DNA of 64,000 nucleotides from NCBI RefSeq assembly GCF_900109285.1, contig NZ_FNZQ01000001.1, positions 959,001 through 1,023,000 on the forward strand. Reading direction: 5' to 3'. The position numbers and the translations under genes are program-made. Shown here piece after piece: positions 1 through 64,000 of this stretch. This DNA is from Jannaschia helgolandensis (GTDB lineage: Bacteria > Pseudomonadota > Alphaproteobacteria > Rhodobacterales > Rhodobacteraceae). Within the stretch, counting starts at the first letter, position 1, and the number at the start of each line of letters is the position of its first letter. The notes beneath the pieces are model-generated. The model worked only from the letters and a program-made list of their open reading frames with translations. It was not told the origin of the DNA and ran no database searches.

Positions 1-382
1 CCGATCGTGCAAGTTGCGTCACAAGTGGGCCCGGACCCTTGCCTTCCGCTGACGCGCCCAGAACCAGCACGCCAATCTCCGGATCTTCCGTGACCTGTGC
101 CAGAATTTCGGTCACCGGTTCCCCCTCGCGGATCACCAGATGAGGTTCCAGCCCGTGCTTGTCGCGCATCCACTTTGCGAAAACCTCGAAGTGGGCGACG
201 ATGCGTTCGCGGGCTTCCTCGCGCATGATGTCGCCGACGCCGATCCAGTGGTTGAATTCGTCCGGCGGGATCACCGAAAGGACCTCGATGCCGCCGCTAG
301 TATGTTCTGCCCGCAGCGATGCGAAACGCATCGCGTTCAGACATTCTCGACTGTCATCCAGGATGACGAGAAACTTGCGCAT
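1..382 (-). CDS. Universal stress protein (UspA family), 3' end cut by window
   Basis: The reading frame starts at an ATG (382) with MRKFLVILDD and runs off the left edge after about 127 residues. The opening beta-strand followed by Asp-Asp and the later strand-loop VLGASAEGKGPGP fit the alpha/beta nucleotide-binding fold of UspA proteins. The usual G-x2-G-x9-G-S ATP loop is not clear in the visible part. It lies 20 bp downstream of a membrane-protein gene and two genes downstream of an aminotransferase on the same strand, so all three may be cotranscribed. The C-terminus is missing from the window. Confidence 0.8.
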   Translation of the reverse strand, partial: MRKFLVILDDSRECLNAMRFASLRAEHTSGGIEVLSVIPPDEFNHWIGVGDIMREEARERIVAHFEVFAKWMRDKHGLEPHLVIREGEPVTEILAQVTEDPEIGVLVLGASAEGKGPGPLVTQLARS

Positions 383-401
383 GGGTGCCCCGGTCGTCGT
401 T

Positions 402-1484
402 TCAATGGCTTTCAGCATTGCCTTGCGCGGGCGGTTCTGTCCACCGGGTTGGTGCGACAATCACAGGGCGCAACAGGCCCCGAAGGACAATACCGCTGAG
501 CCGCGTGCCGATGATGACCGCGATCTGCGCGGCCGTCAGCCAGATCAGAAGCAACGTTCCCGCCGCCATCCGGCCAAGCCTGACGGTCGCGCGAAATACG
601 CGGGTCTTGCCCAATACCGCAAAACTGCGCGTGGTGCGGGGGCCGGCGGCCTCGGCCACGCGGGCCAGTTTCGCCGCATCTTCCGGCGTGTCCACGAAGC
701 GCGCCAGACGCAACGCTTCGGCGGGCGATGTGGCGGTGGCCACCCGGCCCAGATCGCCCGCCAGCGACTGGATACGCGCCAGTGCAGGCGCGTCAATCGC
801 GTCCTCCAGGCGGGCGACGCCCGTCATCACCTCGTCCACCCGCGACCAGCGAACGGGCAGCCGCAGCATCCGGGCAAGATCCGGTGTGACCGATCCCATT
901 CGGCGCGCCAGTCGCAAAAGGCCTGTGCCCGCCTTGATCGTGACCGACGATCCGCCGGAAACCACAATGGCCCCCGTCGCCGCCAGGCCGACCAGCGCCA
1001 GACCCGCATCCAACTCGTCCACCGGCCTGTCGCCAACCCATGCGACGCCGGCGCGACGCAGCGCATTCAGATCGCCCAGCGGCGACATCTCGAACGGGAC
1101 GGCGCATGCGGCGACCTGGGTCAGTGTGGGACAGGTCGATACGTCCGCCATACAGGCCGCGCAATCGGCGGCCATGGTGATCCAACCCGAACGTGCGTCG
1201 ATCATGGCTTCGGCCGAACGGGTATCGACGGGCCGTTTCAGATCGGCACTCAGATCCATCAGCATCCGTGCCCGGTCGACGTCTCGGGTCGTAACGGCAT
1301 CGGCCAGCGCGCCCTCGATCCAATCCGACGTTGCCGCGCGACTGACCTTTCGCTCCAACGCGATGCGCAGGTCGTTTGCGGTCCGATCCACGAAAGGCCG
1401 TGCCAACGGATTTGTCGAAAGCGCCCAGACAGTTGCCGTCACCGTAACGATCAACGGCAACACACGGAGCAATCGCAGGATCAT
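402..1484 (-). CDS. Hypothetical membrane-anchored protein, 360 aa
   Basis: I do not recognise a named family. The chosen start is the ATG at 1484, which overlaps the stop of the upstream aminotransferase gene as ATGA, so translation is probably coupled. The protein begins with a hydrophobic segment (ILRLLRVLPLIVTVTATVWA) and has another near its C-terminus (TLLLIWLTAAQIAVIIG). Between them lies a mostly soluble, Ala/Arg-rich helical region with several Cys around residues 110-130. A membrane protein with a large loop or periplasmic domain is likely. No function can be assigned from the sequence. Confidence 0.8.
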   Translation of the reverse strand: MILRLLRVLPLIVTVTATVWALSTNPLARPFVDRTANDLRIALERKVSRAATSDWIEGALADAVTTRDVDRARMLMDLSADLKRPVDTRSAEAMIDARSGWITMAADCAACMADVSTCPTLTQVAACAVPFEMSPLGDLNALRRAGVAWVGDRPVDELDAGLALVGLAATGAIVVSGGSSVTIKAGTGLLRLARRMGSVTPDLARMLRLPVRWSRVDEVMTGVARLEDAIDAPALARIQSLAGDLGRVATATSPAEALRLARFVDTPEDAAKLARVAEAAGPRTTRSFAVLGKTRVFRATVRLGRMAAGTLLLIWLTAAQIAVIIGTRLSGIVLRGLLRPVIVAPTRWTEPPAQGNAESH

Positions 1485-2344
1485 GCCGCCGAGAGCGCCC
1501 AGTCCCAATACATGTCCCGCACCCGACGCGTGACGGGGCCGACCTGATACTGGCGGTCATCGAAGGCCGTGACCGGCGTGACCTTGGTCAGGTTCCCAGA
1601 CAGGAACACTTCATCCGCGTTCCGGATGTCGTCGAAGGTCAGCACGTCTTCATGCACGGTGACCCCGTCGCGGGCCAGATTGGCGATGTGACGTGCGCGG
1701 GTGATCCCGGCAAGGAACGTGCCGTTGGCGATGGGGGTGAAAACTTCGCCGTCGCGCACCATGAAGACGTTCGACGTGGCCGATTCCGCCACGTTGCCCA
1801 GCGCATCCGCGACCAGCGCGTTGCCGAACCCGGCGCGCTGCGCTTCAGCCAGCATGCGGGCGTTGTTGGGATACAGACACCCCGCTTTGGCATCGCAGAC
1901 CGCATCCTCCAGCACCGGACGGCGAAAACGCGTCGTGGTCAGGGTCGTGGTCCTGTCGGGCGCGTGCATCGGCACTTCCTCCAGACAGATGGCGAAACCG
2001 GTTTCCTCGCCCGACGGCACCAGCCCCAGCTCGCTTCCGTGGATGCCCCAGTACATCGGACGAATGTAAATCGCGGCATCGGGGGCGAAACCCTCCAGCC
2101 CTTCGCGGATCGCCTCGACCATCGCGTCCTGCGTCTGCGTCGGGGTCAGCATCAGCGCCTCGGCGGAGCGGTTCACGCGGGCGCAGTGACGGTCCAGATC
2201 GGGGGTCACGCCTTCGAACCTGCGGGCGCCGTCGAAAACCGACGATCCCTGCCACATGCCATGATCGGCGGCACGCATCACCGGGACATCGCCGTCATGC
2301 CATGTGCCATCGAAATACGTGCGGATCACCTTGCCGAAAGCCAT
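1481..2344 (-). CDS. ilvE: Branched-chain amino acid aminotransferase (class IV, PLP)
   Basis: The 287-aa protein has the fold-type IV aminotransferase layout. The PLP-binding Lys is at about residue 153 in DAKAGCLYPNN, and the motif NVAESATSNVF follows. Such enzymes transfer the amino group between Leu/Ile/Val and 2-oxoglutarate in the cytoplasm. Length and motifs fit the short BCAT form common in Rhodobacterales, which usually carry more than one paralogue. A D-amino-acid or aminodeoxychorismate-lyase-type specificity cannot be excluded from sequence alone. It is the first gene of an apparent minus-strand operon and is divergent from ydcF across about 110 bp. Confidence 0.85.
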   Translation of the reverse strand: MAFGKVIRTYFDGTWHDGDVPVMRAADHGMWQGSSVFDGARRFEGVTPDLDRHCARVNRSAEALMLTPTQTQDAMVEAIREGLEGFAPDAAIYIRPMYWGIHGSELGLVPSGEETGFAICLEEVPMHAPDRTTTLTTTRFRRPVLEDAVCDAKAGCLYPNNARMLAEAQRAGFGNALVADALGNVAESATSNVFMVRDGEVFTPIANGTFLAGITRARHIANLARDGVTVHEDVLTFDDIRNADEVFLSGNLTKVTPVTAFDDRQYQVGPVTRRVRDMYWDWALSAA

Positions 2345-2453
2345 GTCATTCCCAGTCTGTATCGTACCCTTGGTCGCATCGACGATAGGGGTGCGGCATC
2401 ACCGCGTCCAGCGACCCTTGCGCAGATGCAAAGCTTGCCGACATGAAGGACCA

Positions 2454-2990
2454 ATGACACCATTCCGACCTGCCCCCGATGGCCCGCCGCATCCTGTGGC
2501 GCCCAAGACCGTCGCCCTGATCCTCGGGGCGGCCGTGTCGTCCGACGGCACCCCGTCGCCGACCTTCGATCTGCGCATTCGACGCGCTGTAGACCTGTGG
2601 CGGACGGGGCGCGTATCCGCAATCTGCACCACCGGCGGACGCGGCCGTTTCGGTCCGCCCGAAGGCCAAGTGGCCCGCAATGTCGCGCTGGCGCTCGGCC
2701 TGCCGCAAAGGGCGATCCTGGTCGAAGACCGGTCCACCAATACGTTCGAGAATATCGCGTTCGCCAAGGCTCTGCTTCCGGACGACGTCACGGTTCTGAT
2801 CGTGTCCAACCGCTGGCATCTGCCGCGCGCGCTGATGATTGCAGGGCTTCTGGGCCTGCAAGCCGAACCTTCGGGTATTCGCGGAACCGCCACGCTGAAA
2901 CGCAGCGTGACGGCAACCCTGAGAGAGGTCGCCGCCACGCCGGTCTCCGTCTTTCGTGCCGTCAGGTGGGCGCGTCGCACCGGGCGGTGA
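2454..2990 (+). CDS. YdcF/SanA family protein (DUF218)
   Basis: I start the protein at ATG 2454, preceded by GAAGGA at a good ribosome-binding distance; the longer frame upstream lacks such a site. The 178-aa product shows the DUF218 order: an opening ALILGAAV strand, a GGRGRFG turn, ED-R-STNT-FENI in the middle, and VLIVSNRWHLPRA with the conserved Asn/His. The family is implicated in envelope integrity and may bind nucleotide-like ligands, but the reaction is unknown. Its 3' end overlaps the convergent beta-helix gene by 29 bp. Confidence 0.85.
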   Translation: MTPFRPAPDGPPHPVAPKTVALILGAAVSSDGTPSPTFDLRIRRAVDLWRTGRVSAICTTGGRGRFGPPEGQVARNVALALGLPQRAILVEDRSTNTFENIAFAKALLPDDVTVLIVSNRWHLPRALMIAGLLGLQAEPSGIRGTATLKRSVTATLREVAATPVSVFRAVRWARRTGR

Positions 2991-5259
2991 CGAAGACCTT
3001 TCCCTTCACCGCTTCGGACCAGACGACCCGCGCCGACTGACCGTTTGCGCCGATGCTGCCGCTGGCATAGGGCATCGTCCAGACCGCAGCGTTACTGCCG
3101 GTGCGGATCGCCCCGTCGGGCAGGACCGCCGTTACCACCTTGGCCCGACCCTTGAAGGGCATATAATCCGCCAGATCGGTTTCCCATGACGCCGCCGCCG
3201 TGTTCACGACCACAGGCACCGTGACCGGATTCTGGAACTGCTTGGCGACTGCCTGAAAGGTGTTGGAATGGACGTTCACATCGGTGAACCGGCCATAGTC
3301 CAGTTCGGCATAGGTGGTATCGACCATATCCACCCGCTCCAGAGACTGCCCCCGGATCGTCTTGAAATTATTGCCGGTGACCGTCATCCCGTTGATGTAG
3401 TGACCCTGACCGAACGGCTTGATGTGGATCGGACGATAACTGCTGGGCACGTTTGACGAGAAAATGATGTTGCCCAGAATTTGCAGCCCCCCGAACGAGA
3501 ATTCGGACTGGAAATCGGGCGCGCCGTCATGTTCGTTCGTCCACTCCAGATAGGCGTTGTCGACATAATTTCCGACGAAGACCGTCTTGGCCTGTGCGTC
3601 GGCAAAGACGATCCCGGCGGTGCGTTCGCCCAGGGTATCGTTGTCGCCCTGGAAGAAGTGGTTGCCGGTCACGATGTGCCCCGATCCCCCCAGCACCGCG
3701 AAGTGGCGGAATTTGACGGCCCTGTTGTTGCGGATCTTGGTATCGTTGGCATTGACGTTGAAACCGATGGTCTGCCGGGCCGACACGTCCTTCTGTTGTT
3801 CGGTCGACAGGAACTGGCAGCGGTCGATCAGCATACCCTGACATCCCAGCCCATGACTGGTCACGCCACGGTCGCGCGGCCCGTTGATGAAACAATCCTT
3901 GATGTGGAAAATCAGACCTGCGGGCGGCAGCAGGATACCGGACGACCGTCCCGCCATCAGCAACTCTACATCCTCCAGAACAAAGCGTTGCAACTGGTCG
4001 AAGCCACTGAAGTCCAGCGCATATTTGAAGCGCCTGAAGGTGTAGGCCTGCTGCGACGGCGCGCCCCAGAGCGCGGCGCTCAGCGTGATGACCCCGGTAG
4101 AGACGTTCGTCGATTTGACATAGACCTCGCGCCCGACCCCGACGGGGCCCTGCACCAGCGATCCGACCGCGATGGAAGAAATGTTCGGCACATTGGTCAA
4201 TTCGCGCGGGCTGGACGGGTCGAAGTCACCGCTCGCTGTTACTGTCGTCGTGTCGAAACTGGCGGTGTTCTGCACGTCGATCTGACCGTTCTTGATCGAC
4301 CGCTGATTGGCGTAGGTTGTCTTGTCATAGACCGCCGCCTGCACGTCCAGCGGTTCGGTCAGCTCGATACGGCGACCCATCAGATCCAGCGTGTCGTGGT
4401 CGGTGAAGTTGAAGAGCGCCTGGATGGCCCGGCGAAAACCCTCCTCCTCATCGTCGAAGGCGTCGATATAGCTGTTGATCTCGAAGTTCCGCACAAGGCT
4501 CAGCCGCTTCGACCGCGGCATCTCGCACCGGCCCTCGAACCGCACCGGGCTGTTGAACGTCACGTGATTGTTCAGCAGATAGGTGCCCGACGACACCAGA
4601 ACCGCCCGTCCGTTCGCATCGGCGTCCGCCCGCTCGAAGGCCGAGGAATCGTCGGTCACGCCATCGCCCTTCGCGCCATAATCGCGCACGTCGACCCAGT
4701 CCATCATCGTCCGCAGGAAGGCGCTGGTGATGTCCTCGACCTCGATGTCGTCGATACGCACCGTGCCGCCGTTGGGCCCGACCAGGTCAAGGCCGACATG
4801 GGTAAAGGCCACGTCCTGGCCAAACGTCAGGTTCACGCCGCCCCGGTTACCCGTGCCCAGGATGACGCTGACGGTTTCGACCCGGCCATAGGCGCTCAGC
4901 GCCACCTCGGGGCCTGCGGTCGTCGCGCCAAACACCAGGTCGCCATTCGCCTTGACCGGCGTGGCGGCGGCACGGACGCGGGCCAGATTGCCCGAGATGG
5001 CCTTCACCCGGATCGTGACCCGGTAATAACATCCCGGAAAGATCGGCGTATTGCCCATCCAGCGCAGCTTCTGCACGCTGTCGGTCTTGACCATTTCCAG
5101 GCAGCCGCCGAAATCCTGATCGACCGCCACAAGCACAGCGTTGCCTGAATTGTCATAGGTATCCGATCCGGACAGCCCGTCCTGCCGGGACCAGACATTC
5201 AGCCCTGCCGCAAAGGCCGGGGGCGCGAGGACGAGCCCCTCGGTGATCGACTTGTTCAT
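2962..5259 (-). CDS. Right-handed beta-helix (pectate-lyase-like) protein, candidate GTA tail fibre
   Basis: This 765-aa protein starts at ATG 5259, after GGGGACAGGA. It has no signal peptide. An N-terminal carbohydrate-binding-like jelly-roll (about 1-190) is followed by the motif DVRDYGAKGDGVTDD near residue 195, the hallmark of the pectate-lyase superfamily domain in GH28-related proteins and phage tailspikes. A long beta-helix with repeated Asn-rich turns follows, then a small C-terminal domain. It stands alone, without sugar-catabolic neighbours. The lack of a secretion signal, the tailspike-like architecture and my memory of similar orphan proteins in Rhodobacteraceae point to the gene transfer agent tail fibre (the rcc00171 type of Rhodobacter capsulatus). 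The domain is seen; the GTA role is inferred. Confidence 0.75.
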   Translation of the reverse strand: MNKSITEGLVLAPPAFAAGLNVWSRQDGLSGSDTYDNSGNAVLVAVDQDFGGCLEMVKTDSVQKLRWMGNTPIFPGCYYRVTIRVKAISGNLARVRAAATPVKANGDLVFGATTAGPEVALSAYGRVETVSVILGTGNRGGVNLTFGQDVAFTHVGLDLVGPNGGTVRIDDIEVEDITSAFLRTMMDWVDVRDYGAKGDGVTDDSSAFERADADANGRAVLVSSGTYLLNNHVTFNSPVRFEGRCEMPRSKRLSLVRNFEINSYIDAFDDEEEGFRRAIQALFNFTDHDTLDLMGRRIELTEPLDVQAAVYDKTTYANQRSIKNGQIDVQNTASFDTTTVTASGDFDPSSPRELTNVPNISSIAVGSLVQGPVGVGREVYVKSTNVSTGVITLSAALWGAPSQQAYTFRRFKYALDFSGFDQLQRFVLEDVELLMAGRSSGILLPPAGLIFHIKDCFINGPRDRGVTSHGLGCQGMLIDRCQFLSTEQQKDVSARQTIGFNVNANDTKIRNNRAVKFRHFAVLGGSGHIVTGNHFFQGDNDTLGERTAGIVFADAQAKTVFVGNYVDNAYLEWTNEHDGAPDFQSEFSFGGLQILGNIIFSSNVPSSYRPIHIKPFGQGHYINGMTVTGNNFKTIRGQSLERVDMVDTTYAELDYGRFTDVNVHSNTFQAVAKQFQNPVTVPVVVNTAAASWETDLADYMPFKGRAKVVTAVLPDGAIRTGSNAAVWTMPYASGSIGANGQSARVVWSEAVKGKVFVTARCDAPT

Positions 5260-5290
5260 TCCTGTCCCCTTCCGCAGGTCGCGCAAAATG

Positions 5291-5330
5291 AAAAAGGACC
5301 GCCCCAGCGGCGTTCAGCCGGGACAGTCCT
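5291..5330 (-). terminator. Rho-independent terminator or attenuator ahead of the beta-helix gene
   Basis: Read on the minus strand, AGGACTGTCCCGGC pairs with GCCGCTGGGGCGGTCCT over about 14 bp (including G-T pairs) around a short loop, and TTTTT follows directly. It ends 32 bp before the beta-helix start codon and 165 bp after the DUF4864 stop. It therefore either ends the upstream transcript or acts as a leader attenuator for the beta-helix gene. Confidence 0.7.
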
Positions 5331-5494
5331 CATCTGTGAGTAATGTGATGAAAGTCGCCCTTCACCCTGGAAAGCGGCCTTCGAAAAAGAAGGGTTTTCC
5401 GTGCCAAACGCGATTTCAGCCGGTTCAACAACGGCCAAACTGACGACGCACGGTTAAAGAAGAGTTAACGCACGTGCCTCTGTTCTGATTTGTG

Positions 5495-5887
5495 TCAGGC
5501 GCCGACTTCCGGGGCCGTCAGAATCTGGACGCCGGCGATTTTCCAGCCGTCAGGCGTCTCGACCATCGTGTATTCCAGTCTGTGCAGTCGCCCGAACCCG
5601 TCGGTGATCAGGATTTCCTGCGTCCAGACGCCGCCATTGTCCTCGCTGCCCAGAAACTCGACCGTTCCGGGTTGCCAGACCATCGGATAGCCCTGCCGGA
5701 CCATCAGGCCGAAATTGTCCGCATTTCCGAACATGCTCCGGATGTTGGGCGCGGCGAAGGTAAAGGCCGTGTCGAAGTCGTCGGCCTTGAACGCCTCGAT
5801 CTGGCCGCCGATCGCGCCCCGGATCGCACCCTCGTCGGCTTGCGCCATACCGGCTGCCAGCAACAGCCCTGCAATCAATCCCTTCAC
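5495..5887 (-). CDS. DUF4864 domain protein, exported
   Basis: The 130-aa protein has a short cleavable signal peptide (MKGLIAGLLLAAGMAQA). The mature part opens with a helix (IRGAIGGQIEAFKADDF) and continues with a cystatin/NTF2-like alpha+beta pattern ending EYTMVETPDGWKIAGVQI, which is the DUF4864 signature. The function of the family is unknown; the fold suggests ligand binding or a structural role in the periplasm. It lies 62 bp downstream of lysK on the same strand, and a strong terminator follows it. Confidence 0.8.
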   Translation of the reverse strand: MKGLIAGLLLAAGMAQADEGAIRGAIGGQIEAFKADDFDTAFTFAAPNIRSMFGNADNFGLMVRQGYPMVWQPGTVEFLGSEDNGGVWTQEILITDGFGRLHRLEYTMVETPDGWKIAGVQILTAPEVGA

Positions 5888-5949
5888 ACCGTATCCTCCC
5901 GAATTGCACGTCTGAAACTAGACCACCGAAGGCACGGATCAATCGCGGA

Positions 5950-7530
5950 TTAGTTTCCGACAAGTTCTCCGGCCAGCGCGCGGTCAATCAGATCGGCCGT
6001 TTCCGCCACGCCATACAGCGCGATGAACCCGCCAAAGCGCGGTCCCTGGTCGGCCCCCAGAAGCACCTGATACAGCGCCTTGAACCAGTCGCGCATCGGA
6101 TCGAACCGCTCGCGCCCGACGTCATAAACCGCCCCCTGCAACGCTTCGTCGTCCACCGCCCCGTCCCACGCAAGCAACTTGTCGCGCAGTTCTTCCAATG
6201 CCGCGCGTTCGGCATCGGTCGGCAGGCGGTATACCTTCGCAGGTGCCACGAAATCGTTGTAATACCGCACCGCTCCTTCGGCGGCACGATCCATCTGCGG
6301 ATGTGTCCGGGGGTCGGCATCGGGCGCATACCGCCGGATGAACCCCCATAGTGCGTCCTTGTCTTCCGCCCCGGCAACCGATGCCAGGTTCAGCAACATC
6401 GAAAACGGCACGATCATATCCGACGCGGGCACCTGCCCGCCGTGGAGGTGAAACACCGGATTGTTCAGCTGCTGCACCTGGTCCTGTCCCGGATAGGCGC
6501 GCAATTGCTGATGGTATTCATCGACCGCCTTGGGGATCACGTCGAAATGCATCCGCTTGGCGGTCTTCGGCTTCTGGTACATGAAATACGACAGCGACTC
6601 CGTCGCCGCATAGGTCAGCCATTCATCGATGCTAAGCCCGTTGCCGGACGACTTCGAAATCTTGTGCCCCTCCGCGTCGAGGAACAGCTCATAGGTGAAG
6701 TTCTCGGGCGCGCGGCCCCCCAGCGCCCGGCAGATGCCGCCATAGATCGGCGTATTCGCGGCGTGATCCTTGCCGTACATCTCGAAATCGACGCCCAGGG
6801 CCGCCCAGCGCGCCCCGAAATCCGGCTTCCATTGAAACTTCACCTTCCCGCCGGTGACCGGCAGCGTCCATTCCCGCCCGTCCTCGTCATCGAACGTCAC
6901 CGTGCCGTTTGCAGCGTCCACATGCTTCATCGGCACATACAATACCCGTCCGGTCTCGGGATGGATCGGCAGAAAGATCGAATAGGTCTGCCGCCGCTCC
7001 TCCCGCAGCGACTTCAGCATGATCGCCATCACGTCGTCATACCGCTCCGCCGCGCGCAACAGCACGGCGTCGAACTGCCCGCTGCCATAGAATTCCGTCG
7101 CGCTGATGAAGTCATACTGAAAGCCGAAGGTGTCCAGAAACCGCCGCAGCATCGCGTTGTTGTGCCCGCCGAAACTGTCGTGCGTTCCGAACGGATCGGG
7201 CACTTTCGTCAGCGGCATCTGCAGATACCCGGCCAGCGCCTTGGGGTCCGGCACGTTCTCGGGCACCTTGCGCATTCCGTCCAGATCGTCCGAAAAACAG
7301 ATCAGTCTCGTCGGAATGTCCGAAATCATTTCGAATGCACGCCGCACCATCGTCGTGCGTGCGACCTCGCCGAAGGTTCCGATATGCGGCAGGCCCGACG
7401 GACCATAGCCGGTCTCGAACAAGACATATCCCTTGTCCGGCGGGGCTTTTTCATACCGTTTGACCAGCTTGCGGGCCTCTTCGAATGGCCAGGCCTTCGA
7501 TGTCATTGCGGCGTCGCGCAGGCGTGTCAT
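5950..7530 (-). CDS. lysK: Lysyl-tRNA synthetase, class I
   Basis: This 526-aa enzyme charges tRNA-Lys. It is the class I type typical of archaea and many alphaproteobacteria rather than the class II LysS. The HIGH element is PHIGTFGE near residue 49 and the KMSKS element is KISKSSGN in the middle of the chain. The C-terminal half is helical, as expected for the anticodon-binding helix cage. I use ATG 7530 because TAGGA lies upstream at suitable spacing; the internal Met at residue 9 has no ribosome-binding site. Length matches the family. Confidence 0.95.
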
Positions 7531-7614
7531 GGGGTCATCCTATGGGTTTAAGCCGATCCGACCTATTGCGGCAGTGCGGCGTCGTCAATAAATCCTTGGA
7601 GGAAGGAGACGCCA

Positions 7615-8046
7615 ATGCCCGCTCAAGACACATCTTCACCCTCCATGTCCGGTCAGGATGCCTTGGTGGCGCTGATGATCACGGTCTCCGCGTCCGATGC
7701 GACGATCCGCACGTCCGAGCTTCTGACGATTCAATCCATCGTCAACCATCTGCCGATTTTCGCGGGCTTCGATGAGGACCGGATGGAAGCCATCGCGCAA
7801 ACCGTTTTCGATCTGCTGGAAGAGGAAGACGGCCTCGACGCGATCTTCGGCCTGATCCGCGACGCCCTGCCCGACACCCACTTCGAGACGGCATATGCAC
7901 TGGCCTGCGACGTCGCGGCCGCCGACGGCACGGTATTCCAGACCGAGTTGGAGCTTTTGCGCGAAATTCGCTATGAGTTCGAGATCGACCCGCTTCATGC
8001 CGCCGCCATAGAACGCGGTGCAAGGGCGCGTCATCTGAAACTCTGA
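7615..8046 (+). CDS. TerB-family tellurite-resistance-like protein
   Basis: The 143-aa acidic, helical protein starts at ATG 7615 behind a strong site (TTGGAGGAAGGAGA). Its core shows the TerB pattern: ALMITVSASDATIRTSEL, later ACDVAAADGTVFQTELELL, with the repeated Asp/Glu turns that bind metal in TerB-like domains. The family is linked to tellurite resistance and, more generally, to stress and metal-dependent membrane processes. There is no ter cluster here. It is a single gene, divergent from lysK and convergent with an Hsp70-like gene 20 bp away. Confidence 0.8.
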   Translation: MPAQDTSSPSMSGQDALVALMITVSASDATIRTSELLTIQSIVNHLPIFAGFDEDRMEAIAQTVFDLLEEEDGLDAIFGLIRDALPDTHFETAYALACDVAAADGTVFQTELELLREIRYEFEIDPLHAAAIERGARARHLKL

Positions 8047-8066
8047 GGCGGGCGCAGGCCTGTCGA

Positions 8067-9317
8067 TCAGGAACGCCCCGCCGCCCGCGCAAGGCCGTCT
8101 GTCACGGCGGTAAACACATCGCTGAACGAATGCGATGCGTTCGGGAACAGCGCTTTCATCGTGTCCGACACGATCGACATCAGGCTGGACCCGCCGACAT
8201 AGATCACCCGGTCGACTCTCGACGGGTCCAGACCGGCCAGATGCAGCGTCTCCTGCGCGCCGGTCCAAAGCTCACTGGCACAGGGTGTCAGAATTTTGCT
8301 CAATGTATCCGCCGACAATGGTGCCCCAAGCCCCCGTTCGATCTGATCCAGCGCAATACCCGCTTGCTGCATCCCGCCATTCGCGTCGATCTTGCCGCGT
8401 TCGACCGCGAAGGCCAGATCGTGCCCCAGCTCATCCCTGAGAACGGCAATCAGACGGTCCAGCTTCTCCGGCTCCTCTGACAGGCGCGTCATCTCATCGA
8501 CGGCGCGACGGGTCTGCGCGTTATAGAGGAAGGGTATTTTCTCCCATGTTGCCAGATCATTGAAGATCGCGTTGGGCGCGGTCAGCAGGCCCGGACCGAT
8601 CACCTTGCGCAGCTGCGTTCCCTTGCCCAGAAGTGGCATCACCCGCTCGATGCTGATGGCACGATCGAAATCGGTGCCGCCGATGCGAACGCCATGGCTC
8701 GCCAGAATCTCGACATCCGCCCCAGCCGACCGGAACAGCGAGAAATCCGACGTGCCGCCACCGATATCGACGATCAGCCCGACCTCGCCCGATTGCTCGG
8801 TCGCGCCGCTGGCGATGGCCGCGGCAACAGGTTCGAACATGAAGTCCACCGATGTGAACCCCGCCGCCAGATAACAGGCCCGCAGGTCCGCCTCGGCCTG
8901 TGCCTCGCGCGCATCGCCCGTTCCGTGAAAAACCACCGGACGGCCCGATAGAACGCGGTCGAAGGTCAACCCGGTGTCAGTCTCGGCACGGGTTTTGATC
9001 TGGTTCAGGAACCGCGCGATGATCTCGACGAAGGTGACGCGCTCGTTCAGGATCTGGCGTTTTTCGTGCATCAGCGTCGTGCCCAGCACACGCTTGAGCG
9101 CCCGCATGAACCGCCCCTCGGCCCCCTCCAGCAGCGCGCGGTTCGCCGCCTCCCCGGTCAGGGTCTGCCGGGTCTCGAAGTCGAAGAAGAAGGTGGTCGG
9201 CAGACTGGCTTGGCCCAACCCCATCTCGATCAGTCGGGGCTTACCGTCGTGAAGATACCCGGCGGCCGAATTGGACGTGCCGAAATCGACACCCAGGGCG
9301 GGGCTGTGTCGTGCCAT
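8067..9317 (-). CDS. Hsp70-like ATPase (YegD family)
   Basis: The 416-aa protein contains only the actin/Hsp70-type ATPase domain. Phosphate loop 1 is LGVDFGTSNSAAGY at the N-terminus, phosphate loop 2 is LIVDIGGGTSDFS near residue 205, and the adenosine loop is VIYVGGSSLM near residue 385. There is no substrate-binding domain or EEVD-like tail, which matches YegD-type proteins rather than DnaK. The client and role are unknown. Start ATG 9317 is supported by AAGGGATCGAGC just upstream. Confidence 0.88.
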   Translation of the reverse strand: MARHSPALGVDFGTSNSAAGYLHDGKPRLIEMGLGQASLPTTFFFDFETRQTLTGEAANRALLEGAEGRFMRALKRVLGTTLMHEKRQILNERVTFVEIIARFLNQIKTRAETDTGLTFDRVLSGRPVVFHGTGDAREAQAEADLRACYLAAGFTSVDFMFEPVAAAIASGATEQSGEVGLIVDIGGGTSDFSLFRSAGADVEILASHGVRIGGTDFDRAISIERVMPLLGKGTQLRKVIGPGLLTAPNAIFNDLATWEKIPFLYNAQTRRAVDEMTRLSEEPEKLDRLIAVLRDELGHDLAFAVERGKIDANGGMQQAGIALDQIERGLGAPLSADTLSKILTPCASELWTGAQETLHLAGLDPSRVDRVIYVGGSSLMSIVSDTMKALFPNASHSFSDVFTAVTDGLARAAGRS

Positions 9318-9465
9318 GCTCGATCCCTTCTGAACCGCACCGAAGGGCGCGGCTCTAGTCGGGTCGGGGAATGGCCGTCAAGCGAATCCCTCTGTGCGTA
9401 AACCGGAACGCAGCGTGTTGCGCATGTCGACCCGACCGTTCGCAAGCGACTGCAAGATGATATGA

Positions 9466-9505
9466 ACGGGGGGTGCACAGGGGGTGCACGGGGGGTGACA
9501 CCCGT
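9466..9505. repeat. Short G-rich tandem repeat with GTGCAC units
   Basis: The motif GGGGGTGCAC occurs twice in a row, followed by a third degenerate copy (GGGGGTGACA) that ends in the near-palindrome GGGTGACACCC. The spacing is about 12 bp. It lies in the 263-bp gap between the Hsp70-like gene and trpS and does not code for anything recognisable. Confidence 0.6.
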
Positions 9506-9514
9506 TATATGCCG

Positions 9515-9542
9515 GAAAAAAGGGCAGGATGCCGTCGCCCCC
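9515..9542 (-). terminator. Possible trpS terminator
   Basis: On the minus strand a short GC-rich stem (GGGC...GCCC around GACGGCATCCT) is followed at once by six T residues, about 40 bp past the trpS stop. The stem is short, so this is only a plausible intrinsic terminator. Confidence 0.4.
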
Positions 9543-9580
9543 CGACCCGCAATACGGCAGGAAAACCCGAAATCCGGCCC

Positions 9581-10606
9581 TCAGCGCACCATCCCGACAA
9601 TGTCATAGGTCCGCTCCAGGATCGGCACCGTGATTTCCCGCGCCCGCTCCGCTCCTCGCGCCAGGATACGGTCGATCTCTGCCGGGTCCTGCATCAGCCG
9701 GGCCATTTCTGACGACACCGGCGCCAACTTTGTCACCGCCAGATCCGCCAGGTCCTGTTTGAAGTATCCGAACATCTTGCCGTCATTCGCGGCAAGCACG
9801 TCAGCCACGGAACTCTCTGACAAGGCAGCATAAATATTCACCAGGTTCCGCGCATCCGGCCGTCCTTCCAGCCCTTCGACGGTGCCGGGCAGGGGGTCGG
9901 GATCGGTCTTGGCCTTCTTTATCTTCTTCGCAATCGCATCGGCATCGTCCGTCAGATTGATCCGGCTCGCCTCCACCGGATCGGACTTCGACATCTTTTT
10001 CGTGCCGTCCTTCAACGACATGATCCGCGTTGCCGCCCCCTCGATCACCGGCTCGGTCATCGGGAAGAAATCCACGCCATAATCATGGTTGAACTTGGCC
10101 GCGATATCCCGCGTCAATTCAATGTGTTGCTTCTGATCCTCACCCACCGGCACATGCGTCGCATGATAGATCAGGATGTCTGCTGCCATCAGTGCCGGAT
10201 AGGCAAAAAGCCCCAGCGACGCGGCTTCGGCGTTCTTGCCGGATTTGTCCTTCCACTGCGTCATCCGACCCATCCACCCCATGCGGGCGACACAGTTGAA
10301 GATCCACGCCAGTTGCGCATGTTCAGGCACCTGGCTCTGATTGATCAGGATGCTCCGCTCCGGGTCGATCCCCGATGCCAGAAAACCCGCACATAATTCG
10401 CGCGTATTGTGGCGCAACGTCTCGGGCGCTTGCGGGACGGTGATGGCATGCAGGTCGACCATGCAGAACACCGTCTGATGCGTGCCCCGGTTCTGCCAGT
10501 CTGTGAATTTTGTGATGGCACCCAGATAGTTGCCCAGCGTCAGCCCACCCGACGGCTGAATTCCTGAAAACACGCGGGGGGTGAACTGGTTCTTGGTCTC
10601 AGGCAT
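9581..10606 (-). CDS. trpS: Tryptophanyl-tRNA synthetase
   Basis: The 341-aa class I synthetase charges tRNA-Trp. The HIGH-equivalent lies in [17 protein letters not shown] near the N-terminus, and an intact KMSKS follows in [12 protein letters not shown] start at ATG 10606 (MPETKNQF), preceded by GGAG; the longer frame upstream adds an unconserved tail. Length agrees with bacterial TrpS. It is divergent from the rhomboid-like gene across about 77 bp. Confidence 0.95.
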
Positions 10607-10683
10607 CGAAACGCTCCGGCAGGGGTGGCCTTGGATGGGGTCATCGCTTAGCCACCGGGACACACCCCGTCAACGAGGCCGCC

Positions 10684-11376
10684 ATGCTTGACCCCCGCAA
10701 CCAAAGTCCTTTTCACAGCTTGCCACCCATCGTCGTGGCACTGGCCGTCGTAATCATCGGCATCGAATTGATGTTTCAGGCCGGAACCGCAGGTTTGATC
10801 GGTGGACGAGAGGCAGTGGGCTGGCGGCTTGGTGCGCTGCGCGACTGGGCTGTGGCGGAGTCCGTCTGGGCCTGGATGATCGACCGCGGTGAATGGCCCC
10901 TGCGCCAGGTCGCACGCATCATCGCCTATCCGTTTCTTCATGGCAGTTTCACCCACGCGGCCTTCGTCGCGGTCTTCACGCTGGCGCTGGGGAATGCCGT
11001 GGCACCCGTGTATCCGAACCTGCGCATTCTGGTGCTGTTCTTCGGCGCGGCCATTGGCGGCGCATTTGTCTATCTGATTGTTTTCGATACTCAGGCGCCG
11101 CTCCTGGGCGGCTATCCTGCGGTCTATGGTCTGATCGGCGCGTTCACCTATCTGACGCAGCGAGGCCTGACGCGCGGCGATCCCAAAAACGCCTTTCTTC
11201 TGATCGGGTTTCTGCTGGCGATCCAGCCGGTCTTCGGCCTGATCACGATGCGCAACCTTGCATGGCTGCCGGACTGGTCCGCCGATCTGGGGGGTGCCGC
11301 ATCCGGCTACGGTCTGGCCGCACTGATGTTTCCCGGTGCTCTCGCGCGGTTACGCGACCGAATGCGTCAACGCTGA
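10684..11376 (+). CDS. Rhomboid-family membrane protein lacking catalytic residues
   Basis: The 230-aa protein has about six membrane segments and the rhomboid landmark ITYPF-like loop here as IAYPFLHGSFTHAAF. Where active rhomboids carry the Gly-x-Ser-Gly nucleophile motif, this protein has GGYPAVYGLIGAF with no Ser. At the place of the catalytic His in the last segments it has ADLGGAASG with Asp. Both members of the Ser-His dyad are therefore absent, so it is probably an inactive rhomboid (pseudoprotease) that may bind or steer membrane proteins. Its stop overlaps the convergent murJ stop by 10 bp. Confidence 0.8.
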   Translation: MLDPRNQSPFHSLPPIVVALAVVIIGIELMFQAGTAGLIGGREAVGWRLGALRDWAVAESVWAWMIDRGEWPLRQVARIIAYPFLHGSFTHAAFVAVFTLALGNAVAPVYPNLRILVLFFGAAIGGAFVYLIVFDTQAPLLGGYPAVYGLIGAFTYLTQRGLTRGDPKNAFLLIGFLLAIQPVFGLITMRNLAWLPDWSADLGGAASGYGLAALMFPGALARLRDRMRQR

Positions 11377-12950
11377 CGGCGAAGTGCGCCCCGCAGTTCC
11401 GACATCTTCACTGCGCCCAGCATCTGCGCGAACCCGAAGTAGCTGAGCATTCCCGTTCCGACCAGAAGCGCCAGTGCCAGGCCGCGCCAGCTGCCGCCGA
11501 ACATCGGGTTCAGGATCTGCGCGGTGATCCACAGCACGGCACCCATCAATACGGCGGCCAGGATGATCCGCCATCCCCGGCTGCGCGCACGCGGATCCAG
11601 CTTTGCCACGTCGCCCAGGGTTCTGGCACCGCGCCACAGCAGGACAACCATTGCCCAGGCCGCAAAGGTCGTGCCCAGCGCTGCCGCCGGCCAGCCGATA
11701 ACCGGTGCCAGACCCACGGCGGCCACGGCGTTCACCACAAGAGACACCATCGCATAGTTCAGCGGGCGACGCGTGTCTTCACGCGCGAAATACAGCGGTT
11801 GCAACACTTTCTGCAGCACGAAGGCGGGCAGGCCCAACGCATAGATCATCAGGGCGATGGCTGTGCGAGCGGTGTCATCGGCGTCGAAGGCGCCCCGCTC
11901 GAACAGGACGTATACGAGCAGGCTTGGCACCACGAGCAAAGCGACTGCCGACGGAATCGTCAGCAGCCAGCTGAACTCGAACGCGCGGGAATAGGCGTCC
12001 CGTTGCCCGGCGCGGTCGTCGGCGCGAACCCGGCGCGCCAGATCGGGCAGCAGGACGACGCCAATGGCAATGCCGACCACGCCCAGCGGCAATTGATACA
12101 GCCGATCCGCATAGTTCAGCCATGCCACGGCTCCGTCGAAATAGGAGGCCACCTGCCTTCCCACCAGCAGGTTGACCTGCACCACGCCCCCGGCGAGTGC
12201 CGCGGGCGCGGCGATTACCAGAAGGCGTTTCAGGTCCGGTGTCATGCGCGGACGATGGCGGGGCCACAGGCGATGCCCGGCCCGCGCGGCGGCCCCCCAG
12301 ACCAGGCCCAGTTGCACCAGCCCGCCGAGGGGCACCGACCATGTGAGCGTCTGTCCGACCAAACGGGCCTGCGTCGGTGCCTCCAGCCAGTCCCAGAGGT
12401 CGGGGCGCACCCAGACCACAGTCATCGCCGCGATGAATACGACATTCAGAAGCACGGGCGCTGCGGCGGCGGCAAGGAATCTGCCGTTGGAATTGAGGAC
12501 GCCCGACACCAGCGCGGCCAGCGAGATCAACAGGATATAGGGGAAAGCGATCCGCCCGTATATTACGGCCAGCGTGAACCGTTCGTCTTCGGCAAAGCCG
12601 CTCGCCATCGCCAGCACAAGGCCCGGCATGAACAGGATTCCCAGAACCGAAAACAGCGTCAGTATAATCACCATCCCCGCCACGGCATCGCGCGCGAAGG
12701 CATCGGCCTCGTCGGGTCCCCCGGACTCGAGCTTTTTGGCATAGAGCGGGACAAACGCCATATTGAACGCGCCTTCGGCAAAGAACCGTCGGAACATGTT
12801 GGGCAGGCTGAAGGCTACAAAAAACGCTTCGGCGGCCGCCCCGGTGCCAAGGAACCGTGCAATCAGAATGTCGCGGACGAAGCCCAGGATGCGGGACAGG
12901 AGGGTCCAACCGCCGACGGTTAGAAATCCCTTGATCAGACGGGGGGGCAT
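11367..12950 (-). CDS. murJ: Lipid II flippase MurJ
   Basis: The 527-aa protein has about 14 membrane segments and begins MPPRLIKGFLTVGGWTLLSR, the conserved MurJ/MviN opening. The signature FFVAFSLPNMFRRFFAEGAF follows near residue 45. It flips lipid-linked peptidoglycan precursor across the inner membrane. Start ATG 12950 is chosen because the family begins here. It directly follows glnD with a 1-bp gap, the common alphaproteobacterial order glnD-murJ. Confidence 0.95.
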   Translation of the reverse strand: MPPRLIKGFLTVGGWTLLSRILGFVRDILIARFLGTGAAAEAFFVAFSLPNMFRRFFAEGAFNMAFVPLYAKKLESGGPDEADAFARDAVAGMVIILTLFSVLGILFMPGLVLAMASGFAEDERFTLAVIYGRIAFPYILLISLAALVSGVLNSNGRFLAAAAAPVLLNVVFIAAMTVVWVRPDLWDWLEAPTQARLVGQTLTWSVPLGGLVQLGLVWGAAARAGHRLWPRHRPRMTPDLKRLLVIAAPAALAGGVVQVNLLVGRQVASYFDGAVAWLNYADRLYQLPLGVVGIAIGVVLLPDLARRVRADDRAGQRDAYSRAFEFSWLLTIPSAVALLVVPSLLVYVLFERGAFDADDTARTAIALMIYALGLPAFVLQKVLQPLYFAREDTRRPLNYAMVSLVVNAVAAVGLAPVIGWPAAALGTTFAAWAMVVLLWRGARTLGDVAKLDPRARSRGWRIILAAVLMGAVLWITAQILNPMFGGSWRGLALALLVGTGMLSYFGFAQMLGAVKMSELRGALRRQR

Positions 12951-12951
12951 G

Positions 12952-15651
12952 TCAGGCTCCGGCCCGTGCCGCCGCGCGGCTGACAGCTTCGCGCAGCTTG
13001 GCCGCCAGTGCATCCTGCTTGGGTTTCGACCACAGCTTCAGGCCGAACAGATCCTTGACGTAGAAGACGTCCACGACCTGCGCGCCATAGGTCGCGATGA
13101 CGGCATGCGAGATATATATGTTCGACTGCGACATCACCTGCGTCAGGTCATACAGCAGGCCGGGGCGGTCGCGGGTATCGACCTCGATAATGGTATAGAT
13201 GTCCGATCCGTCGTTATCGAAACTGATATTCGTCGGCACCTGAAACCGGCGCTCGCGCTTCTTGATTTCGTGGCCTTCCAGCGCGCGCCGGGTGGCGACT
13301 TCTCCGCGCAGGATCTTCTCGATCATGGTCTGCAGCCGGGGCAGGCGGGACGGTTCGTAGGGGTGGCCCTCGCCGTCCTGAAGCCAGAACACGCTGGTCG
13401 CGAATCCGTCTTTCGATGTGTAGGTCCGCGCATCGACGATATTCGCCCCAACAAGGCTGAGCGCACCGGCCAGACGCGAGAAGATACCGGGGTGATCCTG
13501 ACAGGCCATCATGGCGCGGGTTGCGTCGCGGTCTTCATCCGCCTGCAATTCGACGCGCACATCGCCTTCCGGCAGGTCGCGCACCATATGCGCAAACCGC
13601 ACGTGCGCCGCCGTCGGAATGCCTTGCCAATAGGGGCCGTAATGCCGCGCCATTTCGGCCCGCAACTTGCCCTCGGGCCAGTCGGCCATCGCATCGCGGA
13701 ACAGTTGCTTGGCCCGTTTTTCACGCGTCTCCCGGTTTACGTCCTCCAGCCCGTTTTCCAGCGCGGCGGCGGTTGCGCGGTGCAGGGCTCGAAACATCTG
13801 CGCCTTCCAGTTGTTCCAGACGTTCGGTCCCACGCCTCGAATATCGCAGACCGTCACCAGGGTCAGCATGTCCAGCCGTTCGCGCGTTTTTACTGCCTTG
13901 GCGAAATCGCGGACCGTGCGCGGATCGGAAATATCGCGCTTCTGCGCCATGTCCGACATCAGAAGATGATGCCGCACCAGCCATTCTACGGTCTCGGCGT
14001 CCTTGGGTTTCAGGCCCAGGCGCGGGGCGACGACGCGGGCGATGCGCGCGCCCAGAACCGAATGATCCTCGGGACGCCCCTTGCCGATATCGTGGAGCAG
14101 CAACGCGACATAGAGGACACGCCGGTTGATGCCTTTCCGCAGGATGGCGGAGGCCAGAGGCAACTCCTCGACAAGCTCCCCCCGTTCGATCTGGGCGAGA
14201 TGGGAGATGACCTGAATCGTATGCTCATCGACAGTGTAGGAATGATACATGTTGAACTGCATCATCGCGACGATGGGTGCGAATTCGGGAATGAAGGCGG
14301 ACAGGACTTCCAGCTCGTTCATGCGCCGCAGCGCCCGTTCGGGGTTGCCGTGTTTCAGCAGCAGACCCATGAACAGCTTCGCCGCCTCGGGGTTTTCGCG
14401 CAGATTGCGGTCGATCAGGTGCCGGTTCGCCGCCAGAAGGCGCATCGCATGCGGATGCAGCAGCAGACCCGTCCGCAGGGCTTCCTCGAAGATGCCCAGC
14501 AGATTCAGCGGCGTCCCGAGAAACGCGTCCTCGTTGGCAACGTCCAGACGACCCTGACGCTCGGTATAAGGCGCGCGGACCCGACGGCGGCGTTTGAAAA
14601 GTCCCAGAAGAGCCGGTTCCTGCTTGGTATTGTCGGCCTCCAGCGCGACCAGAAGAATCCGGGTCAGTTCACCGACGCGTGTGGCGTGACGAAAGTAATC
14701 CTGCATGAAGTGCTCGACCGCCCGACGCCCGGCATGATCGCGATATCCCATCGCATTGGCCACATCGACCTGCATGTCGAAGGTCAGATGGTCGGCGGCA
14801 CGTCCCGCAATAAGGTGCAGGTGACAGCGCACACACCAGAGGAACCGTTCGGCCGATTCGAAGGCGTCGAACTCGGCTTCGGTAAAGACACCCAGTGGCA
14901 CCAGCTCGGCGGTGTCATGAACCCGGTAGCGATACTTGGCGATCCAATACAGGGCCTGAAGGTCGCGCAGACCGCCCTTTGCTTCCTTGACGTTCGGCTC
15001 CAGTATATATCGCTGTCCGCCCTGCTTGCGGTGACGCTCGGACCGTTCTGCCAGTTTCGCCTCGATGAAATCGGCGACGGTCTTGCGGAACAGATCCTCC
15101 CAGAGTCGCTTTTGCAGCGTATCGGCCAGGGTCTGTTCGCCGCAGATCAGGCGACGCTCCAGCAAGGCGGTGCGGATGGTGAAATCTTCGGCGCCCAGTC
15201 GGATGCAGTCCTTCACGGTGCGTGTGGAATGCCCCACCTTCAGCTTCAGATCCCAAAGGATATAGAGCATCGATTCCACGACGCTTTCGACCCATGGCGT
15301 GACCTTCCACGGGGTCAGAAACAACAGGTCCACATCGGAATGCGGCGCCATCTCGCCCCGGCCATAACCGCCGACTCCCAGGACGGCGAAATGCTCGCCT
15401 TCGGTCGGGTTGGGGCAAGGATGCAGGATGCGGGTGGCAACCAGCCACGCGCATTGGACCAGCCGGTCCGTCAGATGGGCATAGGACTTCGTGACCCGTC
15501 GGGCGCGCGTCGGATCGGCTTCGAACCCCAACCGGATCGCGGCGCGACCCCGGTCCTGCGCCGTCGACAGGACGTCCACCGTTGCGCGCCGGATCGCCAT
15601 CGCGTCGGACGTGCCATCGATTTCCGCCAGCAGCGCGCCGACCGTCGCCAC
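12952..15651 (-). CDS. glnD: PII uridylyltransferase / uridylyl-removing enzyme GlnD
   Basis: The enzyme modifies PII proteins in response to glutamine. The nucleotidyltransferase motif is GGYGRGEMAPHSDVDLLF (about residues 94-111), an HD phosphohydrolase motif LLLHDIGKG follows near residue 505, and two ACT domains lie at the C-terminus (DHPGIFSRLAGAL and DRPGLLYDLTQVM). The first standard start codon is GTG 15651, giving 899 aa. The frame stays open for about 50 codons upstream, with protein-like sequence (LIATPVEIFDE) matching where family members begin. That stretch has no ATG, GTG or TTG, so the true start is unresolved. Confidence 0.93.
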   Translation of the reverse strand: MATVGALLAEIDGTSDAMAIRRATVDVLSTAQDRGRAAIRLGFEADPTRARRVTKSYAHLTDRLVQCAWLVATRILHPCPNPTEGEHFAVLGVGGYGRGEMAPHSDVDLLFLTPWKVTPWVESVVESMLYILWDLKLKVGHSTRTVKDCIRLGAEDFTIRTALLERRLICGEQTLADTLQKRLWEDLFRKTVADFIEAKLAERSERHRKQGGQRYILEPNVKEAKGGLRDLQALYWIAKYRYRVHDTAELVPLGVFTEAEFDAFESAERFLWCVRCHLHLIAGRAADHLTFDMQVDVANAMGYRDHAGRRAVEHFMQDYFRHATRVGELTRILLVALEADNTKQEPALLGLFKRRRRVRAPYTERQGRLDVANEDAFLGTPLNLLGIFEEALRTGLLLHPHAMRLLAANRHLIDRNLRENPEAAKLFMGLLLKHGNPERALRRMNELEVLSAFIPEFAPIVAMMQFNMYHSYTVDEHTIQVISHLAQIERGELVEELPLASAILRKGINRRVLYVALLLHDIGKGRPEDHSVLGARIARVVAPRLGLKPKDAETVEWLVRHHLLMSDMAQKRDISDPRTVRDFAKAVKTRERLDMLTLVTVCDIRGVGPNVWNNWKAQMFRALHRATAAALENGLEDVNRETREKRAKQLFRDAMADWPEGKLRAEMARHYGPYWQGIPTAAHVRFAHMVRDLPEGDVRVELQADEDRDATRAMMACQDHPGIFSRLAGALSLVGANIVDARTYTSKDGFATSVFWLQDGEGHPYEPSRLPRLQTMIEKILRGEVATRRALEGHEIKKRERRFQVPTNISFDNDGSDIYTIIEVDTRDRPGLLYDLTQVMSQSNIYISHAVIATYGAQVVDVFYVKDLFGLKLWSKPKQDALAAKLREAVSRAAARAGA

Positions 15652-15739
15652 CTCGTCGAAGATTTCGACCGGCGTGGCGATAAGCGGCGCGCCGGTAGCG
15701 GCGGGCAGGTCGTTTGCGGTGAAGACCGGGGCCGGAGTC

Positions 15740-16945
15740 TTACGACCCGGCGCCGCCGAAGCTGTTGGGGGCAGGGCTGACCACCTGTATCTGACGGTTC
15801 ACGATTTGCGCGACGGCCAGCGCCCTGTCGTTGGTGCCGTCGCCACGCAGGCGGAATACCCCGCCCGTGCCGGCAAATCCAGCCCGTGTCGTCAATGTAG
15901 CGCGTCCGACGGTCTTGCCGTTGCGGGCGATCGCGCCGATTGCAGCCATCCCGTCATAACCAAGGCTGGCCAGGGGGTGAGGCTGAGCTCCATAGGCGGC
16001 GGCATATCGGCTGCGGAACTGTGATAGCGGGCCGGGGTCCGGCAAGGTAAAATAGCCGCCCTGAAGTCCGGGAAGCTGCAACGCTTCGGACGGGATATCC
16101 CATCGGGTCAGCCCCAGAAAACGAAAGTCCTCTCCGCCGATACCGGCCTCGGTCAGAAACTGCGAAATCACCGGCAGATCGCCCGATGTATTGCCGGTCA
16201 GAAAGATTGCGTTCGAATTCGTCGAGCGGGCTTTCGCCGCGATTCCCGGCACCGCGTTCATGATGCCCTGTTGGTTCAACTCGTAAGGGACCGACCCGGT
16301 GATCTGAGCGCGGGTTTCAGAAGCAGCACGGGTGATGGCGGCATTAGCGATCTGGCCGCTGGCATCGTTGGAATGCGTTACCAGAACACGGTTGCGGCCC
16401 TGTGCGGCTGCAAAGCCCAGCACCCGGCGGGCGGTGTTTTCGAAGGTATTGCCCAGAACCCAGACGTTCCCACCTGCGACCGAAGTGTTGTTCGAGAAGC
16501 TCAGCACCGGAATGCCCGACCCGGAAGCGGCGACACCTGCCGCGGCGGCATTGTCTGCGTAGAGCGGCCCGAGAATAACCTGGGCACCCGCCGCAATGGC
16601 CTGCGTCGCGGCGGCGGAGGCCCCCCCGGTGGTGCCTTGCGTCGGGTAGACATTTATCTTCACGGCGCCTTCGCCAAGATCGCTGGCGGCAAGACGGGCC
16701 GCATTTTCAAGGCCTTTGGCAACGGCTGCATCGGTTCCGCGCGACGATCCATATGGGACCAGAAGGGCCACGACCATCGGTCCGCTGCCGCTCACGCCGC
16801 CCCCGCCCGATCCGGTTTCCAAATTCGGTCCGGCGCCTGTGACGTTACAGGCTGCAAGTCCGACAGTGACGGCCGCAAGCGCAGCGAGCTTGCGCGTCGC
16901 GCGCGCGAATGAAACGAAAGGCCCTGTTGGCCATTGCATGAACAT
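15740..16945 (-). CDS. Penicillin-binding protein activator lipoprotein (LppC/LpoA-like)
   Basis: The 401-aa protein has a lipoprotein signal ending in VGLAAC with the lipidated Cys at about residue 33. A two-lobed periplasmic-binding-protein fold follows: VALLVPYGSSRGTDAAVAKG, later QVILGPLYADNAAAAG and SLGYDGMAAIGAIA. This matches the LpoA C-terminal domain, which activates penicillin-binding proteins, without the N-terminal TPR domain of the enterobacterial form. I start at ATG 16945 behind GGGAGATCGAG; the longer frame upstream overlaps rsmI and is a shadow. It is divergent from rsmI, the order also found in E. coli. Confidence 0.9.
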   Translation of the reverse strand: MFMQWPTGPFVSFARATRKLAALAAVTVGLAACNVTGAGPNLETGSGGGGVSGSGPMVVALLVPYGSSRGTDAAVAKGLENAARLAASDLGEGAVKINVYPTQGTTGGASAAATQAIAAGAQVILGPLYADNAAAAGVAASGSGIPVLSFSNNTSVAGGNVWVLGNTFENTARRVLGFAAAQGRNRVLVTHSNDASGQIANAAITRAASETRAQITGSVPYELNQQGIMNAVPGIAAKARSTNSNAIFLTGNTSGDLPVISQFLTEAGIGGEDFRFLGLTRWDIPSEALQLPGLQGGYFTLPDPGPLSQFRSRYAAAYGAQPHPLASLGYDGMAAIGAIARNGKTVGRATLTTRAGFAGTGGVFRLRGDGTNDRALAVAQIVNRQIQVVSPAPNSFGGAGS

Positions 16946-17047
16946 GATCTCGATCTCCCAGCGTCGGCCTTCACGGCCACGTGATTTCCCACAACGGTTA
17001 ATATGCCATGTCGGGCGAGTAAACGACTGAACCACAGGAGGCGCGAA

Positions 17048-17902
17048 ATGGCAGAGATCGGCAGGATCGAGGGGGGGTTGCATCTGATCGCCGTTCCGAT
17101 CGGCGCGGCGCGCGACATTACGCTGCGGGCACTGGATGTATTGACGGCCGCGGATGTTCTGGCTGCCGAAGATACCCGGGCTCTGCGTCGATTGATGGAT
17201 ATTCACGGCATCGCCCTGGGCGATCGCCCGCTCATCCCCTATCACGACCACAATGGACCGACGGCGCGCCCCCGTCTGATGGCGGCACTGCGCCAGGGCA
17301 AGTCGGTTGCCTATGCCTCCGAGGCGGGCACGCCGCTGATTGCCGATCCGGGGTTCCAACTGGGCGTCGAGGTGCGCGCGGCCGGCCTGCCCGTGCGCGC
17401 CGCGCCGGGGGCCAGCGCCGTCCTTGCCGCGCTCTGCGTCGCCGGACTGCCAACGGACCGCTTCTTCTTCAACGGCTTCCTTCCGCCCAAATCTGCGGCG
17501 CGCAAGGCTGCGCTGCGCGACCTGTCGACAGTGCCTGGCACATTGATCTTCTACGAATCGCCTAAACGGCTGCAGGCGATGCTGCGCGATGCGGCCGAGG
17601 TTCTGGGTCCACGGGATGCCGCCGTCTGTCGCGAATTGACCAAAAAATTCGAGGAGGTCCGCAAGGCACCGCTGGATGCACTTGCCGAAAGCTATGCTGC
17701 GAATGACCCCAAAGGAGAAATCGTCGTCCTGATTGATCGCGCCGCGACCCAAGCGATCGACGAAGACACGATTCGCGCAGCCCTGCGGATCGCACTTCGC
17801 GAAGGATCGTTAAAATCCGCTGCAAAGGATGTTTCCGATTCCTACGGGATTGCCCGTAACATGGCGTATCAGATGGCATTGGCCATAAAGGACGAGACAT
17901 GA
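17048..17902 (+). CDS. rsmI: 16S rRNA 2'-O-ribose C1402 methyltransferase RsmI
   Basis: The 284-aa protein belongs to the tetrapyrrole-methylase-like fold. It opens GGLHLIAVPIGAARDITLRA, continues with AAEDTRALRRL and SEAGTPLIADPG, the SAM-binding signatures of RsmI, and has FYESPKRL in the middle. It methylates C1402 in the decoding centre of 16S rRNA. Start ATG 17048 has an excellent AGGAGG site. Its stop overlaps the yraN start as ATGA. Confidence 0.95.
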   Translation: MAEIGRIEGGLHLIAVPIGAARDITLRALDVLTAADVLAAEDTRALRRLMDIHGIALGDRPLIPYHDHNGPTARPRLMAALRQGKSVAYASEAGTPLIADPGFQLGVEVRAAGLPVRAAPGASAVLAALCVAGLPTDRFFFNGFLPPKSAARKAALRDLSTVPGTLIFYESPKRLQAMLRDAAEVLGPRDAAVCRELTKKFEEVRKAPLDALAESYAANDPKGEIVVLIDRAATQAIDEDTIRAALRIALREGSLKSAAKDVSDSYGIARNMAYQMALAIKDET

Positions 17903-18252
17903 GTGGATCGGTTTCCTACCACGCGGGCCTTGCCGCCGAAGACAGTGTCGCGCGCCATTACAGCCGCAGCGGGCACCGCGTCGTCGAACGCCGCTGGCGT
18001 GGCAAGGGTGGCGAAATTGATGTCATCGCGCAGTTCGGCGGCGATACGATCTTCATCGAGGTCAAGAAAAGCGACAGCCACGCCGCTGCCGCGTTGCGGG
18101 TAAGCGACCGTCAGGTCCGCCGCCTGTTCGATTGCGCGGGCGAATATATGGGCGGATTGCCGGACGGCATGCTCAGTTCGGTTCGCTTCGATGTGGCACT
18201 TGTCGATGCCGCCGGGCGTATCGAAATCATCGAAAATGCTCTGGCCGCCTGA
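17899..18252 (+). CDS. yraN: YraN family protein (UPF0102)
   Basis: The 117-aa protein has the restriction-endonuclease-like core of UPF0102: GLAAEDSVARHYSRSGHRVV, then GEIDVIAQFGGDTIFIEVKK, holding the E-x-D...E-V-K arrangement of PD-(D/E)XK nucleases. Whether it cleaves nucleic acid is not established for the family. It is translationally coupled to rsmI by a 4-bp overlap, a linkage conserved in many proteobacteria. Confidence 0.92.
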   Translation: MSGSVSYHAGLAAEDSVARHYSRSGHRVVERRWRGKGGEIDVIAQFGGDTIFIEVKKSDSHAAAALRVSDRQVRRLFDCAGEYMGGLPDGMLSSVRFDVALVDAAGRIEIIENALAA

Positions 18253-18351
18253 TGCAGCCCAAAAGGCAGGCGCAATCTGCGCCGCGGCGCATTGTCAGGG
18301 GCGGATAGCTGCGCCATCTAAGGGCAACTTCAGATGTTCGGGGATGTCGTC

Positions 18352-19302
18352 ATGCCAACTGCAAAATCGCTCAGGGTCGGCTTCCAGATGGATCCGATGG
18401 AAGGCGTCAACATCGACGCCGACAGCACATTTCGCATTGCCCTCGAGGCGCAGGCGCGGGGCCATTCCCTGATCTATTGGACGCCGCAGCGTCTGGCGTA
18501 CATCGAAGGCCGGGTCATCGCGCGCGGTCAATCGATGGAAGTCCGGCGCGAAAAAGGCAATCACGTTACATTGGGCGAGCTGCGGGACTACGATCTTGCC
18601 GATCTGGATGTCGTCTGGCTGCGGCAGGATCCGCCCTTCGACATGGGATATATCACGACGACGCATCTTCTGGACCGCGTCCACCCGGATACTCTGGTGG
18701 TCAACGATCCGACCTGGGTGCGCGGCTGGCCTGAAAAACTGATGGTGCTGGACTTTCCGGACCTGACTCCGCCCACTGTGGTCGCCCGCGACCTGGAGAC
18801 ACTGAAGGCGTTCAAAGCCCGGCACGGCGATGTCGTTCTCAAGCCGCTCTACGGCAATGGCGGCGCGGGCGTGTTCCGCCTGACCGCCGAGGACCGGAAT
18901 CTCGCTTCGCTGCACGAGCTTTTCAGCTCGATCAACAGTGAGCCGCTGATCATGCAGAAGTTCCTGCCTGCCGTCTCAAAGGGAGACAAGCGGGTCATCC
19001 TGATCGATGGCGAACCCGTTGGCGCGATCAACCGCGTGCCGGCGAAGGGTGAAGTCCGGTCGAACATGCATGTCGGGGGTCGCCCGGAAAAAGTCGATCT
19101 GACCGAACGCGATCTCGAGATCTGCGCGGCGATCGGGCCGCGTCTGCGCAATGCTGGCCAGATTTTCGTCGGGATAGACGTGATCGGCGATTGGCTGACC
19201 GAAATCAACGTTACGTCTCCGACTGGTCTGCAGGAATTGCAGAAATTTGATGACATCAATGCCAGCGCACTGATCTGGGAAGCGATCGAAAAACGGCGCT
19301 GA
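18352..19302 (+). CDS. gshB: Glutathione synthetase
   Basis: The 316-aa ATP-grasp enzyme joins gamma-glutamylcysteine and glycine. It starts near [18 protein letters not shown], the conserved GshB opening. [28 protein letters not shown] (ATP-binding loop) and [18 protein letters not shown] (Mg-binding Glu/Asn) follow. I chose ATG 18352 behind TCGGGGA; an upstream ATG at 18334 also has a possible site. About 100 bp separate it from yraN, so cotranscription with rsmI-yraN is likely. Confidence 0.95.
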
Positions 19303-19460
19303 TTGACCCGACCATGTCCTTTAAGGCCAAGTAAGACAGCAAGCAGGATGACGACTGACGGGGCGAAGGTGGGGCATCTGATCCCCATACAGCTTATATG
19401 ACGCTCCATGTTGTCGGCACTGGTTCCAGGCAATTGATTGCTGATCGGTGAGTCCCGATC

Positions 19461-20969
19461 CTAGGCACCCGACACCAGTCTATAAGACAATGCTTCTGCG
19501 ATATGCACGCGCCGCACGAGTTCCGATCCATCGAGATCGGCAATCGTTCGTGCGACTTTCAGCACGCGGTGGTATCCGCGCGCCGACAGGCGGAAACGAT
19601 CGGTGGCTTTCAGCAGGATGTCCTGTCCTTCGGGATCGGTTGCGGCCACTTCCATCAAAAGGTCGCCCGACACGTCCGCGTTGACCGTGATTTCATCGCG
19701 ACCGGCGTAACGCGCAGCCTGAACATTGCGCGCGGCAGCGACGCGCAGGGCGACCTCTTTCGATGTATCGCCCGCGGGCGGCAGGGCCAGGTCCGAAACT
19801 TCAACCGCCGGTATTTCCAGTCTCAGATCGAAGCGGTCCATCAGGGGGCCACTGATCTTGCCCATGTAATCCTCGCCGCAATTGGGCGCACGGGAGCAGG
19901 CCAGTCCGGGGTCGAACAGCATTCCGCAGCGACAGGGATTGGCGGCGGCGACCAGAAGGAATCGGCAGGGATAGCGGACGTGGGCATTGGCGCGCGCGAT
20001 GGTGACTTCGCCCGTTTCGATCGGTTGACGCAGGGTTTCGAGGACGGCACGCGGAAACTCGGGAAACTCGTCCATGAATAGAACGCCGTTGTGCGCAAGG
20101 CTGATCTGACCCGGCCCGGCCCGTTTGCCGCCCCCTGCGATAGCCGCGACCGAGGCGGTATGATGCGGTTCCTGAAAGGGGCGTCTGTACAGGATGCCGC
20201 CTTCGTCCAGAGTTCCGGCCAGTGAATGGATCATCGAGGTTTCCAGCGACTCCATCGCCGAAAGCGGCGGCAAGAGGCCGGGGAGGCGCGCCGCCAGCAT
20301 CGATTTCCCAGCACCCGGAGGGCCGACCATGAACAGGTGGTGCCGTCCGGCAGCAGCAATTTCCAGCGCCCGCTTGGCGCGTTCCTGTCCCCGAACGTCG
20401 CGTAGGCAGGGGCCGCCGGAGGGAGTCGGGACGTGTCCTGCCGTCGCCTCCGGCAAGGGGGACGCACCGGTCAGATGGTCCATCAGGGCCTTGATCGAAG
20501 GCGCCGCATAGACCGCCGCCGCGCCAACCCAGGCTGCCTCGGGGCCGCATACTTCGGGACAGAACAGCACGGCATCCAGCGCGGCCGCCGTCATCGCCGC
20601 GGGCAAGGCGCCCGCTACGGCGATCAATCCGCCGTCCAGAGACATCTCACCGATACTGAGGGATCGGGCGACCTTGTCCAGCGGCACCAGTTCCAGCGCT
20701 GCCAGCACGGCCAGTGCAATCGGCAGGTCGAAATGCGCGCCCTCCTTTGGCACGTCGGCTGGGGACAGGTTGATGGTGACTTTCTTGGATGGCAGCGCGA
20801 TGCCAAGTTCCGACAGGGCGGTGCGGATGCGGTCCCTGGCCTCGGACACGGCCTTGTCGGGCAGACCGACGATCGAAAAGCCCGGCAAGCCCGGAGAGAC
20901 GGCGCACTGGACGTCAACGGGACGCGCCTCCAGCCCCTCGAAGGCGACCGTGGTGGTGCGTGCCAGCAT
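19461..20969 (-). CDS. comM: YifB/ComM family Mg-chelatase-like AAA+ ATPase
   Basis: The 502-aa protein has an N-terminal ChlI-like fold (FSIVGLPDKAVSEARDRIRTAL), a Walker A motif VGPPGAGKSMLAARLPG near residue 215 and Walker B NGVLFMDEFPEF. A Cys cluster with C-x-C-G and an arginine-finger region (DRFDLRLEIP) follow, then the C-terminal Mg-chelatase domain. ComM is a hexameric helicase promoting branch migration during natural transformation; YifB names the same family. The 158-bp gap to gshB on the other strand holds no gene that I can support. Confidence 0.92.
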   Translation of the reverse strand: MLARTTTVAFEGLEARPVDVQCAVSPGLPGFSIVGLPDKAVSEARDRIRTALSELGIALPSKKVTINLSPADVPKEGAHFDLPIALAVLAALELVPLDKVARSLSIGEMSLDGGLIAVAGALPAAMTAAALDAVLFCPEVCGPEAAWVGAAAVYAAPSIKALMDHLTGASPLPEATAGHVPTPSGGPCLRDVRGQERAKRALEIAAAGRHHLFMVGPPGAGKSMLAARLPGLLPPLSAMESLETSMIHSLAGTLDEGGILYRRPFQEPHHTASVAAIAGGGKRAGPGQISLAHNGVLFMDEFPEFPRAVLETLRQPIETGEVTIARANAHVRYPCRFLLVAAANPCRCGMLFDPGLACSRAPNCGEDYMGKISGPLMDRFDLRLEIPAVEVSDLALPPAGDTSKEVALRVAAARNVQAARYAGRDEITVNADVSGDLLMEVAATDPEGQDILLKATDRFRLSARGYHRVLKVARTIADLDGSELVRRVHIAEALSYRLVSGA

Positions 20970-21021
20970 GTCCGTTCCTCATCTTTGAGAAAAGGTTAAC
21001 GGGCGAGTGGTTTAAGAATGG

Positions 21022-21711
21022 TTAATGCGGTTTGGCCATCGGAAAAGGCGATGTCGGCAGGCCCATGTCATAATTTGTCAGCGTTCGATTCCGCGCCTCA
21101 CCCTCGGCCCGCCAGATCTGCAAGAGGTCATGGTTCAGATGCGCATCGACATAGGTCTGCACCAGGTCGGAGACCGGCAGGCCGTAACCTGCGATCCGCA
21201 TGGCGACCGGCGCGAAGAACGCGTCCGCGGCGGAATATACGCCGAACAGCCATGGACCATCTCCGGCTATACCCCGCGCGGCGGACCAGACCCTGTCCAG
21301 TCGCGAGAGGTCAGCCCGAACGCCGTCCGATGGAACAAAGTTTTCCCATTTCACACGCAGGTTCATCGGGCATGCCTCACGCAATGCGCTGAAGCCGCAA
21401 TGCATTTCCGCTACCAGTGACCGCGCCAGCGCACGGGCCTTCGGGTCGTCAGGCCAGAGGCCAGCCTCGGGGTGCCGCTCCGCCAGCCCTTCGGCTATGG
21501 CTATGGTGTCGGACCATTGCGCCCCATCCTGGGCGCGCGCCACGGGCACGGTGCGCGCAGGTGCCCAGTCTTCGAGAGTCGATATGAAGCTGCTGCAATA
21601 CATCTCGTTCATATGGACACGCACCGGCAGATCGAAAGCCGCAAACAGGAGCCAGCCGCGTAAGCTCCACGAAGAATAGGATCGGTCGCCGATCAAAAGG
21701 TCATAGGTCAT
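21022..21711 (-). CDS. Glutathione S-transferase family protein
   Basis: The 229-aa protein has a thioredoxin-like N-terminal half starting YDLLIGDRSYSSWSLRGWLL, where the Ser pair is the likely glutathione-activating position. A cis-Pro region (ARTVPVARAQDG) and an all-helical C-terminal half (FSALREACPMNLRVKW, DAFFAPVAMRIAGYGLPV) follow. This matches a group of proteobacterial GSTs of unknown substrate. It is a single gene 58 bp from the cobalamin pair on the same strand. Confidence 0.85.
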   Translation of the reverse strand: MTYDLLIGDRSYSSWSLRGWLLFAAFDLPVRVHMNEMYCSSFISTLEDWAPARTVPVARAQDGAQWSDTIAIAEGLAERHPEAGLWPDDPKARALARSLVAEMHCGFSALREACPMNLRVKWENFVPSDGVRADLSRLDRVWSAARGIAGDGPWLFGVYSAADAFFAPVAMRIAGYGLPVSDLVQTYVDAHLNHDLLQIWRAEGEARNRTLTNYDMGLPTSPFPMAKPH

Positions 21712-21769
21712 ATCGCTTGCCTAGCATCACCTTTTCAGTTCGGCATAACAGCAATCCCTGATGGCAGCA

Positions 21770-22336
21770 TCACGGTTTGTGATTGGCGGATATGGCCACC
21801 GGACCTGCCGGGGTCAGATTGATGCGTGTCAGGCTGAGATTATCGATCTTCTGCCTCAGGGCGTCGAACGGTCTCAGATCCGCCGCGCGCGCCCAGAGAG
21901 TCAGAATGACACCCATATGCGCGACGACAATAAGGTCACTTGGGTTCGTATCGGCGACCAGCCGGTTTATGGCCGTTTCGACACGGTGTGACAGGTCGTT
22001 CCAGGACTCGCCGCCCGGCGCGCTCGGGGTGCCGGGGGTATCGAAGAAACATCGCAGTTCGGGACTGTCTATCGCGTCGAAAGGCTGGTTGTCCCACGCG
22101 CCGTAATCGAACTCCCGCAAGGCCGGATCGTGCGGCAGGCGCGGCCTCTCGCCCAGAATTGCGGTCGCCGTATCAACGGCGCGGATCAAATCGCTGCTGA
22201 CAACAGGGGCCTGTGGCAAAGCTGCCGACAAGCGCGCCAATGCCGCAGTATCCGAAAGGTCGGCGGGCAGATCCGTCCAGCCGACCATTCTGCGGCTGTG
22301 GGTCGGCCCATGACGGATCAGCCAGAGCCGCGTCAT
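21770..22336 (-). CDS. Histidine phosphatase family protein, CobC-like
   Basis: The 188-aa protein opens MTRLWLIRHGPTH with the catalytic RHG motif. EFDYGAWDNQPF and the second His in VVAHMGVILTLWARA follow. Its start codon overlaps the stop of cobU as ATGA, so the pair is translationally coupled. That context supports alpha-ribazole phosphatase, the late step of cobalamin assembly in which the 5'-phosphate is removed from the lower-ligand nucleoside. A general phosphatase is the alternative. Confidence 0.85.
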   Translation of the reverse strand: MTRLWLIRHGPTHSRRMVGWTDLPADLSDTAALARLSAALPQAPVVSSDLIRAVDTATAILGERPRLPHDPALREFDYGAWDNQPFDAIDSPELRCFFDTPGTPSAPGGESWNDLSHRVETAINRLVADTNPSDLIVVAHMGVILTLWARAADLRPFDALRQKIDNLSLTRINLTPAGPVAISANHKP

Positions 22337-22836
22337 TTCAAACGCTGCGGCATGCCCGCCGTTACCAGCACCACCCGATCCAGGGCTGCGGCCAACCGCT
22401 GGTTCAGCGCGCCCTGATCCCTTTGGAATTGCCGCGCCATGGCATTGTCGGGCGTGATGCCTCCACCCACATCGTTCGATACGACTATGAAATGCGCTGG
22501 CGACGACTTCATGGCCGAGATCCATGCCTCGGTCGGCTCTTCCCAGCCCATACCGTCCAGCATCAGATTTGTGAGCCACATTGTTGCACAGTCAATGAGG
22601 ACGACCTCACCTCTCCGCCGGTCCGCGCAGACCCCGGGCAGATCCAGCGCTTCCTCGATCAACGACCATTCAGCCCCTCGTCGCGTAGCATGCAGTTCGA
22701 CTTTGGCGCGCATCTCTCCGTCCAGAACGCGTGCCGTAGCAACATAGACCGCGCGTCCCTCCAACTGCATGATTTCGGTTTCAGCCCAGTTTGATTTGCC
22801 GGATGCCGCGTGACCCAGAGCGAGCGTGGTGTTCAT
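22333..22836 (-). CDS. cobU: Adenosylcobinamide kinase / adenosylcobinamide-phosphate guanylyltransferase
   Basis: The 167-aa protein has a P-loop GHAASGKSNWAE right after the start, matching the CobU/CobP opening GGARSGKS. DCATMWLTNLM and FIVVSNDVGGGITPDNAMAR follow, the latter the conserved V-S-N-E-V-G region. It phosphorylates adenosylcobinamide and transfers GMP to it in the cytoplasm. ATG 22836 has CGGGAA upstream. The window also contains a B12-dependent ribonucleotide reductase, a consumer of the product. Confidence 0.92.
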   Translation of the reverse strand: MNTTLALGHAASGKSNWAETEIMQLEGRAVYVATARVLDGEMRAKVELHATRRGAEWSLIEEALDLPGVCADRRRGEVVLIDCATMWLTNLMLDGMGWEEPTEAWISAMKSSPAHFIVVSNDVGGGITPDNAMARQFQRDQGALNQRLAAALDRVVLVTAGMPQRLK

Positions 22837-22950
22837 GATTCCCGACACGTGATGGAACTTTCTGCCATGCAAAAGAGTATTTCACCCGGAGTTATTTTTC
22901 AGAAACCGGGTGTCCGGTTTGCGGCTATGTTATCCTCGGGGGATATTCAA

Positions 22951-23829
22951 ATGGCACTCGATTTCAACAGCGACACGTCCCTGTCCCGGCGCGCCATGAA
23001 GGCCGAGCTTCTGGATGCCGAGACGGAACTGCGCCTGGCTTACGCGTGGCGCGACGATCGTTGTGAGGCGAGCCTGCATCGCCTGATCACCGCCTATATG
23101 CGTCTTGCCATATCGATGGCATCTAAATTCCGCCGCTATGGCGCGCCTATGAACGATCTTATCCAAGAGGCTGGATTGGGCCTGATGAAAGCGGCCGAAA
23201 AGTTCGATCCCGATCGCGGTGTTCGATTTTCGACCTATGCCGTATGGTGGATCAAGGCGTCGATACAAGACTATGTCATGCGCAACTGGTCGATGGTTCG
23301 CACCGGATCGACCAGCAGTCAGAAATCGCTTTTCTTCAATCTGCGCCGCGTTCAGGCCCGGCTGGAGCGGGAGGCTGCCGCAGAGGGTATCGTTCTGGAC
23401 CGTCAGACGATGCGCGAAAGGATCGCGACCGATGTCGGTGTGCCCTTGCGCGATGTCGAGATGATGGAGGGTCGTCTCGGCGGTTCCGATTTCAGCCTGA
23501 ACGCGACCCAATCTTCGGACGAGGAAGGTCGCGAATGGATTGACGCACTGGAAGACGACAGCGCCCAGGCCGATGAGACCGTGGCCCTCAGGCATGACAA
23601 TGATATGCTTCGCGAATGGCTCTTGCTGGCCCTTTCGTCGCTGAACGATCGCGAACGGTTCATTGTCCGCGAACGCAAACTGCGGGAAGATCCCAGGACG
23701 CTGGAATCGCTCGGCAATGAATTGTCGTTGTCCAAGGAACGTGTCCGCCAACTGGAAGCGGCGGCTTTCGCGAAGATGCGTAAATCCCTTGAAGCGGAAA
23801 ATCAGGAGGTTCTCGGCTTCCTCGGGTAA
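22951..23829 (+). CDS. rpoH2: RNA polymerase sigma factor RpoH2-type (sigma-32 family)
   Basis: The 292-aa protein has sigma region 2 (KFDPDRGVRFSTYAVWWIKASI) and, directly after, the RpoH box as QKSLFFNLRR. Region 4 ends in LSLSKERVRQLEAAAFAKM. ATG 22951 follows TCGGGGGATATTC, a clear ribosome-binding site. In Rhodobacterales the second RpoH mainly serves the photo-oxidative and oxidative stress response; assignment to RpoH2 rather than RpoH1 rests on overall similarity as I recall it. It is divergent from cobU. Confidence 0.88.
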   Translation: MALDFNSDTSLSRRAMKAELLDAETELRLAYAWRDDRCEASLHRLITAYMRLAISMASKFRRYGAPMNDLIQEAGLGLMKAAEKFDPDRGVRFSTYAVWWIKASIQDYVMRNWSMVRTGSTSSQKSLFFNLRRVQARLEREAAAEGIVLDRQTMRERIATDVGVPLRDVEMMEGRLGGSDFSLNATQSSDEEGREWIDALEDDSAQADETVALRHDNDMLREWLLLALSSLNDRERFIVRERKLREDPRTLESLGNELSLSKERVRQLEAAAFAKMRKSLEAENQEVLGFLG

Positions 23830-24166
23830 GACGCGATTTGTGTCCGACGCTTGCTACGGCGGCCGGGGCGCAGACATTGCCGCCGGTCGGTATCTGGATT
23901 TTGGGCACAGATTTCTACAATCCGGTGCCTCTCATCATGCAGACGCGTTTCAGTGCGCACCCCCAATCGTTTCGAACACCTGACCGGCAATGCCCGAACC
24001 GACCGGGCCGGAGCTGCATGTCATTTCGATGATGCGGTATAAGGCAGCAATACCCGGCGCAGCAGCATCACCCTACAGACAATGGCGTCCCAGCTACGAT
24101 CCCAGCGTGGCCTTCCGCTGGCGACGGGCCTGTCCTAGACAGGGTGGAATTCAGGGAAGGCGCGAT
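23830..24166. other. 337-bp gap between rpoH2 and coaBC
   Basis: No gene can be supported here. Short plus-strand frames have no ribosome-binding site. On the minus strand a short stretch ending at about 23960 reads protein-like (VGSGIAGQVFETIGGAH then stop), but an upstream stop and the lack of a good start argue against a complete gene. It may be decayed coding sequence plus the coaBC promoter. Confidence 0.4.
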
Positions 24167-25360
24167 ATGCTGACGGACAAGAAAATCCTGCTCATCATCG
24201 GCGGCGGCATCGCGGCCTTTCGGTCGCTCGACCTGATGCGCAGACTGCGCGAGCGGGGGGCATCCGTCACACCGGTTCTGACACCGGCAGCGGAACATTT
24301 CGTCACGCCGCTTTCGGTCTCGGCTCTCGCGGCTTCGAAAGTCTACCGCGATCTGTTCGATCTGACCGACGAGGCCGAGATGGGCCACATCGAACTCAGC
24401 CGCGCCGCCGATCTTATTGTTGTCTGCCCCGCCACGGCCAACCTGATGGCCCGGATGGCGCAGGGCCTTGCCAACGATTTGGCGACGACCCTTCTGCTGG
24501 CAACCGACACGCCGGTGATGATCGTTCCCGCGATGAATGTCCGCATGTGGCAGCATCCGGCAACGCAGCGCAATCTGGCGACCCTGACAGGAGACGGCAT
24601 CGCGGTCGTCGGTCCGGTCAACGGCGCGATGGCCTGCGGTGAGTTCGGCCCCGGCCGTCTGACGGAAGTGCCGGATATCATCGGTGCGATTGATGCGCAT
24701 TTCAGCGACGGGCCGCTGAAGGGCAGGCATGCCCTTGTTACATCCGGCCCGACGCATGAACCCATCGACCCGGTGCGCTACATCGCCAACCGGTCATCAG
24801 GCACCCAGGGAACGGCCATCGCCGCAGCCCTGCGCGATTTGGGGGCGCGGGTTACATTTGTCACCGGTCCCGCCGACACATCGCCGCCCGCCGGAATCGA
24901 TGTCGTGCAGGTCGAAACGGCGCAGCAGATGCTGAATGCCGTCACTGCTGCCCTGCCGGCCGACGTCGCGGTCATGGCCGCCGCGGTTGCCGATTGGCGG
25001 GTTGAGAATGCCGGAGACCGCAAGATGAAAAAGGACGGCAGCGCGACTGCCCCGGCGCTGACCTTCGCCGAAAATCCCGACATTCTGGCGACGGTATCCA
25101 AGGCTGCGACCCGCCCGAAGCTGGTCGTCGGATTTGCCGCAGAAACCGACGACGTAATTGCCAATGCGACCGCCAAGCGCCTGCGCAAAGGCTGCGACTG
25201 GATCGTCGCCAACGACGTCTCTCCCGGCACCGGCATCATGGGCGGCACCGAAAATGCCGTGACCCTGATTACTGACACTGGTGCCGAAGACTGGCCCCGA
25301 CTGACCAAAACCGAAACCGCGCGCCGGTTGGCGGACCGCATCGCTCGGCACCTGACATGA
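24167..25360 (+). CDS. coaBC: Phosphopantothenoylcysteine decarboxylase / phosphopantothenate-cysteine ligase
   Basis: The 397-aa bifunctional protein catalyses two steps of coenzyme A synthesis. The N-terminal CoaC flavoprotein starts KKILLIIGGGIAAFRSLDL and contains VPAMNVRMWQHPA and the substrate-clamp Cys in NGAMACGEFGPGRL. The C-terminal CoaB part begins ALVTSGPTHEPIDPVRYIAN and contains RKMKKDG. Start ATG 24167 has GGAAGGCG upstream. The gene overlaps dut by 4 bp, a linkage common in proteobacteria. Confidence 0.95.
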   Translation: MLTDKKILLIIGGGIAAFRSLDLMRRLRERGASVTPVLTPAAEHFVTPLSVSALAASKVYRDLFDLTDEAEMGHIELSRAADLIVVCPATANLMARMAQGLANDLATTLLLATDTPVMIVPAMNVRMWQHPATQRNLATLTGDGIAVVGPVNGAMACGEFGPGRLTEVPDIIGAIDAHFSDGPLKGRHALVTSGPTHEPIDPVRYIANRSSGTQGTAIAAALRDLGARVTFVTGPADTSPPAGIDVVQVETAQQMLNAVTAALPADVAVMAAAVADWRVENAGDRKMKKDGSATAPALTFAENPDILATVSKAATRPKLVVGFAAETDDVIANATAKRLRKGCDWIVANDVSPGTGIMGGTENAVTLITDTGAEDWPRLTKTETARRLADRIARHLT

Positions 25361-25809
25361 GCGTTCAGATCCACGTCACCCGCACGGACGGCTCGGACCC
25401 CGATCTGCCCCTGCCCAGCTATGAGACGCCGGGGGCTGCCGGTGCGGACCTGCGCGCCGATACGGGAGGACAGACGATCACGCTTTCGCCCGGTGGTCGG
25501 TCGCTGATCGGCACCGGCCTGCAGGTCGCAATCCCCAAGGGATTCGAGATGCAGATCCGTCCCCGATCCGGCCTTGCCCTCAAACACGGAGTTACGCTGG
25601 CTAACGCTCCGGGCACGGTCGACAGCGATTACAGAGGGCCGTTGGGCGTGATCCTGATCAATCTGGGCGATGCCCCGTTCGATGTGACGCACGGTATGCG
25701 GATCGCACAGGCGGTGGTCGCTCCGGTGGTGCAGGCGCGCTATGATCTTGCGCCCGAACTGGATCGCACGAACCGCGGGAGCAATGGCTTCGGGTCAACC
25801 GGGACATGA
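25357..25809 (+). CDS. dut: dUTP diphosphatase
   Basis: The 150-aa trimeric dUTPase hydrolyses dUTP to dUMP. Its motifs are in order: PGAAGADLRAD (motif 1), RPRSGLALKHGV (motif 2), GTVDSDYRGPLGVILIN (motif 3), GMRIAQAVV (motif 4) and the C-terminal Gly-rich arm RGSNGFGSTG. It overlaps coaBC upstream and the moeB-like gene downstream by ATGA, so the three genes form a tightly coupled operon. Confidence 0.96.
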   Translation: MSVQIHVTRTDGSDPDLPLPSYETPGAAGADLRADTGGQTITLSPGGRSLIGTGLQVAIPKGFEMQIRPRSGLALKHGVTLANAPGTVDSDYRGPLGVILINLGDAPFDVTHGMRIAQAVVAPVVQARYDLAPELDRTNRGSNGFGSTGT

Positions 25810-26858
25810 CGCTGGTCCTGATCCTCGGGGCCGTGATCTGGGGGCTTGGCATGGTGATGAAGACGCCCGTCAAGGCGCGTTTTCTGATGCTTGGGCTGCT
25901 TTATGTGGCGGTCCTGTTTGCTCACTTGATCCTGCCTGACGGTCATCCCTTGCGTCAGATGCTGGGGGGCGGGTTGGGGTCCTGGCTGGTTCTGGGTGGT
26001 CTCGTCGCGCTGATCGCAGTGTATCGCGCCGGATTGACCCGCATGCGCGCCCGCGCACGGGTGCTCGAGGCAGATCGGGCCGACGACACCGCCAGTCGGA
26101 CAGGCCCCTTCAGCGATGACGAACTGGAACGCTATGCGCGCCACATCGTCCTGCGCGAGGTCGGTGGTCCCGGCCAGAAGCGCCTGAAGGACGCAAAGGT
26201 TCTGGTGGTCGGGGCCGGGGGCCTTGGCGCGCCGGTTCTTCTGTATCTTGGGGCGGCGGGCGTCGGGACGATTGGGGTGATCGACGATGACACCGTCTCC
26301 ACCTCGAACCTGCAACGGCAGATCATCCATGCCGATGCCGATTTCGGCAGTCCCAAGGTCCACAGTGCAGCCAAGCGCATCCGGGCGATCAATCCGCATG
26401 TCTCGGTGCGCGCCTACAATCAGCGCCTGACGCCCGAAATCGCGCCCGAAATTTTCGCTGACTACGACCTGGTCGTTGATGGCACGGACACGTTTGCCAC
26501 CCGCCAGATGGTGAATGACGCTGCTGTAGCTGCCAGCAAGCCTTTGATAGCAGGGGCGATCACCCAGTGGGAAGGACAGGTTACAATCTATGATCCCGCC
26601 GCCGGTGCGCCCTGCCTGACTTGTCTTTTTCCCAAGGCCCCTGCCGCCGGACTCGCGCCGTCCTGTGCCGAAGCGGGGGTAATCGGCGCGCTTCCCGGCA
26701 TCATCGGATCGATCATGGCGCTGGAAACGATCAAGGAAATCACCGGTGCCGGCACTACGCTGCGTGGAATTCTGCTGCTTTGGGACGGGCTGGACGCGGA
26801 CGCTCGGCGTATTTCGGTCGCCAAACGACCGGATTGCCCCACCTGCGGCAGTATCTGA
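25806..26858 (+). CDS. moeB: Membrane-anchored ThiF/MoeB-type E1-like adenylyltransferase
   Basis: The 350-aa protein joins an N-terminal region with about two to three membrane helices (residues 1-75) to a complete E1-like domain. That domain starts [20 protein letters not shown] and has the ATP-binding loop [19 protein letters not shown]. The adenylation motif is NLQRQIIH, and Zn-binding Cys pairs are CLTC and CPTC. Such enzymes adenylate the C-terminal Gly-Gly of MoaD or ThiS for sulfur transfer. The membrane anchor is unusual against E. coli MoeB but I recall it in Rhodobacterales homologues. It overlaps dut by 4 bp. Confidence 0.85.
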
Positions 26859-26928
26859 GCTCTTGGTTCCGCGGCGCCCGTACTGCATCATCGCAGCGCA
26901 CCTTGTCCTAATCCCAGGAGGATTCCCC

Positions 26929-27714
26929 ATGAAAACCCTCGCTGTTCTTGCCGCCCTGGCCGTTGCCTCCCCTGCGCTGGCTGACGGGCATCTGCCCGAT
27001 CTGGGCGGACGCACCGTCGCGATCGCGACCGAAGATGCCTATCCTCCGTTGCAGTTCAAGGACCCCGCGTCCGGGGATGCCATCGGCTGGGAATACGATG
27101 CGATGGCGGAAATCGCAGAACGCCTCAATTTTACGCCCGACTACGAAAAAATCAGTTGGGACGCGATGATCCCCGCCGTATCCGAAGGTCAGATGGACAT
27201 GGGTATGACGGGCATCACGATCCGCGACGATCGCAAGGAGACCGTCGATTTTTCCGATCCCTACATGCGATCCGAGATGGTGATGATGGTCCGCGGCGAC
27301 GAGGACCGGTTCGCCGATGCCGCCGGATTCGCCGCCGATGAAGATCTTTTGATGGCCGCACAGCCGGGCACGACTCCGTTCTACGTCGGTGTCTATGACG
27401 TGCTCGACGGCGACGAGGCGAATACCCGCATCAAACTGTTCGAGACTTTCGGCGCAACGGTTCAGGCCCTGCGTGCGGGCGATGTTGATCTGGTGCTGAC
27501 GGATGGCACTGCCGGGAACGGTTATGTCGCTGCGTCGGACGGCGGGTTGAAGATCGTCGGCGAGACTCTGGGGACCGAGGATTTCGGCTTCATCTTCCCC
27601 AAGGGTTCGGATCTCGTCGAACCGATGAACGCAGCCATTGCGGACATGAAGGCGGATGGAACCATCGAGGCGCTGAACAGGAAATGGTTCCTCGATTTCA
27701 AGCTGGGCGAATGA
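26929..27714 (+). CDS. Amino-acid ABC transporter, family 3 substrate-binding protein
   Basis: The 261-aa protein has a signal peptide ([18 protein letters not shown]) and the SBP_bac_3 fold: [16 protein letters not shown] near the mature N-terminus, [16 protein letters not shown], and [21 protein letters not shown]. It binds a polar amino acid or related compound in the periplasm. Start ATG 26929 is behind AGGAGG. The permease gene follows 45 bp downstream, but no ATPase gene of this system is adjacent. Confidence 0.9.
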
Positions 27715-27759
27715 CGGGTTTGTCTCGAAACCCACCGCAAACTCCGTTGTAGCAGGCTT

Positions 27760-28542
27760 TTGCGCGCGCGCCCTGACCCTGACCGCGATTTTCCGTGGTG
27801 GCTTCTGGCCGTGGTTGTCCTGCTCGGGGCAGCCTATGTCATGGTATTGACGGACGATGCGACGCGGCAGGTTCTGCTGACCTTGCGCAAAGGCATCTGG
27901 ATCACGATCCTCGTAACCGTTACCGGGTTTTCCGCAGCATCGCTGGTTGGTCTGGGGCTTGCCCTGATGTTGCTATCCGGGTCGTTGGTCGCGCGGCAGG
28001 CCGCGCGCTTTTATGTTGAGATCATTCGCGGAATCCCGATCCTGGTGATGTTGCTCTATGTCGCGTTCGTGCTGGCACCCGGATTGGTCGCATTGTGGAA
28101 CTGGATGGGCCTGCCAGATGCGCGAACGCGGGATTTTCCGCTACTCTGGCGCGCGGTTCTGGCGCTTGTGATTGCCTATTCCGCATTCATTGCCGAGGTT
28201 TTTCGCGCCGGGCTGCAATCGGTCGACAAAGGTCAGATCGAGGCCGCCAGAGCATTGGGCCTGAAAAGGTTTCGCGTCTTTCGCCATATCGTGCTGCCGC
28301 AGGCGATCCGTACGATCCTGCCGCCTCTGGGCAACGACTTCGTGGCAATGGTCAAGGATTCGTCGCTGGTGTCGGTGGTCGGCGTTCTTGACATCGCGCA
28401 GCTGGGAAAGCTGACGGCCGCAGGAAACTTTCGATATTTCGAGACCTACAATGTCGTTGCGCTGATCTATCTGACGATGACGATCCTGTTGTCGCTCGGA
28501 TTGCGCAAACTGGAGCGGAAGCTAGGCAAAGTCCATAAATAG
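27760..28542 (+). CDS. Amino-acid ABC transporter permease
   Basis: The 260-aa inner-membrane protein belongs to the HisM/GlnP permease group. It has about five membrane helices and the EAA loop AFIAEVFRAGLQSVDKGQIEAARALG with KDSSLVSVVG after it. The start is TTG 27760 with AGCAGG just upstream; no ATG or GTG in frame lies nearby. It pairs with the binding protein upstream. The next gene is convergent, 25 bp away, so the ATP-binding subunit must be encoded elsewhere or shared. Confidence 0.88.
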   Translation: MRARPDPDRDFPWWLLAVVVLLGAAYVMVLTDDATRQVLLTLRKGIWITILVTVTGFSAASLVGLGLALMLLSGSLVARQAARFYVEIIRGIPILVMLLYVAFVLAPGLVALWNWMGLPDARTRDFPLLWRAVLALVIAYSAFIAEVFRAGLQSVDKGQIEAARALGLKRFRVFRHIVLPQAIRTILPPLGNDFVAMVKDSSLVSVVGVLDIAQLGKLTAAGNFRYFETYNVVALIYLTMTILLSLGLRKLERKLGKVHK

Positions 28543-28567
28543 AGGTCGGTCCTTGTGACACTGACTA

Positions 28568-29629
28568 TCAGGCGACGCGGCGGGCCGGGTCTGCGGCTTC
28601 TACGGGAACCAACGCGCGGACCAGGTCCCGCATATGCAGCAGGCCCACCTGCTGGCCATCCTGCATGACGCGATAGTGCAGATTTGTATCGCCGCCTGAA
28701 ACGGCGATAACCGATTCCAGATTTTGCGCCACATCGACTTCGCCCGACAGTCCATCGCCAGGCCGGTCGGTTTTCTCCATGACCGATCCTACGCGCAGGA
28801 CGCGGGCGCGGTTGATATCGGAAATGAAGTCGATGATGTAGTCGTCGTTCGGATGCAGCAGGATGTCCTGCGGCTCACCCTGCTGGATGACGGCACCGTC
28901 CTTCAGGATGACCAGGTGGTCCGCCAGCTTGAGCGCCTCGTCCAGATCGTGAGTGATGAAGACGATGGTCTTGTGCAACTCGCGCTGCAACTCCAGAAGC
29001 AGATCCTGCATGTCGGTCCGGATCAGCGGGTCAAGCGCGCTGAAAGCTTCGTCCATCAGCATGATTTCCGAATCCGACGACAGGGCGCGTGCGATGCCGA
29101 CGCGCTGCTGCATGCCACCCGAAAGCTGACCGGGATAATGTTCTTCATAACCGGCCAGACCGACCCGTTCGAGCCACTTCTGACCCTCGCGGTCGGCGAT
29201 CTGGGCCGACTCGCCCCGAACGCGCCGGGACATGCCCGCATTGTTCAGGACAGTGTGATGCGGGAACAAAGCAAACTTCTGGAACACCATCGACATTGTA
29301 TTCTGCCGCAGTTCAGCCAGACGCGCCTCGCCATAGGCTAGCACATCCTCGCCGTTCACGATGACCTCGCCTGCCGTAGGGTCGATCAGGCGGTTAACAT
29401 GGCGGATGAGAGTGGATTTACCTGACCCGGACAACCCCATGATGACCGTAATCTGACCGGCCCGGATATCGATATTAATATCCTGCAGACCCAGCACGTG
29501 GCCGTACTCCTCCAACAGATCGGGTTTGCCTATGCCGTTCCGGACATGTTCCATCATTGCCTGCGGATCAGTCCCGAAGATCTTGTAGAGATTTCGGATC
29601 GAAATCTTGATGTCTGTATCGTCGGTCAT
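28568..29629 (-). CDS. proV: Glycine betaine/proline ABC transporter ATP-binding protein
   Basis: The 353-aa ATPase has Walker A MGLSGSGKSTLIRHVNRL, the signature LSGGMQQRVGIARAL and Walker B IMLMDEAFSALD. A C-terminal extension of about 80 residues resembles a degenerate CBS-type regulatory domain, as in ProV/OpuAA. The N-terminus IRNLYKIFGTDPQAM is typical of ProV. It couples ATP hydrolysis to uptake of compatible solutes. The start overlaps the proW stop (ATGA). Confidence 0.92.
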   Translation of the reverse strand: MTDDTDIKISIRNLYKIFGTDPQAMMEHVRNGIGKPDLLEEYGHVLGLQDINIDIRAGQITVIMGLSGSGKSTLIRHVNRLIDPTAGEVIVNGEDVLAYGEARLAELRQNTMSMVFQKFALFPHHTVLNNAGMSRRVRGESAQIADREGQKWLERVGLAGYEEHYPGQLSGGMQQRVGIARALSSDSEIMLMDEAFSALDPLIRTDMQDLLLELQRELHKTIVFITHDLDEALKLADHLVILKDGAVIQQGEPQDILLHPNDDYIIDFISDINRARVLRVGSVMEKTDRPGDGLSGEVDVAQNLESVIAVSGGDTNLHYRVMQDGQQVGLLHMRDLVRALVPVEAADPARRVA

Positions 29630-30678
29630 TGGCGCACACTCGAGTCGATGCGGCCAAGCGCGGCCTTGGTGGAGCGGTCCAGAATAACCGCGAGAAGAAC
29701 GATGGAGAAACCCGCGACGAGGCCGACGCCCAGTTCAAGGTTCCGGATACCGGCCAGGACTTTCACACCCAGACCCGGTGCCGATACCAGCGAGGCGATC
29801 ACGACCATGGCCAGCGACATCATGATGGTCTGGTTGATGCCGGCCATGATGTTAGGCAGCGCCAGTGGCACCTGAACGCCCCAGAGTTTCTGCCGATTTG
29901 ACATGCCGAAGGCGTCTGCCGCCTCGATCACATCCTTGTCGACAAGTCGTATGCCCAGATCGGTCAGGCGGATCACCGGCACGATGGCATAAAGGATAAT
30001 CGCGATGCCGTAGAGCTTGGATTCGGTGACCGAGAACAGGAAGATCAGCGGGATCAGATAGACGAAGGTCGGCAGGGTCTGAAGCATGTCCAGAACCGGA
30101 ATCGTCATGCGCTGCATGGTGTCTGACCGTGACATGGCGATGCCGATGGGCACGCCCAGAAGCACCGATATGATCGTGCACACGAATATGATCGACAGTG
30201 TGCTGATCGCGTCGTCGTAGAAATCGATGAAGGCCATGAACAGGAATGACAAAGCCACCAGGACGGTGACGCCGATTTTTCTTGTCGAGAACCATGCGAT
30301 GACCACCAGCAGCGGGATCATGATGAACCAGGGCGTTGCCTGAAAACCGTCCAGCGACAAGTCCAGCATCCAGCTGAGTGGCTGCGTCAAGGGATCCAGA
30401 ATCACCTTGAGCGGGTCCTTGATGGCTAGGAAACCTTCCTCGACCGCCTGGGTCATATCGCGGGAACGGGGGATCGAACTGCAGGACTTGTTGAGCGTGT
30501 CGAGCGAGGGAAACGGCGTTTCCATCAAAGGTACCGACGGGGCGGGTGCGCCTTCGACCTGTGTACCATTGGCGCGTGCTATCAACTCGGCCATGGTCAG
30601 CGGGCCTTCGTTCGGGCCGCCTGAACTGCACCAGCCTTCAAGGCCGGTGACCCTGAACAATCCATCGTATACAGCCAT
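29626..30678 (-). CDS. proW: Glycine betaine/proline ABC transporter permease
   Basis: The 350-aa permease has a soluble N-terminal extension of about 115 residues and then about six membrane helices. The permease loop contains VPVIRLTDLGIRLVDKDVIEAADAFG, the conserved OpuAB/ProW region. The N-terminal extension is longer than in Gram-positive OpuAB but usual for proteobacterial ProW. It lies between proX (upstream, separated by a hairpin) and proV (4-bp overlap). Confidence 0.9.
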   Translation of the reverse strand: MAVYDGLFRVTGLEGWCSSGGPNEGPLTMAELIARANGTQVEGAPAPSVPLMETPFPSLDTLNKSCSSIPRSRDMTQAVEEGFLAIKDPLKVILDPLTQPLSWMLDLSLDGFQATPWFIMIPLLVVIAWFSTRKIGVTVLVALSFLFMAFIDFYDDAISTLSIIFVCTIISVLLGVPIGIAMSRSDTMQRMTIPVLDMLQTLPTFVYLIPLIFLFSVTESKLYGIAIILYAIVPVIRLTDLGIRLVDKDVIEAADAFGMSNRQKLWGVQVPLALPNIMAGINQTIMMSLAMVVIASLVSAPGLGVKVLAGIRNLELGVGLVAGFSIVLLAVILDRSTKAALGRIDSSVRQ

Positions 30679-30734
30679 GAGGTTCCCCGTCGTCTTGTTG
30701 TTTCGGCTATGGTCTGTCGCCGTTCGCCGGAAAT

Positions 30735-30760
30735 GGATCGAGCCCCGAAGGGCTCGATCC
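30735..30760 (-). terminator. Intra-operon hairpin between proX and proW
   Basis: A perfect 10-bp inverted repeat (GGATCGAGCC / GGCTCGATCC) with a 6-nt loop sits between the proX stop and the proW start. It has no T-tract. Such hairpins often protect the upstream message, so this one probably raises the amount of binding protein relative to the membrane subunits by partial termination or by blocking 3' exonucleases. Confidence 0.65.
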
Positions 30761-30770
30761 GGATGTCATC

Positions 30771-31763
30771 TTACTGGATAAAGCCTGCAAGCTTCTCGCG
30801 GGCTGCATCGCTGACCCAGTCGCTCCAGACGTCGGAGTAGTTCGTCAGGAAATAGACCGTGGTTTCCTCGCCGGAGGCGTTGTTGCTCTCCTGCCAGGCC
30901 AGAACCTCGTTCATCTGATCGTTGGTGAAGGTCAGGTCGGTCAGCATTTCCGCAATGGCGGGATACTTCCCTTCGAAGTCGGTCGTGACGACCGTCTTTA
31001 CCGGCCCAACCGGATAGGAGGACATGCCTACGTCGAGGCAGTCCGGGTCGGCATTACACATATGGTTCTTCTCGTTGTATGGTCCGAGATCGACCTGCGT
31101 CATGTCATACTTGCCAAGGATGCTCGTCGGACCCCAGTAGTAACCGAGCCAAGGCTCCTTGTTCTCGTAGGCAGAGGCGATGGAGGTTGCCATCGTCTCG
31201 CCGGAACCGTGCTGGAACACCTCGAAGCCGTTACCTTCCAGATCAAGAGCGCGGATGATGCCCGCGTTGGTGTTCTTGCAGCCCCAGCCTTCCGGGCACT
31301 GATTGAAACGACCGCCGACCAGTTCGGGGTTGGCCAGCAGGCCTTCAATGGTGGTCAGTTCCGGATATTCTTCGGCCAGATAGGTGGGGATCCACCAGCC
31401 CTCCACACCGCCGGGCAACAACACGTCGGTCAACGTGGTGATCGTACCGGCTTCGGACAGCTTGCCGTAGGCGGGCGTGCCGTTGATCCAGAGTTCGGTC
31501 ACGATGTCGGGCTTGCCGGTCTCGGCGACCGAGGCCAGCGCCGGCGTGGTCGAGGACGGGATGACCTTGACGTCGCAGCCGTAGCCCTGTTCCATCAGGA
31601 ACGTGGCGACGCCGGTGACGACAGCAGCCGAGGCCCAGTTCATCTCGGTGATGACGATCTCGCCTTCGCAGGCTTCCTGAGCGGCAGCGGCACCGCCGAA
31701 AGCGCCGCCGAAAGCGCCGACGGACGCAGCGGCAAAGGCCGTCGTGATAAGAAACTTCTTCAT
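30771..31763 (-). CDS. proX: Glycine betaine/proline-type ABC transporter substrate-binding protein
   Basis: The 330-aa protein has a signal peptide with a small GAFGGAFGG repeat, then an OpuAC/ProX-type fold: ITEMNWASAAVVTGVATFLME, PDIVTELWINGTP, and aromatic ligand-cage residues in GVEGWWIPTYL and EPWLGYYWGPTS. It binds a quaternary amine or proline-like solute in the periplasm. ATG 31763 has GGGAGATGTGG upstream. It is the first gene of a proX-proW-proV operon, the reverse of the common V-W-X order. Confidence 0.9.
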   Translation of the reverse strand: MKKFLITTAFAAASVGAFGGAFGGAAAAQEACEGEIVITEMNWASAAVVTGVATFLMEQGYGCDVKVIPSSTTPALASVAETGKPDIVTELWINGTPAYGKLSEAGTITTLTDVLLPGGVEGWWIPTYLAEEYPELTTIEGLLANPELVGGRFNQCPEGWGCKNTNAGIIRALDLEGNGFEVFQHGSGETMATSIASAYENKEPWLGYYWGPTSILGKYDMTQVDLGPYNEKNHMCNADPDCLDVGMSSYPVGPVKTVVTTDFEGKYPAIAEMLTDLTFTNDQMNEVLAWQESNNASGEETTVYFLTNYSDVWSDWVSDAAREKLAGFIQ

Positions 31764-31930
31764 ATATCCACATCTCCCAGTGGTAAGATTATTCCATCGA
31801 CTACCCAGTCGACGGGGCTGACCCAGAGTATGGGTCGCGCAATGCAAACCCGGATTTACGCTGAACGGGTCTGGCAGAGAAGGTTGCAAGCGCAGCGGTG
31901 GAGGTCAACCAGCTTTTACGACGCACCTGG

Positions 31931-32740
31931 TCAGATTGCGACATCCACGTCCGGCAGGTTCAGTGCCCGGATCAGATCGCGAACCTCTTGACGGGCAGCA
32001 ATATTCGACAAATTCAGGTTGGCGATTCCGATGTCCTTGAGGTCCAGAAGCGTCATTCCGCGAGGGAACAGTTCGCGGAAGATCACCCGTTCGGTAAAAC
32101 CGGGGGCAACGCGGAAGCCGATGCGTTTCGACAGGTCTTCCAGTGCCTGACCCATCTTGCGCTTGTTGTGCATTTCCTGCGCGCCAAGACGGTTCCGCAG
32201 GACGATCCAGTCAATCGGCTTCAAGCCCGCCTTGGCCCGCAGCTGCCGCGCATGCCAGACCATTTCGGAATAGACCGATGGCCCGATGATCTTGCCGGTA
32301 TCGGCGTCGACGCGGGCCAGCAGGTCAAAGTCCACGAAGCTGTCGTTCAGGGGTGTGACCAGCGTATCGGCCAGGCTGTGCGCGACCTGGCTCAGCCGGG
32401 TGTGGCTGCCGGGGCAGTCGATGACGATGAAATCACAGGTCTCCTCCAGTTCAGCGACGGCGAGGCCGAGGGATTTATCGAACGGGTTCTCGCCTTCGGC
32501 CAGATCGGTGCGATCGACCTTGGGCAAACCCATGACAACAGGTGTCGGCAGCGTCGTGTCATGGCGCGCGCCGTATTCGATCCGGTTTTCCAGATAGCGG
32601 GTGAACGTCCGCTGCCGCAGGTCCAGATCCAGCGCACCGACCCGCAGGCCGGACCGGACCAGCGCGGTCGCGGTGTGCATGCAGGTGGTCGATTTTCCCG
32701 ATCCACCCTTTTCGTTGCCGAAGACGATGATGTGCGCCAT
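31931..32740 (-). CDS. mipZ: MipZ-like division-plane positioning ATPase (ParA family)
   Basis: The 269-aa protein begins AHIIVFGNEKGGSGKSTTCM, with the deviant Walker A of the ParA/MinD superfamily. DLDLRQRTFTRYLENR and FIVIDCPGSHTRLSQ (Walker B) follow. This arrangement fits MipZ, which forms a gradient from the poles and inhibits FtsZ in alphaproteobacteria that lack MinCD. I start at ATG 32740; an upstream in-frame GTG would add five residues. It is a single gene downstream of the rpmE terminator. Confidence 0.9.
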   Translation of the reverse strand: MAHIIVFGNEKGGSGKSTTCMHTATALVRSGLRVGALDLDLRQRTFTRYLENRIEYGARHDTTLPTPVVMGLPKVDRTDLAEGENPFDKSLGLAVAELEETCDFIVIDCPGSHTRLSQVAHSLADTLVTPLNDSFVDFDLLARVDADTGKIIGPSVYSEMVWHARQLRAKAGLKPIDWIVLRNRLGAQEMHNKRKMGQALEDLSKRIGFRVAPGFTERVIFRELFPRGMTLLDLKDIGIANLNLSNIAARQEVRDLIRALNLPDVDVAI

Positions 32741-32882
32741 TGGCCGCTGCCCCACTCTGTGTCCCGACCTTCCTTAAGGGCAGAAACCGTGGATGCCCAG
32801 AATCAGCGAATCGGTGGGCCAATGAAAATCCACAGGGATGGCAAAAACAGCGCGAATTTGCGCATCGCGTCGCCGGAAACGT

Positions 32883-32910
32883 GAAACGCCGCCCCGAAGG
32901 ACGGCGTTTC
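32883..32910 (-). terminator. Hairpin terminator after rpmE
   Basis: GAAACGCC at one side pairs with GGCGTTTC at the other, extended by GC pairs around a TTCG-type loop when read on the minus strand. It lies 20 bp past the rpmE stop and closes the rplS-rpmE transcript. There is no long T-run. Confidence 0.7.
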
Positions 32911-32930
32911 CGATTGTCGCTGCAGAAGGC

Positions 32931-33152
32931 TTAGAAGCCGAGACCAGCGTATTTGTTCTTGAACTTGGACACGCGACCACCGGTATCCAGCAGGCGCGAG
33001 TTGCCGCCGGTCCAGGCCGGGTGCACGCTGGGGTCGATATCCAGCGACATCTGGTCGCCTTCCTTGCCCCAGGTCGATTTCATCTGGACGACCGAACCGT
33101 CGACCATCTTCACGTCGATGACGTGGTAATCGGGATGCAGATCCTTTTTCAT
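32931..33152 (-). CDS. rpmE: 50S ribosomal protein bL31
   Basis: The 73-aa protein begins [20 protein letters not shown] and ends with the conserved region [21 protein letters not shown]. It lacks the zinc-ribbon Cys residues, so it is the Cys-free form. Start ATG 33152 is behind AAGGAGAG. It lies 11 bp after rplS and is followed by a hairpin terminator. Confidence 0.96.
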
Positions 33153-33163
33153 CACGTCTCTCC

Positions 33164-33541
33164 TTAGCTGGCTTTGGGGGCGCGGTAGTTCGTCTGCTCG
33201 ACGATACGGGCCGATTTGCCGCGACGGGTGCGCAGGTAATACAGCTTGGACCGACGCACGCGACCACGGCGAACCACGGTGATGCTGTCGATATTGGTCG
33301 AATGCAGCGGGAAGACCCGCTCGACGCCTTCGCCAAAGCTGATCTTGCGAACCGTGAACGACCCGGCGATGCCCTTGCCATTCTTGCGGCTGATGCAGAC
33401 GCCTTCGTAATTCTGCACACGCGTACGCGTGCCTTCGGTCACCTTGAAGCCGACGCGAACGGTGTCGCCGGCCTTGAAGTCGGGAAGCTCGTGTCCGAGC
33501 GCGGCGACTTGTTCCGCTTCGATCTGTGCGATCAGGTCCAT
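33164..33541 (-). CDS. rplS: 50S ribosomal protein bL19
   Basis: The 125-aa protein has the conserved [20 protein letters not shown] and [28 protein letters not shown]. It sits at the 30S-50S interface. It follows trmD in the usual rpsP-rimM-trmD-rplS order, but after an unusually long 253-bp gap. ATG 33541 has ATAGGAGGGTCCG upstream. Confidence 0.97.
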
Positions 33542-33794
33542 CGGACCCTCCTATGGTTACGACGCGGTTTGCCCGCGGATGATGTCCTGCGTCTTTGCGA
33601 CGCGGCTGTTTTTTGTTCTCCGGCCGCTTGGCGGTCCGGCGCACGCAGAGCGTCCCGGCAGACCGGGGCGATACGTCCGCGCGTCCTACATCGGAGCCGG
33701 AGGTGGTGCAAGAGGTCTCGGGGCCTGCCGCAGACGGCGAGCGGGGGGGCTTCCCTCGCGTTCGCTGGAACAGTTTCTGAGCAGAAAGCGTGGG
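33542..33794. other. 253-bp gap between trmD and rplS
   Basis: No gene is supported. The region holds a small inverted repeat (GCGTC / GACGC around TTTGC) followed on the plus strand by a T-rich run, and a CCGGCCGC/GCGGTCCGG inverted pair. It may carry a leader or an internal promoter for rplS-rpmE. Confidence 0.4.
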
Positions 33795-34586
33795 TCAGTC
33801 CTTCTCCAGATACTTCGCCCAGAGATCGGGACGGCGGTCCTGCGTCAGACGCTCGGATTGTTCGCGCCGCCAGTCTGCCACATTGCCGTGGTGGCCTGAG
33901 GTCAGGACTTCGGGTATTTTACGGCCCATCCATTCATTCGGCTTGGTATATTGCGGATGTTCAAGAAGGCCGTGGGAGAAGCTCTCCTCCTCGGTCGATG
34001 CTGAATTTCCCAGCACGCCAGGCAGCAGACGCACGGTCGCATCCAGCAGGGCCTGCGCCGCAATCTCGCCGCCGGTCAGGACGAAATCACCGATACTGAC
34101 TTCGATCATGTCGAAATGTTCGATGACCCGTTCATCGACACCTTCGAAGCGCCCACACAGCAGCGTCACACCCGGACCAGCCGCCAGATCGCGCGCCATG
34201 GCCTGTGTAAACGGACGACCGCGCGGGCTGAGGTAGATCATTGGGCCGCCCTTGCCATCGGAGCCCCTGGTCTCGGCCAGTGCGGCGCCCACGACGTCAG
34301 GCCGCAACACAAGCCCTGCACCACCCCCAGCAGGCGCGTCATCGACGTTGCGATGTCTGGTCAGGCCGAAGCGGCGCAGATCGACGGTGCGCAGCGACCA
34401 GAGACCGCTTTTCAATGCGGTGCCGGTCAGGCTCTGGCCCAGCACACCGGGAAAGGCTTCGGGGAACAATGTCACGACACTGGCACGCCAACTGTTCGGG
34501 CGAACCGGAGTTTCGGCCATCAGGTCACGCGGCTCACGAGAGGCGCGAATCGATTTCTGGCCGTGGGATCGGGTTGGAAAGGTCAT
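33795..34586 (-). CDS. trmD: tRNA (guanine37-N1)-methyltransferase TrmD
   Basis: The 263-aa SPOUT enzyme methylates G37 in tRNAs reading CNN codons. The core starts RASVVTLFPEAFPGVLGQSL. Knot motifs are LLCGRFEGVDERVIEHFD and IGDFVLTGGEIAAQALLDA. An N-terminal extension of about 30 residues with SHGQKSIRAS precedes it, as I recall for Rhodobacterales TrmD. ATG 34586 has AAGGGACGGGGC upstream. It belongs to the rpsP-rimM-trmD-rplS ribosomal operon. Confidence 0.96.
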   Translation of the reverse strand: MTFPTRSHGQKSIRASREPRDLMAETPVRPNSWRASVVTLFPEAFPGVLGQSLTGTALKSGLWSLRTVDLRRFGLTRHRNVDDAPAGGGAGLVLRPDVVGAALAETRGSDGKGGPMIYLSPRGRPFTQAMARDLAAGPGVTLLCGRFEGVDERVIEHFDMIEVSIGDFVLTGGEIAAQALLDATVRLLPGVLGNSASTEEESFSHGLLEHPQYTKPNEWMGRKIPEVLTSGHHGNVADWRREQSERLTQDRRPDLWAKYLEKD

Positions 34587-34625
34587 GCCCCGTCCCTTAG
34601 CGAAGGGATGGGGCATGAGGAAGCA

Positions 34626-34787
34626 TCAGACGATCGCGAAAATACCGAGCGCGGCCAGCAGGAAGATAATCAGCGCAACGACGATCAGGATTTTCGCTCC
34701 GGTCAGAGCGGCCCCCGAAACGCGGCCCATGCCGAGCAATGCCGCGATTGCGGCGATGGCGAGAAGTGCGAGAATCCAACCGAGCAT
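34626..34787 (-). CDS. DUF1328 small membrane protein, 53 aa
   Basis: This short gene between rimM and trmD encodes MLGWILALLAIAAIAALLGM, then a Gly-rich loop and a second hydrophobic helix ending LLAALGIFAIV. That is the two-helix DUF1328 (YtjA-like) pattern. The start ATG 34787 is behind AGGAGACCGTT. The function is unknown. Its position inside the ribosomal-protein operon, 39 bp before trmD, looks like a later insertion into a conserved gene order. Confidence 0.88.
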   Translation of the reverse strand: MLGWILALLAIAAIAALLGMGRVSGAALTGAKILIVVALIIFLLAALGIFAIV

Positions 34788-34972
34788 AACGGTCTCCTGA
34801 CGTTAATAAATGTCATTGCTAACGTGCAGCGGGGCTTGGTGGTTCCCAAGCCATGCGCATCAAAGACATCGGAAGTGGGTGCGCGCCCCAAACAACTCGC
34901 GGTTTATCGGCACTGGCCAGGGGCGCGACCCGTCCACCGGGCAGGAGAGCATCGTGCGGGGACCGGCCACCG

Positions 34973-35509
34973 TCAATCGGTGGTGTCGCTGTCTGCATCT
35001 TCGTCATCGCCGGGCATAAGACCCTTCGGCGGATCAAGAACAATTCGGCCCGACGCCAGATCGACGGTCGGCGCGACGGCCCGTGTAAAGGGAAGCAGCA
35101 CCGTCGCGCCGCCTTTGGGGCGTAATTCCAGAAGGTCGCCCGCGCCGTGGTCGTGGACCGCGTGAATCTTTCCCATCTCGACTCCGCCGGTATCGAAGGC
35201 GGTCAGTCCGATCAGGTCGGAGTAGTAATATTCGTCGTCGGGTAATTCGGGCAGGGCGTCGCGATGAGCCCATAAACGCTGCCCCTTGAGAGCATCGGCG
35301 GCTTCTTTCTGGGATATCCCGGACAGGCGAACGGCATAGCCGCCCTTGATCGGTCGGATCACGGTCAGTTTGGATGTCGTCCCGTTGTCGAGAGTCAGGG
35401 GGCCATAGTCGCCGATGGCGCTGGGATCGGAGCAAAAGCTTTTGACACGGCATTCGCCGCGCACACCGTAGCTGCCCATGACGGCCCCGAGGCAGACGTG
35501 ATCTTTCAT
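34973..35509 (-). CDS. rimM: 16S rRNA processing protein RimM
   Basis: The 178-aa protein begins CLGAVMGSYGVRGECRVKSF, the conserved RimM opening, and continues with a PRC-barrel domain (EYYYSDLIGLTAFDTGG, GAGDLLELRP). The C-terminal tail is acidic (DDEDADSD). RimM helps mature the 30S head domain by acting with uS19. It lies between rpsP and trmD as usual. Confidence 0.95.
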   Translation of the reverse strand: MKDHVCLGAVMGSYGVRGECRVKSFCSDPSAIGDYGPLTLDNGTTSKLTVIRPIKGGYAVRLSGISQKEAADALKGQRLWAHRDALPELPDDEYYYSDLIGLTAFDTGGVEMGKIHAVHDHGAGDLLELRPKGGATVLLPFTRAVAPTVDLASGRIVLDPPKGLMPGDDEDADSDTTD

Positions 35510-35786
35510 GGATAGTGTATCCTTAGAGCCTGGGCGACAGTCCCGCGAAGCCGGTTGTCAATGCATCAACGGTCAAGAGTGCGGCCCGGATGCGCCGGAT
35601 GACGCCGCGACCCGCAGGAAATGAAGCGGGACGATGCCAGCGGTCGCTTCGGGCATCAGGATCGAGATACTGAAATGCCAATGTGCCATGCGATTGGACC
35701 GGACTTTCGGGGTGAGCGCCGGGCGAGTCAATTCCGTTCGCCCGAGGATGGGGCGCAGGCACGTGGCCCACGCCCCGTTTGCCCGG
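35510..35786. other. 277-bp gap between rpsP and rimM
   Basis: Two minus-strand frames are open across most of this gap, but neither has a ribosome-binding site or recognisable domain and both overlap unrelated reading. I see no supported gene. It could be a decayed gene in the operon or an untranslated spacer. Confidence 0.35.
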
Positions 35787-36233
35787 TTACTCGGACTTTT
35801 CTTCAGCGGCGGCTTCGGGAGCCTCATCAGCCGGGGCTTCCTCCGTAACTTCTTCTGCGGGCGCGTTTTTTGCCTCTTCAGCGGCGGCCTCGGCAGCGGT
35901 GGCTTTCGCGGCCTTTTCCTCGGCGCGGGCGACGGCCTGCTTGCCGGGCTCGCCCTTCTTGAGGTTCGCACGCTCTTTCTTCGGCAGCACGTCGGCGGCC
36001 TCGAGGAAGCGGGACACGCGGTCGGTGGGCTGGGCGCCTTCGCCGAGCCAGTACTGCACCCGCTCCATGTTCATCTTAATGCGGTCTTCCGAGTCCTTGG
36101 AGAGCAGCGGATTATAAGTGCCCAGCTTCTCGATGAAGCGGCCGTCACGGGCCATGCGGCTGTCGGCTGCGACGATGGAGTAATGCGGGCGCTTCTTGGA
36201 GCCGCCGCGGGCGAGCCGGATCTTCATTGCCAT
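35787..36233 (-). CDS. rpsP: 30S ribosomal protein bS16 with acidic Ala/Glu tail
   Basis: The 148-aa protein starts [20 protein letters not shown] and keeps the conserved core to about residue 80 ([20 protein letters not shown]). A tail of about 50 residues made almost only of Ala, Glu, Lys and Pro follows. The core length in E. coli is 82 aa; alphaproteobacterial bS16 often carries such tails. ATG 36233 is 25 bp downstream of the chorismate mutase gene. Confidence 0.96.
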
Positions 36234-36258
36234 GATATTGTTCCTTGTTTTCCGTAAT

Positions 36259-36555
36259 TTACGATTGATGTTTCTGATGGTGGTGGATGACTTCCTCGAT
36301 AATGAAAGCAAGGAATTTCTTGGCGAAGTCGGGGTCCAACCCCGCCTCTGACGCCAGCTTTTCAAGCCGGGCGATCTGTGTGGCCTCCCGTTCCGGATCG
36401 GACGGCGGAAGGGCGTGTTCGGCCTTGAGGACACCGACCGCCTGCGTGTGGGCGAAGCGCTCGGCGAGAGTGTAGACCAGCACCGCATCCAGACGGTCGA
36501 TGCTGGCGCGGTGATCCGCCAGAATGGCAGCGGCGCGGGTTGTAGCATCGGTCAT
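36259..36555 (-). CDS. Chorismate mutase (AroQ type)
   Basis: The 98-aa all-helical protein fits a monofunctional AroQ chorismate mutase: [20 protein letters not shown] (helix 1), [20 protein letters not shown] with the active-site Lys and Arg, and a C-terminal helix [19 protein letters not shown]. It converts chorismate to prephenate. ATG 36555 follows GGAAGG. It sits just upstream of rpsP, an arrangement I recall in Rhodobacterales. Confidence 0.9.
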
Positions 36556-36583
36556 ATTGGCCTTCCGATCTGTTGTGTGGGAC

Positions 36584-36615
36584 GTGCATACGGCAGTGCA
36601 TACGCGGGTATTATA
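36584..36615 (-). promoter_or_regulatory. Candidate promoter with GTATG repeats ahead of chorismate mutase-rpsP
   Basis: A perfect TATAAT lies on the minus strand at 36610-36615, 55 bp upstream of the chorismate mutase start. The -35 region is weak. CGTATGCAC occurs twice on the minus strand (36596-36604 and 36584-36592, 12-bp period) right where transcription would start, and a third copy-like GTATGACACG overlaps the upstream side of the -10. The repeats look like an operator. Confidence 0.45.
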
Positions 36616-36676
36616 CGTGTCATACCTTGCTGGCGCACGGTCGCGACGCGCGATTGGTGGAGCGGTGCGCCAATGA

Positions 36677-36760
36677 TCATAGCCCGAGATCCACATCGGA
36701 CGCGCCGTCGAGGACGGGGCGGGTGAAGGTGCAGTCGTAGATGACGGTACAGGTGATCAT
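36677..36760 (-). CDS. Possible 27-aa ORF coupled to the acetyltransferase gene
   Basis: An ATG at 36760 overlaps the stop of the acetyltransferase gene as ATGA and opens a frame MITCTVIYDCTFTRPVLDG ending after 27 codons. The start context is good by position, but the product is too short to place in a family. It may be a real small protein or the remnant of a longer gene cut by deletion. Confidence 0.35.
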   Translation of the reverse strand: MITCTVIYDCTFTRPVLDGASDVDLGL

Positions 36761-37317
36761 GCGGTGCCCCGCTGGTGTCGCCAGACGGTGACCTGGCCAT
36801 TGAGCAACAGGCCGTCGGGATATGCTCCCAATCGGCGGGCGAGATTTTCCGACCGCGTGTTTCCAGGGGCGATGTAGCTGACCAGCGATGGCAGCCCGAG
36901 CGCGGTCCACGCGAACTCATGGACGATGCGCGCAGCTTCGTATGCCAGGCCGCGACCTTCGTGTTCGGCAGTCAGAAGCCAGCCCAGTTCGTGTTCCTCA
37001 TCGCCCGGCTCGGTTCCGATGAGGATGAACCCTGCAATGGCCCGGTCAGCCAGTTCAATCGTCCACATGCCATGGCCACGCAGAAGCCATGTGGCCGTCA
37101 TCGCACAGAAATCGGCCCAGCTTTCCGACGGCGACGATGGCCCGCCTTCGAAGATGGCACGGTCGCTTCCGGTGATGGAATGCAGCACATCGTAGTCCGC
37201 CAGACGCGGTGCGCGCAGCGTGCAGCGCGAGGTGTGCAGGACCGGCACGATGGCCTCGAGCGCAGAGGCGCGGGCAGCGGCGGGCGGTGTGACGGGAATG
37301 GTGAGCGGAGTTATCAT
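36757..37317 (-). CDS. GNAT-family N-acetyltransferase (RimJ-like)
   Basis: The 186-aa protein has the Acetyltransf_3 pattern: LHTSRCTLRAPRLADYDVL at the start of the domain, ELGWLLTAEHEGRGLAYEAA with the acetyl-CoA pyrophosphate loop (Gly-Arg-Gly-Leu-Ala), and SYIAPGNTRSENLARRLGA near the end. Substrate is unknown; it may acetylate a protein N-terminus or a small amine. Its start overlaps the stop of a broken paralogue upstream (ATGA). Confidence 0.85.
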   Translation of the reverse strand: MITPLTIPVTPPAAARASALEAIVPVLHTSRCTLRAPRLADYDVLHSITGSDRAIFEGGPSSPSESWADFCAMTATWLLRGHGMWTIELADRAIAGFILIGTEPGDEEHELGWLLTAEHEGRGLAYEAARIVHEFAWTALGLPSLVSYIAPGNTRSENLARRLGAYPDGLLLNGQVTVWRHQRGTA

Positions 37318-37526
37318 GCGGCGATTTTCGCGGCAGGATGGCGCCAGTTCCAGATGAGCGACCCGAAGCTGCGCCATGCGGCGGTCGGATTGCCGTGGCC
37401 CGCAAAGAAGCCTGCCGCATCGGTCTGCATGAAATCAGCGCAGGCCGACCAGTCCACCACCTGTGGCGGGTGGAGGGTCAGGCGCTCGGCCGCGAGCACC
37501 GGGGTATCGACGAGGCGTGGGGTCAC
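37314..37526 (-). pseudogene. Remnant of a second GNAT acetyltransferase (internal deletion)
   Basis: The 70-codon frame begins TPRLVDTPVLAAERLTLHPP, the normal start of an Acetyltransf_3 protein, and runs to AAWRSFGSLIWNWRHPAAKI before the stop. Family members need about 170 residues, and the acetyl-CoA-binding loop is absent. The last residues (WRHPAAKIAA) resemble a genuine C-terminus, so an in-frame internal deletion of about 100 codons is more likely than a frameshift. Both gene junctions are still 4-bp ATGA overlaps, with ffh upstream and the intact paralogue downstream. Confidence 0.7.
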
Positions 37527-39022
37527 TTCTTCTTGCCGAAGCCCGACAGTCCGGGGGGCAACATACCGCCGCCGGGCAGTCCGCCACCGCCAAAAGGGTT
37601 TTGTCCGGGCATGTTACCCAACTGCTTGGCGGCAGCCTGCATCGCGGCCGGGTCCATCTGCGACGGGTCGGGCGCGCCGCCGCCTTTGCCCATCATGCCC
37701 ATTGCCTTCTTCAGCATGCCGCCCTTGCCCATTTTCTTCATCATGTCCGCCATCTGACGGTGCATCTTGAGAAGCTGGTTCAGCTCGGGCACTTCCAGCC
37801 CCGCGCCCTTGGCGATGCGCTTCTTGCGGCTGGCCTGCAACAATGCGGGGTTGGCGCGTTCCTTCTTCGTCATGGAATCGATCAGCGCGATCTGACGCTT
37901 GAGCACGTTGTCGTCCAGGCCCGCCTTGTCCATCTGTTTGGCCATCTTGCCCATGCCGGGCATCATGCCCATCACGCCTTCCATACCGCCCATTTTCTGC
38001 ATCTGGGTCAGCTGGCCCTTGAGATCGTTCATGTTGAACAGACCCTTCTGGAAGCGCTTCATCATGCGTTCCTGGGCCTCGACCTCCATGACTTCCTGGG
38101 CCTTTTCGACCAGGGCCACGATGTCGCCCATGCCGAGGATGCGACCGGCGATGCGCGACGGCTCGAAGGTTTCCAGCGCGTCCATCTTCTCGCCCATGCC
38201 GACGAAGCGGATCGGCTTGCCGGTGACGGCGCGCATCGAGAGCGCCGCGCCACCGCGACCGTCGCCATCCATCCGGGTCAGGACGACGCCGGTGACGCCA
38301 ACCTTTGCGTCGAATTCCTGCGCCACCTCGACGGCGACCTGACCGGTCAGGCCATCGACGACCAGAAGGGTTTCGCGCGGCTGGACAGCGGCGTGGACGG
38401 CGGCCACCTCGTCCATCAGCACCTGGTCGATCTGAAGGCGACCGGCGGTGTCGAGCATGTAGACGTCGTAGCCGCCAAGCGCGGCCTGCTGCTTGGCGCG
38501 TCTGGCGATGTCGACGGGGGTCTGGCCTGGCACGATCGGCAGGGTATCGACGCCGATCTGGCCGCCGAGGATGGCAAGTTGCTCCATGGCCGCCGGTCGG
38601 TTCACGTCGAGGGACGCCATCAGCACACGTTTGCCATCGCGATCCTTGAGCCGCTTGGCCAGCTTGCCGGTGGTGGTGGTCTTGCCCGAGCCCTGCAGGC
38701 CGACCATCAGGATCGGCGCGGGCGGGTTGTCGATTTTCAGGGGCGGGATGCCGTCTTCGCCCGCAAGCACCTGTTGCAATTCGTCATGGACGATCTTCAC
38801 GACCTGCTGGCCGGGTGTGATCGACTTGGTGACGGCGGCGCCGGTGGCCTTGGCGGTGACGCGCTTGACGAAATCGCGGGCCACGGGCAGCGAGACGTCG
38901 GCTTCCAGCAGGGCCACGCGGACTTCGCGCATCGCGGTGCGGACGTCATCCTCGGACAGTGCGCCCTGTTTCGTCAGGCGGTCGAAGACGCCGCCAAGGC
39001 GGTCTGACAGGCTCTCGAACAT
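37523..39022 (-). CDS. ffh: Signal recognition particle protein Ffh
   Basis: The 499-aa GTPase targets nascent membrane proteins to the Sec translocon. The G1 motif is GLQGSGKTTTTGKLAKRLKD. DTAGRLQIDQVLMDE and TRMDGDGRGGAALS follow. The C-terminal M domain is rich in Met (about 320-440), and the tail is Gly/Pro/Met-rich and ends in Lys. It heads the gene string leading into rpsP, with a 4-bp overlap to the next gene. Confidence 0.97.
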   Translation of the reverse strand: MFESLSDRLGGVFDRLTKQGALSEDDVRTAMREVRVALLEADVSLPVARDFVKRVTAKATGAAVTKSITPGQQVVKIVHDELQQVLAGEDGIPPLKIDNPPAPILMVGLQGSGKTTTTGKLAKRLKDRDGKRVLMASLDVNRPAAMEQLAILGGQIGVDTLPIVPGQTPVDIARRAKQQAALGGYDVYMLDTAGRLQIDQVLMDEVAAVHAAVQPRETLLVVDGLTGQVAVEVAQEFDAKVGVTGVVLTRMDGDGRGGAALSMRAVTGKPIRFVGMGEKMDALETFEPSRIAGRILGMGDIVALVEKAQEVMEVEAQERMMKRFQKGLFNMNDLKGQLTQMQKMGGMEGVMGMMPGMGKMAKQMDKAGLDDNVLKRQIALIDSMTKKERANPALLQASRKKRIAKGAGLEVPELNQLLKMHRQMADMMKKMGKGGMLKKAMGMMGKGGGAPDPSQMDPAAMQAAAKQLGNMPGQNPFGGGGLPGGGMLPPGLSGFGKKK

Positions 39023-39175
39023 CGCTCTCTCCTATTTGGGTCCTCCCACATGTGGGAAGCCCCGGCGAAATGCACAAACGCCCCCGCGGGCGTACAACGC
39101 TGGCGGAGGTCGATCCCCATGATCACGGGGACCGGAAGTCTGAACGCTTCCGGATTGGCGGGCGGATACGCGGGG

Positions 39176-39205
39176 TGCCCCCGCCTGTCAAGGCAGGCAG
39201 GGGCA
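39176..39205. repeat. Stem-loop upstream of ffh
   Basis: TGCCCC...CCTG pairs with CAGG...GGGGCA over about 11 of 12 positions, leaving a 6-nt loop. It lies 26 bp past the stop of the small gene 39231-39452 on the minus strand and could end that transcript, though no T-run follows. A perfect palindrome TCCCACATGTGGGA lies nearby at about 39044-39057, just upstream of the ffh start. Confidence 0.5.
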
Positions 39206-39230
39206 ACGGTGTTAGGTCAACGCCAAAGGA

Positions 39231-39452
39231 TCAGCCGGGCAGAGTGCCGACAGGACCGGCGATCTGGTTCACCTCAGGCGCAGTGTCGTACGGAACGGAC
39301 AGGGCGACGCGTTCGACATCATCCATGGCGGTTCCATCAAGGATTGCAGAGATGTTATGCGCCCAGAGCGAGGCAGCATGCGCCGAAACCTCGGCCAGCA
39401 TTGCAACGGGCAGAAAGTATAAAGCGGACAGTTTCTGAAAGTTGGGGGTCAT
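39231..39452 (-). CDS. Hypothetical small protein, 73 aa
   Basis: The frame starts at ATG 39452 behind GAGGATAG. The product has an N-terminal hydrophobic helix (LSALYFLPVAMLAEVSAHAA) that could be a signal anchor or amphipathic helix, followed by a mostly acidic tail ending in GPVGTLPG. I do not recognise a family. It stands alone between ffh and the azoreductase gene. Confidence 0.6.
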   Translation of the reverse strand: MTPNFQKLSALYFLPVAMLAEVSAHAASLWAHNISAILDGTAMDDVERVALSVPYDTAPEVNQIAGPVGTLPG

Positions 39453-39589
39453 GGGGCTATCCTCATGTTGGAGGGCAAATGCACAGTCCAACGCCGCTGA
39501 TAGTTGAGACGGTTCCGTATAATAAGGGCGCCGTGCAGAAACCCGCCGACGCCCTTTATTTTTTTTACAAACGCTCAGAGACCTGCGGA

Positions 39590-40165
39590 TCAGGCGGCCA
39601 GCGCGTCGATTTCCTGCTGCGCCTCGTTCACGGCGGCCTCACCTTTCGACCCTTGCTGATCGGCGGAAACGAAAGACACGTCCGTGATGCCGATGAAACC
39701 GAGGATATGGCGCATGTATCCGGTGGCGAAGTCGATCTCGGACCCGACTGGCGTGCCGCCGGAGGCGACGGCCACGATGGCGCGCTTGCCTTCCAGCAGG
39801 CCAACCGGACCGGTCTCGGTGTATTTGAACGTCACGCCCGCGCGACAGACGAGGTCGATCCATGCCTTGAGCGCGCCGGGTACGGTGAAGTTATAGATCG
39901 GCAGCGCGATCAGGATGAGATCAGAGTCCTGAAGTTCCGAGACGAGTTCATCCGACAGGGAAAGCGCGGATTTCTGTGCATCGTCGCGGGCCTGCGCTTC
40001 CGTGAAGTTCGCAGAAACCCAGGTTCCGTCGATCTGCGGCACGGCCTTGGCCCCCAGGTCGCGGCGCGTAGTGGCACGACCGACTTTTTCCTCGATCCGG
40101 TCGAGCAGGGCTTGGGTGGTCGAACCGGAGGCCTTGGCGGAGCTGTCGATACGGAGAATATTCAT
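39590..40165 (-). CDS. azoR: FMN-dependent NADH:quinone oxidoreductase / azoreductase
   Basis: The 191-aa flavodoxin-like protein begins MNILRIDSSAKASGSTTQAL, the AzoR/AcpD phosphate-binding start. LILIALPIYNFTVPGALKAW (FMN and substrate region) and AVASGGTPVGS follow. It reduces quinones and azo compounds by two electrons, often against electrophile stress. ATG 40165 has AAGGAAC upstream. It is divergent from a LysR regulator gene, its likely controller. Confidence 0.92.
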   Translation of the reverse strand: MNILRIDSSAKASGSTTQALLDRIEEKVGRATTRRDLGAKAVPQIDGTWVSANFTEAQARDDAQKSALSLSDELVSELQDSDLILIALPIYNFTVPGALKAWIDLVCRAGVTFKYTETGPVGLLEGKRAIVAVASGGTPVGSEIDFATGYMRHILGFIGITDVSFVSADQQGSKGEAAVNEAQQEIDALAA

Positions 40166-40272
40166 GAAAATGTTCCTTGCGAAGTGGATGGAGGAGGTTG
40201 GCGATGCTTTGGTCTTGAGGCACAGATATCTGTGCGAACGGGCAATTAAACAGGCATCGCCGCAGATTGACT

Positions 40273-40294
40273 GTGCGTTATTGCGCTTATCGCA
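40273..40294. promoter_or_regulatory. Candidate LysR-type operator between azoR and its regulator
   Basis: The 242-bp divergent region contains TGCG-CTTAT-CGCA, an interrupted palindrome of the T-N11-A kind bound by LysR proteins. A further TGCG unit lies one turn upstream (TGTGCGTTAT). It sits about 110 bp from both start codons. Confidence 0.4.
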
Positions 40295-40407
40295 TAGGAT
40301 GATGGATAAGGACGGCATGGATCTGCCTTGTTCCTTACCGACAGGGCCAAACGCGCCTGTTACTGTGACCGCACCGGGATCGCGTCGAATGGTGGAGAAC
40401 CGCACGG

Positions 40408-41301
40408 ATGGCATTCAATGACTGGGACGAGGTCCGCACGGCTTTTCAGGTGGCGCGGCTGGGCACGGTATCGGGCGCGGCACAGGTCCTGGGGGTCCAT
40501 CATGCGACGGTGATCCGTCATATCGACAGTCTTGAGGGCAAACTGGGGGCCAAGCTGTTTCAACGGCACGCCCGTGGTTACACCCCAACCGAGGCGGGGC
40601 TGGACCTGCTGACTGTGGCGCAGTCGACCGACGATCAGTTGGCGCAGCTGGCCAACCGCATCCGGGGGCGCGGCAACGAAATGACGGGCGAATTGATCAT
40701 CACGTCGCTGGCCATCCTGGCACCGCTGCTGTCGCCTGCGCTGGCTGCCTTCCGCGAGGAACATCCTGAACTGACGATCAAGTTCCTGACGGACGAACGT
40801 GTGTTCCGACTGGAATATGGCGAGGCGCATGTCGCGATCCGCGCGGGAAACCCGCCCGATCAGCCCGATAACGTAGTCCAGAAGTTCTATCATCAGGGTT
40901 TCGCGCTTTATGCGTCGAAGGACTACATTGCCAAGCACGGTCGCCCGGATACGTTGGAAGAGGTTGGCGATCACATGTTCATCGGGTCGGCCGAGGATGT
41001 GCCGCGCGCGCCTTTCTTTGCATGGCTCAAAAAGCATATCCCCGAGCGGAACATCGGCTATCGCGTCAATCAGATCACGGCGGCGCGGCCTGCCGTTCTG
41101 GCCGGTCTGGGCATCGGCTTCTCGACGACCTGGGCCGAGGGCGACTGTGGCGAGACAGAGATGATCTTCCCTCCGCGCCCGGAATGGAACAGCCAGTTGT
41201 GGCTGGTCACCCACGTCGACCTGCACCGCACGGCCAAGGTCCAGACATTTCTGGCCTTCCTGAAGGACTGGTCGACCCGCTGGCCCGTTCTGGAAGATTA
41301 A
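40408..41301 (+). CDS. LysR-family transcriptional regulator
   Basis: The 297-aa protein has an N-terminal helix-turn-helix (VARLGTVSGAAQVLGVHHATVIRHIDSLEGKLGAKLFQRHARGYTP region, residues 15-62) and a periplasmic-binding-protein-like effector domain (about 90-290) starting GELIITSLAILAPLLSPAL. It is divergent from azoR, so by the usual LysR arrangement it probably controls azoR in response to a quinone or electrophile. The ligand is not evident from the sequence. Confidence 0.92.
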   Translation: MAFNDWDEVRTAFQVARLGTVSGAAQVLGVHHATVIRHIDSLEGKLGAKLFQRHARGYTPTEAGLDLLTVAQSTDDQLAQLANRIRGRGNEMTGELIITSLAILAPLLSPALAAFREEHPELTIKFLTDERVFRLEYGEAHVAIRAGNPPDQPDNVVQKFYHQGFALYASKDYIAKHGRPDTLEEVGDHMFIGSAEDVPRAPFFAWLKKHIPERNIGYRVNQITAARPAVLAGLGIGFSTTWAEGDCGETEMIFPPRPEWNSQLWLVTHVDLHRTAKVQTFLAFLKDWSTRWPVLED

Positions 41302-41439
41302 GGCCGCGCTGGAAAAGCAGAGTTATCCATATAATAGTATTACATTCAGTCGGTTACATGCGCGTCTAATAATTTGTCGCCCTGTCGATGGCATGGGGTA
41401 TAACAATAATGTGAATGACGTCGCGGCATGGGGTCGGAT

Positions 41440-41453
41440 TTGGACTTTTTCAA
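41440..41453 (+). promoter_or_regulatory. Possible FNR-type site upstream of uspA
   Basis: TTGG-N6-TCAA differs at one position from the FNR half-site pair TTGA-N6-TCAA. It lies about 37 bp before the UspA start codon. Usp genes are often controlled by oxygen in proteobacteria, but one near match in a T-rich stretch is weak evidence. Confidence 0.3.
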
Positions 41454-41489
41454 ACAACGCGACGCGCTGTTCTGAACGAGGAGACACTG

Positions 41490-41924
41490 ATGACGGGAAA
41501 AATCGTGGTTGGCTACGACGCGAGCCCGAGCGCCAAACGCGCGCTCGACTTCGCGCTGGATGCCGCCCTCGCGAACGGCAGCGGGCTGATCGTGGCCCAT
41601 GTACTCGAGTGGTCGCCCTATACATTCCTGACCAAGGAAGAGATTGAGGAACGGCATGCCCGGCGCAATATGGAACTCGCCCGCGCGGAGGAGGCGATTC
41701 TGAAGCCTGCCGTAACGGGCCTGGGCGCCAAGGGGGTTACCGTCGAGACCGTTTCGCGGTTCGGAAACATCGCAGAAGTCCTCGCCAAGATCGCAAGGGA
41801 CCAGAAAGCAGAACAGATCATCGTCGGTCGAACCGGTCATTCCGGGCTGACGTCGCGACTGTTCGGATCGGTTGCCGGTTCGCTGGCACAGGCGGCGCCG
41901 GTCGCCGTCACGATCGTTCCGTAA
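41490..41924 (+). CDS. Universal stress protein, ATP-binding UspA type
   Basis: The 144-aa protein begins KIVVGYDASPSAKRALDFAL and carries the complete nucleotide loop G-R-T-G-(9 residues)-G-S near the C-terminus, so it should bind ATP. ATG 41490 has GAGGAG upstream. It is 19 bp ahead of a sodium:alanine symporter gene and probably cotranscribed with it. Confidence 0.92.
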   Translation: MTGKIVVGYDASPSAKRALDFALDAALANGSGLIVAHVLEWSPYTFLTKEEIEERHARRNMELARAEEAILKPAVTGLGAKGVTVETVSRFGNIAEVLAKIARDQKAEQIIVGRTGHSGLTSRLFGSVAGSLAQAAPVAVTIVP

Positions 41925-41943
41925 TCCCCGAAGGAGTGACATC

Positions 41944-43488
41944 ATGAATACCCAAGTCAAGATACTGGGACTGGCGACACTTGGCTCGGCGGTCTCGGCA
42001 GTGCCGGTCATGGCGCAGAGCATCGACGAACAGGTCAATGCGGTCTTCGCATCCTCGACCGGATGGTTCGTGAACCTGATCTTTTCGTCGTTTCCCGGAA
42101 CCAGTTTCCCTTGGATCGTCGGCTGGCTGGTCGTCGCGGCGACCATCTTTACCATTTATTTCGGGTTCATTCAGTTCCGCGCTTTCGGTCATGCCATCGC
42201 ACTGGTGAAAGGCGATTATTCCGACCCCGACGACGCGGGCGAGGTCAGCCACTTCCAGGCGCTGGCGACAGCGCTGTCGGGCACGGTGGGCCTTGGCAAT
42301 ATCGCCGGTGTTGCGGTTGCCATCGGCATCGGCGGTCCGGGGGCGACCTTCTGGTTGATCCTTGCTGGGCTTCTGGGGATGGCATCGAAATTCACCGAAT
42401 GCACTCTGGGTGTGAAATACCGGAACGAATATCCGGACGGGACCGTCTCGGGCGGGCCGATGTATTATCTCACCAAGGGATTCGAGGAGCGTGGCCTGCC
42501 CATGGGCAAGATCCTTGCGGTCCTGTTCTCGATCTTCTGTATCCTCGGAGCCTTCGGCGGCGGCAACATGTTTCAGGCCAACCAGGCACATGCGCAGATC
42601 ACGAACGTGGTCGGTGATTATCCGGGCTGGATCACTGGGATCGTCTTCGCGGTGATCGTGTTTTCGGTGATCGTCGGCGGACTGAAGTCCATCGCCTCGG
42701 TCACGGAGAAGATCGTGCCGTTCATGGGCATCCTTTATGTCGTGACCGCGCTGATCATACTGTTGATGAACTATGATCGTATCGGCTGGGCCTTCGGCGA
42801 AATATTCGACGGGGCGTTCACCAATACGGGCATCGCGGGCGGTGCGGTTGGCGCGCTGATCCAGGGCTTCAAGCGGGCGGCGTTTTCCAACGAAGCAGGG
42901 GTCGGTTCGGCGGCCATCGCCCACTCGGCGGTGCGCACCAAAGAGCCGATCACCGAAGGCTTCGTCTCGCTGTTGGAGCCGCTGATCGATACGGTGATCA
43001 TCTGCACCATGACGGCGCTGGTCATTATCATCACCGGGCAATTGGTGGTCGATGCCGAAACGGGGCGTTACCTGCTGGATGAGGGTGCGAGCACCATTCA
43101 GACGGTCGACGGCAACAAGGGCGTGGCGCTGACGTCGGCGGCCTTCTCGGCATCCTTCGGAGGGTTCCAATACGTCCTGGCGGTTGCCGTGATCCTGTTC
43201 GCCTTCTCGACGATGATCAGCTGGTCCTACTATGGTCTCAAGGCCTGGACCTTCCTGTTCGGCGAAGGACAGACGACGGAGCTGGTGTTCAAGCTGCTGT
43301 TCTGCGTCTTCATCGTGATCGGCGCGGCGGCCAGTCTTGGGCCGGTGATCGACTTCTCGGATGCGGCGATCTTCTCGATGGCGATCGTGAACATCATCGG
43401 TCTCTATCTGCTGATGCCGATCGTCAAACGCGAGCTGAACAGCTACATGGCGCGCCTCGACTCGGGAGAAATCCGCAAGTTCGCCTGA
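41944..43488 (+). CDS. Sodium:alanine symporter (AGCS family)
   Basis: The 514-aa protein has about ten membrane helices. It shows the AGCS signatures: FQALATALSGTVGLGNIAGV, GGPGATFWLILAGLLGMASK, and KRAAFSNEAGVGSAAIAHSA. It imports alanine or glycine with sodium. The N-terminal MNTQVKILGLATLGSAV stretch up to AMAQS-like VMAQS looks like a signal peptide, as in several Rhodobacterales homologues. ATG 41944 has GAAGGAG upstream. Confidence 0.92.
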   Translation: MNTQVKILGLATLGSAVSAVPVMAQSIDEQVNAVFASSTGWFVNLIFSSFPGTSFPWIVGWLVVAATIFTIYFGFIQFRAFGHAIALVKGDYSDPDDAGEVSHFQALATALSGTVGLGNIAGVAVAIGIGGPGATFWLILAGLLGMASKFTECTLGVKYRNEYPDGTVSGGPMYYLTKGFEERGLPMGKILAVLFSIFCILGAFGGGNMFQANQAHAQITNVVGDYPGWITGIVFAVIVFSVIVGGLKSIASVTEKIVPFMGILYVVTALIILLMNYDRIGWAFGEIFDGAFTNTGIAGGAVGALIQGFKRAAFSNEAGVGSAAIAHSAVRTKEPITEGFVSLLEPLIDTVIICTMTALVIIITGQLVVDAETGRYLLDEGASTIQTVDGNKGVALTSAAFSASFGGFQYVLAVAVILFAFSTMISWSYYGLKAWTFLFGEGQTTELVFKLLFCVFIVIGAAASLGPVIDFSDAAIFSMAIVNIIGLYLLMPIVKRELNSYMARLDSGEIRKFA

Positions 43489-43502
43489 CGCACGGTCAGG
43501 CG
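43482..43502 (+). terminator. Hairpin at the symporter stop
   Basis: CGCCTGAC pairs perfectly with GTCAGGCG around a 5-nt loop; the first arm contains the stop codon. There is no T-run. It may end the uspA-symporter transcript. Confidence 0.5.
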
Positions 43503-43558
43503 GCACAGTGATGAAAGGCCGTCTTGCGGTGCGTCCCAGACCTTTGGAGGATACGAGA

Positions 43559-43675
43559 ATGGCGAGGCGCCGGAATTTCACAGATCAGTCTGCCAAGATG
43601 GCGTTGAAAGCGCTACGTGGTGACAAGACCGTGCCGGAGATCGCGGCGAAGCAAACCTTGGGATCGAACACCTAG
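43559..43675 (+). mobile_element. IS3-family transposase orfA, N-terminal fragment
   Basis: A 38-codon frame begins ARRRNFTDQSAKMALKALRG and continues DKTVPEIAAKQTLGSNT before a stop. This is the start of an IS3-type orfA (helix-turn-helix of the IS911/IS2 kind), cut after the first third. It has a ribosome-binding site (TTTGGAGG). No orfB follows. It marks the left edge of the accessory respiratory region. Confidence 0.8.
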
Positions 43676-43735
43676 GGTCAGGAACCTGTAGGCACAAAAT
43701 TCGACTTAAAACGTATGCTCCGGAATTACCCTGAT

Positions 43736-44059
43736 TTACCCGCAGGTCGAGGAGACAGCGATTGGGTATAAAGTCCAGAACGTCGCAATTAGAGCTGTCC
43801 AGGAGTTGGTAATACTCAACCTGCGAATGAAGCTTGAAGTTGTGTCGAAGCGTTGTGTGCGCAGTGCGAGCAACAAGAGCAGTTGGAAAAAGATGGTAGC
43901 GGACCAAGCCAGAAACAGCACCCAGCGAAAAAGGGACATGACGGGCAAGGCCACTTCGGTCCAGCCTGAGGCGCAGCCGAGGCCATGCAGCCCATAGATC
44001 GCGCTGAAACTGGCCAGCCAGACCAACAGGGGCAACAGGACGCGCAGCAACTCTTTCAC
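43736..44059 (-). CDS. Hypothetical membrane protein of the oxidase cluster, 107 aa
   Basis: The protein has about three hydrophobic helices (LLRVLLPLLVWLASFSAIYG; LPVMSLFRWVLFLAWSATIF; LIATFWTLYPIAVSS) and starts at an ATG overlapping the oxidase subunit I/III stop by 4 bp. I know no named family. Size, topology and coupling suggest a small subunit or assembly partner of the oxidase. It ends 60 bp from the IS3 fragment. Confidence 0.7.
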   Translation of the reverse strand: MKELLRVLLPLLVWLASFSAIYGLHGLGCASGWTEVALPVMSLFRWVLFLAWSATIFFQLLLLLALRTQRFDTTSSFIRRLSITNSWTALIATFWTLYPIAVSSTCG

Positions 44060-46539
44060 ATGATCATCCCCGGCAGATGGACCGCGAGCAGGATCAGCAC
44101 CGTGATCGCCGCCAGATAGTCAGTCCAGAGCGCCACCACTGCGAATGCCGCTCGACGCCGGGGTGAGGTGTAGCCACGCCGGACTTGCAGGATCAAAAAG
44201 CCTTGCATCAGCATGACGAGCAGCGCATGGGCCAGCCCGTAAGCGCCGAGGATCAGCAGGGTCGCGGCATAGGCATGGCCGTCCGGGGGCGGCAGGCGGA
44301 ACAGCATCAGGCCGAAAACCACAACCGTGGCCGCTGTTGCCAGCAGCGCCGGAACGAGGGCGGTCATAAGGGCGGCACCCGCGCGGTTGCGGCGGGCGCT
44401 CAGGTGCTGGGCTATGGCGCCTGTGAGCGCTGCACCGGTGCCGAGGCCAAGTTCGGCCCAGGAGGGAACAAACCATTGGGCAGGCGGCCAGCCCGGCGCG
44501 ACCGTCCAGAGGAAAGCATAGCCAAAGAGCAGGGAGCCGAAGAAGGTGGCATTGGCCACCAGTAGGAAGATCGAGCCCCACCAGCCCGGCGATCTGTCGC
44601 CTTCGCTCGCCAGCGGCAGTGGCGCGCCGCGCCCCGCCTCTTGTAGCCCCTGATCGGCCCGCGCGCCCAATTGCCAGACCCAGACCAACGCCAGCGCTGC
44701 AACACCCGCAAGTGCCAGCGGTGTGAGCCAGAAGAGCTTGAGCAGGATCGACAGGAAGAATCCGCCCGTCATCGCCGCCATCAGGATCGGCAGCCGGGTA
44801 TTGCCGGGGTAGATGACAAGCGCCTCGGGGCGGCCGCTGGCAGCATCGACCATCAAGGTCTCGCGCCGGGCGGCCTTGGGCGCGCCCAGATAGCCGTCGC
44901 CCATGGCCAGCCGGTTGGCCAGATCCGGGGTCTCATAGAGCGGGGTGCGGTCGCTCACCTCGGGCAGGCTGGCGAAATTATAGGATGCTGGCGGCGACAT
45001 GCCGGCCCATTCCAGCGTGCCGGCCTGCCACGGGTTGCGCCTGCTGCGCTCGGCTACGAAGGCATGGATAATGATATCGACCAGCACCAACGCGAGGCCG
45101 ATCGCCATGACGAAACTGCTGACGGAGGAGATGAAGTTGATCGTCCCCCAGCCGGACTCGGCATCATAGGTCTCAATCCTCCGGCGCTGGCCCAGCAGGC
45201 CGACCCAATGCATCGCCAGAAAGGTGCTGTGAAAGCCGAGGAAAATCAGCGCGAAGGCCAATTCGCCCAGCCGGAAAAGGCGTTTGCGCCCACTCACCAG
45301 CGGTAACCAGTAATAGATACCGGCCAGCATGGGGAAAACAAAACCACCGAACAGAACGTAGTGAAGATGGGCGGTGATGAAAGCGGTGTCATGGGCCTGC
45401 CAGTCGAAAGGCACCACGGCAACCATCACGCCGGTCAGTCCGCCGATCACAAAGGTTACGAAGAAGCCGAGGATGTGCAGCATCGGCATGTGCAACTCGG
45501 GCCGACCCTTCCACATTGTGCCGATCCAGGCAAAGATCTGCACGCCGGTCGGCACCGCCACCAGTGTCGAGGCAGCAGAGAAGAACGCCAACCCCATAAG
45601 CGGGATGCCGGTGGTGAACATGTGGTGCACCCAAAGCCCGAAGCTGAGGAACGCCAGTGCCATAATCGAGGCGACGATCCAGCCGTAGCCCAGCAGCGTG
45701 GTACGGGCCATCACCGGGATCACGGTCGAAATTACTCCGGCGGCGGGCAGGAAGATGATATAGACCTCAGGATGTCCGAAAAGCCAGAACAGGTGCTGCC
45801 AGAGAAGGCTGTCACCCCCCAAATCGGCCTGAAAAAACGGCAGGCCGAAGGCGCGTTCAACCTCCAGCAACACCGAGCCAAGGATGAGCGGCGGGAAACC
45901 TGTGAGGATCATCAGCGAGGTGACCAGCGCGTACCATGCAAAGATCGGCATCTTGTCCAGCGACATGCCCGGCGCGCGGTATTTCAGGATCGAGACGGTG
46001 AATTCCACCGCCGCGCAGATCGCCGAGATTTCGACAAAGGTGATGCCGATCAGCCAGACATCAGTGTTAATCCCTGGCGAATACAACGGCCCGGTAAGCG
46101 GCGGATACATGAACCAGCCGCCATTTGGTGCGATGCCGAACAACATCGCCACCAGCAGCAATGCACCGCCGAAAGCATAACACCAGTAGCCATAGGCGGT
46201 GAGCCGCGGAAAGGCGAGATCGCGGGTGCCCAGCATTTTCGGCAGCAAGTAGATTGCCAGCCCCTCGAAGGCGGGAATGGCAAAGAGGAACATCATGATC
46301 GTGCCATGCATCGTAAAGAACTGTGCAAAGGCACCGGCATCGACAAAGGCGGAGTCGGGCGTGGCCAGTTGGGCGCGGATCAGCATGGCCAACACGCCGC
46401 CGACAAGGAAGAAGAAGAAGGCGGTAAAGAGGAACATCCGACCAAGGTCGGAATGGTTCACGCTGCTGGTCCAGCCTTTCCAGCCCGGATCGGAAGCCCA
46501 GATCGCCTGCAGTTTACGGTGACGGCGCAGCGCGTTCAT
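44056..46539 (-). CDS. Heme-copper oxidase, fused subunits I and III
   Basis: The 827-aa protein fuses subunit I (about 1-560) to a subunit III-like part (about 600-827). Heme and CuB ligands are present: His78 (FTMHGTIMMF), His256 and Tyr260 (GHPEVY), His305-306 (VHHMF), and AHLHYV. Glu258 is kept. Channel residues differ from A-type oxidases: the K-channel Lys is Gln334 (PTGVQIF), and D-channel Asn positions are Ile96 and Thr114-Ala115 while Asp107 is kept. It is coupled to subunit II (ATGA). With the CuA-less subunit II a quinol-oxidising enzyme is likely. Confidence 0.9.
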   Translation of the reverse strand: MNALRRHRKLQAIWASDPGWKGWTSSVNHSDLGRMFLFTAFFFFLVGGVLAMLIRAQLATPDSAFVDAGAFAQFFTMHGTIMMFLFAIPAFEGLAIYLLPKMLGTRDLAFPRLTAYGYWCYAFGGALLLVAMLFGIAPNGGWFMYPPLTGPLYSPGINTDVWLIGITFVEISAICAAVEFTVSILKYRAPGMSLDKMPIFAWYALVTSLMILTGFPPLILGSVLLEVERAFGLPFFQADLGGDSLLWQHLFWLFGHPEVYIIFLPAAGVISTVIPVMARTTLLGYGWIVASIMALAFLSFGLWVHHMFTTGIPLMGLAFFSAASTLVAVPTGVQIFAWIGTMWKGRPELHMPMLHILGFFVTFVIGGLTGVMVAVVPFDWQAHDTAFITAHLHYVLFGGFVFPMLAGIYYWLPLVSGRKRLFRLGELAFALIFLGFHSTFLAMHWVGLLGQRRRIETYDAESGWGTINFISSVSSFVMAIGLALVLVDIIIHAFVAERSRRNPWQAGTLEWAGMSPPASYNFASLPEVSDRTPLYETPDLANRLAMGDGYLGAPKAARRETLMVDAASGRPEALVIYPGNTRLPILMAAMTGGFFLSILLKLFWLTPLALAGVAALALVWVWQLGARADQGLQEAGRGAPLPLASEGDRSPGWWGSIFLLVANATFFGSLLFGYAFLWTVAPGWPPAQWFVPSWAELGLGTGAALTGAIAQHLSARRNRAGAALMTALVPALLATAATVVVFGLMLFRLPPPDGHAYAATLLILGAYGLAHALLVMLMQGFLILQVRRGYTSPRRRAAFAVVALWTDYLAAITVLILLAVHLPGMIM

Positions 46540-47201
46540 GGTGTCCCCTCCGCGACAAAGGCGGCCCAGCCGGCCGGGTCATGGGCCTTGACCGAGAAGA
46601 CGTGCCGGCGATAGCCTTCGCCGTTGTACTCGGCGGTAAGGCCACGGTAGGTCCCGGGAGCATCGGCCTCGATCCGTAGCACATTCACATGGCCGGGAAT
46701 GGCGTCCAGCTTTCCAGCCAGCCGCGGCACCCAGAAACTGTGCACCACATCCCGGCTGGTGATCGCAACATCGATAGGCCGCCCGGCGGGGATGTGCAGC
46801 AGGTTCTCGGTGATATAGCCGGGGCGGTCGTCATAGGAAAAACGCCAGGCCCATTGCCGGGCCTCGGCCTGGACCCGCACGACATCCGCCGCGACGCGGG
46901 GCATCAGCCGCTCGCCGGCGACCAGACCATAGGCCAACAGGGCTGTGAGGACCGCAATGGAAAAACACAGGCCCAGACCGATGATCCAGACCTTTTCATC
47001 CCGCGCTGCGTCCCCTTCTGTCCGGCGTACCCTGAAGGCGCCGATCACCAGTGCAACCACCAGTGCAAGGATCAGCCCGGCGCCGATGAACATCACCCAC
47101 CAGAGCGTTGCGATGACGCGCGCCGCCGGGCCCGCCGGATCGACCACCGACAGATCGCCGCTGCAACCAATCAATAGGCCCAACGTTGTCCCTGCAATCA
47201 T
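46536..47201 (-). CDS. Oxidase subunit II lacking CuA ligands (CyoA-like lipoprotein)
   Basis: The 221-aa protein has a lipobox (LGLLIGC, Cys13), two membrane helices and a cupredoxin domain with HSFWVPRLAGKLDAIPGH. Where cytochrome c oxidases have the CuA motif G-Q-C-S-E-L-C-G-x-x-H, this protein has GTYRGLTAEYNGEGYRRH: both Cys and the His are missing. The same region of E. coli CyoA is also CuA-free, so a quinol oxidase is the simplest reading. ATG 47201 has no clear ribosome-binding site and lies only 21 bp from the divergent DUF2231 gene. Confidence 0.88.
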   Translation of the reverse strand: MIAGTTLGLLIGCSGDLSVVDPAGPAARVIATLWWVMFIGAGLILALVVALVIGAFRVRRTEGDAARDEKVWIIGLGLCFSIAVLTALLAYGLVAGERLMPRVAADVVRVQAEARQWAWRFSYDDRPGYITENLLHIPAGRPIDVAITSRDVVHSFWVPRLAGKLDAIPGHVNVLRIEADAPGTYRGLTAEYNGEGYRRHVFSVKAHDPAGWAAFVAEGTP

Positions 47202-47222
47202 CCCGCGAAGGAGCCTGCCCCG

Positions 47223-47738
47223 ATGAGCGAGCAGAATAGCGAAACGGCCGAGGAGCGGCTGACCGACCCGATCGCTTCCCAACCCGGCTACCAAGAGACC
47301 GAGACCCGCGTCGCGCTCGAGGGGCACCCGATCCACGCCATGAGCGTGGCCTTTCCCATCGCGCTGTCCTTCTGTCTCCTGGGTGCGGATCTGTTCTATT
47401 GGTGGACCGGCGATGCCTTCTGGGCACGCGCAGCACTCTGGGCGGCGGGTACCGCCTTCTTCCTTGGCGTGCTGGCAGGGGTTTCCGGCGCCGCCGAGCT
47501 TTTGCTGGTGACCGGCATCCGCTCTCGTGCCGCGGCATGGACACATGCGATCATCGCCGTCACCCTGCTGGCAGTGTTGGGGGCGAACTGGGGCCACAGG
47601 CTTTATGGCTACGAGGCGGGGGTGCTGCCCTATGGCATCCTCCTGTCGGGGCTCGGTGCGATGATGGTGGGGTTTACGGGTTGGCATGGGGGCAAACTGG
47701 TCTTTGACTATCGTTTGGGCACGTCGAAGGGCAACTGA
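47223..47738 (+). CDS. DUF2231 membrane protein
   Basis: The 171-aa protein has four membrane helices and the DUF2231 signature GHPIHAMSVAFPIAL near residue 35, with another conserved His in AAAWTHAIIAVTLL. The His pattern suggests heme or metal binding, but no function is established. ATG 47223 has AAGGAG upstream. It is the only plus-strand gene inside the oxidase cluster; its 3' end overlaps the convergent CopD-like gene by 31 bp. Confidence 0.82.
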   Translation: MSEQNSETAEERLTDPIASQPGYQETETRVALEGHPIHAMSVAFPIALSFCLLGADLFYWWTGDAFWARAALWAAGTAFFLGVLAGVSGAAELLLVTGIRSRAAAWTHAIIAVTLLAVLGANWGHRLYGYEAGVLPYGILLSGLGAMMVGFTGWHGGKLVFDYRLGTSKGN

Positions 47739-48220
47739 CCGCCGCGCGGCTCCCGCAGCCAGTCGGGTAGAGGGATCTCTCCAAATTCGGGCTTGCCGAG
47801 GACCAGCATGAGGATGGCGATGACGGGAATGCCCACGGCGGTGACCGGAAGGTAGGACCGGGGCGGGCGGTATTTTTCAGGCTTCTCGGCCACCTGCAAC
47901 ACCAGATGCCCGATCCAGGCATGAGCGGCGGCAAGGGCCGCGACAAAAAGCAGCTTGGCATAGAGCCAGGGGACAAAGACTTCGCGAAAGAAAATAAGCC
48001 AAGTGCCCGCCACCACCGCGACAATGGCCGCGGGGGTGGTGAGGATGGCATAGGTCATATGGGTGGCCCGGCGGATGCGGCCGTAGTCTTCCGACGTGGC
48101 GTCAGGATCATGGCGCGACAGCATCAGCGGCAGGGCCAGCAGACCGGCGCACCACAGGATGAGCGCGGCAATATGCACCCCCTTGAAGAGTGTGATCAGT
48201 ACCGGCAACCAGCCGTTCAC
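47708..48220 (-). CDS. CopD/HemJ-like membrane protein
   Basis: The 170-aa protein starts at GTG 48220, overlapping the ctaG stop (GTGA), and has about four membrane helices. Conserved His lie in LFKGVHIAALILWCAGLLAL, RRATHMTYAILTTPAAI and HAWIGHLVLQVAEK. This resembles the CopD domain and HemJ-like proteins that bind heme or copper. Coupling to ctaG suggests a part in oxidase metal loading or heme supply. Confidence 0.78.
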   Translation of the reverse strand: MNGWLPVLITLFKGVHIAALILWCAGLLALPLMLSRHDPDATSEDYGRIRRATHMTYAILTTPAAIVAVVAGTWLIFFREVFVPWLYAKLLFVAALAAAHAWIGHLVLQVAEKPEKYRPPRSYLPVTAVGIPVIAILMLVLGKPEFGEIPLPDWLREPRGGQLPFDVPKR

Positions 48221-48936
48221 TTGGTGCCGACCCGCAGCGTCGACCATCCGCGCCGGGCCACGGCCCCTGCGACGACCGCATAGGGCAGGCCCGCGGGCAC
48301 CCACATCAGGATGCCGCCAAGCTGCTGGTCCGTCAGCGGCGTAAATCCCCAGTCGAAGGGGGCTATGGCATGTGCGGCGTAAAGCGCCTCTGGCGCGAAA
48401 GTCAGTATCGCGCCCAGCATCCCCATCTGCGCAAAACCGGCGACAAGCAGCATGATGCCTTCCACCGGCGTGCGCCAGGGCGCAAGGACGGCACGCCAGA
48501 ACCACAAGAAGGACCCCAAGAGCGTGACCTGCATGAGCCAGTAAACGCCAACGTGCGAAAGCGCGAGATCATAGGCCGCTGGAAGATGCCAACCCCAGAG
48601 CACAGCCGTAGAGACCACGAAGGCCCCCATCGCCCCACCGGCCCGCCGCGCGGGCCATGCGCAGGCCAGCAGCGGCGCGGCGACGGCGACCAGTAGCACA
48701 TGATGCACCACCCGCGCCGAGAACAGGGCCGAGGAGAGCGCGCAGAGCGGTGAAACGAAAGCCAGAACCAGAACGCCCACGGCTAACATCCCCTGGTGGC
48801 TGCGGGCGCGAATGACGATCATGGAGAGCAGGAGCAATGCGGTCAGAAGGAGCGGATCGAAGTTCCAGCGAACCCAAAAATCCTCCGGCCCCGGTGCCGG
48901 TCCACAATAGGTTCGGATCCAAGAATCGCTGAGCAA
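48217..48936 (-). CDS. ctaG: Cytochrome c oxidase assembly factor CtaG (caa3-type)
   Basis: The 239-aa protein has about seven membrane helices. It contains FWVRWNFDPLLLTALLLL, VVHHVLLVAVAAPLLA with the paired His, and WHLPAAYDLAL, the signature of the caa3_CtaG family. These proteins are needed for CuB insertion or assembly of heme-copper oxidases. The start is TTG 48936 behind AAAGAAGG. It leads the minus-strand oxidase genes and is divergent from the dehydrogenase operon. Confidence 0.88.
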   Translation of the reverse strand: MLSDSWIRTYCGPAPGPEDFWVRWNFDPLLLTALLLLSMIVIRARSHQGMLAVGVLVLAFVSPLCALSSALFSARVVHHVLLVAVAAPLLACAWPARRAGGAMGAFVVSTAVLWGWHLPAAYDLALSHVGVYWLMQVTLLGSFLWFWRAVLAPWRTPVEGIMLLVAGFAQMGMLGAILTFAPEALYAAHAIAPFDWGFTPLTDQQLGGILMWVPAGLPYAVVAGAVARRGWSTLRVGTK

Positions 48937-48968
48937 GGCCTTCTTTTCCCATCCGTCGTTCCCTTACT

Positions 48969-48996
48969 GGAACGCCGCGCGCGCGTGGTTCGTTCC
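48969..48996. promoter_or_regulatory. Palindromic EcfG-type promoter pattern on both strands
   Basis: GGAAC at 48969-48973 and CGTT at 48991-48994 are separated by 17 bp, the exact pattern of promoters read by the general-stress sigma factor EcfG. Because the sequence is palindromic, the minus strand also reads GGAAC (48992-48996), 17 bp, CGTT (48971-48974). It lies 33 bp before ctaG and 142 bp before the dehydrogenase operon. An operator for an unknown dimeric regulator is the alternative. Confidence 0.55.
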
Positions 48997-49137
48997 ACAC
49001 GAAATGAGACACGGTTGGTTTTCATACCGTCGATCAATTCCGCGATCAATTTTTCTTGACCCGCAACTAAACCGATCCAGCTTTTTACCAGACGGCGCAT
49101 TGCGCGCCCGGTCACAAGCAACATTTGGAGGGGTCAC

Positions 49138-49878
49138 TTGTCTTTTCCGACGCGTCGCAAAATTCTGAAATCCCTGCTGTTGGGCGGCTCCGCCATGGCC
49201 GCCCCTTCAGCCGTGTTCGGCGCGCTTTATGGCCGGGGCGAAGGGATGCCGTGGGAGCCAATGAAAGGCCAGCCGCCCTATTACGGCACACAAGAGGACA
49301 ACTTTTTCACAGCCGAAGAACGGGCGACCACTGCGGTGATCTGCGCGCGGTTGATTCCGTCGGATGAGGACGGACCGGGCGCGACCGAGGCGGATGTCAT
49401 CTCCTTTCTTGATCGGCAGATGGCCGGATTCTATGGCCGCGGGCAGCATTGGTATATGGAGGGCCCCTTTGCTGAAGGCACGGCAACCCAAGGCTACCAG
49501 AGCGAACACCCTCCCGCGCAGCTTTACCGCTATGCGCTTGCCGAATTGGACAACTACTGCCGCGACCGGCATGACGCCGCTTTTGCCGGTTTGTCAGAGG
49601 CGCAGCAGGACGAGATCCTGAAAGGAATGGACGAAGAAGAGATCACTTTCGAAGGGGTCTCGGCCAAGGCGTTTTTCGATCTGATCCTGAAGAACACAAT
49701 CGAGGGCTATTTCGCCGATCCGATCTATGGCGGCAACCGCGACATGGTGGCTTGGCAATATGTGAGATTTCCAGGCACCCGCTATGATTACCGCGATTTC
49801 GTGAAGCACAATGGGGCGCGTATTGATCTGCCGCCGGTCAGCCTGATGGGCCGCCCCGGATGGAACAGCCTTGAGTGA
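49138..49878 (+). CDS. Gluconate 2-dehydrogenase subunit 3 family protein (small dehydrogenase subunit, Tat-exported)
   Basis: The 246-aa protein begins with a twin-arginine signal (TRRKILKSLLLGGSAMAAP). A helical domain with FFTAEERATTAVICARLIPSDEDGPGATEADV follows in segments, the typical opening of PF13618 proteins. Such small subunits carry the folded FAD subunit through the Tat system. The start is TTG 49138 behind TTTGGAGGGG. The flavoprotein and cytochrome genes follow directly. Confidence 0.9.
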   Translation: MSFPTRRKILKSLLLGGSAMAAPSAVFGALYGRGEGMPWEPMKGQPPYYGTQEDNFFTAEERATTAVICARLIPSDEDGPGATEADVISFLDRQMAGFYGRGQHWYMEGPFAEGTATQGYQSEHPPAQLYRYALAELDNYCRDRHDAAFAGLSEAQQDEILKGMDEEEITFEGVSAKAFFDLILKNTIEGYFADPIYGGNRDMVAWQYVRFPGTRYDYRDFVKHNGARIDLPPVSLMGRPGWNSLE

Positions 49879-49894
49879 AACACGAGGTGAACGC

Positions 49895-51655
49895 ATGACG
49901 AATCATCTTCCAAAGGTTGACGTGGTTCTGGTCGGTTTTGGCTGGACCGGGGCGATCTACGCCGAGAAGCTGACCGCCGCCGGGATGGAGGTGCTGGCGC
50001 TGGAACGCGGGCCGTGGCGCGATACGCCCAAAGATTTCGCGACTACATTCGCGCAGGACGAGTTGCGCTATTACTGGCGCCACGGAATGTTCCAGGAGAC
50101 ATCGCAGTCCACCGTCACGTTTCGCAACAACGGCGCGCAGACGGCTTTGCCGATGCGGCACTGGGGGTCCTTCCTGCCCGGCAATGGCGTAGGCGGATCG
50201 GGCGTGCATTGGAACGGCCAGACCTACCGCTTTCTACCTTCGGATTTCGTGGCCAAGAGCCATAACGCGGAACGCTATGGCCCGCTGCCTGAGGACATGA
50301 CGATCCAAGACTACGGCGTCACCTACGAGGAGTTGGAGCCGCATTTTGACTATTTCGAGAAAATCTGCGGCATCTGCGGCACGGCGGGCAACCTGCGCGG
50401 CGATATCCAAAAGGGCGGCAATCCTTTTGAGGGTCCGCGCAGCGACGAATACCCCAATCCGCCGATGGAGATGACTTTCTCGCAGGACCGTTTCGAGGCC
50501 GCAGCGCGAGAAATGGGTTTGAACCCCTTCCCGGTGCCCTCGGCAAATATGTCGCGCGCCTATGTCAATCCGCTTGGGCTGCAGTTGGCCCCCTGCACCT
50601 ATTGCGGCTTTTGCGAGAAATATGGCTGCGGCAATTATGCCAAATCCTCGCCGCAGACCACGATCATTCCGGTCTTGATGCAACGCCCGAATTTCACTCT
50701 GCGCACGGATTCCGAAGTGCTTTCGGTCGAGAAATCCGCCGACGGCACGCGGGCCACGGGCGTCACTTACGTGGATACCAGTGGCGAACGCTTCTTCCAG
50801 CCCGCCGAAGTGGTGGTGCTCTGTGCTTACCCTCTGGAGAACACGCGGCTGATGCTCTTGTCCGAGATCGGCACGCCCTATGATCCGCAGACCGGCGAGG
50901 GGGTAGTGGGCAAGAACTACTGCTATCAGGTAATGTCCGGCGCGACGGTTTTCTTCGACGAAGAATATACCAACGGCTTTGTCGGCGCGGGCGCGCTCGG
51001 CATGGCGGTGGATGAATATAACGGTGATAACTTCGACCATTCCGGGCTGGGCTTTATCGGGGGCGGGTATATCGCCTGCTACACTACCAACGCCCGCCCG
51101 ATCGAAAGCCATCCGGTGCCAGACGGCGTGCCGGGGTGGGGGAGCGAATGGAAACAGTCGGTCCGGGCAAATTTCCTCAAGACCACCACGGTTGGCGTGC
51201 ACGGCGCTTCGATGGCGCATCGCAGCAATTACCTTGACCTGGATCCGACGTATACAGACCGACACGGTCGGCCGCTCTTGCGCATGACCTATGATTTCAC
51301 TCTCAACGACCGTCGCCTGACTGCTCATATCACCCCCGTTGCCGAAGAGATTGCCCGGGGCATGGGGGGACGCGAGGTCAATGTGGCCGAGCGCAAGGGG
51401 TCCTATGACTCGATGCCGTACCAGACAACCCATAACACCGGCGGCACGATCATGGGGAACGACCCGCAGACAAGTGTCTGCAACCGCTATTGCCAAAGCT
51501 GGGATCTGCATAATCTCTTCGTAGCCGGGGCAGGGCTTTTTCCTCAAAACGCGGGCTACAACCCGACCGGAACCGTTGCGGCGCTGGCCTATTGGACGGT
51601 CGCGGCGATTATTGATCAATATATGGCCGATCCCGGCTCGCTGGTGCAGGCGTGA
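49895..51655 (+). CDS. FAD-dependent GMC dehydrogenase, catalytic subunit
   Basis: The 586-aa GMC-family flavoprotein has an FAD Rossmann loop VVLVGFGWTGAIYAEKL and the active-site pattern HNTGGTIMGNDPQ...AGYNPTGT near the C-terminus. A Cys cluster CTYCGFCEKYGC near residue 237 matches the iron-sulfur-binding region of FAD-glucose and related dehydrogenases. No signal peptide is present, consistent with piggyback Tat export. The substrate is a sugar, sugar acid or polyol, not fixed by sequence. I use ATG 49895 (GAGGTGAACGC upstream). It overlaps the cytochrome gene by GTGA. Confidence 0.9.
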   Translation: MTNHLPKVDVVLVGFGWTGAIYAEKLTAAGMEVLALERGPWRDTPKDFATTFAQDELRYYWRHGMFQETSQSTVTFRNNGAQTALPMRHWGSFLPGNGVGGSGVHWNGQTYRFLPSDFVAKSHNAERYGPLPEDMTIQDYGVTYEELEPHFDYFEKICGICGTAGNLRGDIQKGGNPFEGPRSDEYPNPPMEMTFSQDRFEAAAREMGLNPFPVPSANMSRAYVNPLGLQLAPCTYCGFCEKYGCGNYAKSSPQTTIIPVLMQRPNFTLRTDSEVLSVEKSADGTRATGVTYVDTSGERFFQPAEVVVLCAYPLENTRLMLLSEIGTPYDPQTGEGVVGKNYCYQVMSGATVFFDEEYTNGFVGAGALGMAVDEYNGDNFDHSGLGFIGGGYIACYTTNARPIESHPVPDGVPGWGSEWKQSVRANFLKTTTVGVHGASMAHRSNYLDLDPTYTDRHGRPLLRMTYDFTLNDRRLTAHITPVAEEIARGMGGREVNVAERKGSYDSMPYQTTHNTGGTIMGNDPQTSVCNRYCQSWDLHNLFVAGAGLFPQNAGYNPTGTVAALAYWTVAAIIDQYMADPGSLVQA

Positions 51656-52881
51656 GACGGCTGGCCCTGATAACCGCCTTCTGCGGCGCGAGCTTTGCCC
51701 TTGGTGAAGGACAGGCGCAGGAGCTCTCCTCTTCCGAAGTTGAGCGCGGCCGCTATCTGACGCAGGCCGGCGATTGCAAAGCCTGCCACACTGATATTGA
51801 GAACGACGGCATTCCCTTCGCCGGGGGGCGGGCGCTGATGACGCCCTTTGGCACGATTTATTCGTCCAACCTCACCCCCGATGACGAGACTGGACTGGGC
51901 CGCTGGACGCGCGAAGATTTCTACAATGCGCTGAACGAGGGTATCGATGACGAGGGCCGCCACCTCTACCCGGCGATGCCCTATCCCTATTTCACCCTGA
52001 TGACGCGGCAGCAGACCGATGCGATCTTTGCCTATCTACAGTCGCTCGAGCCGGTGCAAGTGGAGGAACAGGAGAACGATCTGCCGTTCCCCCTCAACAT
52101 CCGCATGTCAGTGAGCGGCTGGAAGCTGTTGTTCTTCGATGACGAGGAATTCGTGATCAATCCGGATCGCTCTGAGGAATGGAACCGTGGCCGTTTTCTC
52201 GTGGACGGGCCTTTGCACTGCGGCGCCTGCCACTCGGGCAAGAACCTGCTCGGCGCCAGCAAGGATGACGAGTACCTGCGCGGGGGAACGTTACAGAACT
52301 GGTTCGCGCCTAATATCCGCGGCGGTGAGAATGGCGGTATTGCTCATTGGGACGAGGACGATATTTTCGAATTTCTGAAATACGGCCGGGCTGAGCATAC
52401 CGCGCCAATGCAGCGCATGGGCGAGGTCGTTGCGATTTCCACCCAGTTCCTGCAAGAGGAGGACCTGCGGGCCGTCGCCACCTATCTCAAGAGCCTCGAC
52501 GATACGTCGCGCGAGCCGGAAGAAGCGCCCGAAACAGCTCGGCTCGAGGCGGGCGAGGGGATTTACTTCGACAACTGCGCCGCCTGCCATGCGACCGATG
52601 CTTCGGGCGTGCCCTATTTCTTCGCACCACTCGGCACGTCGAACAAGCTGCACGCCAAGGATCCGTCGACCGTGATCCGCATCATCCTCGGCGGCGCCCG
52701 CGCCCAGCCGACCGAGACGGTCCCCAGCATGCTGGCAATGCCACCCTTCGCTTGGAAACTCACCGATACGCAGATCGCTGACCTGCTGACCTTCCTGCGC
52801 AATACCGGAGACCGCCGGAGCGGCGCGGTTTCGGCGGAAGCGGTGGCCGAGATGCGCGAATATCTTGCCGAAGAATATTGA
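51652..52881 (+). CDS. Tri-heme cytochrome c subunit of the GMC dehydrogenase
   Basis: The 409-aa protein has a signal peptide and three heme c sites: CKACH (about residue 43), CGACH (about 186) and CAACH (about 307). Regions after each site contain Met ligands, for example MLAMPPF. This is the membrane-side electron-transfer subunit of gluconate, fructose and FAD-glucose dehydrogenases, which pass electrons to ubiquinone. No membrane helix is visible at the C-terminus, so binding to the membrane is probably peripheral. Start GTG 51652 overlaps the flavoprotein stop. Confidence 0.92.
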   Translation: MRRLALITAFCGASFALGEGQAQELSSSEVERGRYLTQAGDCKACHTDIENDGIPFAGGRALMTPFGTIYSSNLTPDDETGLGRWTREDFYNALNEGIDDEGRHLYPAMPYPYFTLMTRQQTDAIFAYLQSLEPVQVEEQENDLPFPLNIRMSVSGWKLLFFDDEEFVINPDRSEEWNRGRFLVDGPLHCGACHSGKNLLGASKDDEYLRGGTLQNWFAPNIRGGENGGIAHWDEDDIFEFLKYGRAEHTAPMQRMGEVVAISTQFLQEEDLRAVATYLKSLDDTSREPEEAPETARLEAGEGIYFDNCAACHATDASGVPYFFAPLGTSNKLHAKDPSTVIRIILGGARAQPTETVPSMLAMPPFAWKLTDTQIADLLTFLRNTGDRRSGAVSAEAVAEMREYLAEEY

Positions 52882-52891
52882 AGGTAATCCG

Positions 52892-53269
52892 ATGAGCCAA
52901 ACCCACTCTTTCAATGCCGCGACGATAGGTCTGATACTGGGTTTGTGCCTCACGAAGACGGCGGGGGCGGAACCGCTTTATCTTGGCGAGGAAGAATACA
53001 GCACTGACGACCGCAGCGTCATGGCTGCTATCATAGAGCATTGCGTTGGGTTACAGGCGGACGCCGAGAAAGCAGAAGCTACGCGTGTTTTTGGGGTGGA
53101 AAGAGACGAGGAAGACAGGCGCGAAACGGACATTGGGCCTGCGTCATCTTCAGTTGAGAAACTTGGGATTTCAGTCGACCAACTTGCTTCCGGAGATGAG
53201 GACGGGGAGGCGCCGGACTTCTCACAGGTGACTGCGGAACAATGCAGCGCAGCAGGCATCATCTATTAG
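52892..53269 (+). CDS. Hypothetical exported protein, 125 aa
   Basis: The protein has a signal peptide (ATIGLILGLCLTKTAGA) and a short acidic mature part with two Cys (EHCVGLQ and EQCSAAG) that could form a disulfide. It starts at ATG 52892 behind GAAGG, 10 bp after the tri-heme cytochrome, so it is the last gene of the dehydrogenase operon. I know no family. A periplasmic accessory factor is possible. Confidence 0.65.
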   Translation: MSQTHSFNAATIGLILGLCLTKTAGAEPLYLGEEEYSTDDRSVMAAIIEHCVGLQADAEKAEATRVFGVERDEEDRRETDIGPASSSVEKLGISVDQLASGDEDGEAPDFSQVTAEQCSAAGIIY

Positions 53270-53369
53270 AGGAAGTCGCCCACTGTGCGGATTCCATAAG
53301 GCTTTCCCTGCCCGTTTGATCATGGTTTCTCCTCAGGACGTGAAACGTCTTGCTCATGATAGGCTTCCT

Positions 53370-53540
53370 TTTGGCGATGCGGGTCGTCTCCCCGATGCGT
53401 CGCGGCGATCCGCCGCAGCATTGCCAACGCGCACGGGCTTTGGGCGTTTTAATGGCCCCCGGGACGATGGCGTTGACGCGTATTTTCTCACAGGCCAGCT
53501 CCTGCGCCATCGATTGCATCAATTGCTTAACGTCCCCCCT
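53370..53540 (-). pseudogene. Short-chain dehydrogenase remnant
   Basis: A minus-strand stretch reads DVKQLMQSMAQELACEKIRV then NAIVPGAIKTPKAR, the region after the SDR catalytic Tyr-x3-Lys ending in the conserved N-A-I-x-P-G. RIGETTRIAKRKPIM follows, a decayed version of the next SDR element. The Rossmann half and most of the C-terminus are missing. It resembles glucose 1-dehydrogenase-type SDRs and was probably cut by the neighbouring insertion sequence. Confidence 0.7.
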
Positions 53541-53559
53541 TGGCTGTCGCCTATGCCCT

Positions 53560-53885
53560 GATGCCTGGAAACATCGTCGGCATCTCGATGGCGCTACTCT
53601 TGCTGGCGGATGTCGCCCCGGCGGCTGCTTGCGGACACGGCCTGCGACGCGGACAACCTGCGTAACTGGTTGTGCAACCGACAGATCAAGGCAGTTACCC
53701 CTTCCACCGCCAGCCGTCGAACCCCCTATCCGCTGGATCGTGAAGCCCACCGTCGGCGCAACGTCATCGAAGGCATGTTCTGCAAACTCAGGAACTGGCG
53801 ACGGATCGCCAGCAGATACGACCGGTTGGCGGCCAGATACCTCGCCGCTCTCGCCCTCGTATTCATTGTAATCGCGTGGACTTAA
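53560..53885 (+). mobile_element. IS5-family transposase, C-terminal remnant
   Basis: The last part of a DDE transposase is readable: LLADTACDADNLRNWL, then RRNVIEGMFCKLRNWRRIA and SRYDRLAARYLAALALV before the stop. The final catalytic Glu (VIEGMF) is present. Upstream codons continue in another frame (LLLLADV), showing a frameshift, and the N-terminal two thirds are absent. It marks the right edge of the accessory region. Confidence 0.8.
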
Positions 53886-53895
53886 CACCTGACTA

Positions 53896-53924
53896 CGCCC
53901 GTCCTGACTCAGGGCGGCTTTTTT
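53896..53924 (+). terminator. Terminator after the IS remnant
   Basis: A GC-rich stem (GCCC ... GGGC, with CCTGA/TCAGG inside) is followed by GGCTTTTTT on the plus strand. It ends about 9 bp before the convergent nrdJ stop and separates the accessory region from nrdJ. Confidence 0.55.
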
Positions 53925-53932
53925 CTATGCGA

Positions 53933-56215
53933 TCAACTGCATTTCGAAAATCCGCAGTTGGCGCAGGTCGCGCATCCTTCAGCCATGTGAACGGCGAAGC
54001 TGCCGCAATTCGGGCAAGCGGGTCCGGGGGGCGCGGGCGCGGTATCGCGATGGGCAGGGTCGACCTTGAGGCCCAAGCCTTCTCCGGCCAGAAATCCGGT
54101 GGCGATCATATGCCGTTCGATCACGCCGCCGATGGCCGCAAGGATCGAGGGCACGTATTTGCCCTGCACCCAGGCCCCGCCGCGCGGATCGAAGACGGCC
54201 TTCAGCTCCTCGACCACGAAAGACACATCGCCGCCGCGCCGGAACACCGCCGAAATCATCCGGGTCAGCGCGACGGTCCAGGCGAAATGCTCCATGTTCT
54301 TGGAGTTCACGAAGATCTCGAAAGGGCGTTTCTGACCGTCAATGTCGATATCGTTGATCGTGATATAGAGCGCATGTTCCGACGCGGGCCATTTGATCTT
54401 GTAGGTCTCGCCGGTCAGCCGTTGAGGCCGGTCCAGCGGCGCGAACAGGTGGACGATCTTGGGGGTTTCCGCGATGGGCGCTGCGGGCATCTCTGTCGAA
54501 AGGACCGATCCGGTGATCGCGTTCGGTCTATAGGTCGTGCAACCCTTGCAGCCAGTCGCCCATGCTTGAAGATAGACGTCCTTGAAAGCATCGAACGTTA
54601 TGTCGGCGGGCACGTTGATCGTCTTGGAAATGCTACTGTCGGTCCATAGCTGCGCGGCGGCCTGCATGGCGATGTGATCGCCGGGCGTCAGGTCCGCGAC
54701 GCTGACCATATGGTCGGGCAGGGGTGTATCCCCATGCAGTTCGCGCCACTTGGCGACGGCGAAATCCGCGACCGTCTCTTCGGTGCGGGTGCCGTCGGGT
54801 TGCAGCACCTTGCGGGTGTATTCCTGCGCGAAGATCGGCTCGATTCCCGAGGACACGTTCCCCGCCAGCAGGCTGATCGTGCCGGTCGGTGCGATGGAGG
54901 TCAGCAGCGCGTTCCGCAGGCCATGTTCGGCGATCGCGTCGCGCGTATCCGTATCGAGCCGTTGGACCATGGGGGCCGCAAGGATCGCTTCGCGGTCATA
55001 AAGCGGGAAGGTGCCCTTTTCCGCCGCCAGTTCGGCCGAGGTCAGATAGGCCCTGTTCGCAATCGTGCTCAGCCAATTGGCCGTGGCGTCAACCGCTTCG
55101 GGCGCGCCATAGCGCAGCCCGCACATCGCCAGGGCATCGGCCAGCCCGGTCACGCCCAGCCCTATGCGGCGCTTGGCGCGGGCTTCGTCCGCCTGCGCGG
55201 GCAGGGGAAAGCGGCTGGCGTCGACGACATTGTCCATCATGCGAATGGCCGTGGCCGTCAGGTCGGCCAGTGCATCGAGGTTCACACTGGCCCGGTCGGT
55301 GAACGGATTGTCCACAAGTTGCGCCAGATTGACCGACCCCAGAAGGCAGGCACCATAGGGCGGCAAGGGCTGCTCGCCGCAGGGGTTGGTCGCGGCAATG
55401 GTTTCTACGTAGGACAGGTTATTGGCGGCGTTGATGCGGTCGATGAAGATCACGCCCGGTTCGGCATAGTCATACGTCGCCTGCATGATCGCGTTCCATA
55501 AATCGCGGGCACGCAGGGTGCGATAGGTCACGCCGCCGAACACCAGCGGCCAGTCGCCGTCGGCATCCACCGCTTCCATGAACGGGTCGGTCACCAGCAC
55601 CGACAGGTTGAACATCCGCAACCGGGTCGGGTCGGATTTCGCCGCCACGAAATCCAGCACGTCGGGATGATCGCAGCGCAGGGTCGCCATCATCGCGCCG
55701 CGCCGCGACCCGGCGGACATGATCGTGCGGCACATGGCGTCCCACACGTCCATGAACGACAGCGGGCCGGAGGCATCGGCGGCCACGCCGGTCACGCTCG
55801 CGCCCCGGGGCCGGATGGTCGAGAAGTCATAGCCGATGCCGCCCCCCTGTTGCAGGGTCAGGGCCGCTTCGCGCAGGGCGGAGAAGATACCCGACATACT
55901 GTCTTCGATGGTGCCCATGACGAAGCAGTTGAACAGCGTGACGCTGCGGTCGGTGCCGGCACCCGCGATGATGCGACCGGCGGGCAGGAAGCGAAAATCC
56001 TGCAGGGCGGACCGAAACCTGGGCGTCCAGTGCGCCGGATCTGCCTCGGGTGCGGCCAGCGCGGCTGCGATGCGGTCCCATGTCGCGTCGATATCGGCGT
56101 CCAATGGCGTGCCGTCGGCGGCCTTGAGCCGGTATTTCATGTCCCAGATCTGCCGCGCGATGGGGGCGGCGAAGGACGAGGACGAATCGGTCGCGGTATC
56201 GGGCATGGCGGTCAC
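53933..56215 (-). CDS. nrdJ: Adenosylcobalamin-dependent ribonucleotide reductase (class II)
   Basis: The 760-aa enzyme makes deoxyribonucleotides without oxygen, using a B12 radical. Active-site elements are TLFNCFVMG, NPCGEQPLPPYGACLLGSVN and APTGTISLLAGN. The C-terminus carries the redox Cys pairs (CPNCG, CATCANCG, SKCS). The start is GTG 56215 or ATG 56206; neither has a strong ribosome-binding site. No B12 riboswitch is seen in the 73-bp gap upstream. CobU and a CobC-like enzyme elsewhere in the window belong to cofactor assembly. Confidence 0.95.
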   Translation of the reverse strand: MTAMPDTATDSSSSFAAPIARQIWDMKYRLKAADGTPLDADIDATWDRIAAALAAPEADPAHWTPRFRSALQDFRFLPAGRIIAGAGTDRSVTLFNCFVMGTIEDSMSGIFSALREAALTLQQGGGIGYDFSTIRPRGASVTGVAADASGPLSFMDVWDAMCRTIMSAGSRRGAMMATLRCDHPDVLDFVAAKSDPTRLRMFNLSVLVTDPFMEAVDADGDWPLVFGGVTYRTLRARDLWNAIMQATYDYAEPGVIFIDRINAANNLSYVETIAATNPCGEQPLPPYGACLLGSVNLAQLVDNPFTDRASVNLDALADLTATAIRMMDNVVDASRFPLPAQADEARAKRRIGLGVTGLADALAMCGLRYGAPEAVDATANWLSTIANRAYLTSAELAAEKGTFPLYDREAILAAPMVQRLDTDTRDAIAEHGLRNALLTSIAPTGTISLLAGNVSSGIEPIFAQEYTRKVLQPDGTRTEETVADFAVAKWRELHGDTPLPDHMVSVADLTPGDHIAMQAAAQLWTDSSISKTINVPADITFDAFKDVYLQAWATGCKGCTTYRPNAITGSVLSTEMPAAPIAETPKIVHLFAPLDRPQRLTGETYKIKWPASEHALYITINDIDIDGQKRPFEIFVNSKNMEHFAWTVALTRMISAVFRRGGDVSFVVEELKAVFDPRGGAWVQGKYVPSILAAIGGVIERHMIATGFLAGEGLGLKVDPAHRDTAPAPPGPACPNCGSFAVHMAEGCATCANCGFSKCS

Positions 56216-56288
56216 GTTTCGCTAGGGATGGTTGCGCGCGCGCGCGGGAGGTCTAGATATACCCTACTTTCCGGGGGCGAGTCACGTC

Positions 56289-56714
56289 ATGTCCATCAAC
56301 CTTATCAAGCTCAGCGTCGGGTCCGAGTCGATCGAGTCGATGGCCAGATGGCAGACAAGCGCGCGCGCCAGGGGGCCGGATGGCCAGCCCCGTCATGTCA
56401 CCCGGATGTGGCCCCGGCGCGAAGCGGAATTGTTGAACGGTGGATCGATTTACTGGGTCGTGAAGGGCGTTTTGCTATGTCGTCAGCCGATCCTGCGACT
56501 TGACGAGGTGGTGCGCGCCGATGGCATCCGGCGGTGCGGAATCGTGCTGAAGCCCGGATTGATTCCGGTCATTCCGACGCCGCGCCGTCCGTTTCAGGGA
56601 TGGCGGTATCTGCCGTCCGAGGATGCGCCGATGGATATGGACCCCGCACGGGCGTCTGAGGCGCGGCTGCCGACCGAACTGTCGGTTGCTTTGGCGGAAA
56701 TCGGCGTCCTTTAG
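56289..56714 (+). CDS. DUF1489 family protein
   Basis: The 141-aa protein begins MSINLIKLSVGSESIESMAR and continues with PRHVTRMWPRREAELLNGGS, SIYWVVKGVLLCRQPIL and ALTPTRRPFQGWRYL-like VIPTPRRPFQGWRYL, which fits DUF1489. The family is widespread in alphaproteobacteria and uncharacterised. It is divergent from nrdJ. Confidence 0.85.
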   Translation: MSINLIKLSVGSESIESMARWQTSARARGPDGQPRHVTRMWPRREAELLNGGSIYWVVKGVLLCRQPILRLDEVVRADGIRRCGIVLKPGLIPVIPTPRRPFQGWRYLPSEDAPMDMDPARASEARLPTELSVALAEIGVL

Positions 56715-56904
56715 ACCACTCGCCCTGCGACCAGATCGCCTGCACGTCCCGCGATTGTCGCCCTGTCTGAGTCGCCCAATCGTGCCGTGCCGCAGACCGG
56801 TCGGCATACGCTCCAAAGGTCGAAAGCGATTGATGCAGGTCAAGCCAGTGTCCGCGCCGGTCCCTTAGGCAGATGCCAGCGATATTCCCGAGCCGGAGAT
56901 TCCG

Positions 56905-57309
56905 ATGCCCGCCCACATCTCCTGTCATGCACTGCTGGTTGTGGCGCTGCCCGCGTTGCTGACCGCCTGCAATCCGATGCCCGAACTGCGCACCGAAGCG
57001 GCCTATGGTGCCAGCCTGTTCCAGCAGAGCTGCGCCGACTGTCATGGGGCCAACGCGATGGGCACGCCCGGACTCGCCCCCGATCTGACGACGCTGTCGA
57101 AGCGGAACGGAGGGTCCTTTCCGCGCGACAGGATACTGGCGCAGATCGACGGATTAGGTCGTCACGGCGACCCGGACGCGGTCATGCCCGAATTCGGGGC
57201 AGGCGATCTGGGTCCGGCGGTCGTGGTCGAGGAGGAGGAGGGCATCGGCACGCCGATTCCATCCGACCTGATCGCGCTTGCGGCATATCTGATCTCGATC
57301 CAGCAGTGA
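56905..57309 (+). CDS. Small cytochrome c lipoprotein
   Basis: The 134-aa protein has a lipobox (PALLTAC, about Cys22) and one heme c site (CADCHG, about residue 46). DAVMPEFG supplies the likely Met ligand. It is a membrane-tethered periplasmic electron carrier; its partner is unknown. ATG 56905 follows a purine-rich stretch. A stem-loop lies just after the stop. Confidence 0.9.
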   Translation: MPAHISCHALLVVALPALLTACNPMPELRTEAAYGASLFQQSCADCHGANAMGTPGLAPDLTTLSKRNGGSFPRDRILAQIDGLGRHGDPDAVMPEFGAGDLGPAVVVEEEEGIGTPIPSDLIALAAYLISIQQ

Positions 57310-57316
57310 TGTCCCG

Positions 57317-57352
57317 CCACGCCGATAGGACACGAAGTCGCAATCGGCGTGG
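57317..57352 (+). terminator. Stem-loop after the cytochrome gene
   Basis: CCACGCCGAT pairs perfectly with ATCGGCGTGG across a 16-nt loop, starting 8 bp past the stop. There is no T-run. It probably ends or protects the cytochrome c message. Confidence 0.6.
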
Positions 57353-57425
57353 GGATCGTCGCGCCTGATTTACCCCGTCCCCCGAAGTCAGGCAGAAAGG
57401 CCCATGCGTAGCGAGGGGACGTCCG

Positions 57426-59924
57426 ATGAAAACCCATGTCAAAGCATTGATCGTCGGCGGCGGAGCCGTGGGAACGGGAATTGCCTATGCGCTGTCAAAG
57501 GCCGGTTGGCAGGACATCGTTCTGCTGGAACGAGACGAGCTGACGGCGGGGTCGACGTGGCATGCGGCGGGACTTCTGCCATTGTTCAACATGGGATACG
57601 CCACCAGTCATATTCACGACCACTCCGTCAAAATGTACAAACAGCTGGAGGAGGAAACCGGTCTGAACCCCGGCTTCTCGGTCGTGGGCAATCTGCGTAT
57701 GGCGCAGACGCAGGCGCGGATGGATGAGTACGAACTGTATGCTTCCATCGCAGAGACAGTCGGCATTCCGTACGAGTGGATGACGCCCAAACAGATCAGG
57801 GAACGTTGGCCGCTGGTGCGGACAGAAGACCTTGAGGGCGCGATTTTCCATCCGACTGACGGCTATATCAACCCCGCCGACGTCACCATGGCCATGGCCA
57901 AGGGCGCCCGCGACCGGGGTGTCAGGATCGAACGGCGCTGGCAGGTGGATGGTTACAAATGGACCGGCGAGCATTGGGATGTCACCGCGACCAGGATGGT
58001 CGAAAAGGGCGGCAATCTGATCGCGTCGGACGAACAGGTCGTGATCCACGCCGAACACGTTGTCACAGCCACCGGCAACCATGCGCAACGCACAGCGCAA
58101 TTGCTGGGCATCAAAATTCCGGCCGTGGTAGTCGAACACCAGTATATCGTGACCGAGCCTGACCCGGCGCTGGTCGAATATCGCAAGACCAGCCCGCAGC
58201 ACCCCGTCCTGCGCGACGCCGATGCCAAATGGTATGTGCGCGAGGAGCGGGGCGGCTGGATCCTCGGGCCATATGAAAAGAACGCGCCTGCGCGATTTGA
58301 ATATGGCGTGCCCGACAGTTTCCGCGCCGATCTGTTCCCCCTCGATCTGGAGCGGATCGAGGAGGAATACATGTCGTTCATCCACCGGATCCCGTCGTCG
58401 GAAACCGCGGGTCTCAAGGACGATTACAACGGTCCGATCTGTTATACGCCCGACGGCAACCCGCTGGTCGGGCCTGTGCCGGGCCTGCGCAACATGTGGC
58501 TGGCCGAAGGGTTCAGCTTTGGTATCACGGCGGCGGGTGGTGTCGGGCATTACCTTGCCCAGATGATGGTCGAGGGCGAAGCCGAGATCGACATGGCCTC
58601 GCTCGATCCGCGACGTTTCGGGCGCTGGATGACGACGGAATACGCGGCCCGCAAGAACGAGGAAGCCTACGATCACGTCTTCATCCTGCACCACCCGGAC
58701 GAGGAGCGGCCCGCCTGCCGCCCGCTGAAAACCGCGCCGTGCTACGAGCGGATGAAGGCGCGGGGCGCGCAGTTCGGCTGCGTCAACGGGTGGGAACGGC
58801 CCAATTACTTCGGCCCGCTGGATGCGCCCGACAACTTCGACCATGACAGCCGCAGTTTTCGCCGGGGTGCGTGGTGGGGCCATGCGGTCGAGGAAGCCAG
58901 GGCCATTCGCGAGACGGCGGGCCTGATTGATGCGACCGCCTTTACCAAGCACAAGTTGCGCGGACCGGGCGCGGCGGGATTCCTCGATTGGTTCACGACC
59001 AATAAATTGCCGAAGGTCGGGCGGATCAACCTGACCTATGCGCTGACCGAGGCAGGGACCACGCGCACGGAATACACTATCGTCCGGCTGGCCGAAGATA
59101 CGTTCTACCTCGTGTCGGCGGGCGCATGGCAAAGCTACGACAGCGACTTTCTGGTGCAGGCGGTCAAAGACAACATGGACCGTTTTGGCCCGATGTGTCT
59201 GGATGATTGCACCGGCCAGCACGGTGTCTTCGCATTGGCCGGGCCGAATTCGCGCGCCATCCTGTCCGAGATCGTGCGGGATGCCGATCCTGCGACAGTG
59301 CTGTCAAACAAGCGCTTTCCTTGGCTGTCAGCCCGGCGGCTTGAGTTGCTGATGTGCCCGACGAATGCGATCCGCGTGGCTTATACCGGCGAATTGGGGT
59401 GGGAGTTGCATCATCCGATGGAAATGCAGAACTATCTGTTCGACAGGCTGATGGATGCGGGCGAAGGTCAAGGGCTGAAACTGGTCGGCGCGCGGGCGCA
59501 GAACTGGCTCCGGCAGGAAAAGTCATATCGCGCTTTCGGGACTGAATTGGGTCGCGATGCCACGCCGCTGGAGGCCGGGCTGGACCGCTTCGTCGATCTG
59601 TCGAAGGACTTCCACGGTAAGGACGCGATGCAGGCGCAGGGTATCCGTTCGAAATGCGTGACTGTGCTGATTGACGGGCCGCCAGATGCCGATCCCTGGG
59701 GGCGCGAGGCGCTGTATGTAGGAGACGAGAAGGTCGGACGACTGACATCTGGTGGCTATTCGGTGGCATTCCAGAAGTCGATCGGCATGGGCTATGTCCG
59801 GCCCGATCTGGCGCAGCCGGGAACCAAGCTGCGTGTGCGGATGCAGCGTCAGCTTTGGGATGCGGAGGTAACCGAGGACAGCCCCTACGATCCCACCAAC
59901 GCACGGATTCGCCTCGACGGCTAA
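57426..59924 (+). CDS. FAD-dependent oxidoreductase with GcvT domains (dimethylglycine/sarcosine dehydrogenase-like)
   Basis: The 832-aa protein joins an N-terminal DAO-type FAD domain (ALIVGGGAVGTGIAYALSKA, with STWHAAGLLP holding the His that often carries FAD) to a central linker domain. GCV_T and GCV_T_C domains form the C-terminal half (about 440-830). Such enzymes demethylate N-methyl glycines and pass the methyl group to tetrahydrofolate. The proX-proW-proV glycine betaine importer lies in the same window, though far away. ATG 57426 has GAGGGGACG upstream. Confidence 0.9.
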   Translation: MKTHVKALIVGGGAVGTGIAYALSKAGWQDIVLLERDELTAGSTWHAAGLLPLFNMGYATSHIHDHSVKMYKQLEEETGLNPGFSVVGNLRMAQTQARMDEYELYASIAETVGIPYEWMTPKQIRERWPLVRTEDLEGAIFHPTDGYINPADVTMAMAKGARDRGVRIERRWQVDGYKWTGEHWDVTATRMVEKGGNLIASDEQVVIHAEHVVTATGNHAQRTAQLLGIKIPAVVVEHQYIVTEPDPALVEYRKTSPQHPVLRDADAKWYVREERGGWILGPYEKNAPARFEYGVPDSFRADLFPLDLERIEEEYMSFIHRIPSSETAGLKDDYNGPICYTPDGNPLVGPVPGLRNMWLAEGFSFGITAAGGVGHYLAQMMVEGEAEIDMASLDPRRFGRWMTTEYAARKNEEAYDHVFILHHPDEERPACRPLKTAPCYERMKARGAQFGCVNGWERPNYFGPLDAPDNFDHDSRSFRRGAWWGHAVEEARAIRETAGLIDATAFTKHKLRGPGAAGFLDWFTTNKLPKVGRINLTYALTEAGTTRTEYTIVRLAEDTFYLVSAGAWQSYDSDFLVQAVKDNMDRFGPMCLDDCTGQHGVFALAGPNSRAILSEIVRDADPATVLSNKRFPWLSARRLELLMCPTNAIRVAYTGELGWELHHPMEMQNYLFDRLMDAGEGQGLKLVGARAQNWLRQEKSYRAFGTELGRDATPLEAGLDRFVDLSKDFHGKDAMQAQGIRSKCVTVLIDGPPDADPWGREALYVGDEKVGRLTSGGYSVAFQKSIGMGYVRPDLAQPGTKLRVRMQRQLWDAEVTEDSPYDPTNARIRLDG

Positions 59925-60070
59925 ACCAGACTGGTGCTGTCCTGGCGTTCATAAAGGGTTGGCCCGCCATCCGGGGCATGGTTCGCCTGGATGCAGGTTA
60001 TTGCACTGCGCCAAGGGTGATAATTCCGCTCCCGCCTTCGCACGCCTCTGTCGGAGCGAAGGCACTGACG

Positions 60071-61039
60071 TCAGAGCCGGGGTGCCGGGCCGACGGGCAA
60101 GCCCATGACGATGATTTGACCGCCCGACAGCGATACCGGAATTTCCGCGAACCCCTCTGCGTCCTCCAACCCGGACAGGCCGCTGCCGATCAGCGATGCC
60201 TGCGCGGCGGTAAGCCATTCCTGCGCCACGACGAAAGCCAACAGGTCATCCCACCCGCGCGCGCGTAGCGACAGGTCGCCGTCTGGTGTGCCATCCGCAG
60301 CCACGGTTAGGTCGCCCGACAGGATTACCCGCGCGTCCCCCCAGTTCAACGTCGCGCGCCGGATCGTCAGCTCTGACAAGACCGGATCACGGGTTATGCC
60401 GATGGGGTCGGACAGGACCATCATCGTGTCGATATCCAGCGTGTCGATCACCTCCGGCAATGTGCCGGTCGGGTCCAGCTTGGCACGCAGTCCATCGCTG
60501 GCCGATACGCCGGTCAGGGCGATTGCGACATCGTAGATCGCGTCCGACCCGTTCTGTCGCGCGGCCAGAACTGCAGTGGCGAAGGTCGCCCCCAGATCGG
60601 TGGCGCGGATCGTCAGGTCGCTGGCCGTGACGGTCGCGCGCCGAAGGTCGGGCTGCCGTGACGGGGTCACCACCGCCGAAGCCCGCAAGTCGGTCGATGT
60701 GATGTCGATCGTTTCGCCCGGCACTTCGATCGTCATCTCGCGCGGTGCGACGGCGATGACGTGGTTCAGACGATAGGACAGCGCCAGGACCTGCACGAAG
60801 GGGGCCGACCACCGCATCACACCATCCGGGGACATCACCCGCGGCGCGTCCAGCGTCACGTCGAACCGGTTCGGAAATCCTGCTACTGTCAGGTCGCCGT
60901 ACTCGATGCCCCAGCCCTGCGCCCGCGCGCTGTCGATAGCCGTTCGAGCGCCCCTGTCCGCCGCGGACGCGCCGACAAACCACCATCCGCCCCACAGGGT
61001 GGCGGCCACCAGAACCAGAATCGTCAGCCATTTCACCAT
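60071..61039 (-). CDS. DUF2125 family protein, membrane-anchored
   Basis: The 322-aa protein starts at ATG 61039 (AGAGGCGCG upstream). An N-terminal membrane helix (LTILVLVAATLWGGWWFVG) is followed by DSARAQGWGIEYGDLTVAGF and PNRFDVTLDAPRV, the DUF2125 opening. The rest is beta-rich. The domain resembles lipid-handling AsmA-like proteins, so a periplasmic envelope role is plausible but not shown. Confidence 0.85.
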   Translation of the reverse strand: MVKWLTILVLVAATLWGGWWFVGASAADRGARTAIDSARAQGWGIEYGDLTVAGFPNRFDVTLDAPRVMSPDGVMRWSAPFVQVLALSYRLNHVIAVAPREMTIEVPGETIDITSTDLRASAVVTPSRQPDLRRATVTASDLTIRATDLGATFATAVLAARQNGSDAIYDVAIALTGVSASDGLRAKLDPTGTLPEVIDTLDIDTMMVLSDPIGITRDPVLSELTIRRATLNWGDARVILSGDLTVAADGTPDGDLSLRARGWDDLLAFVVAQEWLTAAQASLIGSGLSGLEDAEGFAEIPVSLSGGQIIVMGLPVGPAPRL

Positions 61040-61109
61040 GTCGCGCCTCTTTCCGATCCGTTCCACTCCCTCTATCCGGGAGAAAGGGAACGCGAAAGGA
61101 CAAGGACGC

Positions 61110-61697
61110 ATGGCGAACGTGATCGGCGGTGACGACGAGCTTTGGATCTTTGCCTATGGCTCCCTCGTCTGGAATCCCGGCATCGACGTAGCCGAGACGC
61201 GTCGCGCCACTCTGGTCGATTTCCGCCGCCGTTTCTGCATGTGGTCGATCCATCATCGCGGTTCGGAAGAGAACCCCGGTCTGGTTCTGGCCCTGGAACC
61301 GGCGGCGGGTGCGACCTGTTCCGGCCTTGCCATCCGGGCCTCCGACCCGGCTGCAGCACTCGAGACCCTGCGCGAACGGGAACTGGTATCGGCGGCTTAC
61401 GTCGAGGAAAATGTTACCTTGTTGGGTGAAGATGACCTGGCGATCCGGGCAACGACCTATGTTATTCGCACCGACCATGCGCAGTACACGGGTGAGCTAC
61501 CGTTGGAACGCCAGGCCGAGGTTATAGCGCGGGCCATCGGCGGGCGCGGACCGAACCATGAATATCTGACCCGGACGGCCGCCGGACTTCACGATCTGGA
61601 GATCGGCGATGCAGATCTGGACTGGTTGGTCACGCGGGTGCAACAGATCAGGGAAGGCGCCTGCGCGGCGCTTGTGGACGGGTCGGGCGAAAGCTAG
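61110..61697 (+). CDS. Gamma-glutamylcyclotransferase (ChaC-like)
   Basis: The 195-aa protein has the ChaC signature WIFAYGSLVWNPGIDVAET near the N-terminus, then RRRFCMWSIHHRGSEENPG and the catalytic Glu in LRERELVSAAYVEE. ChaC enzymes split glutathione into 5-oxoproline and Cys-Gly. It is divergent from the DUF2125 gene. gshB lies elsewhere in the window, so glutathione is both made and degraded here. Confidence 0.9.
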   Translation: MANVIGGDDELWIFAYGSLVWNPGIDVAETRRATLVDFRRRFCMWSIHHRGSEENPGLVLALEPAAGATCSGLAIRASDPAAALETLRERELVSAAYVEENVTLLGEDDLAIRATTYVIRTDHAQYTGELPLERQAEVIARAIGGRGPNHEYLTRTAAGLHDLEIGDADLDWLVTRVQQIREGACAALVDGSGES

Positions 61698-61738
61698 GCT
61701 CCGCGGATACACAGGGGCCCGAAAAGGGCCGGGGGCAG

Positions 61739-62947
61739 ATGGCACGCGAACCGCTAGAGCACGGCACGCAATTTTCGCAGCCGATCCGGCAGATCGTGCA
61801 GATGCTGGCGGTCCTCGGGGCTGTCGGTGTGGGCGTGTTTCTTGCCTATCCGCAGGTCGCGCCGATCTTCGTCACGAACCCCTGGCTGAACGGCACGATC
61901 ATCCTCGTGTTCTTCCTTGGCGTGCTGGCCTGTTTCGCGCAGGTGTTCCAACTGTTCTCCTCGGTGTCGTGGATCGAGGGTTTTGCCGAAACCCGACTTG
62001 GTCACGACATCTCGCGTCCGCCCGGCCTGCTGGCCCCTTTGGCGTCGTTACTGCGGTCGCGGTCCCCGCGAAGCCAGATTTCTGCCTCTTCCTCGCGCTC
62101 GATCCTCGATTCGGTCGGCGCCCGGATGGAGGAGGCGCGGGACATTACGCGTTATATCGTCAATACGCTGATATTTCTTGGTCTTCTGGGCACTTTCTGG
62201 GGCCTGGCCACGACCGTTCCGGCGGTGGTCGATACGATCCGTAACCTGAATCCTGAAAACGGCGAGGGCGGTGTCGCAGTCTTCGGGCGCCTGATCGGCG
62301 GTCTGGAATCGCAGCTTGCCGGTATGGGCACGGCCTTCGCCTCGTCGCTGCTTGGCTTGGCCGGATCGCTGGTCGTCGGCTTGCTGGAGTTGTTCGCGGG
62401 CCACGGCCAGAACCGGTTTTACCGGGAGATGGAGAACTGGCTGTCGTCGATTACCCGCGTCGGCCTGGTCGGCGACTCGGGCGAGGAAACCATCGACCAA
62501 TATTCACTGGCCGCCGTTCTGGACCACATGAATTACCAGATGGAGAGCCTTCAGGACATGTTCCAGAAGGCCGAGGCGGGACGTCTGGCCGCCGACGCCA
62601 AGATGGGCGGTCTGGCCGATGCAGTCGCCGTCATGGCACATAGAATGGACAGCGGCGGCGGTACTACCGATGCGCTGAACCGCGTGGCCGAGGGTCAGGA
62701 AAACATCGTCGAGGTTCTGCGCGGATCGTCGGGGGGAAATGACGGTCTGGATGCCGAAAGCCGGATGCGGATCAGGTCGATCGACGTGCAGCTTCTGAAG
62801 GTGTTCGAAGAGTTGCAGCAGGGGCGTCAGGCCGCCATCGACGACCTGCGCGGCGATATCGGGTCCCTGACCCGCACCCTGCGGCAGTTGAACCGTCAGG
62901 TGCAGGCTTCGCAGGGACAGGATCAGGCGTCCGAAGGGGACGGCTGA
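61739..62947 (+). CDS. MotA/TolQ/ExbB-like membrane protein
   Basis: The 402-aa protein has a first membrane helix pair (about 20-75), then YIVNTLIFLGLLGTFWGLAT and AGMGTAFASSLLGLAGSLVV, the two helices that form the proton path in MotA/ExbB proteins. A C-terminal cytoplasmic part with coiled-coil character (about 260-400) follows. Such proteins drive a partner by the proton-motive force. The partner is most likely the next gene, 1 bp downstream. Confidence 0.85.
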   Translation: MAREPLEHGTQFSQPIRQIVQMLAVLGAVGVGVFLAYPQVAPIFVTNPWLNGTIILVFFLGVLACFAQVFQLFSSVSWIEGFAETRLGHDISRPPGLLAPLASLLRSRSPRSQISASSSRSILDSVGARMEEARDITRYIVNTLIFLGLLGTFWGLATTVPAVVDTIRNLNPENGEGGVAVFGRLIGGLESQLAGMGTAFASSLLGLAGSLVVGLLELFAGHGQNRFYREMENWLSSITRVGLVGDSGEETIDQYSLAAVLDHMNYQMESLQDMFQKAEAGRLAADAKMGGLADAVAVMAHRMDSGGGTTDALNRVAEGQENIVEVLRGSSGGNDGLDAESRMRIRSIDVQLLKVFEELQQGRQAAIDDLRGDIGSLTRTLRQLNRQVQASQGQDQASEGDG

Positions 62948-62948
62948 C

Positions 62949-64000
62949 ATGGCATTCCAGCGGCGCAGCGGTCAACGGTTCACGGCCAACGTCTGGCCCG
63001 GTTTCGTCGACGCGATGACGGCGCTTCTGCTGGTTCTGATGTTCGTGTTGTCGATCTTCATGATCGTCCAGTTCGTCCTGTCCGAAACGATCGAGGGGCA
63101 GGGTCAGGAACTGGATGCTCTGGGCGAGCAACTGGCATCGCTGGCGCAGGCGCTGGGGCTTGAAAATCAGCGCGCCGCCAACCTTGAAAATCAGGTCGCA
63201 AGCCTTGGAGCGGAGCGCGACACGCAGGCCGCGCTGATCGCTACATTGTCGGCGCAGCGTGACGATCTGACCGCCCGTGTCAGCAGCTTCGAGGAGCAGG
63301 TCGCCTCCCTGATCGCGACGCGCAATCGTCTGACGACCGCACTTGAGACAACCGAAGGCGAACGCAGCGCGCTGGCCGGTCAGCTGGAGACGACGCAGGG
63401 TGAATTGACACGCATCATCGACGAACGCGAGGCGTTGCAACTTGCACTGGCCTCTGCCCGGGAGGAAATCGACGAAGGCGTCGAGGCTGCGCGATTGGCC
63501 GCCGCCCAGCGTGAGGCGGTGGAGGAGCTTCTGGCCGATCTGCGCGCACAATCGGAAACGCAGGCGGCGACGCTGGCCCAGACGCTCGCGGCGCTGGAGG
63601 GACAGCAGGCCACGGTGGAAACCTTTCAAACCCAGATCACGGATTTGCAGGCCGATCTGGATGCGGAGGAGGCCGCGCGACTGGCCGAACTGGCCGCTGC
63701 CGAAGCACTGCGCGCGCGACTTGCGGATGCAGAAACGACGCTGACGGATGCCGAAGCCGCGCGTCTGGCGGAACAGGCCGCGGCCGAAGCCCTGCGCGAA
63801 CGCCTTGCCAATTCCGATGCCGAACTGACCGCAATGACGCTTGCGTTGGAAGAACAGCGGCAGAAGGCCGAGGATACGCTGACGCTGCTGGCCGCCACCG
63901 AGGCGACGCGCGACGACCTGACCGCCCGTCTGGCGCAGGCCGTCGCCGATCTGAGCGCAAGTCAGGATGCGACGACGACGATGGAGGACCGGCTTGCGGC
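62949..64000 (+). CDS. MotB/OmpA-type coiled-coil partner protein, 3' end cut by window
   Basis: The frame begins at ATG 62949 and is still open at the right edge (about 350 residues). FTANVWPGFVDAMTALLLVL carries a membrane helix with the Asp (FVDAMT) that in MotB/ExbD partners binds the proton. After it comes more than 280 residues of Ala/Glu/Leu-rich coiled coil with repeated ARLAE and EALRERLA units. A C-terminal peptidoglycan-binding domain would be expected beyond the window. Confidence 0.85.
   Translation, partial: MAFQRRSGQRFTANVWPGFVDAMTALLLVLMFVLSIFMIVQFVLSETIEGQGQELDALGEQLASLAQALGLENQRAANLENQVASLGAERDTQAALIATLSAQRDDLTARVSSFEEQVASLIATRNRLTTALETTEGERSALAGQLETTQGELTRIIDEREALQLALASAREEIDEGVEAARLAAAQREAVEELLADLRAQSETQAATLAQTLAALEGQQATVETFQTQITDLQADLDAEEAARLAELAAAEALRARLADAETTLTDAEAARLAEQAAAEALRERLANSDAELTAMTLALEEQRQKAEDTLTLLAATEATRDDLTARLAQAVADLSASQDATTTMEDRLA

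Follow-up and report, generated by a model that had tools for sequence, protein, structure and literature searches.

Oxidases of the coxMNOP type are present in Bradyrhizobium. As far as the accessible part of PMC4013037 describes it, the COX operon type a encodes A-family heme-copper oxidases in which COX1 and COX3 are fused, and its type a-II carries PQQ dehydrogenases; coxMNOP-type oxidases are named in the available text of PMC5492768. The locus compared here with these systems also shares the absence of CuA in subunit II, and a presumed quinol donor, with cytochrome bo3 (CyoABCD; 1fft), and it has in common with fructose dehydrogenase and FAD-glucose dehydrogenase (7w2j, 8hdd) a GMC flavoprotein, a tri-heme cytochrome and a Gluconate_2-dh3 small subunit.

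In the window, i.e., the whole 64,000-nt stretch of Jannaschia helgolandensis DNA that was analysed, a ten-gene set at 43736-53269 places a GMC dehydrogenase triad divergently from a CuA-less oxidase cluster. It is interpreted here, with a probability of roughly 0.5, as a mobile respiratory module in which a periplasmic GMC dehydrogenase would be joined to a terminal oxidase of its own, the two communicating via the quinone pool. The open frames are intact for all genes named by an earlier, sequence-only reading of the stretch, and the features are as follows:

43559..43675, plus strand: N-terminal remnant of an IS3-family transposase OrfA, left edge (74% identity over 37 aa with annotated IS3 transposases)
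43736..44059, minus strand: small membrane protein after subunit I-III (hydrophobic segments; recurs after CoxI-III in related loci)
44056..46539, minus strand: heme-copper oxidase subunit I fused to COX3, 827 aa (COX1 E 5e-140; CtaD_CoxA above cut-off; COX3 by profile)
46536..47201, minus strand: oxidase subunit II with a lipobox-like Cys and CuA ligands lost (COX2 E 9e-13; alignments)
47223..47738, plus strand: DUF2231 membrane protein, antisense within the oxidase cluster (PF09990 E 3.9e-33)
47708..48223, minus strand: UPF0093/HemJ-like membrane protein, CopD family by Sulfitobacter annotation (PF03653 E 9e-15)
48217..48936, minus strand: Caa3_CtaG copper-insertion factor (PF09678 E 1.6e-27), its start set by the annotated Sulfitobacter length
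48937..49137, no strand: divergent intergenic region separating both halves
49138..49878, plus strand: GMC dehydrogenase small subunit, Gluconate_2-dh3, with a Tat-type signal (PF13618 E 3.2e-34; N-terminus TRRKILK, with RR)
49871..51655, plus strand: GMC flavoprotein with Cys242/245/248/253 and His521/Asn564 (Pfam; family conservation)
51652..52881, plus strand: tri-heme cytochrome c subunit without a C-terminal anchor (8gy2_B E 8e-84; three CxxCH)
52892..53269, plus strand: small exported protein, last gene of the set (equivalent position in the Sulfitobacter W027 plasmid)
53610..53885, plus strand: C-terminal remnant (DDE) of an IS5-family transposase, right edge (PF13586 E 3.6e-9)

Neither the small membrane protein nor the small exported protein matched a family in Pfam or NCBIfam. 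The sequence-only reading had recognised the GMC triad, which is confirmed by the RR signal, Pfam and the three CxxCH motifs, and a CuA-less oxidase with CtaG, DUF2231 and a small membrane protein, which is borne out by family matches and the subunit II alignment. The protein that it called CopD-like is present, but its family match is UPF0093/HemJ-like. The two halves were also said to share a promoter; a scan of the divergent gap found no sigma-70 consensus, hence what they share amounts to intergenic space only.

Compared with the COX1-3 fusion oxidases (COX operon type a in the accessible part of PMC4013037, coxMNOP and the Thermus caa3 oxidase, 2yev), the oxidase is alike in its fused subunits I and III, a nearby Caa3_CtaG gene, its kinship on the tree and the K-channel Gln of most CuA-containing fused relatives. 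It differs from them in lacking the CuA ligands and the heme c domain, and its module has a standing CopD/HemJ-like protein, an antisense DUF2231 protein and the small membrane protein. The COX3 domain at the C-terminus of subunit I was found by a profile match to 2yev I+III (residues 564-787, E 1.2e-7) and to COX3 chains; Pfam by itself reported no COX3 in the fused protein. In the subunit II alignment, the CuA positions read T-E-N-Y-H instead of C-E-C-H-M, i.e., the first His alone is retained, the two Cys, the other His and the Met being gone (subunit II of L107 was pieced together from BLAST matches). The CuA-containing relatives that share the gene order retain every CuA ligand, which makes the change of donor traceable and testable residue by residue. 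In a quick tree of 118 rows, which omits loci with fewer than 480 aligned subunit I residues and five loci judged to be repeats of the same contigs (L089, L211, L214, L215 and L222), the CuA-less subunit I proteins form a clade of 33 nested among CuA-containing fused oxidases (SH-aLRT 100). CuA was lost within the fused COX1-3 lineage of CuA-containing relatives, outside bo3.

Identity with bo3 itself was considered and rejected. The oxidase scores 433.6 of 1020 bits against CyoB and 70 of 266 bits against CyoA, compared with 686.8 for CtaD_CoxA, over a cut-off of 670.75, and its loss of CuA is separate on the tree. In addition, Arg71, Asp75 and His98, which we take to be the quinol-site residues of bo3 subunit I, are absent from the aligned window subunit I. 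Among the 11 fused rows displayed, L092 is the single one with any of these residues, namely a third-position His, whereas they are present in L075 and, with Glu for Asp, in the bo3-like L188. The earlier suggestion that a CuA-less oxidase accepts quinol stands in part: because CuA is lost from subunit II, ubiquinol is the most likely donor, but the enzyme is not a bo3 and its site would be unlike that of bo3. Apart from the tri-heme gene of the GMC kind, no cytochrome c gene recurs beside the CuA-less modules (32 loci), which likewise points to a donor of general use, e.g. quinol. Two further positions of subunit I are distinctive. Gln334 occupies the position of the K-channel Lys (VPTGVK motif), and Gln is found there in 116 of 123 determined rows, a count that includes the same five duplicate loci and takes in most of the CuA-containing fused relatives examined; so large an oxidase family raises the question of how far that Lys is needed. 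Arg452 stands where the PRR motif has its conserved Pro, residue 452 being Arg in 33/33 members of the CuA-less clade and Pro in 79/79 CuA-containing oxidases.

On the dehydrogenase side, the small Tat subunit, the GMC subunit and the tri-heme cytochrome lie together in one operon, as in the fructose and FAD-glucose dehydrogenase type. In contrast to the 7w2j and 8hdd types, the flavoprotein is remote (the nearest solved relative is fructose dehydrogenase, best E 1e-27) and has four conserved Cys. Cys242, Cys248 and Cys253, together with His521 and Asn564, are found in 44 of 44 family members and Cys245 in 43 of 44; the four Cys are the predicted ligands of an Fe-S cluster, the type of which is not readable from sequence. 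A PDB sequence search with the small subunit gave no match. The tri-heme subunit also resembles that of the alcohol dehydrogenase 8gy2, but the match stops at residue 434 of 478 (425 of 482 for 8hdd), and the C-terminal extension of the quinone-reducing homologues, presumably a membrane anchor, is missing. Moreover, a hydrophobic C-terminal tail was found in 0 of 28 tri-heme cytochromes examined, one for each of 28 GMC loci, after omission of L079 and L195 (cytochrome cut) and of loci without a tri-heme match. In view of both observations, the statement of the sequence-only reading that such dehydrogenases reduce quinone is not supported.

In the quinone-linked module proposed here, the Tat-exported flavoprotein and its small subunit would, judging from their family, oxidise a sugar- or alcohol-like substrate. 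By analogy with the homologues, electrons would pass from FAD through the Cys-ligated Fe-S cluster to the tri-heme cytochrome, and this anchorless subunit would dock at the membrane, both halves being most likely joined through the quinone pool. The CuA-less COX1-3 fusion would then most likely be reduced by ubiquinol at a site distinct from the bo3 one, and O2 would be reduced at the retained heme/CuB site.

The island is supported as an acquired accessory region, as had been proposed from the IS fragments on both edges, both of which were recovered: its site is empty in relatives, it is present elsewhere and it is bordered by IS traces. Positions 43922-53269 align in one piece with a Sulfitobacter plasmid at 84.9% DNA identity. 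All ten genes are found in order on one Sulfitobacter plasmid, and two further plasmids have the nine main genes; Sulfitobacter dubius DSM 109990 and Sulfitobacter sp. DSM 110093 are strains with this divergent nine-gene order. One Sulfitobacter MAG locus holds the dehydrogenase-to-oxidase part, cut inside the cytochrome gene. Recurrence of this kind exceeds chance. In 4 of the 10 genus relatives examined, the matches to the flanking LysR and ribonucleotide reductase genes lie 43-1146 bp apart and the island is absent. Hence the region is not universally core, and a homologous oxidase cluster does adjoin a GMC triad in Sulfitobacter. Half of the 20 matches listed for the IS3 remnant are also Sulfitobacter. 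The LysR gene at 40408 was rejected as part of the island because it neighbours the reductase gene in those 4 relatives. The island does not stand out in base composition (G+C 0.615 compared with 0.620 and 0.638 in the flanks), and searches for flanking repeats found no convincing inverted repeat and, as the best direct repeat, an unconvincing 29 nt at 79% identity.

Like COX operon type a-II, as described in the accessible part of PMC4013037, the locus places dehydrogenase and oxidase genes together; here, however, the enzyme is a flavin (GMC) rather than a PQQ enzyme, four oxidase types are concerned and the arrangement is divergent. Among the matches listed in the open full-text literature and a few subscription papers, mostly as titles or abstract starts, neither the CuA-less clade nor GMC-oxidase pairings are described, and the titles listed for the K-channel Gln and for coxMNOP were for the most part unrelated. 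Genome searches gave 36 GMC loci, 8 of which adjoin an oxidase (about 0.9 expected), but the claim of a strong linkage is weakened because 7 of these 8 belong to a single clade; they represent only 2 lineages, and the excess loses its significance when lineages are counted instead (p 0.16). Neighbours may be missed in some of the 36 loci, whose contigs are short (7.9 kb for L177, about 12 kb for L181 and L195) or, as for L187, end 0.7 kb from the start of the locus. Four of six plasmids examined among the 30 plasmid GMC matches listed also carry an adjoining oxidase, in a sample biased by being picked partly for presence in both match lists. On the GMC tree, parsimony places four gains of oxidase adjacency, each with a different type: CuA-less fused, CuA fused, CuA plus heme c, and bo3-like, the last lying divergent from a tri-heme triad with CyoB and CyoA as best matches, both below NCBI cut-offs. 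The presence of this dehydrogenase family beside at least four kinds of oxidase hints that a substrate-to-oxygen chain was repeatedly assembled, and makes substrate oxidation coupled to a dedicated oxidase the likely selected function. The family therefore offers a natural set for asking whether such chains form private modules.

The CuA-less modules are not general companions of GMC, a possibility that was rejected. At the genome level, 2 of 15 genomes other than the window's own hold both (0.8 expected, p 0.17, not significant), and in none of 7 non-own genomes with an oxidase module and GMC does a window-like module adjoin GMC. GMC likewise lies beside none of the 23 family oxidase loci from other genomes and beside 2 of the 80 loci of a larger set. 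Of the co-occurrence that the sequence-only reading named as a check, the dehydrogenase does recur next to oxidases, but at the genome level significance is reached by CuA-containing modules alone. Its private electron chain is not supported: 28 of 33 CuA-less clade rows show no GMC in the surrounding sequence examined, and outside the module no gene family recurs among the neighbours, a scattered ABC-type ATPase and a few small clusters aside. The pairing of a CuA-less fused oxidase with GMC is that of a single window/Sulfitobacter lineage.

These counts would also be expected if a general quinol oxidase and an independent dehydrogenase, both accessory, had come to lie side by side by chance on plasmids of one Sulfitobacter-like lineage and were transferred together without being coupled, as would the 28 of 36 GMC loci without an oxidase. 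We consider such co-transfer possible but rather unlikely, since the divergent order persists across the window, three plasmids and a MAG locus although protein identity of subunit I falls to 81%, four oxidase types are paired on the GMC tree, and CuA-containing fused modules co-occur with GMC in 5 of 8 genomes (0.4 expected, p 1e-5). It is improbable, in turn, that the tri-heme subunit, being soluble, binds to the oxidase and passes electrons straight to the low-spin heme with neither CuA nor quinone involved, just as the dehydrogenase of relatives would feed CuA or the heme c domain of the neighbouring oxidase. The anchorless cytochromes are consistent with this route, as are the extra Arg452 beside the conserved RR motif and seven relatives in which GMC lies upstream of a fused oxidase that contains CuA; in both loci examined (L069 and L192), a di-heme cytochrome gene separates the two. 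However, the GMC triad is mostly absent beside CuA-less oxidases and the tri-heme gene is found in only 4 of 32 CuA-less loci (that of the window, those of two plasmids, and L080, where GMC is lacking), so that a different donor must serve the majority of these oxidases. To our knowledge, no A-family oxidase accepts electrons directly from a cytochrome without CuA, which also counts against this route. The broader version, in which the GMC family repeatedly captured available oxidases and fed each by its own soluble multi-heme cytochrome, here into the low-spin heme at a surface remodelled around Arg452 and bypassing quinone, bc1 and CuA, appears quite improbable.

The loss of both CuA and the K-channel Lys could, finally, mean that the protein is no longer an oxidase, its decayed subunit II and altered K channel reflecting another role or a gene being lost. 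This is very improbable, given that the ligand motifs for heme and CuB, the HPEVY motif and the reading frames are intact, that the 33 clade members, though divergent, retain all six genes or nearly all, and that the Gln is common to CuA-containing fused relatives. A deletion of coxMNOP, whose enzyme may or may not have the Gln, was made in Pseudomonas KF707 according to the available part of PMC5492768, and is also at odds with such decay.

The subunit I-COX3 fusion, the small exported protein at 52892-53269 and the antisense orientation of the DUF2231 gene had gone unnoticed in the sequence-only reading. Among 80 loci, the DUF2231 gene lies on the same strand in none and antisense directly upstream of subunit II in 45.

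Ten open genes at window positions 43736-53269 make up the island and include the dehydrogenase and CuA-less oxidase genes that the sequence-only reading had named, with the CuA ligands of subunit II lost. The features of the island and its edges are as follows.

Left of the set: IS3 OrfA remnant
Leftward genes: small membrane protein, subunit I-III fusion (827 aa), subunit II, UPF0093/HemJ-like protein, Caa3_CtaG
47223-47738, antisense, between the genes for subunit II and the HemJ-like protein: DUF2231 protein
Rightward genes: Gluconate_2-dh3 small subunit with RR signal, GMC flavoprotein, tri-heme cytochrome, small exported protein
Right of the set: SDR remnant and IS5 C-terminus

We give about an even chance to the reading of this set as a mobile module that couples a periplasmic dehydrogenase to a terminal oxidase probably fed by quinol. 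Gene content, the loss of CuA, the relatives, the acquisition and the repeated pairings are direct results; the class of substrate, the electron route and the coupling are inferences, and the private chain proposed earlier may exist. The COX3 part of subunit I drew no Pfam report and was recovered by a profile built on six relatives, which matches Thermus 2yev I+III as well as COX3 chains. DUF2231 is a conserved opposed gene within an oxidase cluster: of the 80 best-listed related loci, 45 have it antisense and directly upstream of subunit II, these 45 spanning alpha-, beta- and gammaproteobacteria, and none of the 80 has it on the subunit II strand.

That the island was acquired and is edged by IS fragments on both sides, as had been proposed, is borne out by the two IS remnants, by plasmid relatives and by an empty site in related strains. 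Window positions 43922-53269 form a single alignment, with 84.9% DNA identity, to a plasmid of Sulfitobacter sp. W027; it ends with the stop codon of the final island gene, after which the plasmid has an IS6 transposase. Nine of the ten genes are found in unchanged order on two more Sulfitobacter plasmids. A Sulfitobacter MAG contig (L079) carries the oxidase module and both dehydrogenase subunits and breaks off inside the cytochrome gene, of which it has the start. A subunit II of more than 60% identity occurs in 4 of 20 sampled genus genomes, the window's own counted. In base composition the island does not stand out.

The neighbourhood of the ribonucleotide reductase gene was fetched from 10 genus relatives. 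In 4 of them the LysR gene (window 40408-41301) adjoins the reductase gene (window 53933-56215) without the island, the two matches lying 43 to 1146 bp apart; LysR lies 11-14 kb away in 3 and is absent from the fetched stretch in 3. In the window the two are separated by 12.6 kb, universal-stress and alanine-symporter genes included. Because the site (window 41301-53933) is empty in some relatives and 11-14 kb long in others, it may be an insertion hotspot. Two genomes with an empty site (G011 and G017) carry the CuA-less oxidase on other contigs.

Window subunit II has T-E-N-Y-H at the positions of C-E-C-H-M in CuA proteins and retains the first His. CuA-less forms account for 16 of the best 80 loci listed in a subunit II profile search and for 15 of 23 non-own loci in a 394-genome family sample. 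A quick maximum-likelihood tree was built from 118 sequences of subunit I. In it the fused oxidases without CuA make up a single 33-member clade (SH-aLRT 100), nested within CuA-containing fused oxidases of identical gene order; long-branch warnings concern the outgroup and basal rows, the CuA-less clade not being among them. Gln237, Phe422 and Arg452 are each specific to this clade (33/33), position 452 being Pro in 79/79 CuA-containing sequences. A Comamonas MAG locus (L093) is CuA-less and falls outside the clade, which is best read as a second, separate CuA loss. Its subunit II has S-E-S-Y-M, and the locus retains the Pro and Asp altered in the main clade.

The window oxidase shares its CuA loss with bo3, but its place in the tree among fused oxidases and the absence of the bo3 quinol-site residues from window subunit I show that its descent is not that of a bo3. 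Subunit I retains the heme and CuB motifs and HPEVY. Of the 123 rows in which the residue at the K-channel Lys position was determined, both CuA-containing and CuA-less, 116 have Gln, 4 have Lys (L074, L075, L148 and L188), 2 have Met and 1 has Ser; PMC8239418 discusses the loss of the K channel from A-family oxidases on an archaeal tree.

Among cytochrome genes, only the tri-heme one recurs across the 32 CuA-less loci, in 4 of them (the window, L159 and L160 with GMC, L080 without); this would point to a general donor for the CuA-less oxidase, quinol being the strongest candidate. An ABC-type ATPase family occurs at scattered positions in 10 of the 32, and a few small gene clusters recur in 4-9, several being reading frames that overlap the module.

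The tri-heme subunit is clearly homologous to the cytochrome subunits found in alcohol, fructose and glucose dehydrogenases of the quinone type (E 8e-84 to 8e-66). However, it stops short of the C-terminal 44-57 residues present in 8gy2 and 8hdd, presumably their membrane anchor, and a hydrophobic C-terminal tail is lacking in 28/28 family tri-heme cytochromes examined. The earlier statement that dehydrogenases of this kind reduce quinone therefore cannot be transferred from the homologues. The 44 GMC sequences share four Cys and the His521/Asn564 pair, apart from one X at Cys245. Family membership would predict at most the class of substrate, not an individual compound.

Genome searches yielded 36 GMC loci besides that of the window (14 class, 20 family, 2 genus), each taken with flanks of about 10 kb as far as the contig extended. 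A heme-copper oxidase lies within the stretch in 8, against 0.9 expected at the density that subunit I genes have in the genome of the window (p 2e-6). Seven of the 8 form a single clade; if the 8 are counted as two lineages, significance is lost (p 0.16). With the window lineage included, as well as two rhizobia (L098, L162) that came from targeted searching, oxidase adjacency has to change four times on a 44-row GMC tree. The four groups differ in their oxidase, which is CuA-less fused in one, CuA fused in another, CuA plus heme c fused in a third and, in the fourth, a bo3-like CyoAB divergent from a tri-heme triad. The pairings also fall at separate places on the subunit I tree.

From the oxidase side, GMC lies in the fetched stretch of 2 of the best 80 loci listed (L079, L098) and of 0/23 non-own family loci. 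Among 394 family genomes, 7 other than the window's contain both GMC and a window-like subunit II, against 1.2 expected (p 4e-5), and the two are neighbours in 0/7; in genome G450 a distance of 32 kb on one contig separates them. Split by type, this genome-level co-occurrence is significant for CuA-containing modules (5/8, p 1e-5) and not for CuA-less ones (2/15, p 0.17); these p-values take no account of relatedness or lifestyle. From these co-occurrence and adjacency counts, the GMC family is probably tied to fused oxidases, chiefly CuA-containing ones, and its tie to the CuA-less type is restricted to the window/Sulfitobacter lineage.

PMC4013037 describes the COX operon type a, with its COX1-3 fusion, as well as PQQ-type dehydrogenases inside oxidase operons, and a coxMNOP deletion strain is reported in PMC5492768. 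In seven loci (L069, L189-L193, L196), the GMC small and large subunits are followed on the same strand by CuA subunit II, fused subunit I-III and CtaG; the heme c domain of subunit II was read in L069. A di-heme cytochrome, weakly similar to the periplasmic shuttle PdsA, lies between dehydrogenase and oxidase in L069 and L192. In locus L188 (4336-12300), a GMC tri-heme triad is divergent from a bo3-like quinol oxidase (CyoB, CyoA, COX3-like), which parallels the layout of the window independently. A Cu/Zn superoxide dismutase gene separates triad and oxidase in Rhizobium sp. Q54 (L162, 13022-13537), and a superoxide dismutase family gene adjoins the triad in Roseinatronobacter. The family-less small exported protein that ends the set (window 52892-53269) is retained in Sulfitobacter W027, and Peteryoungia has an unnamed gene at the matching place.
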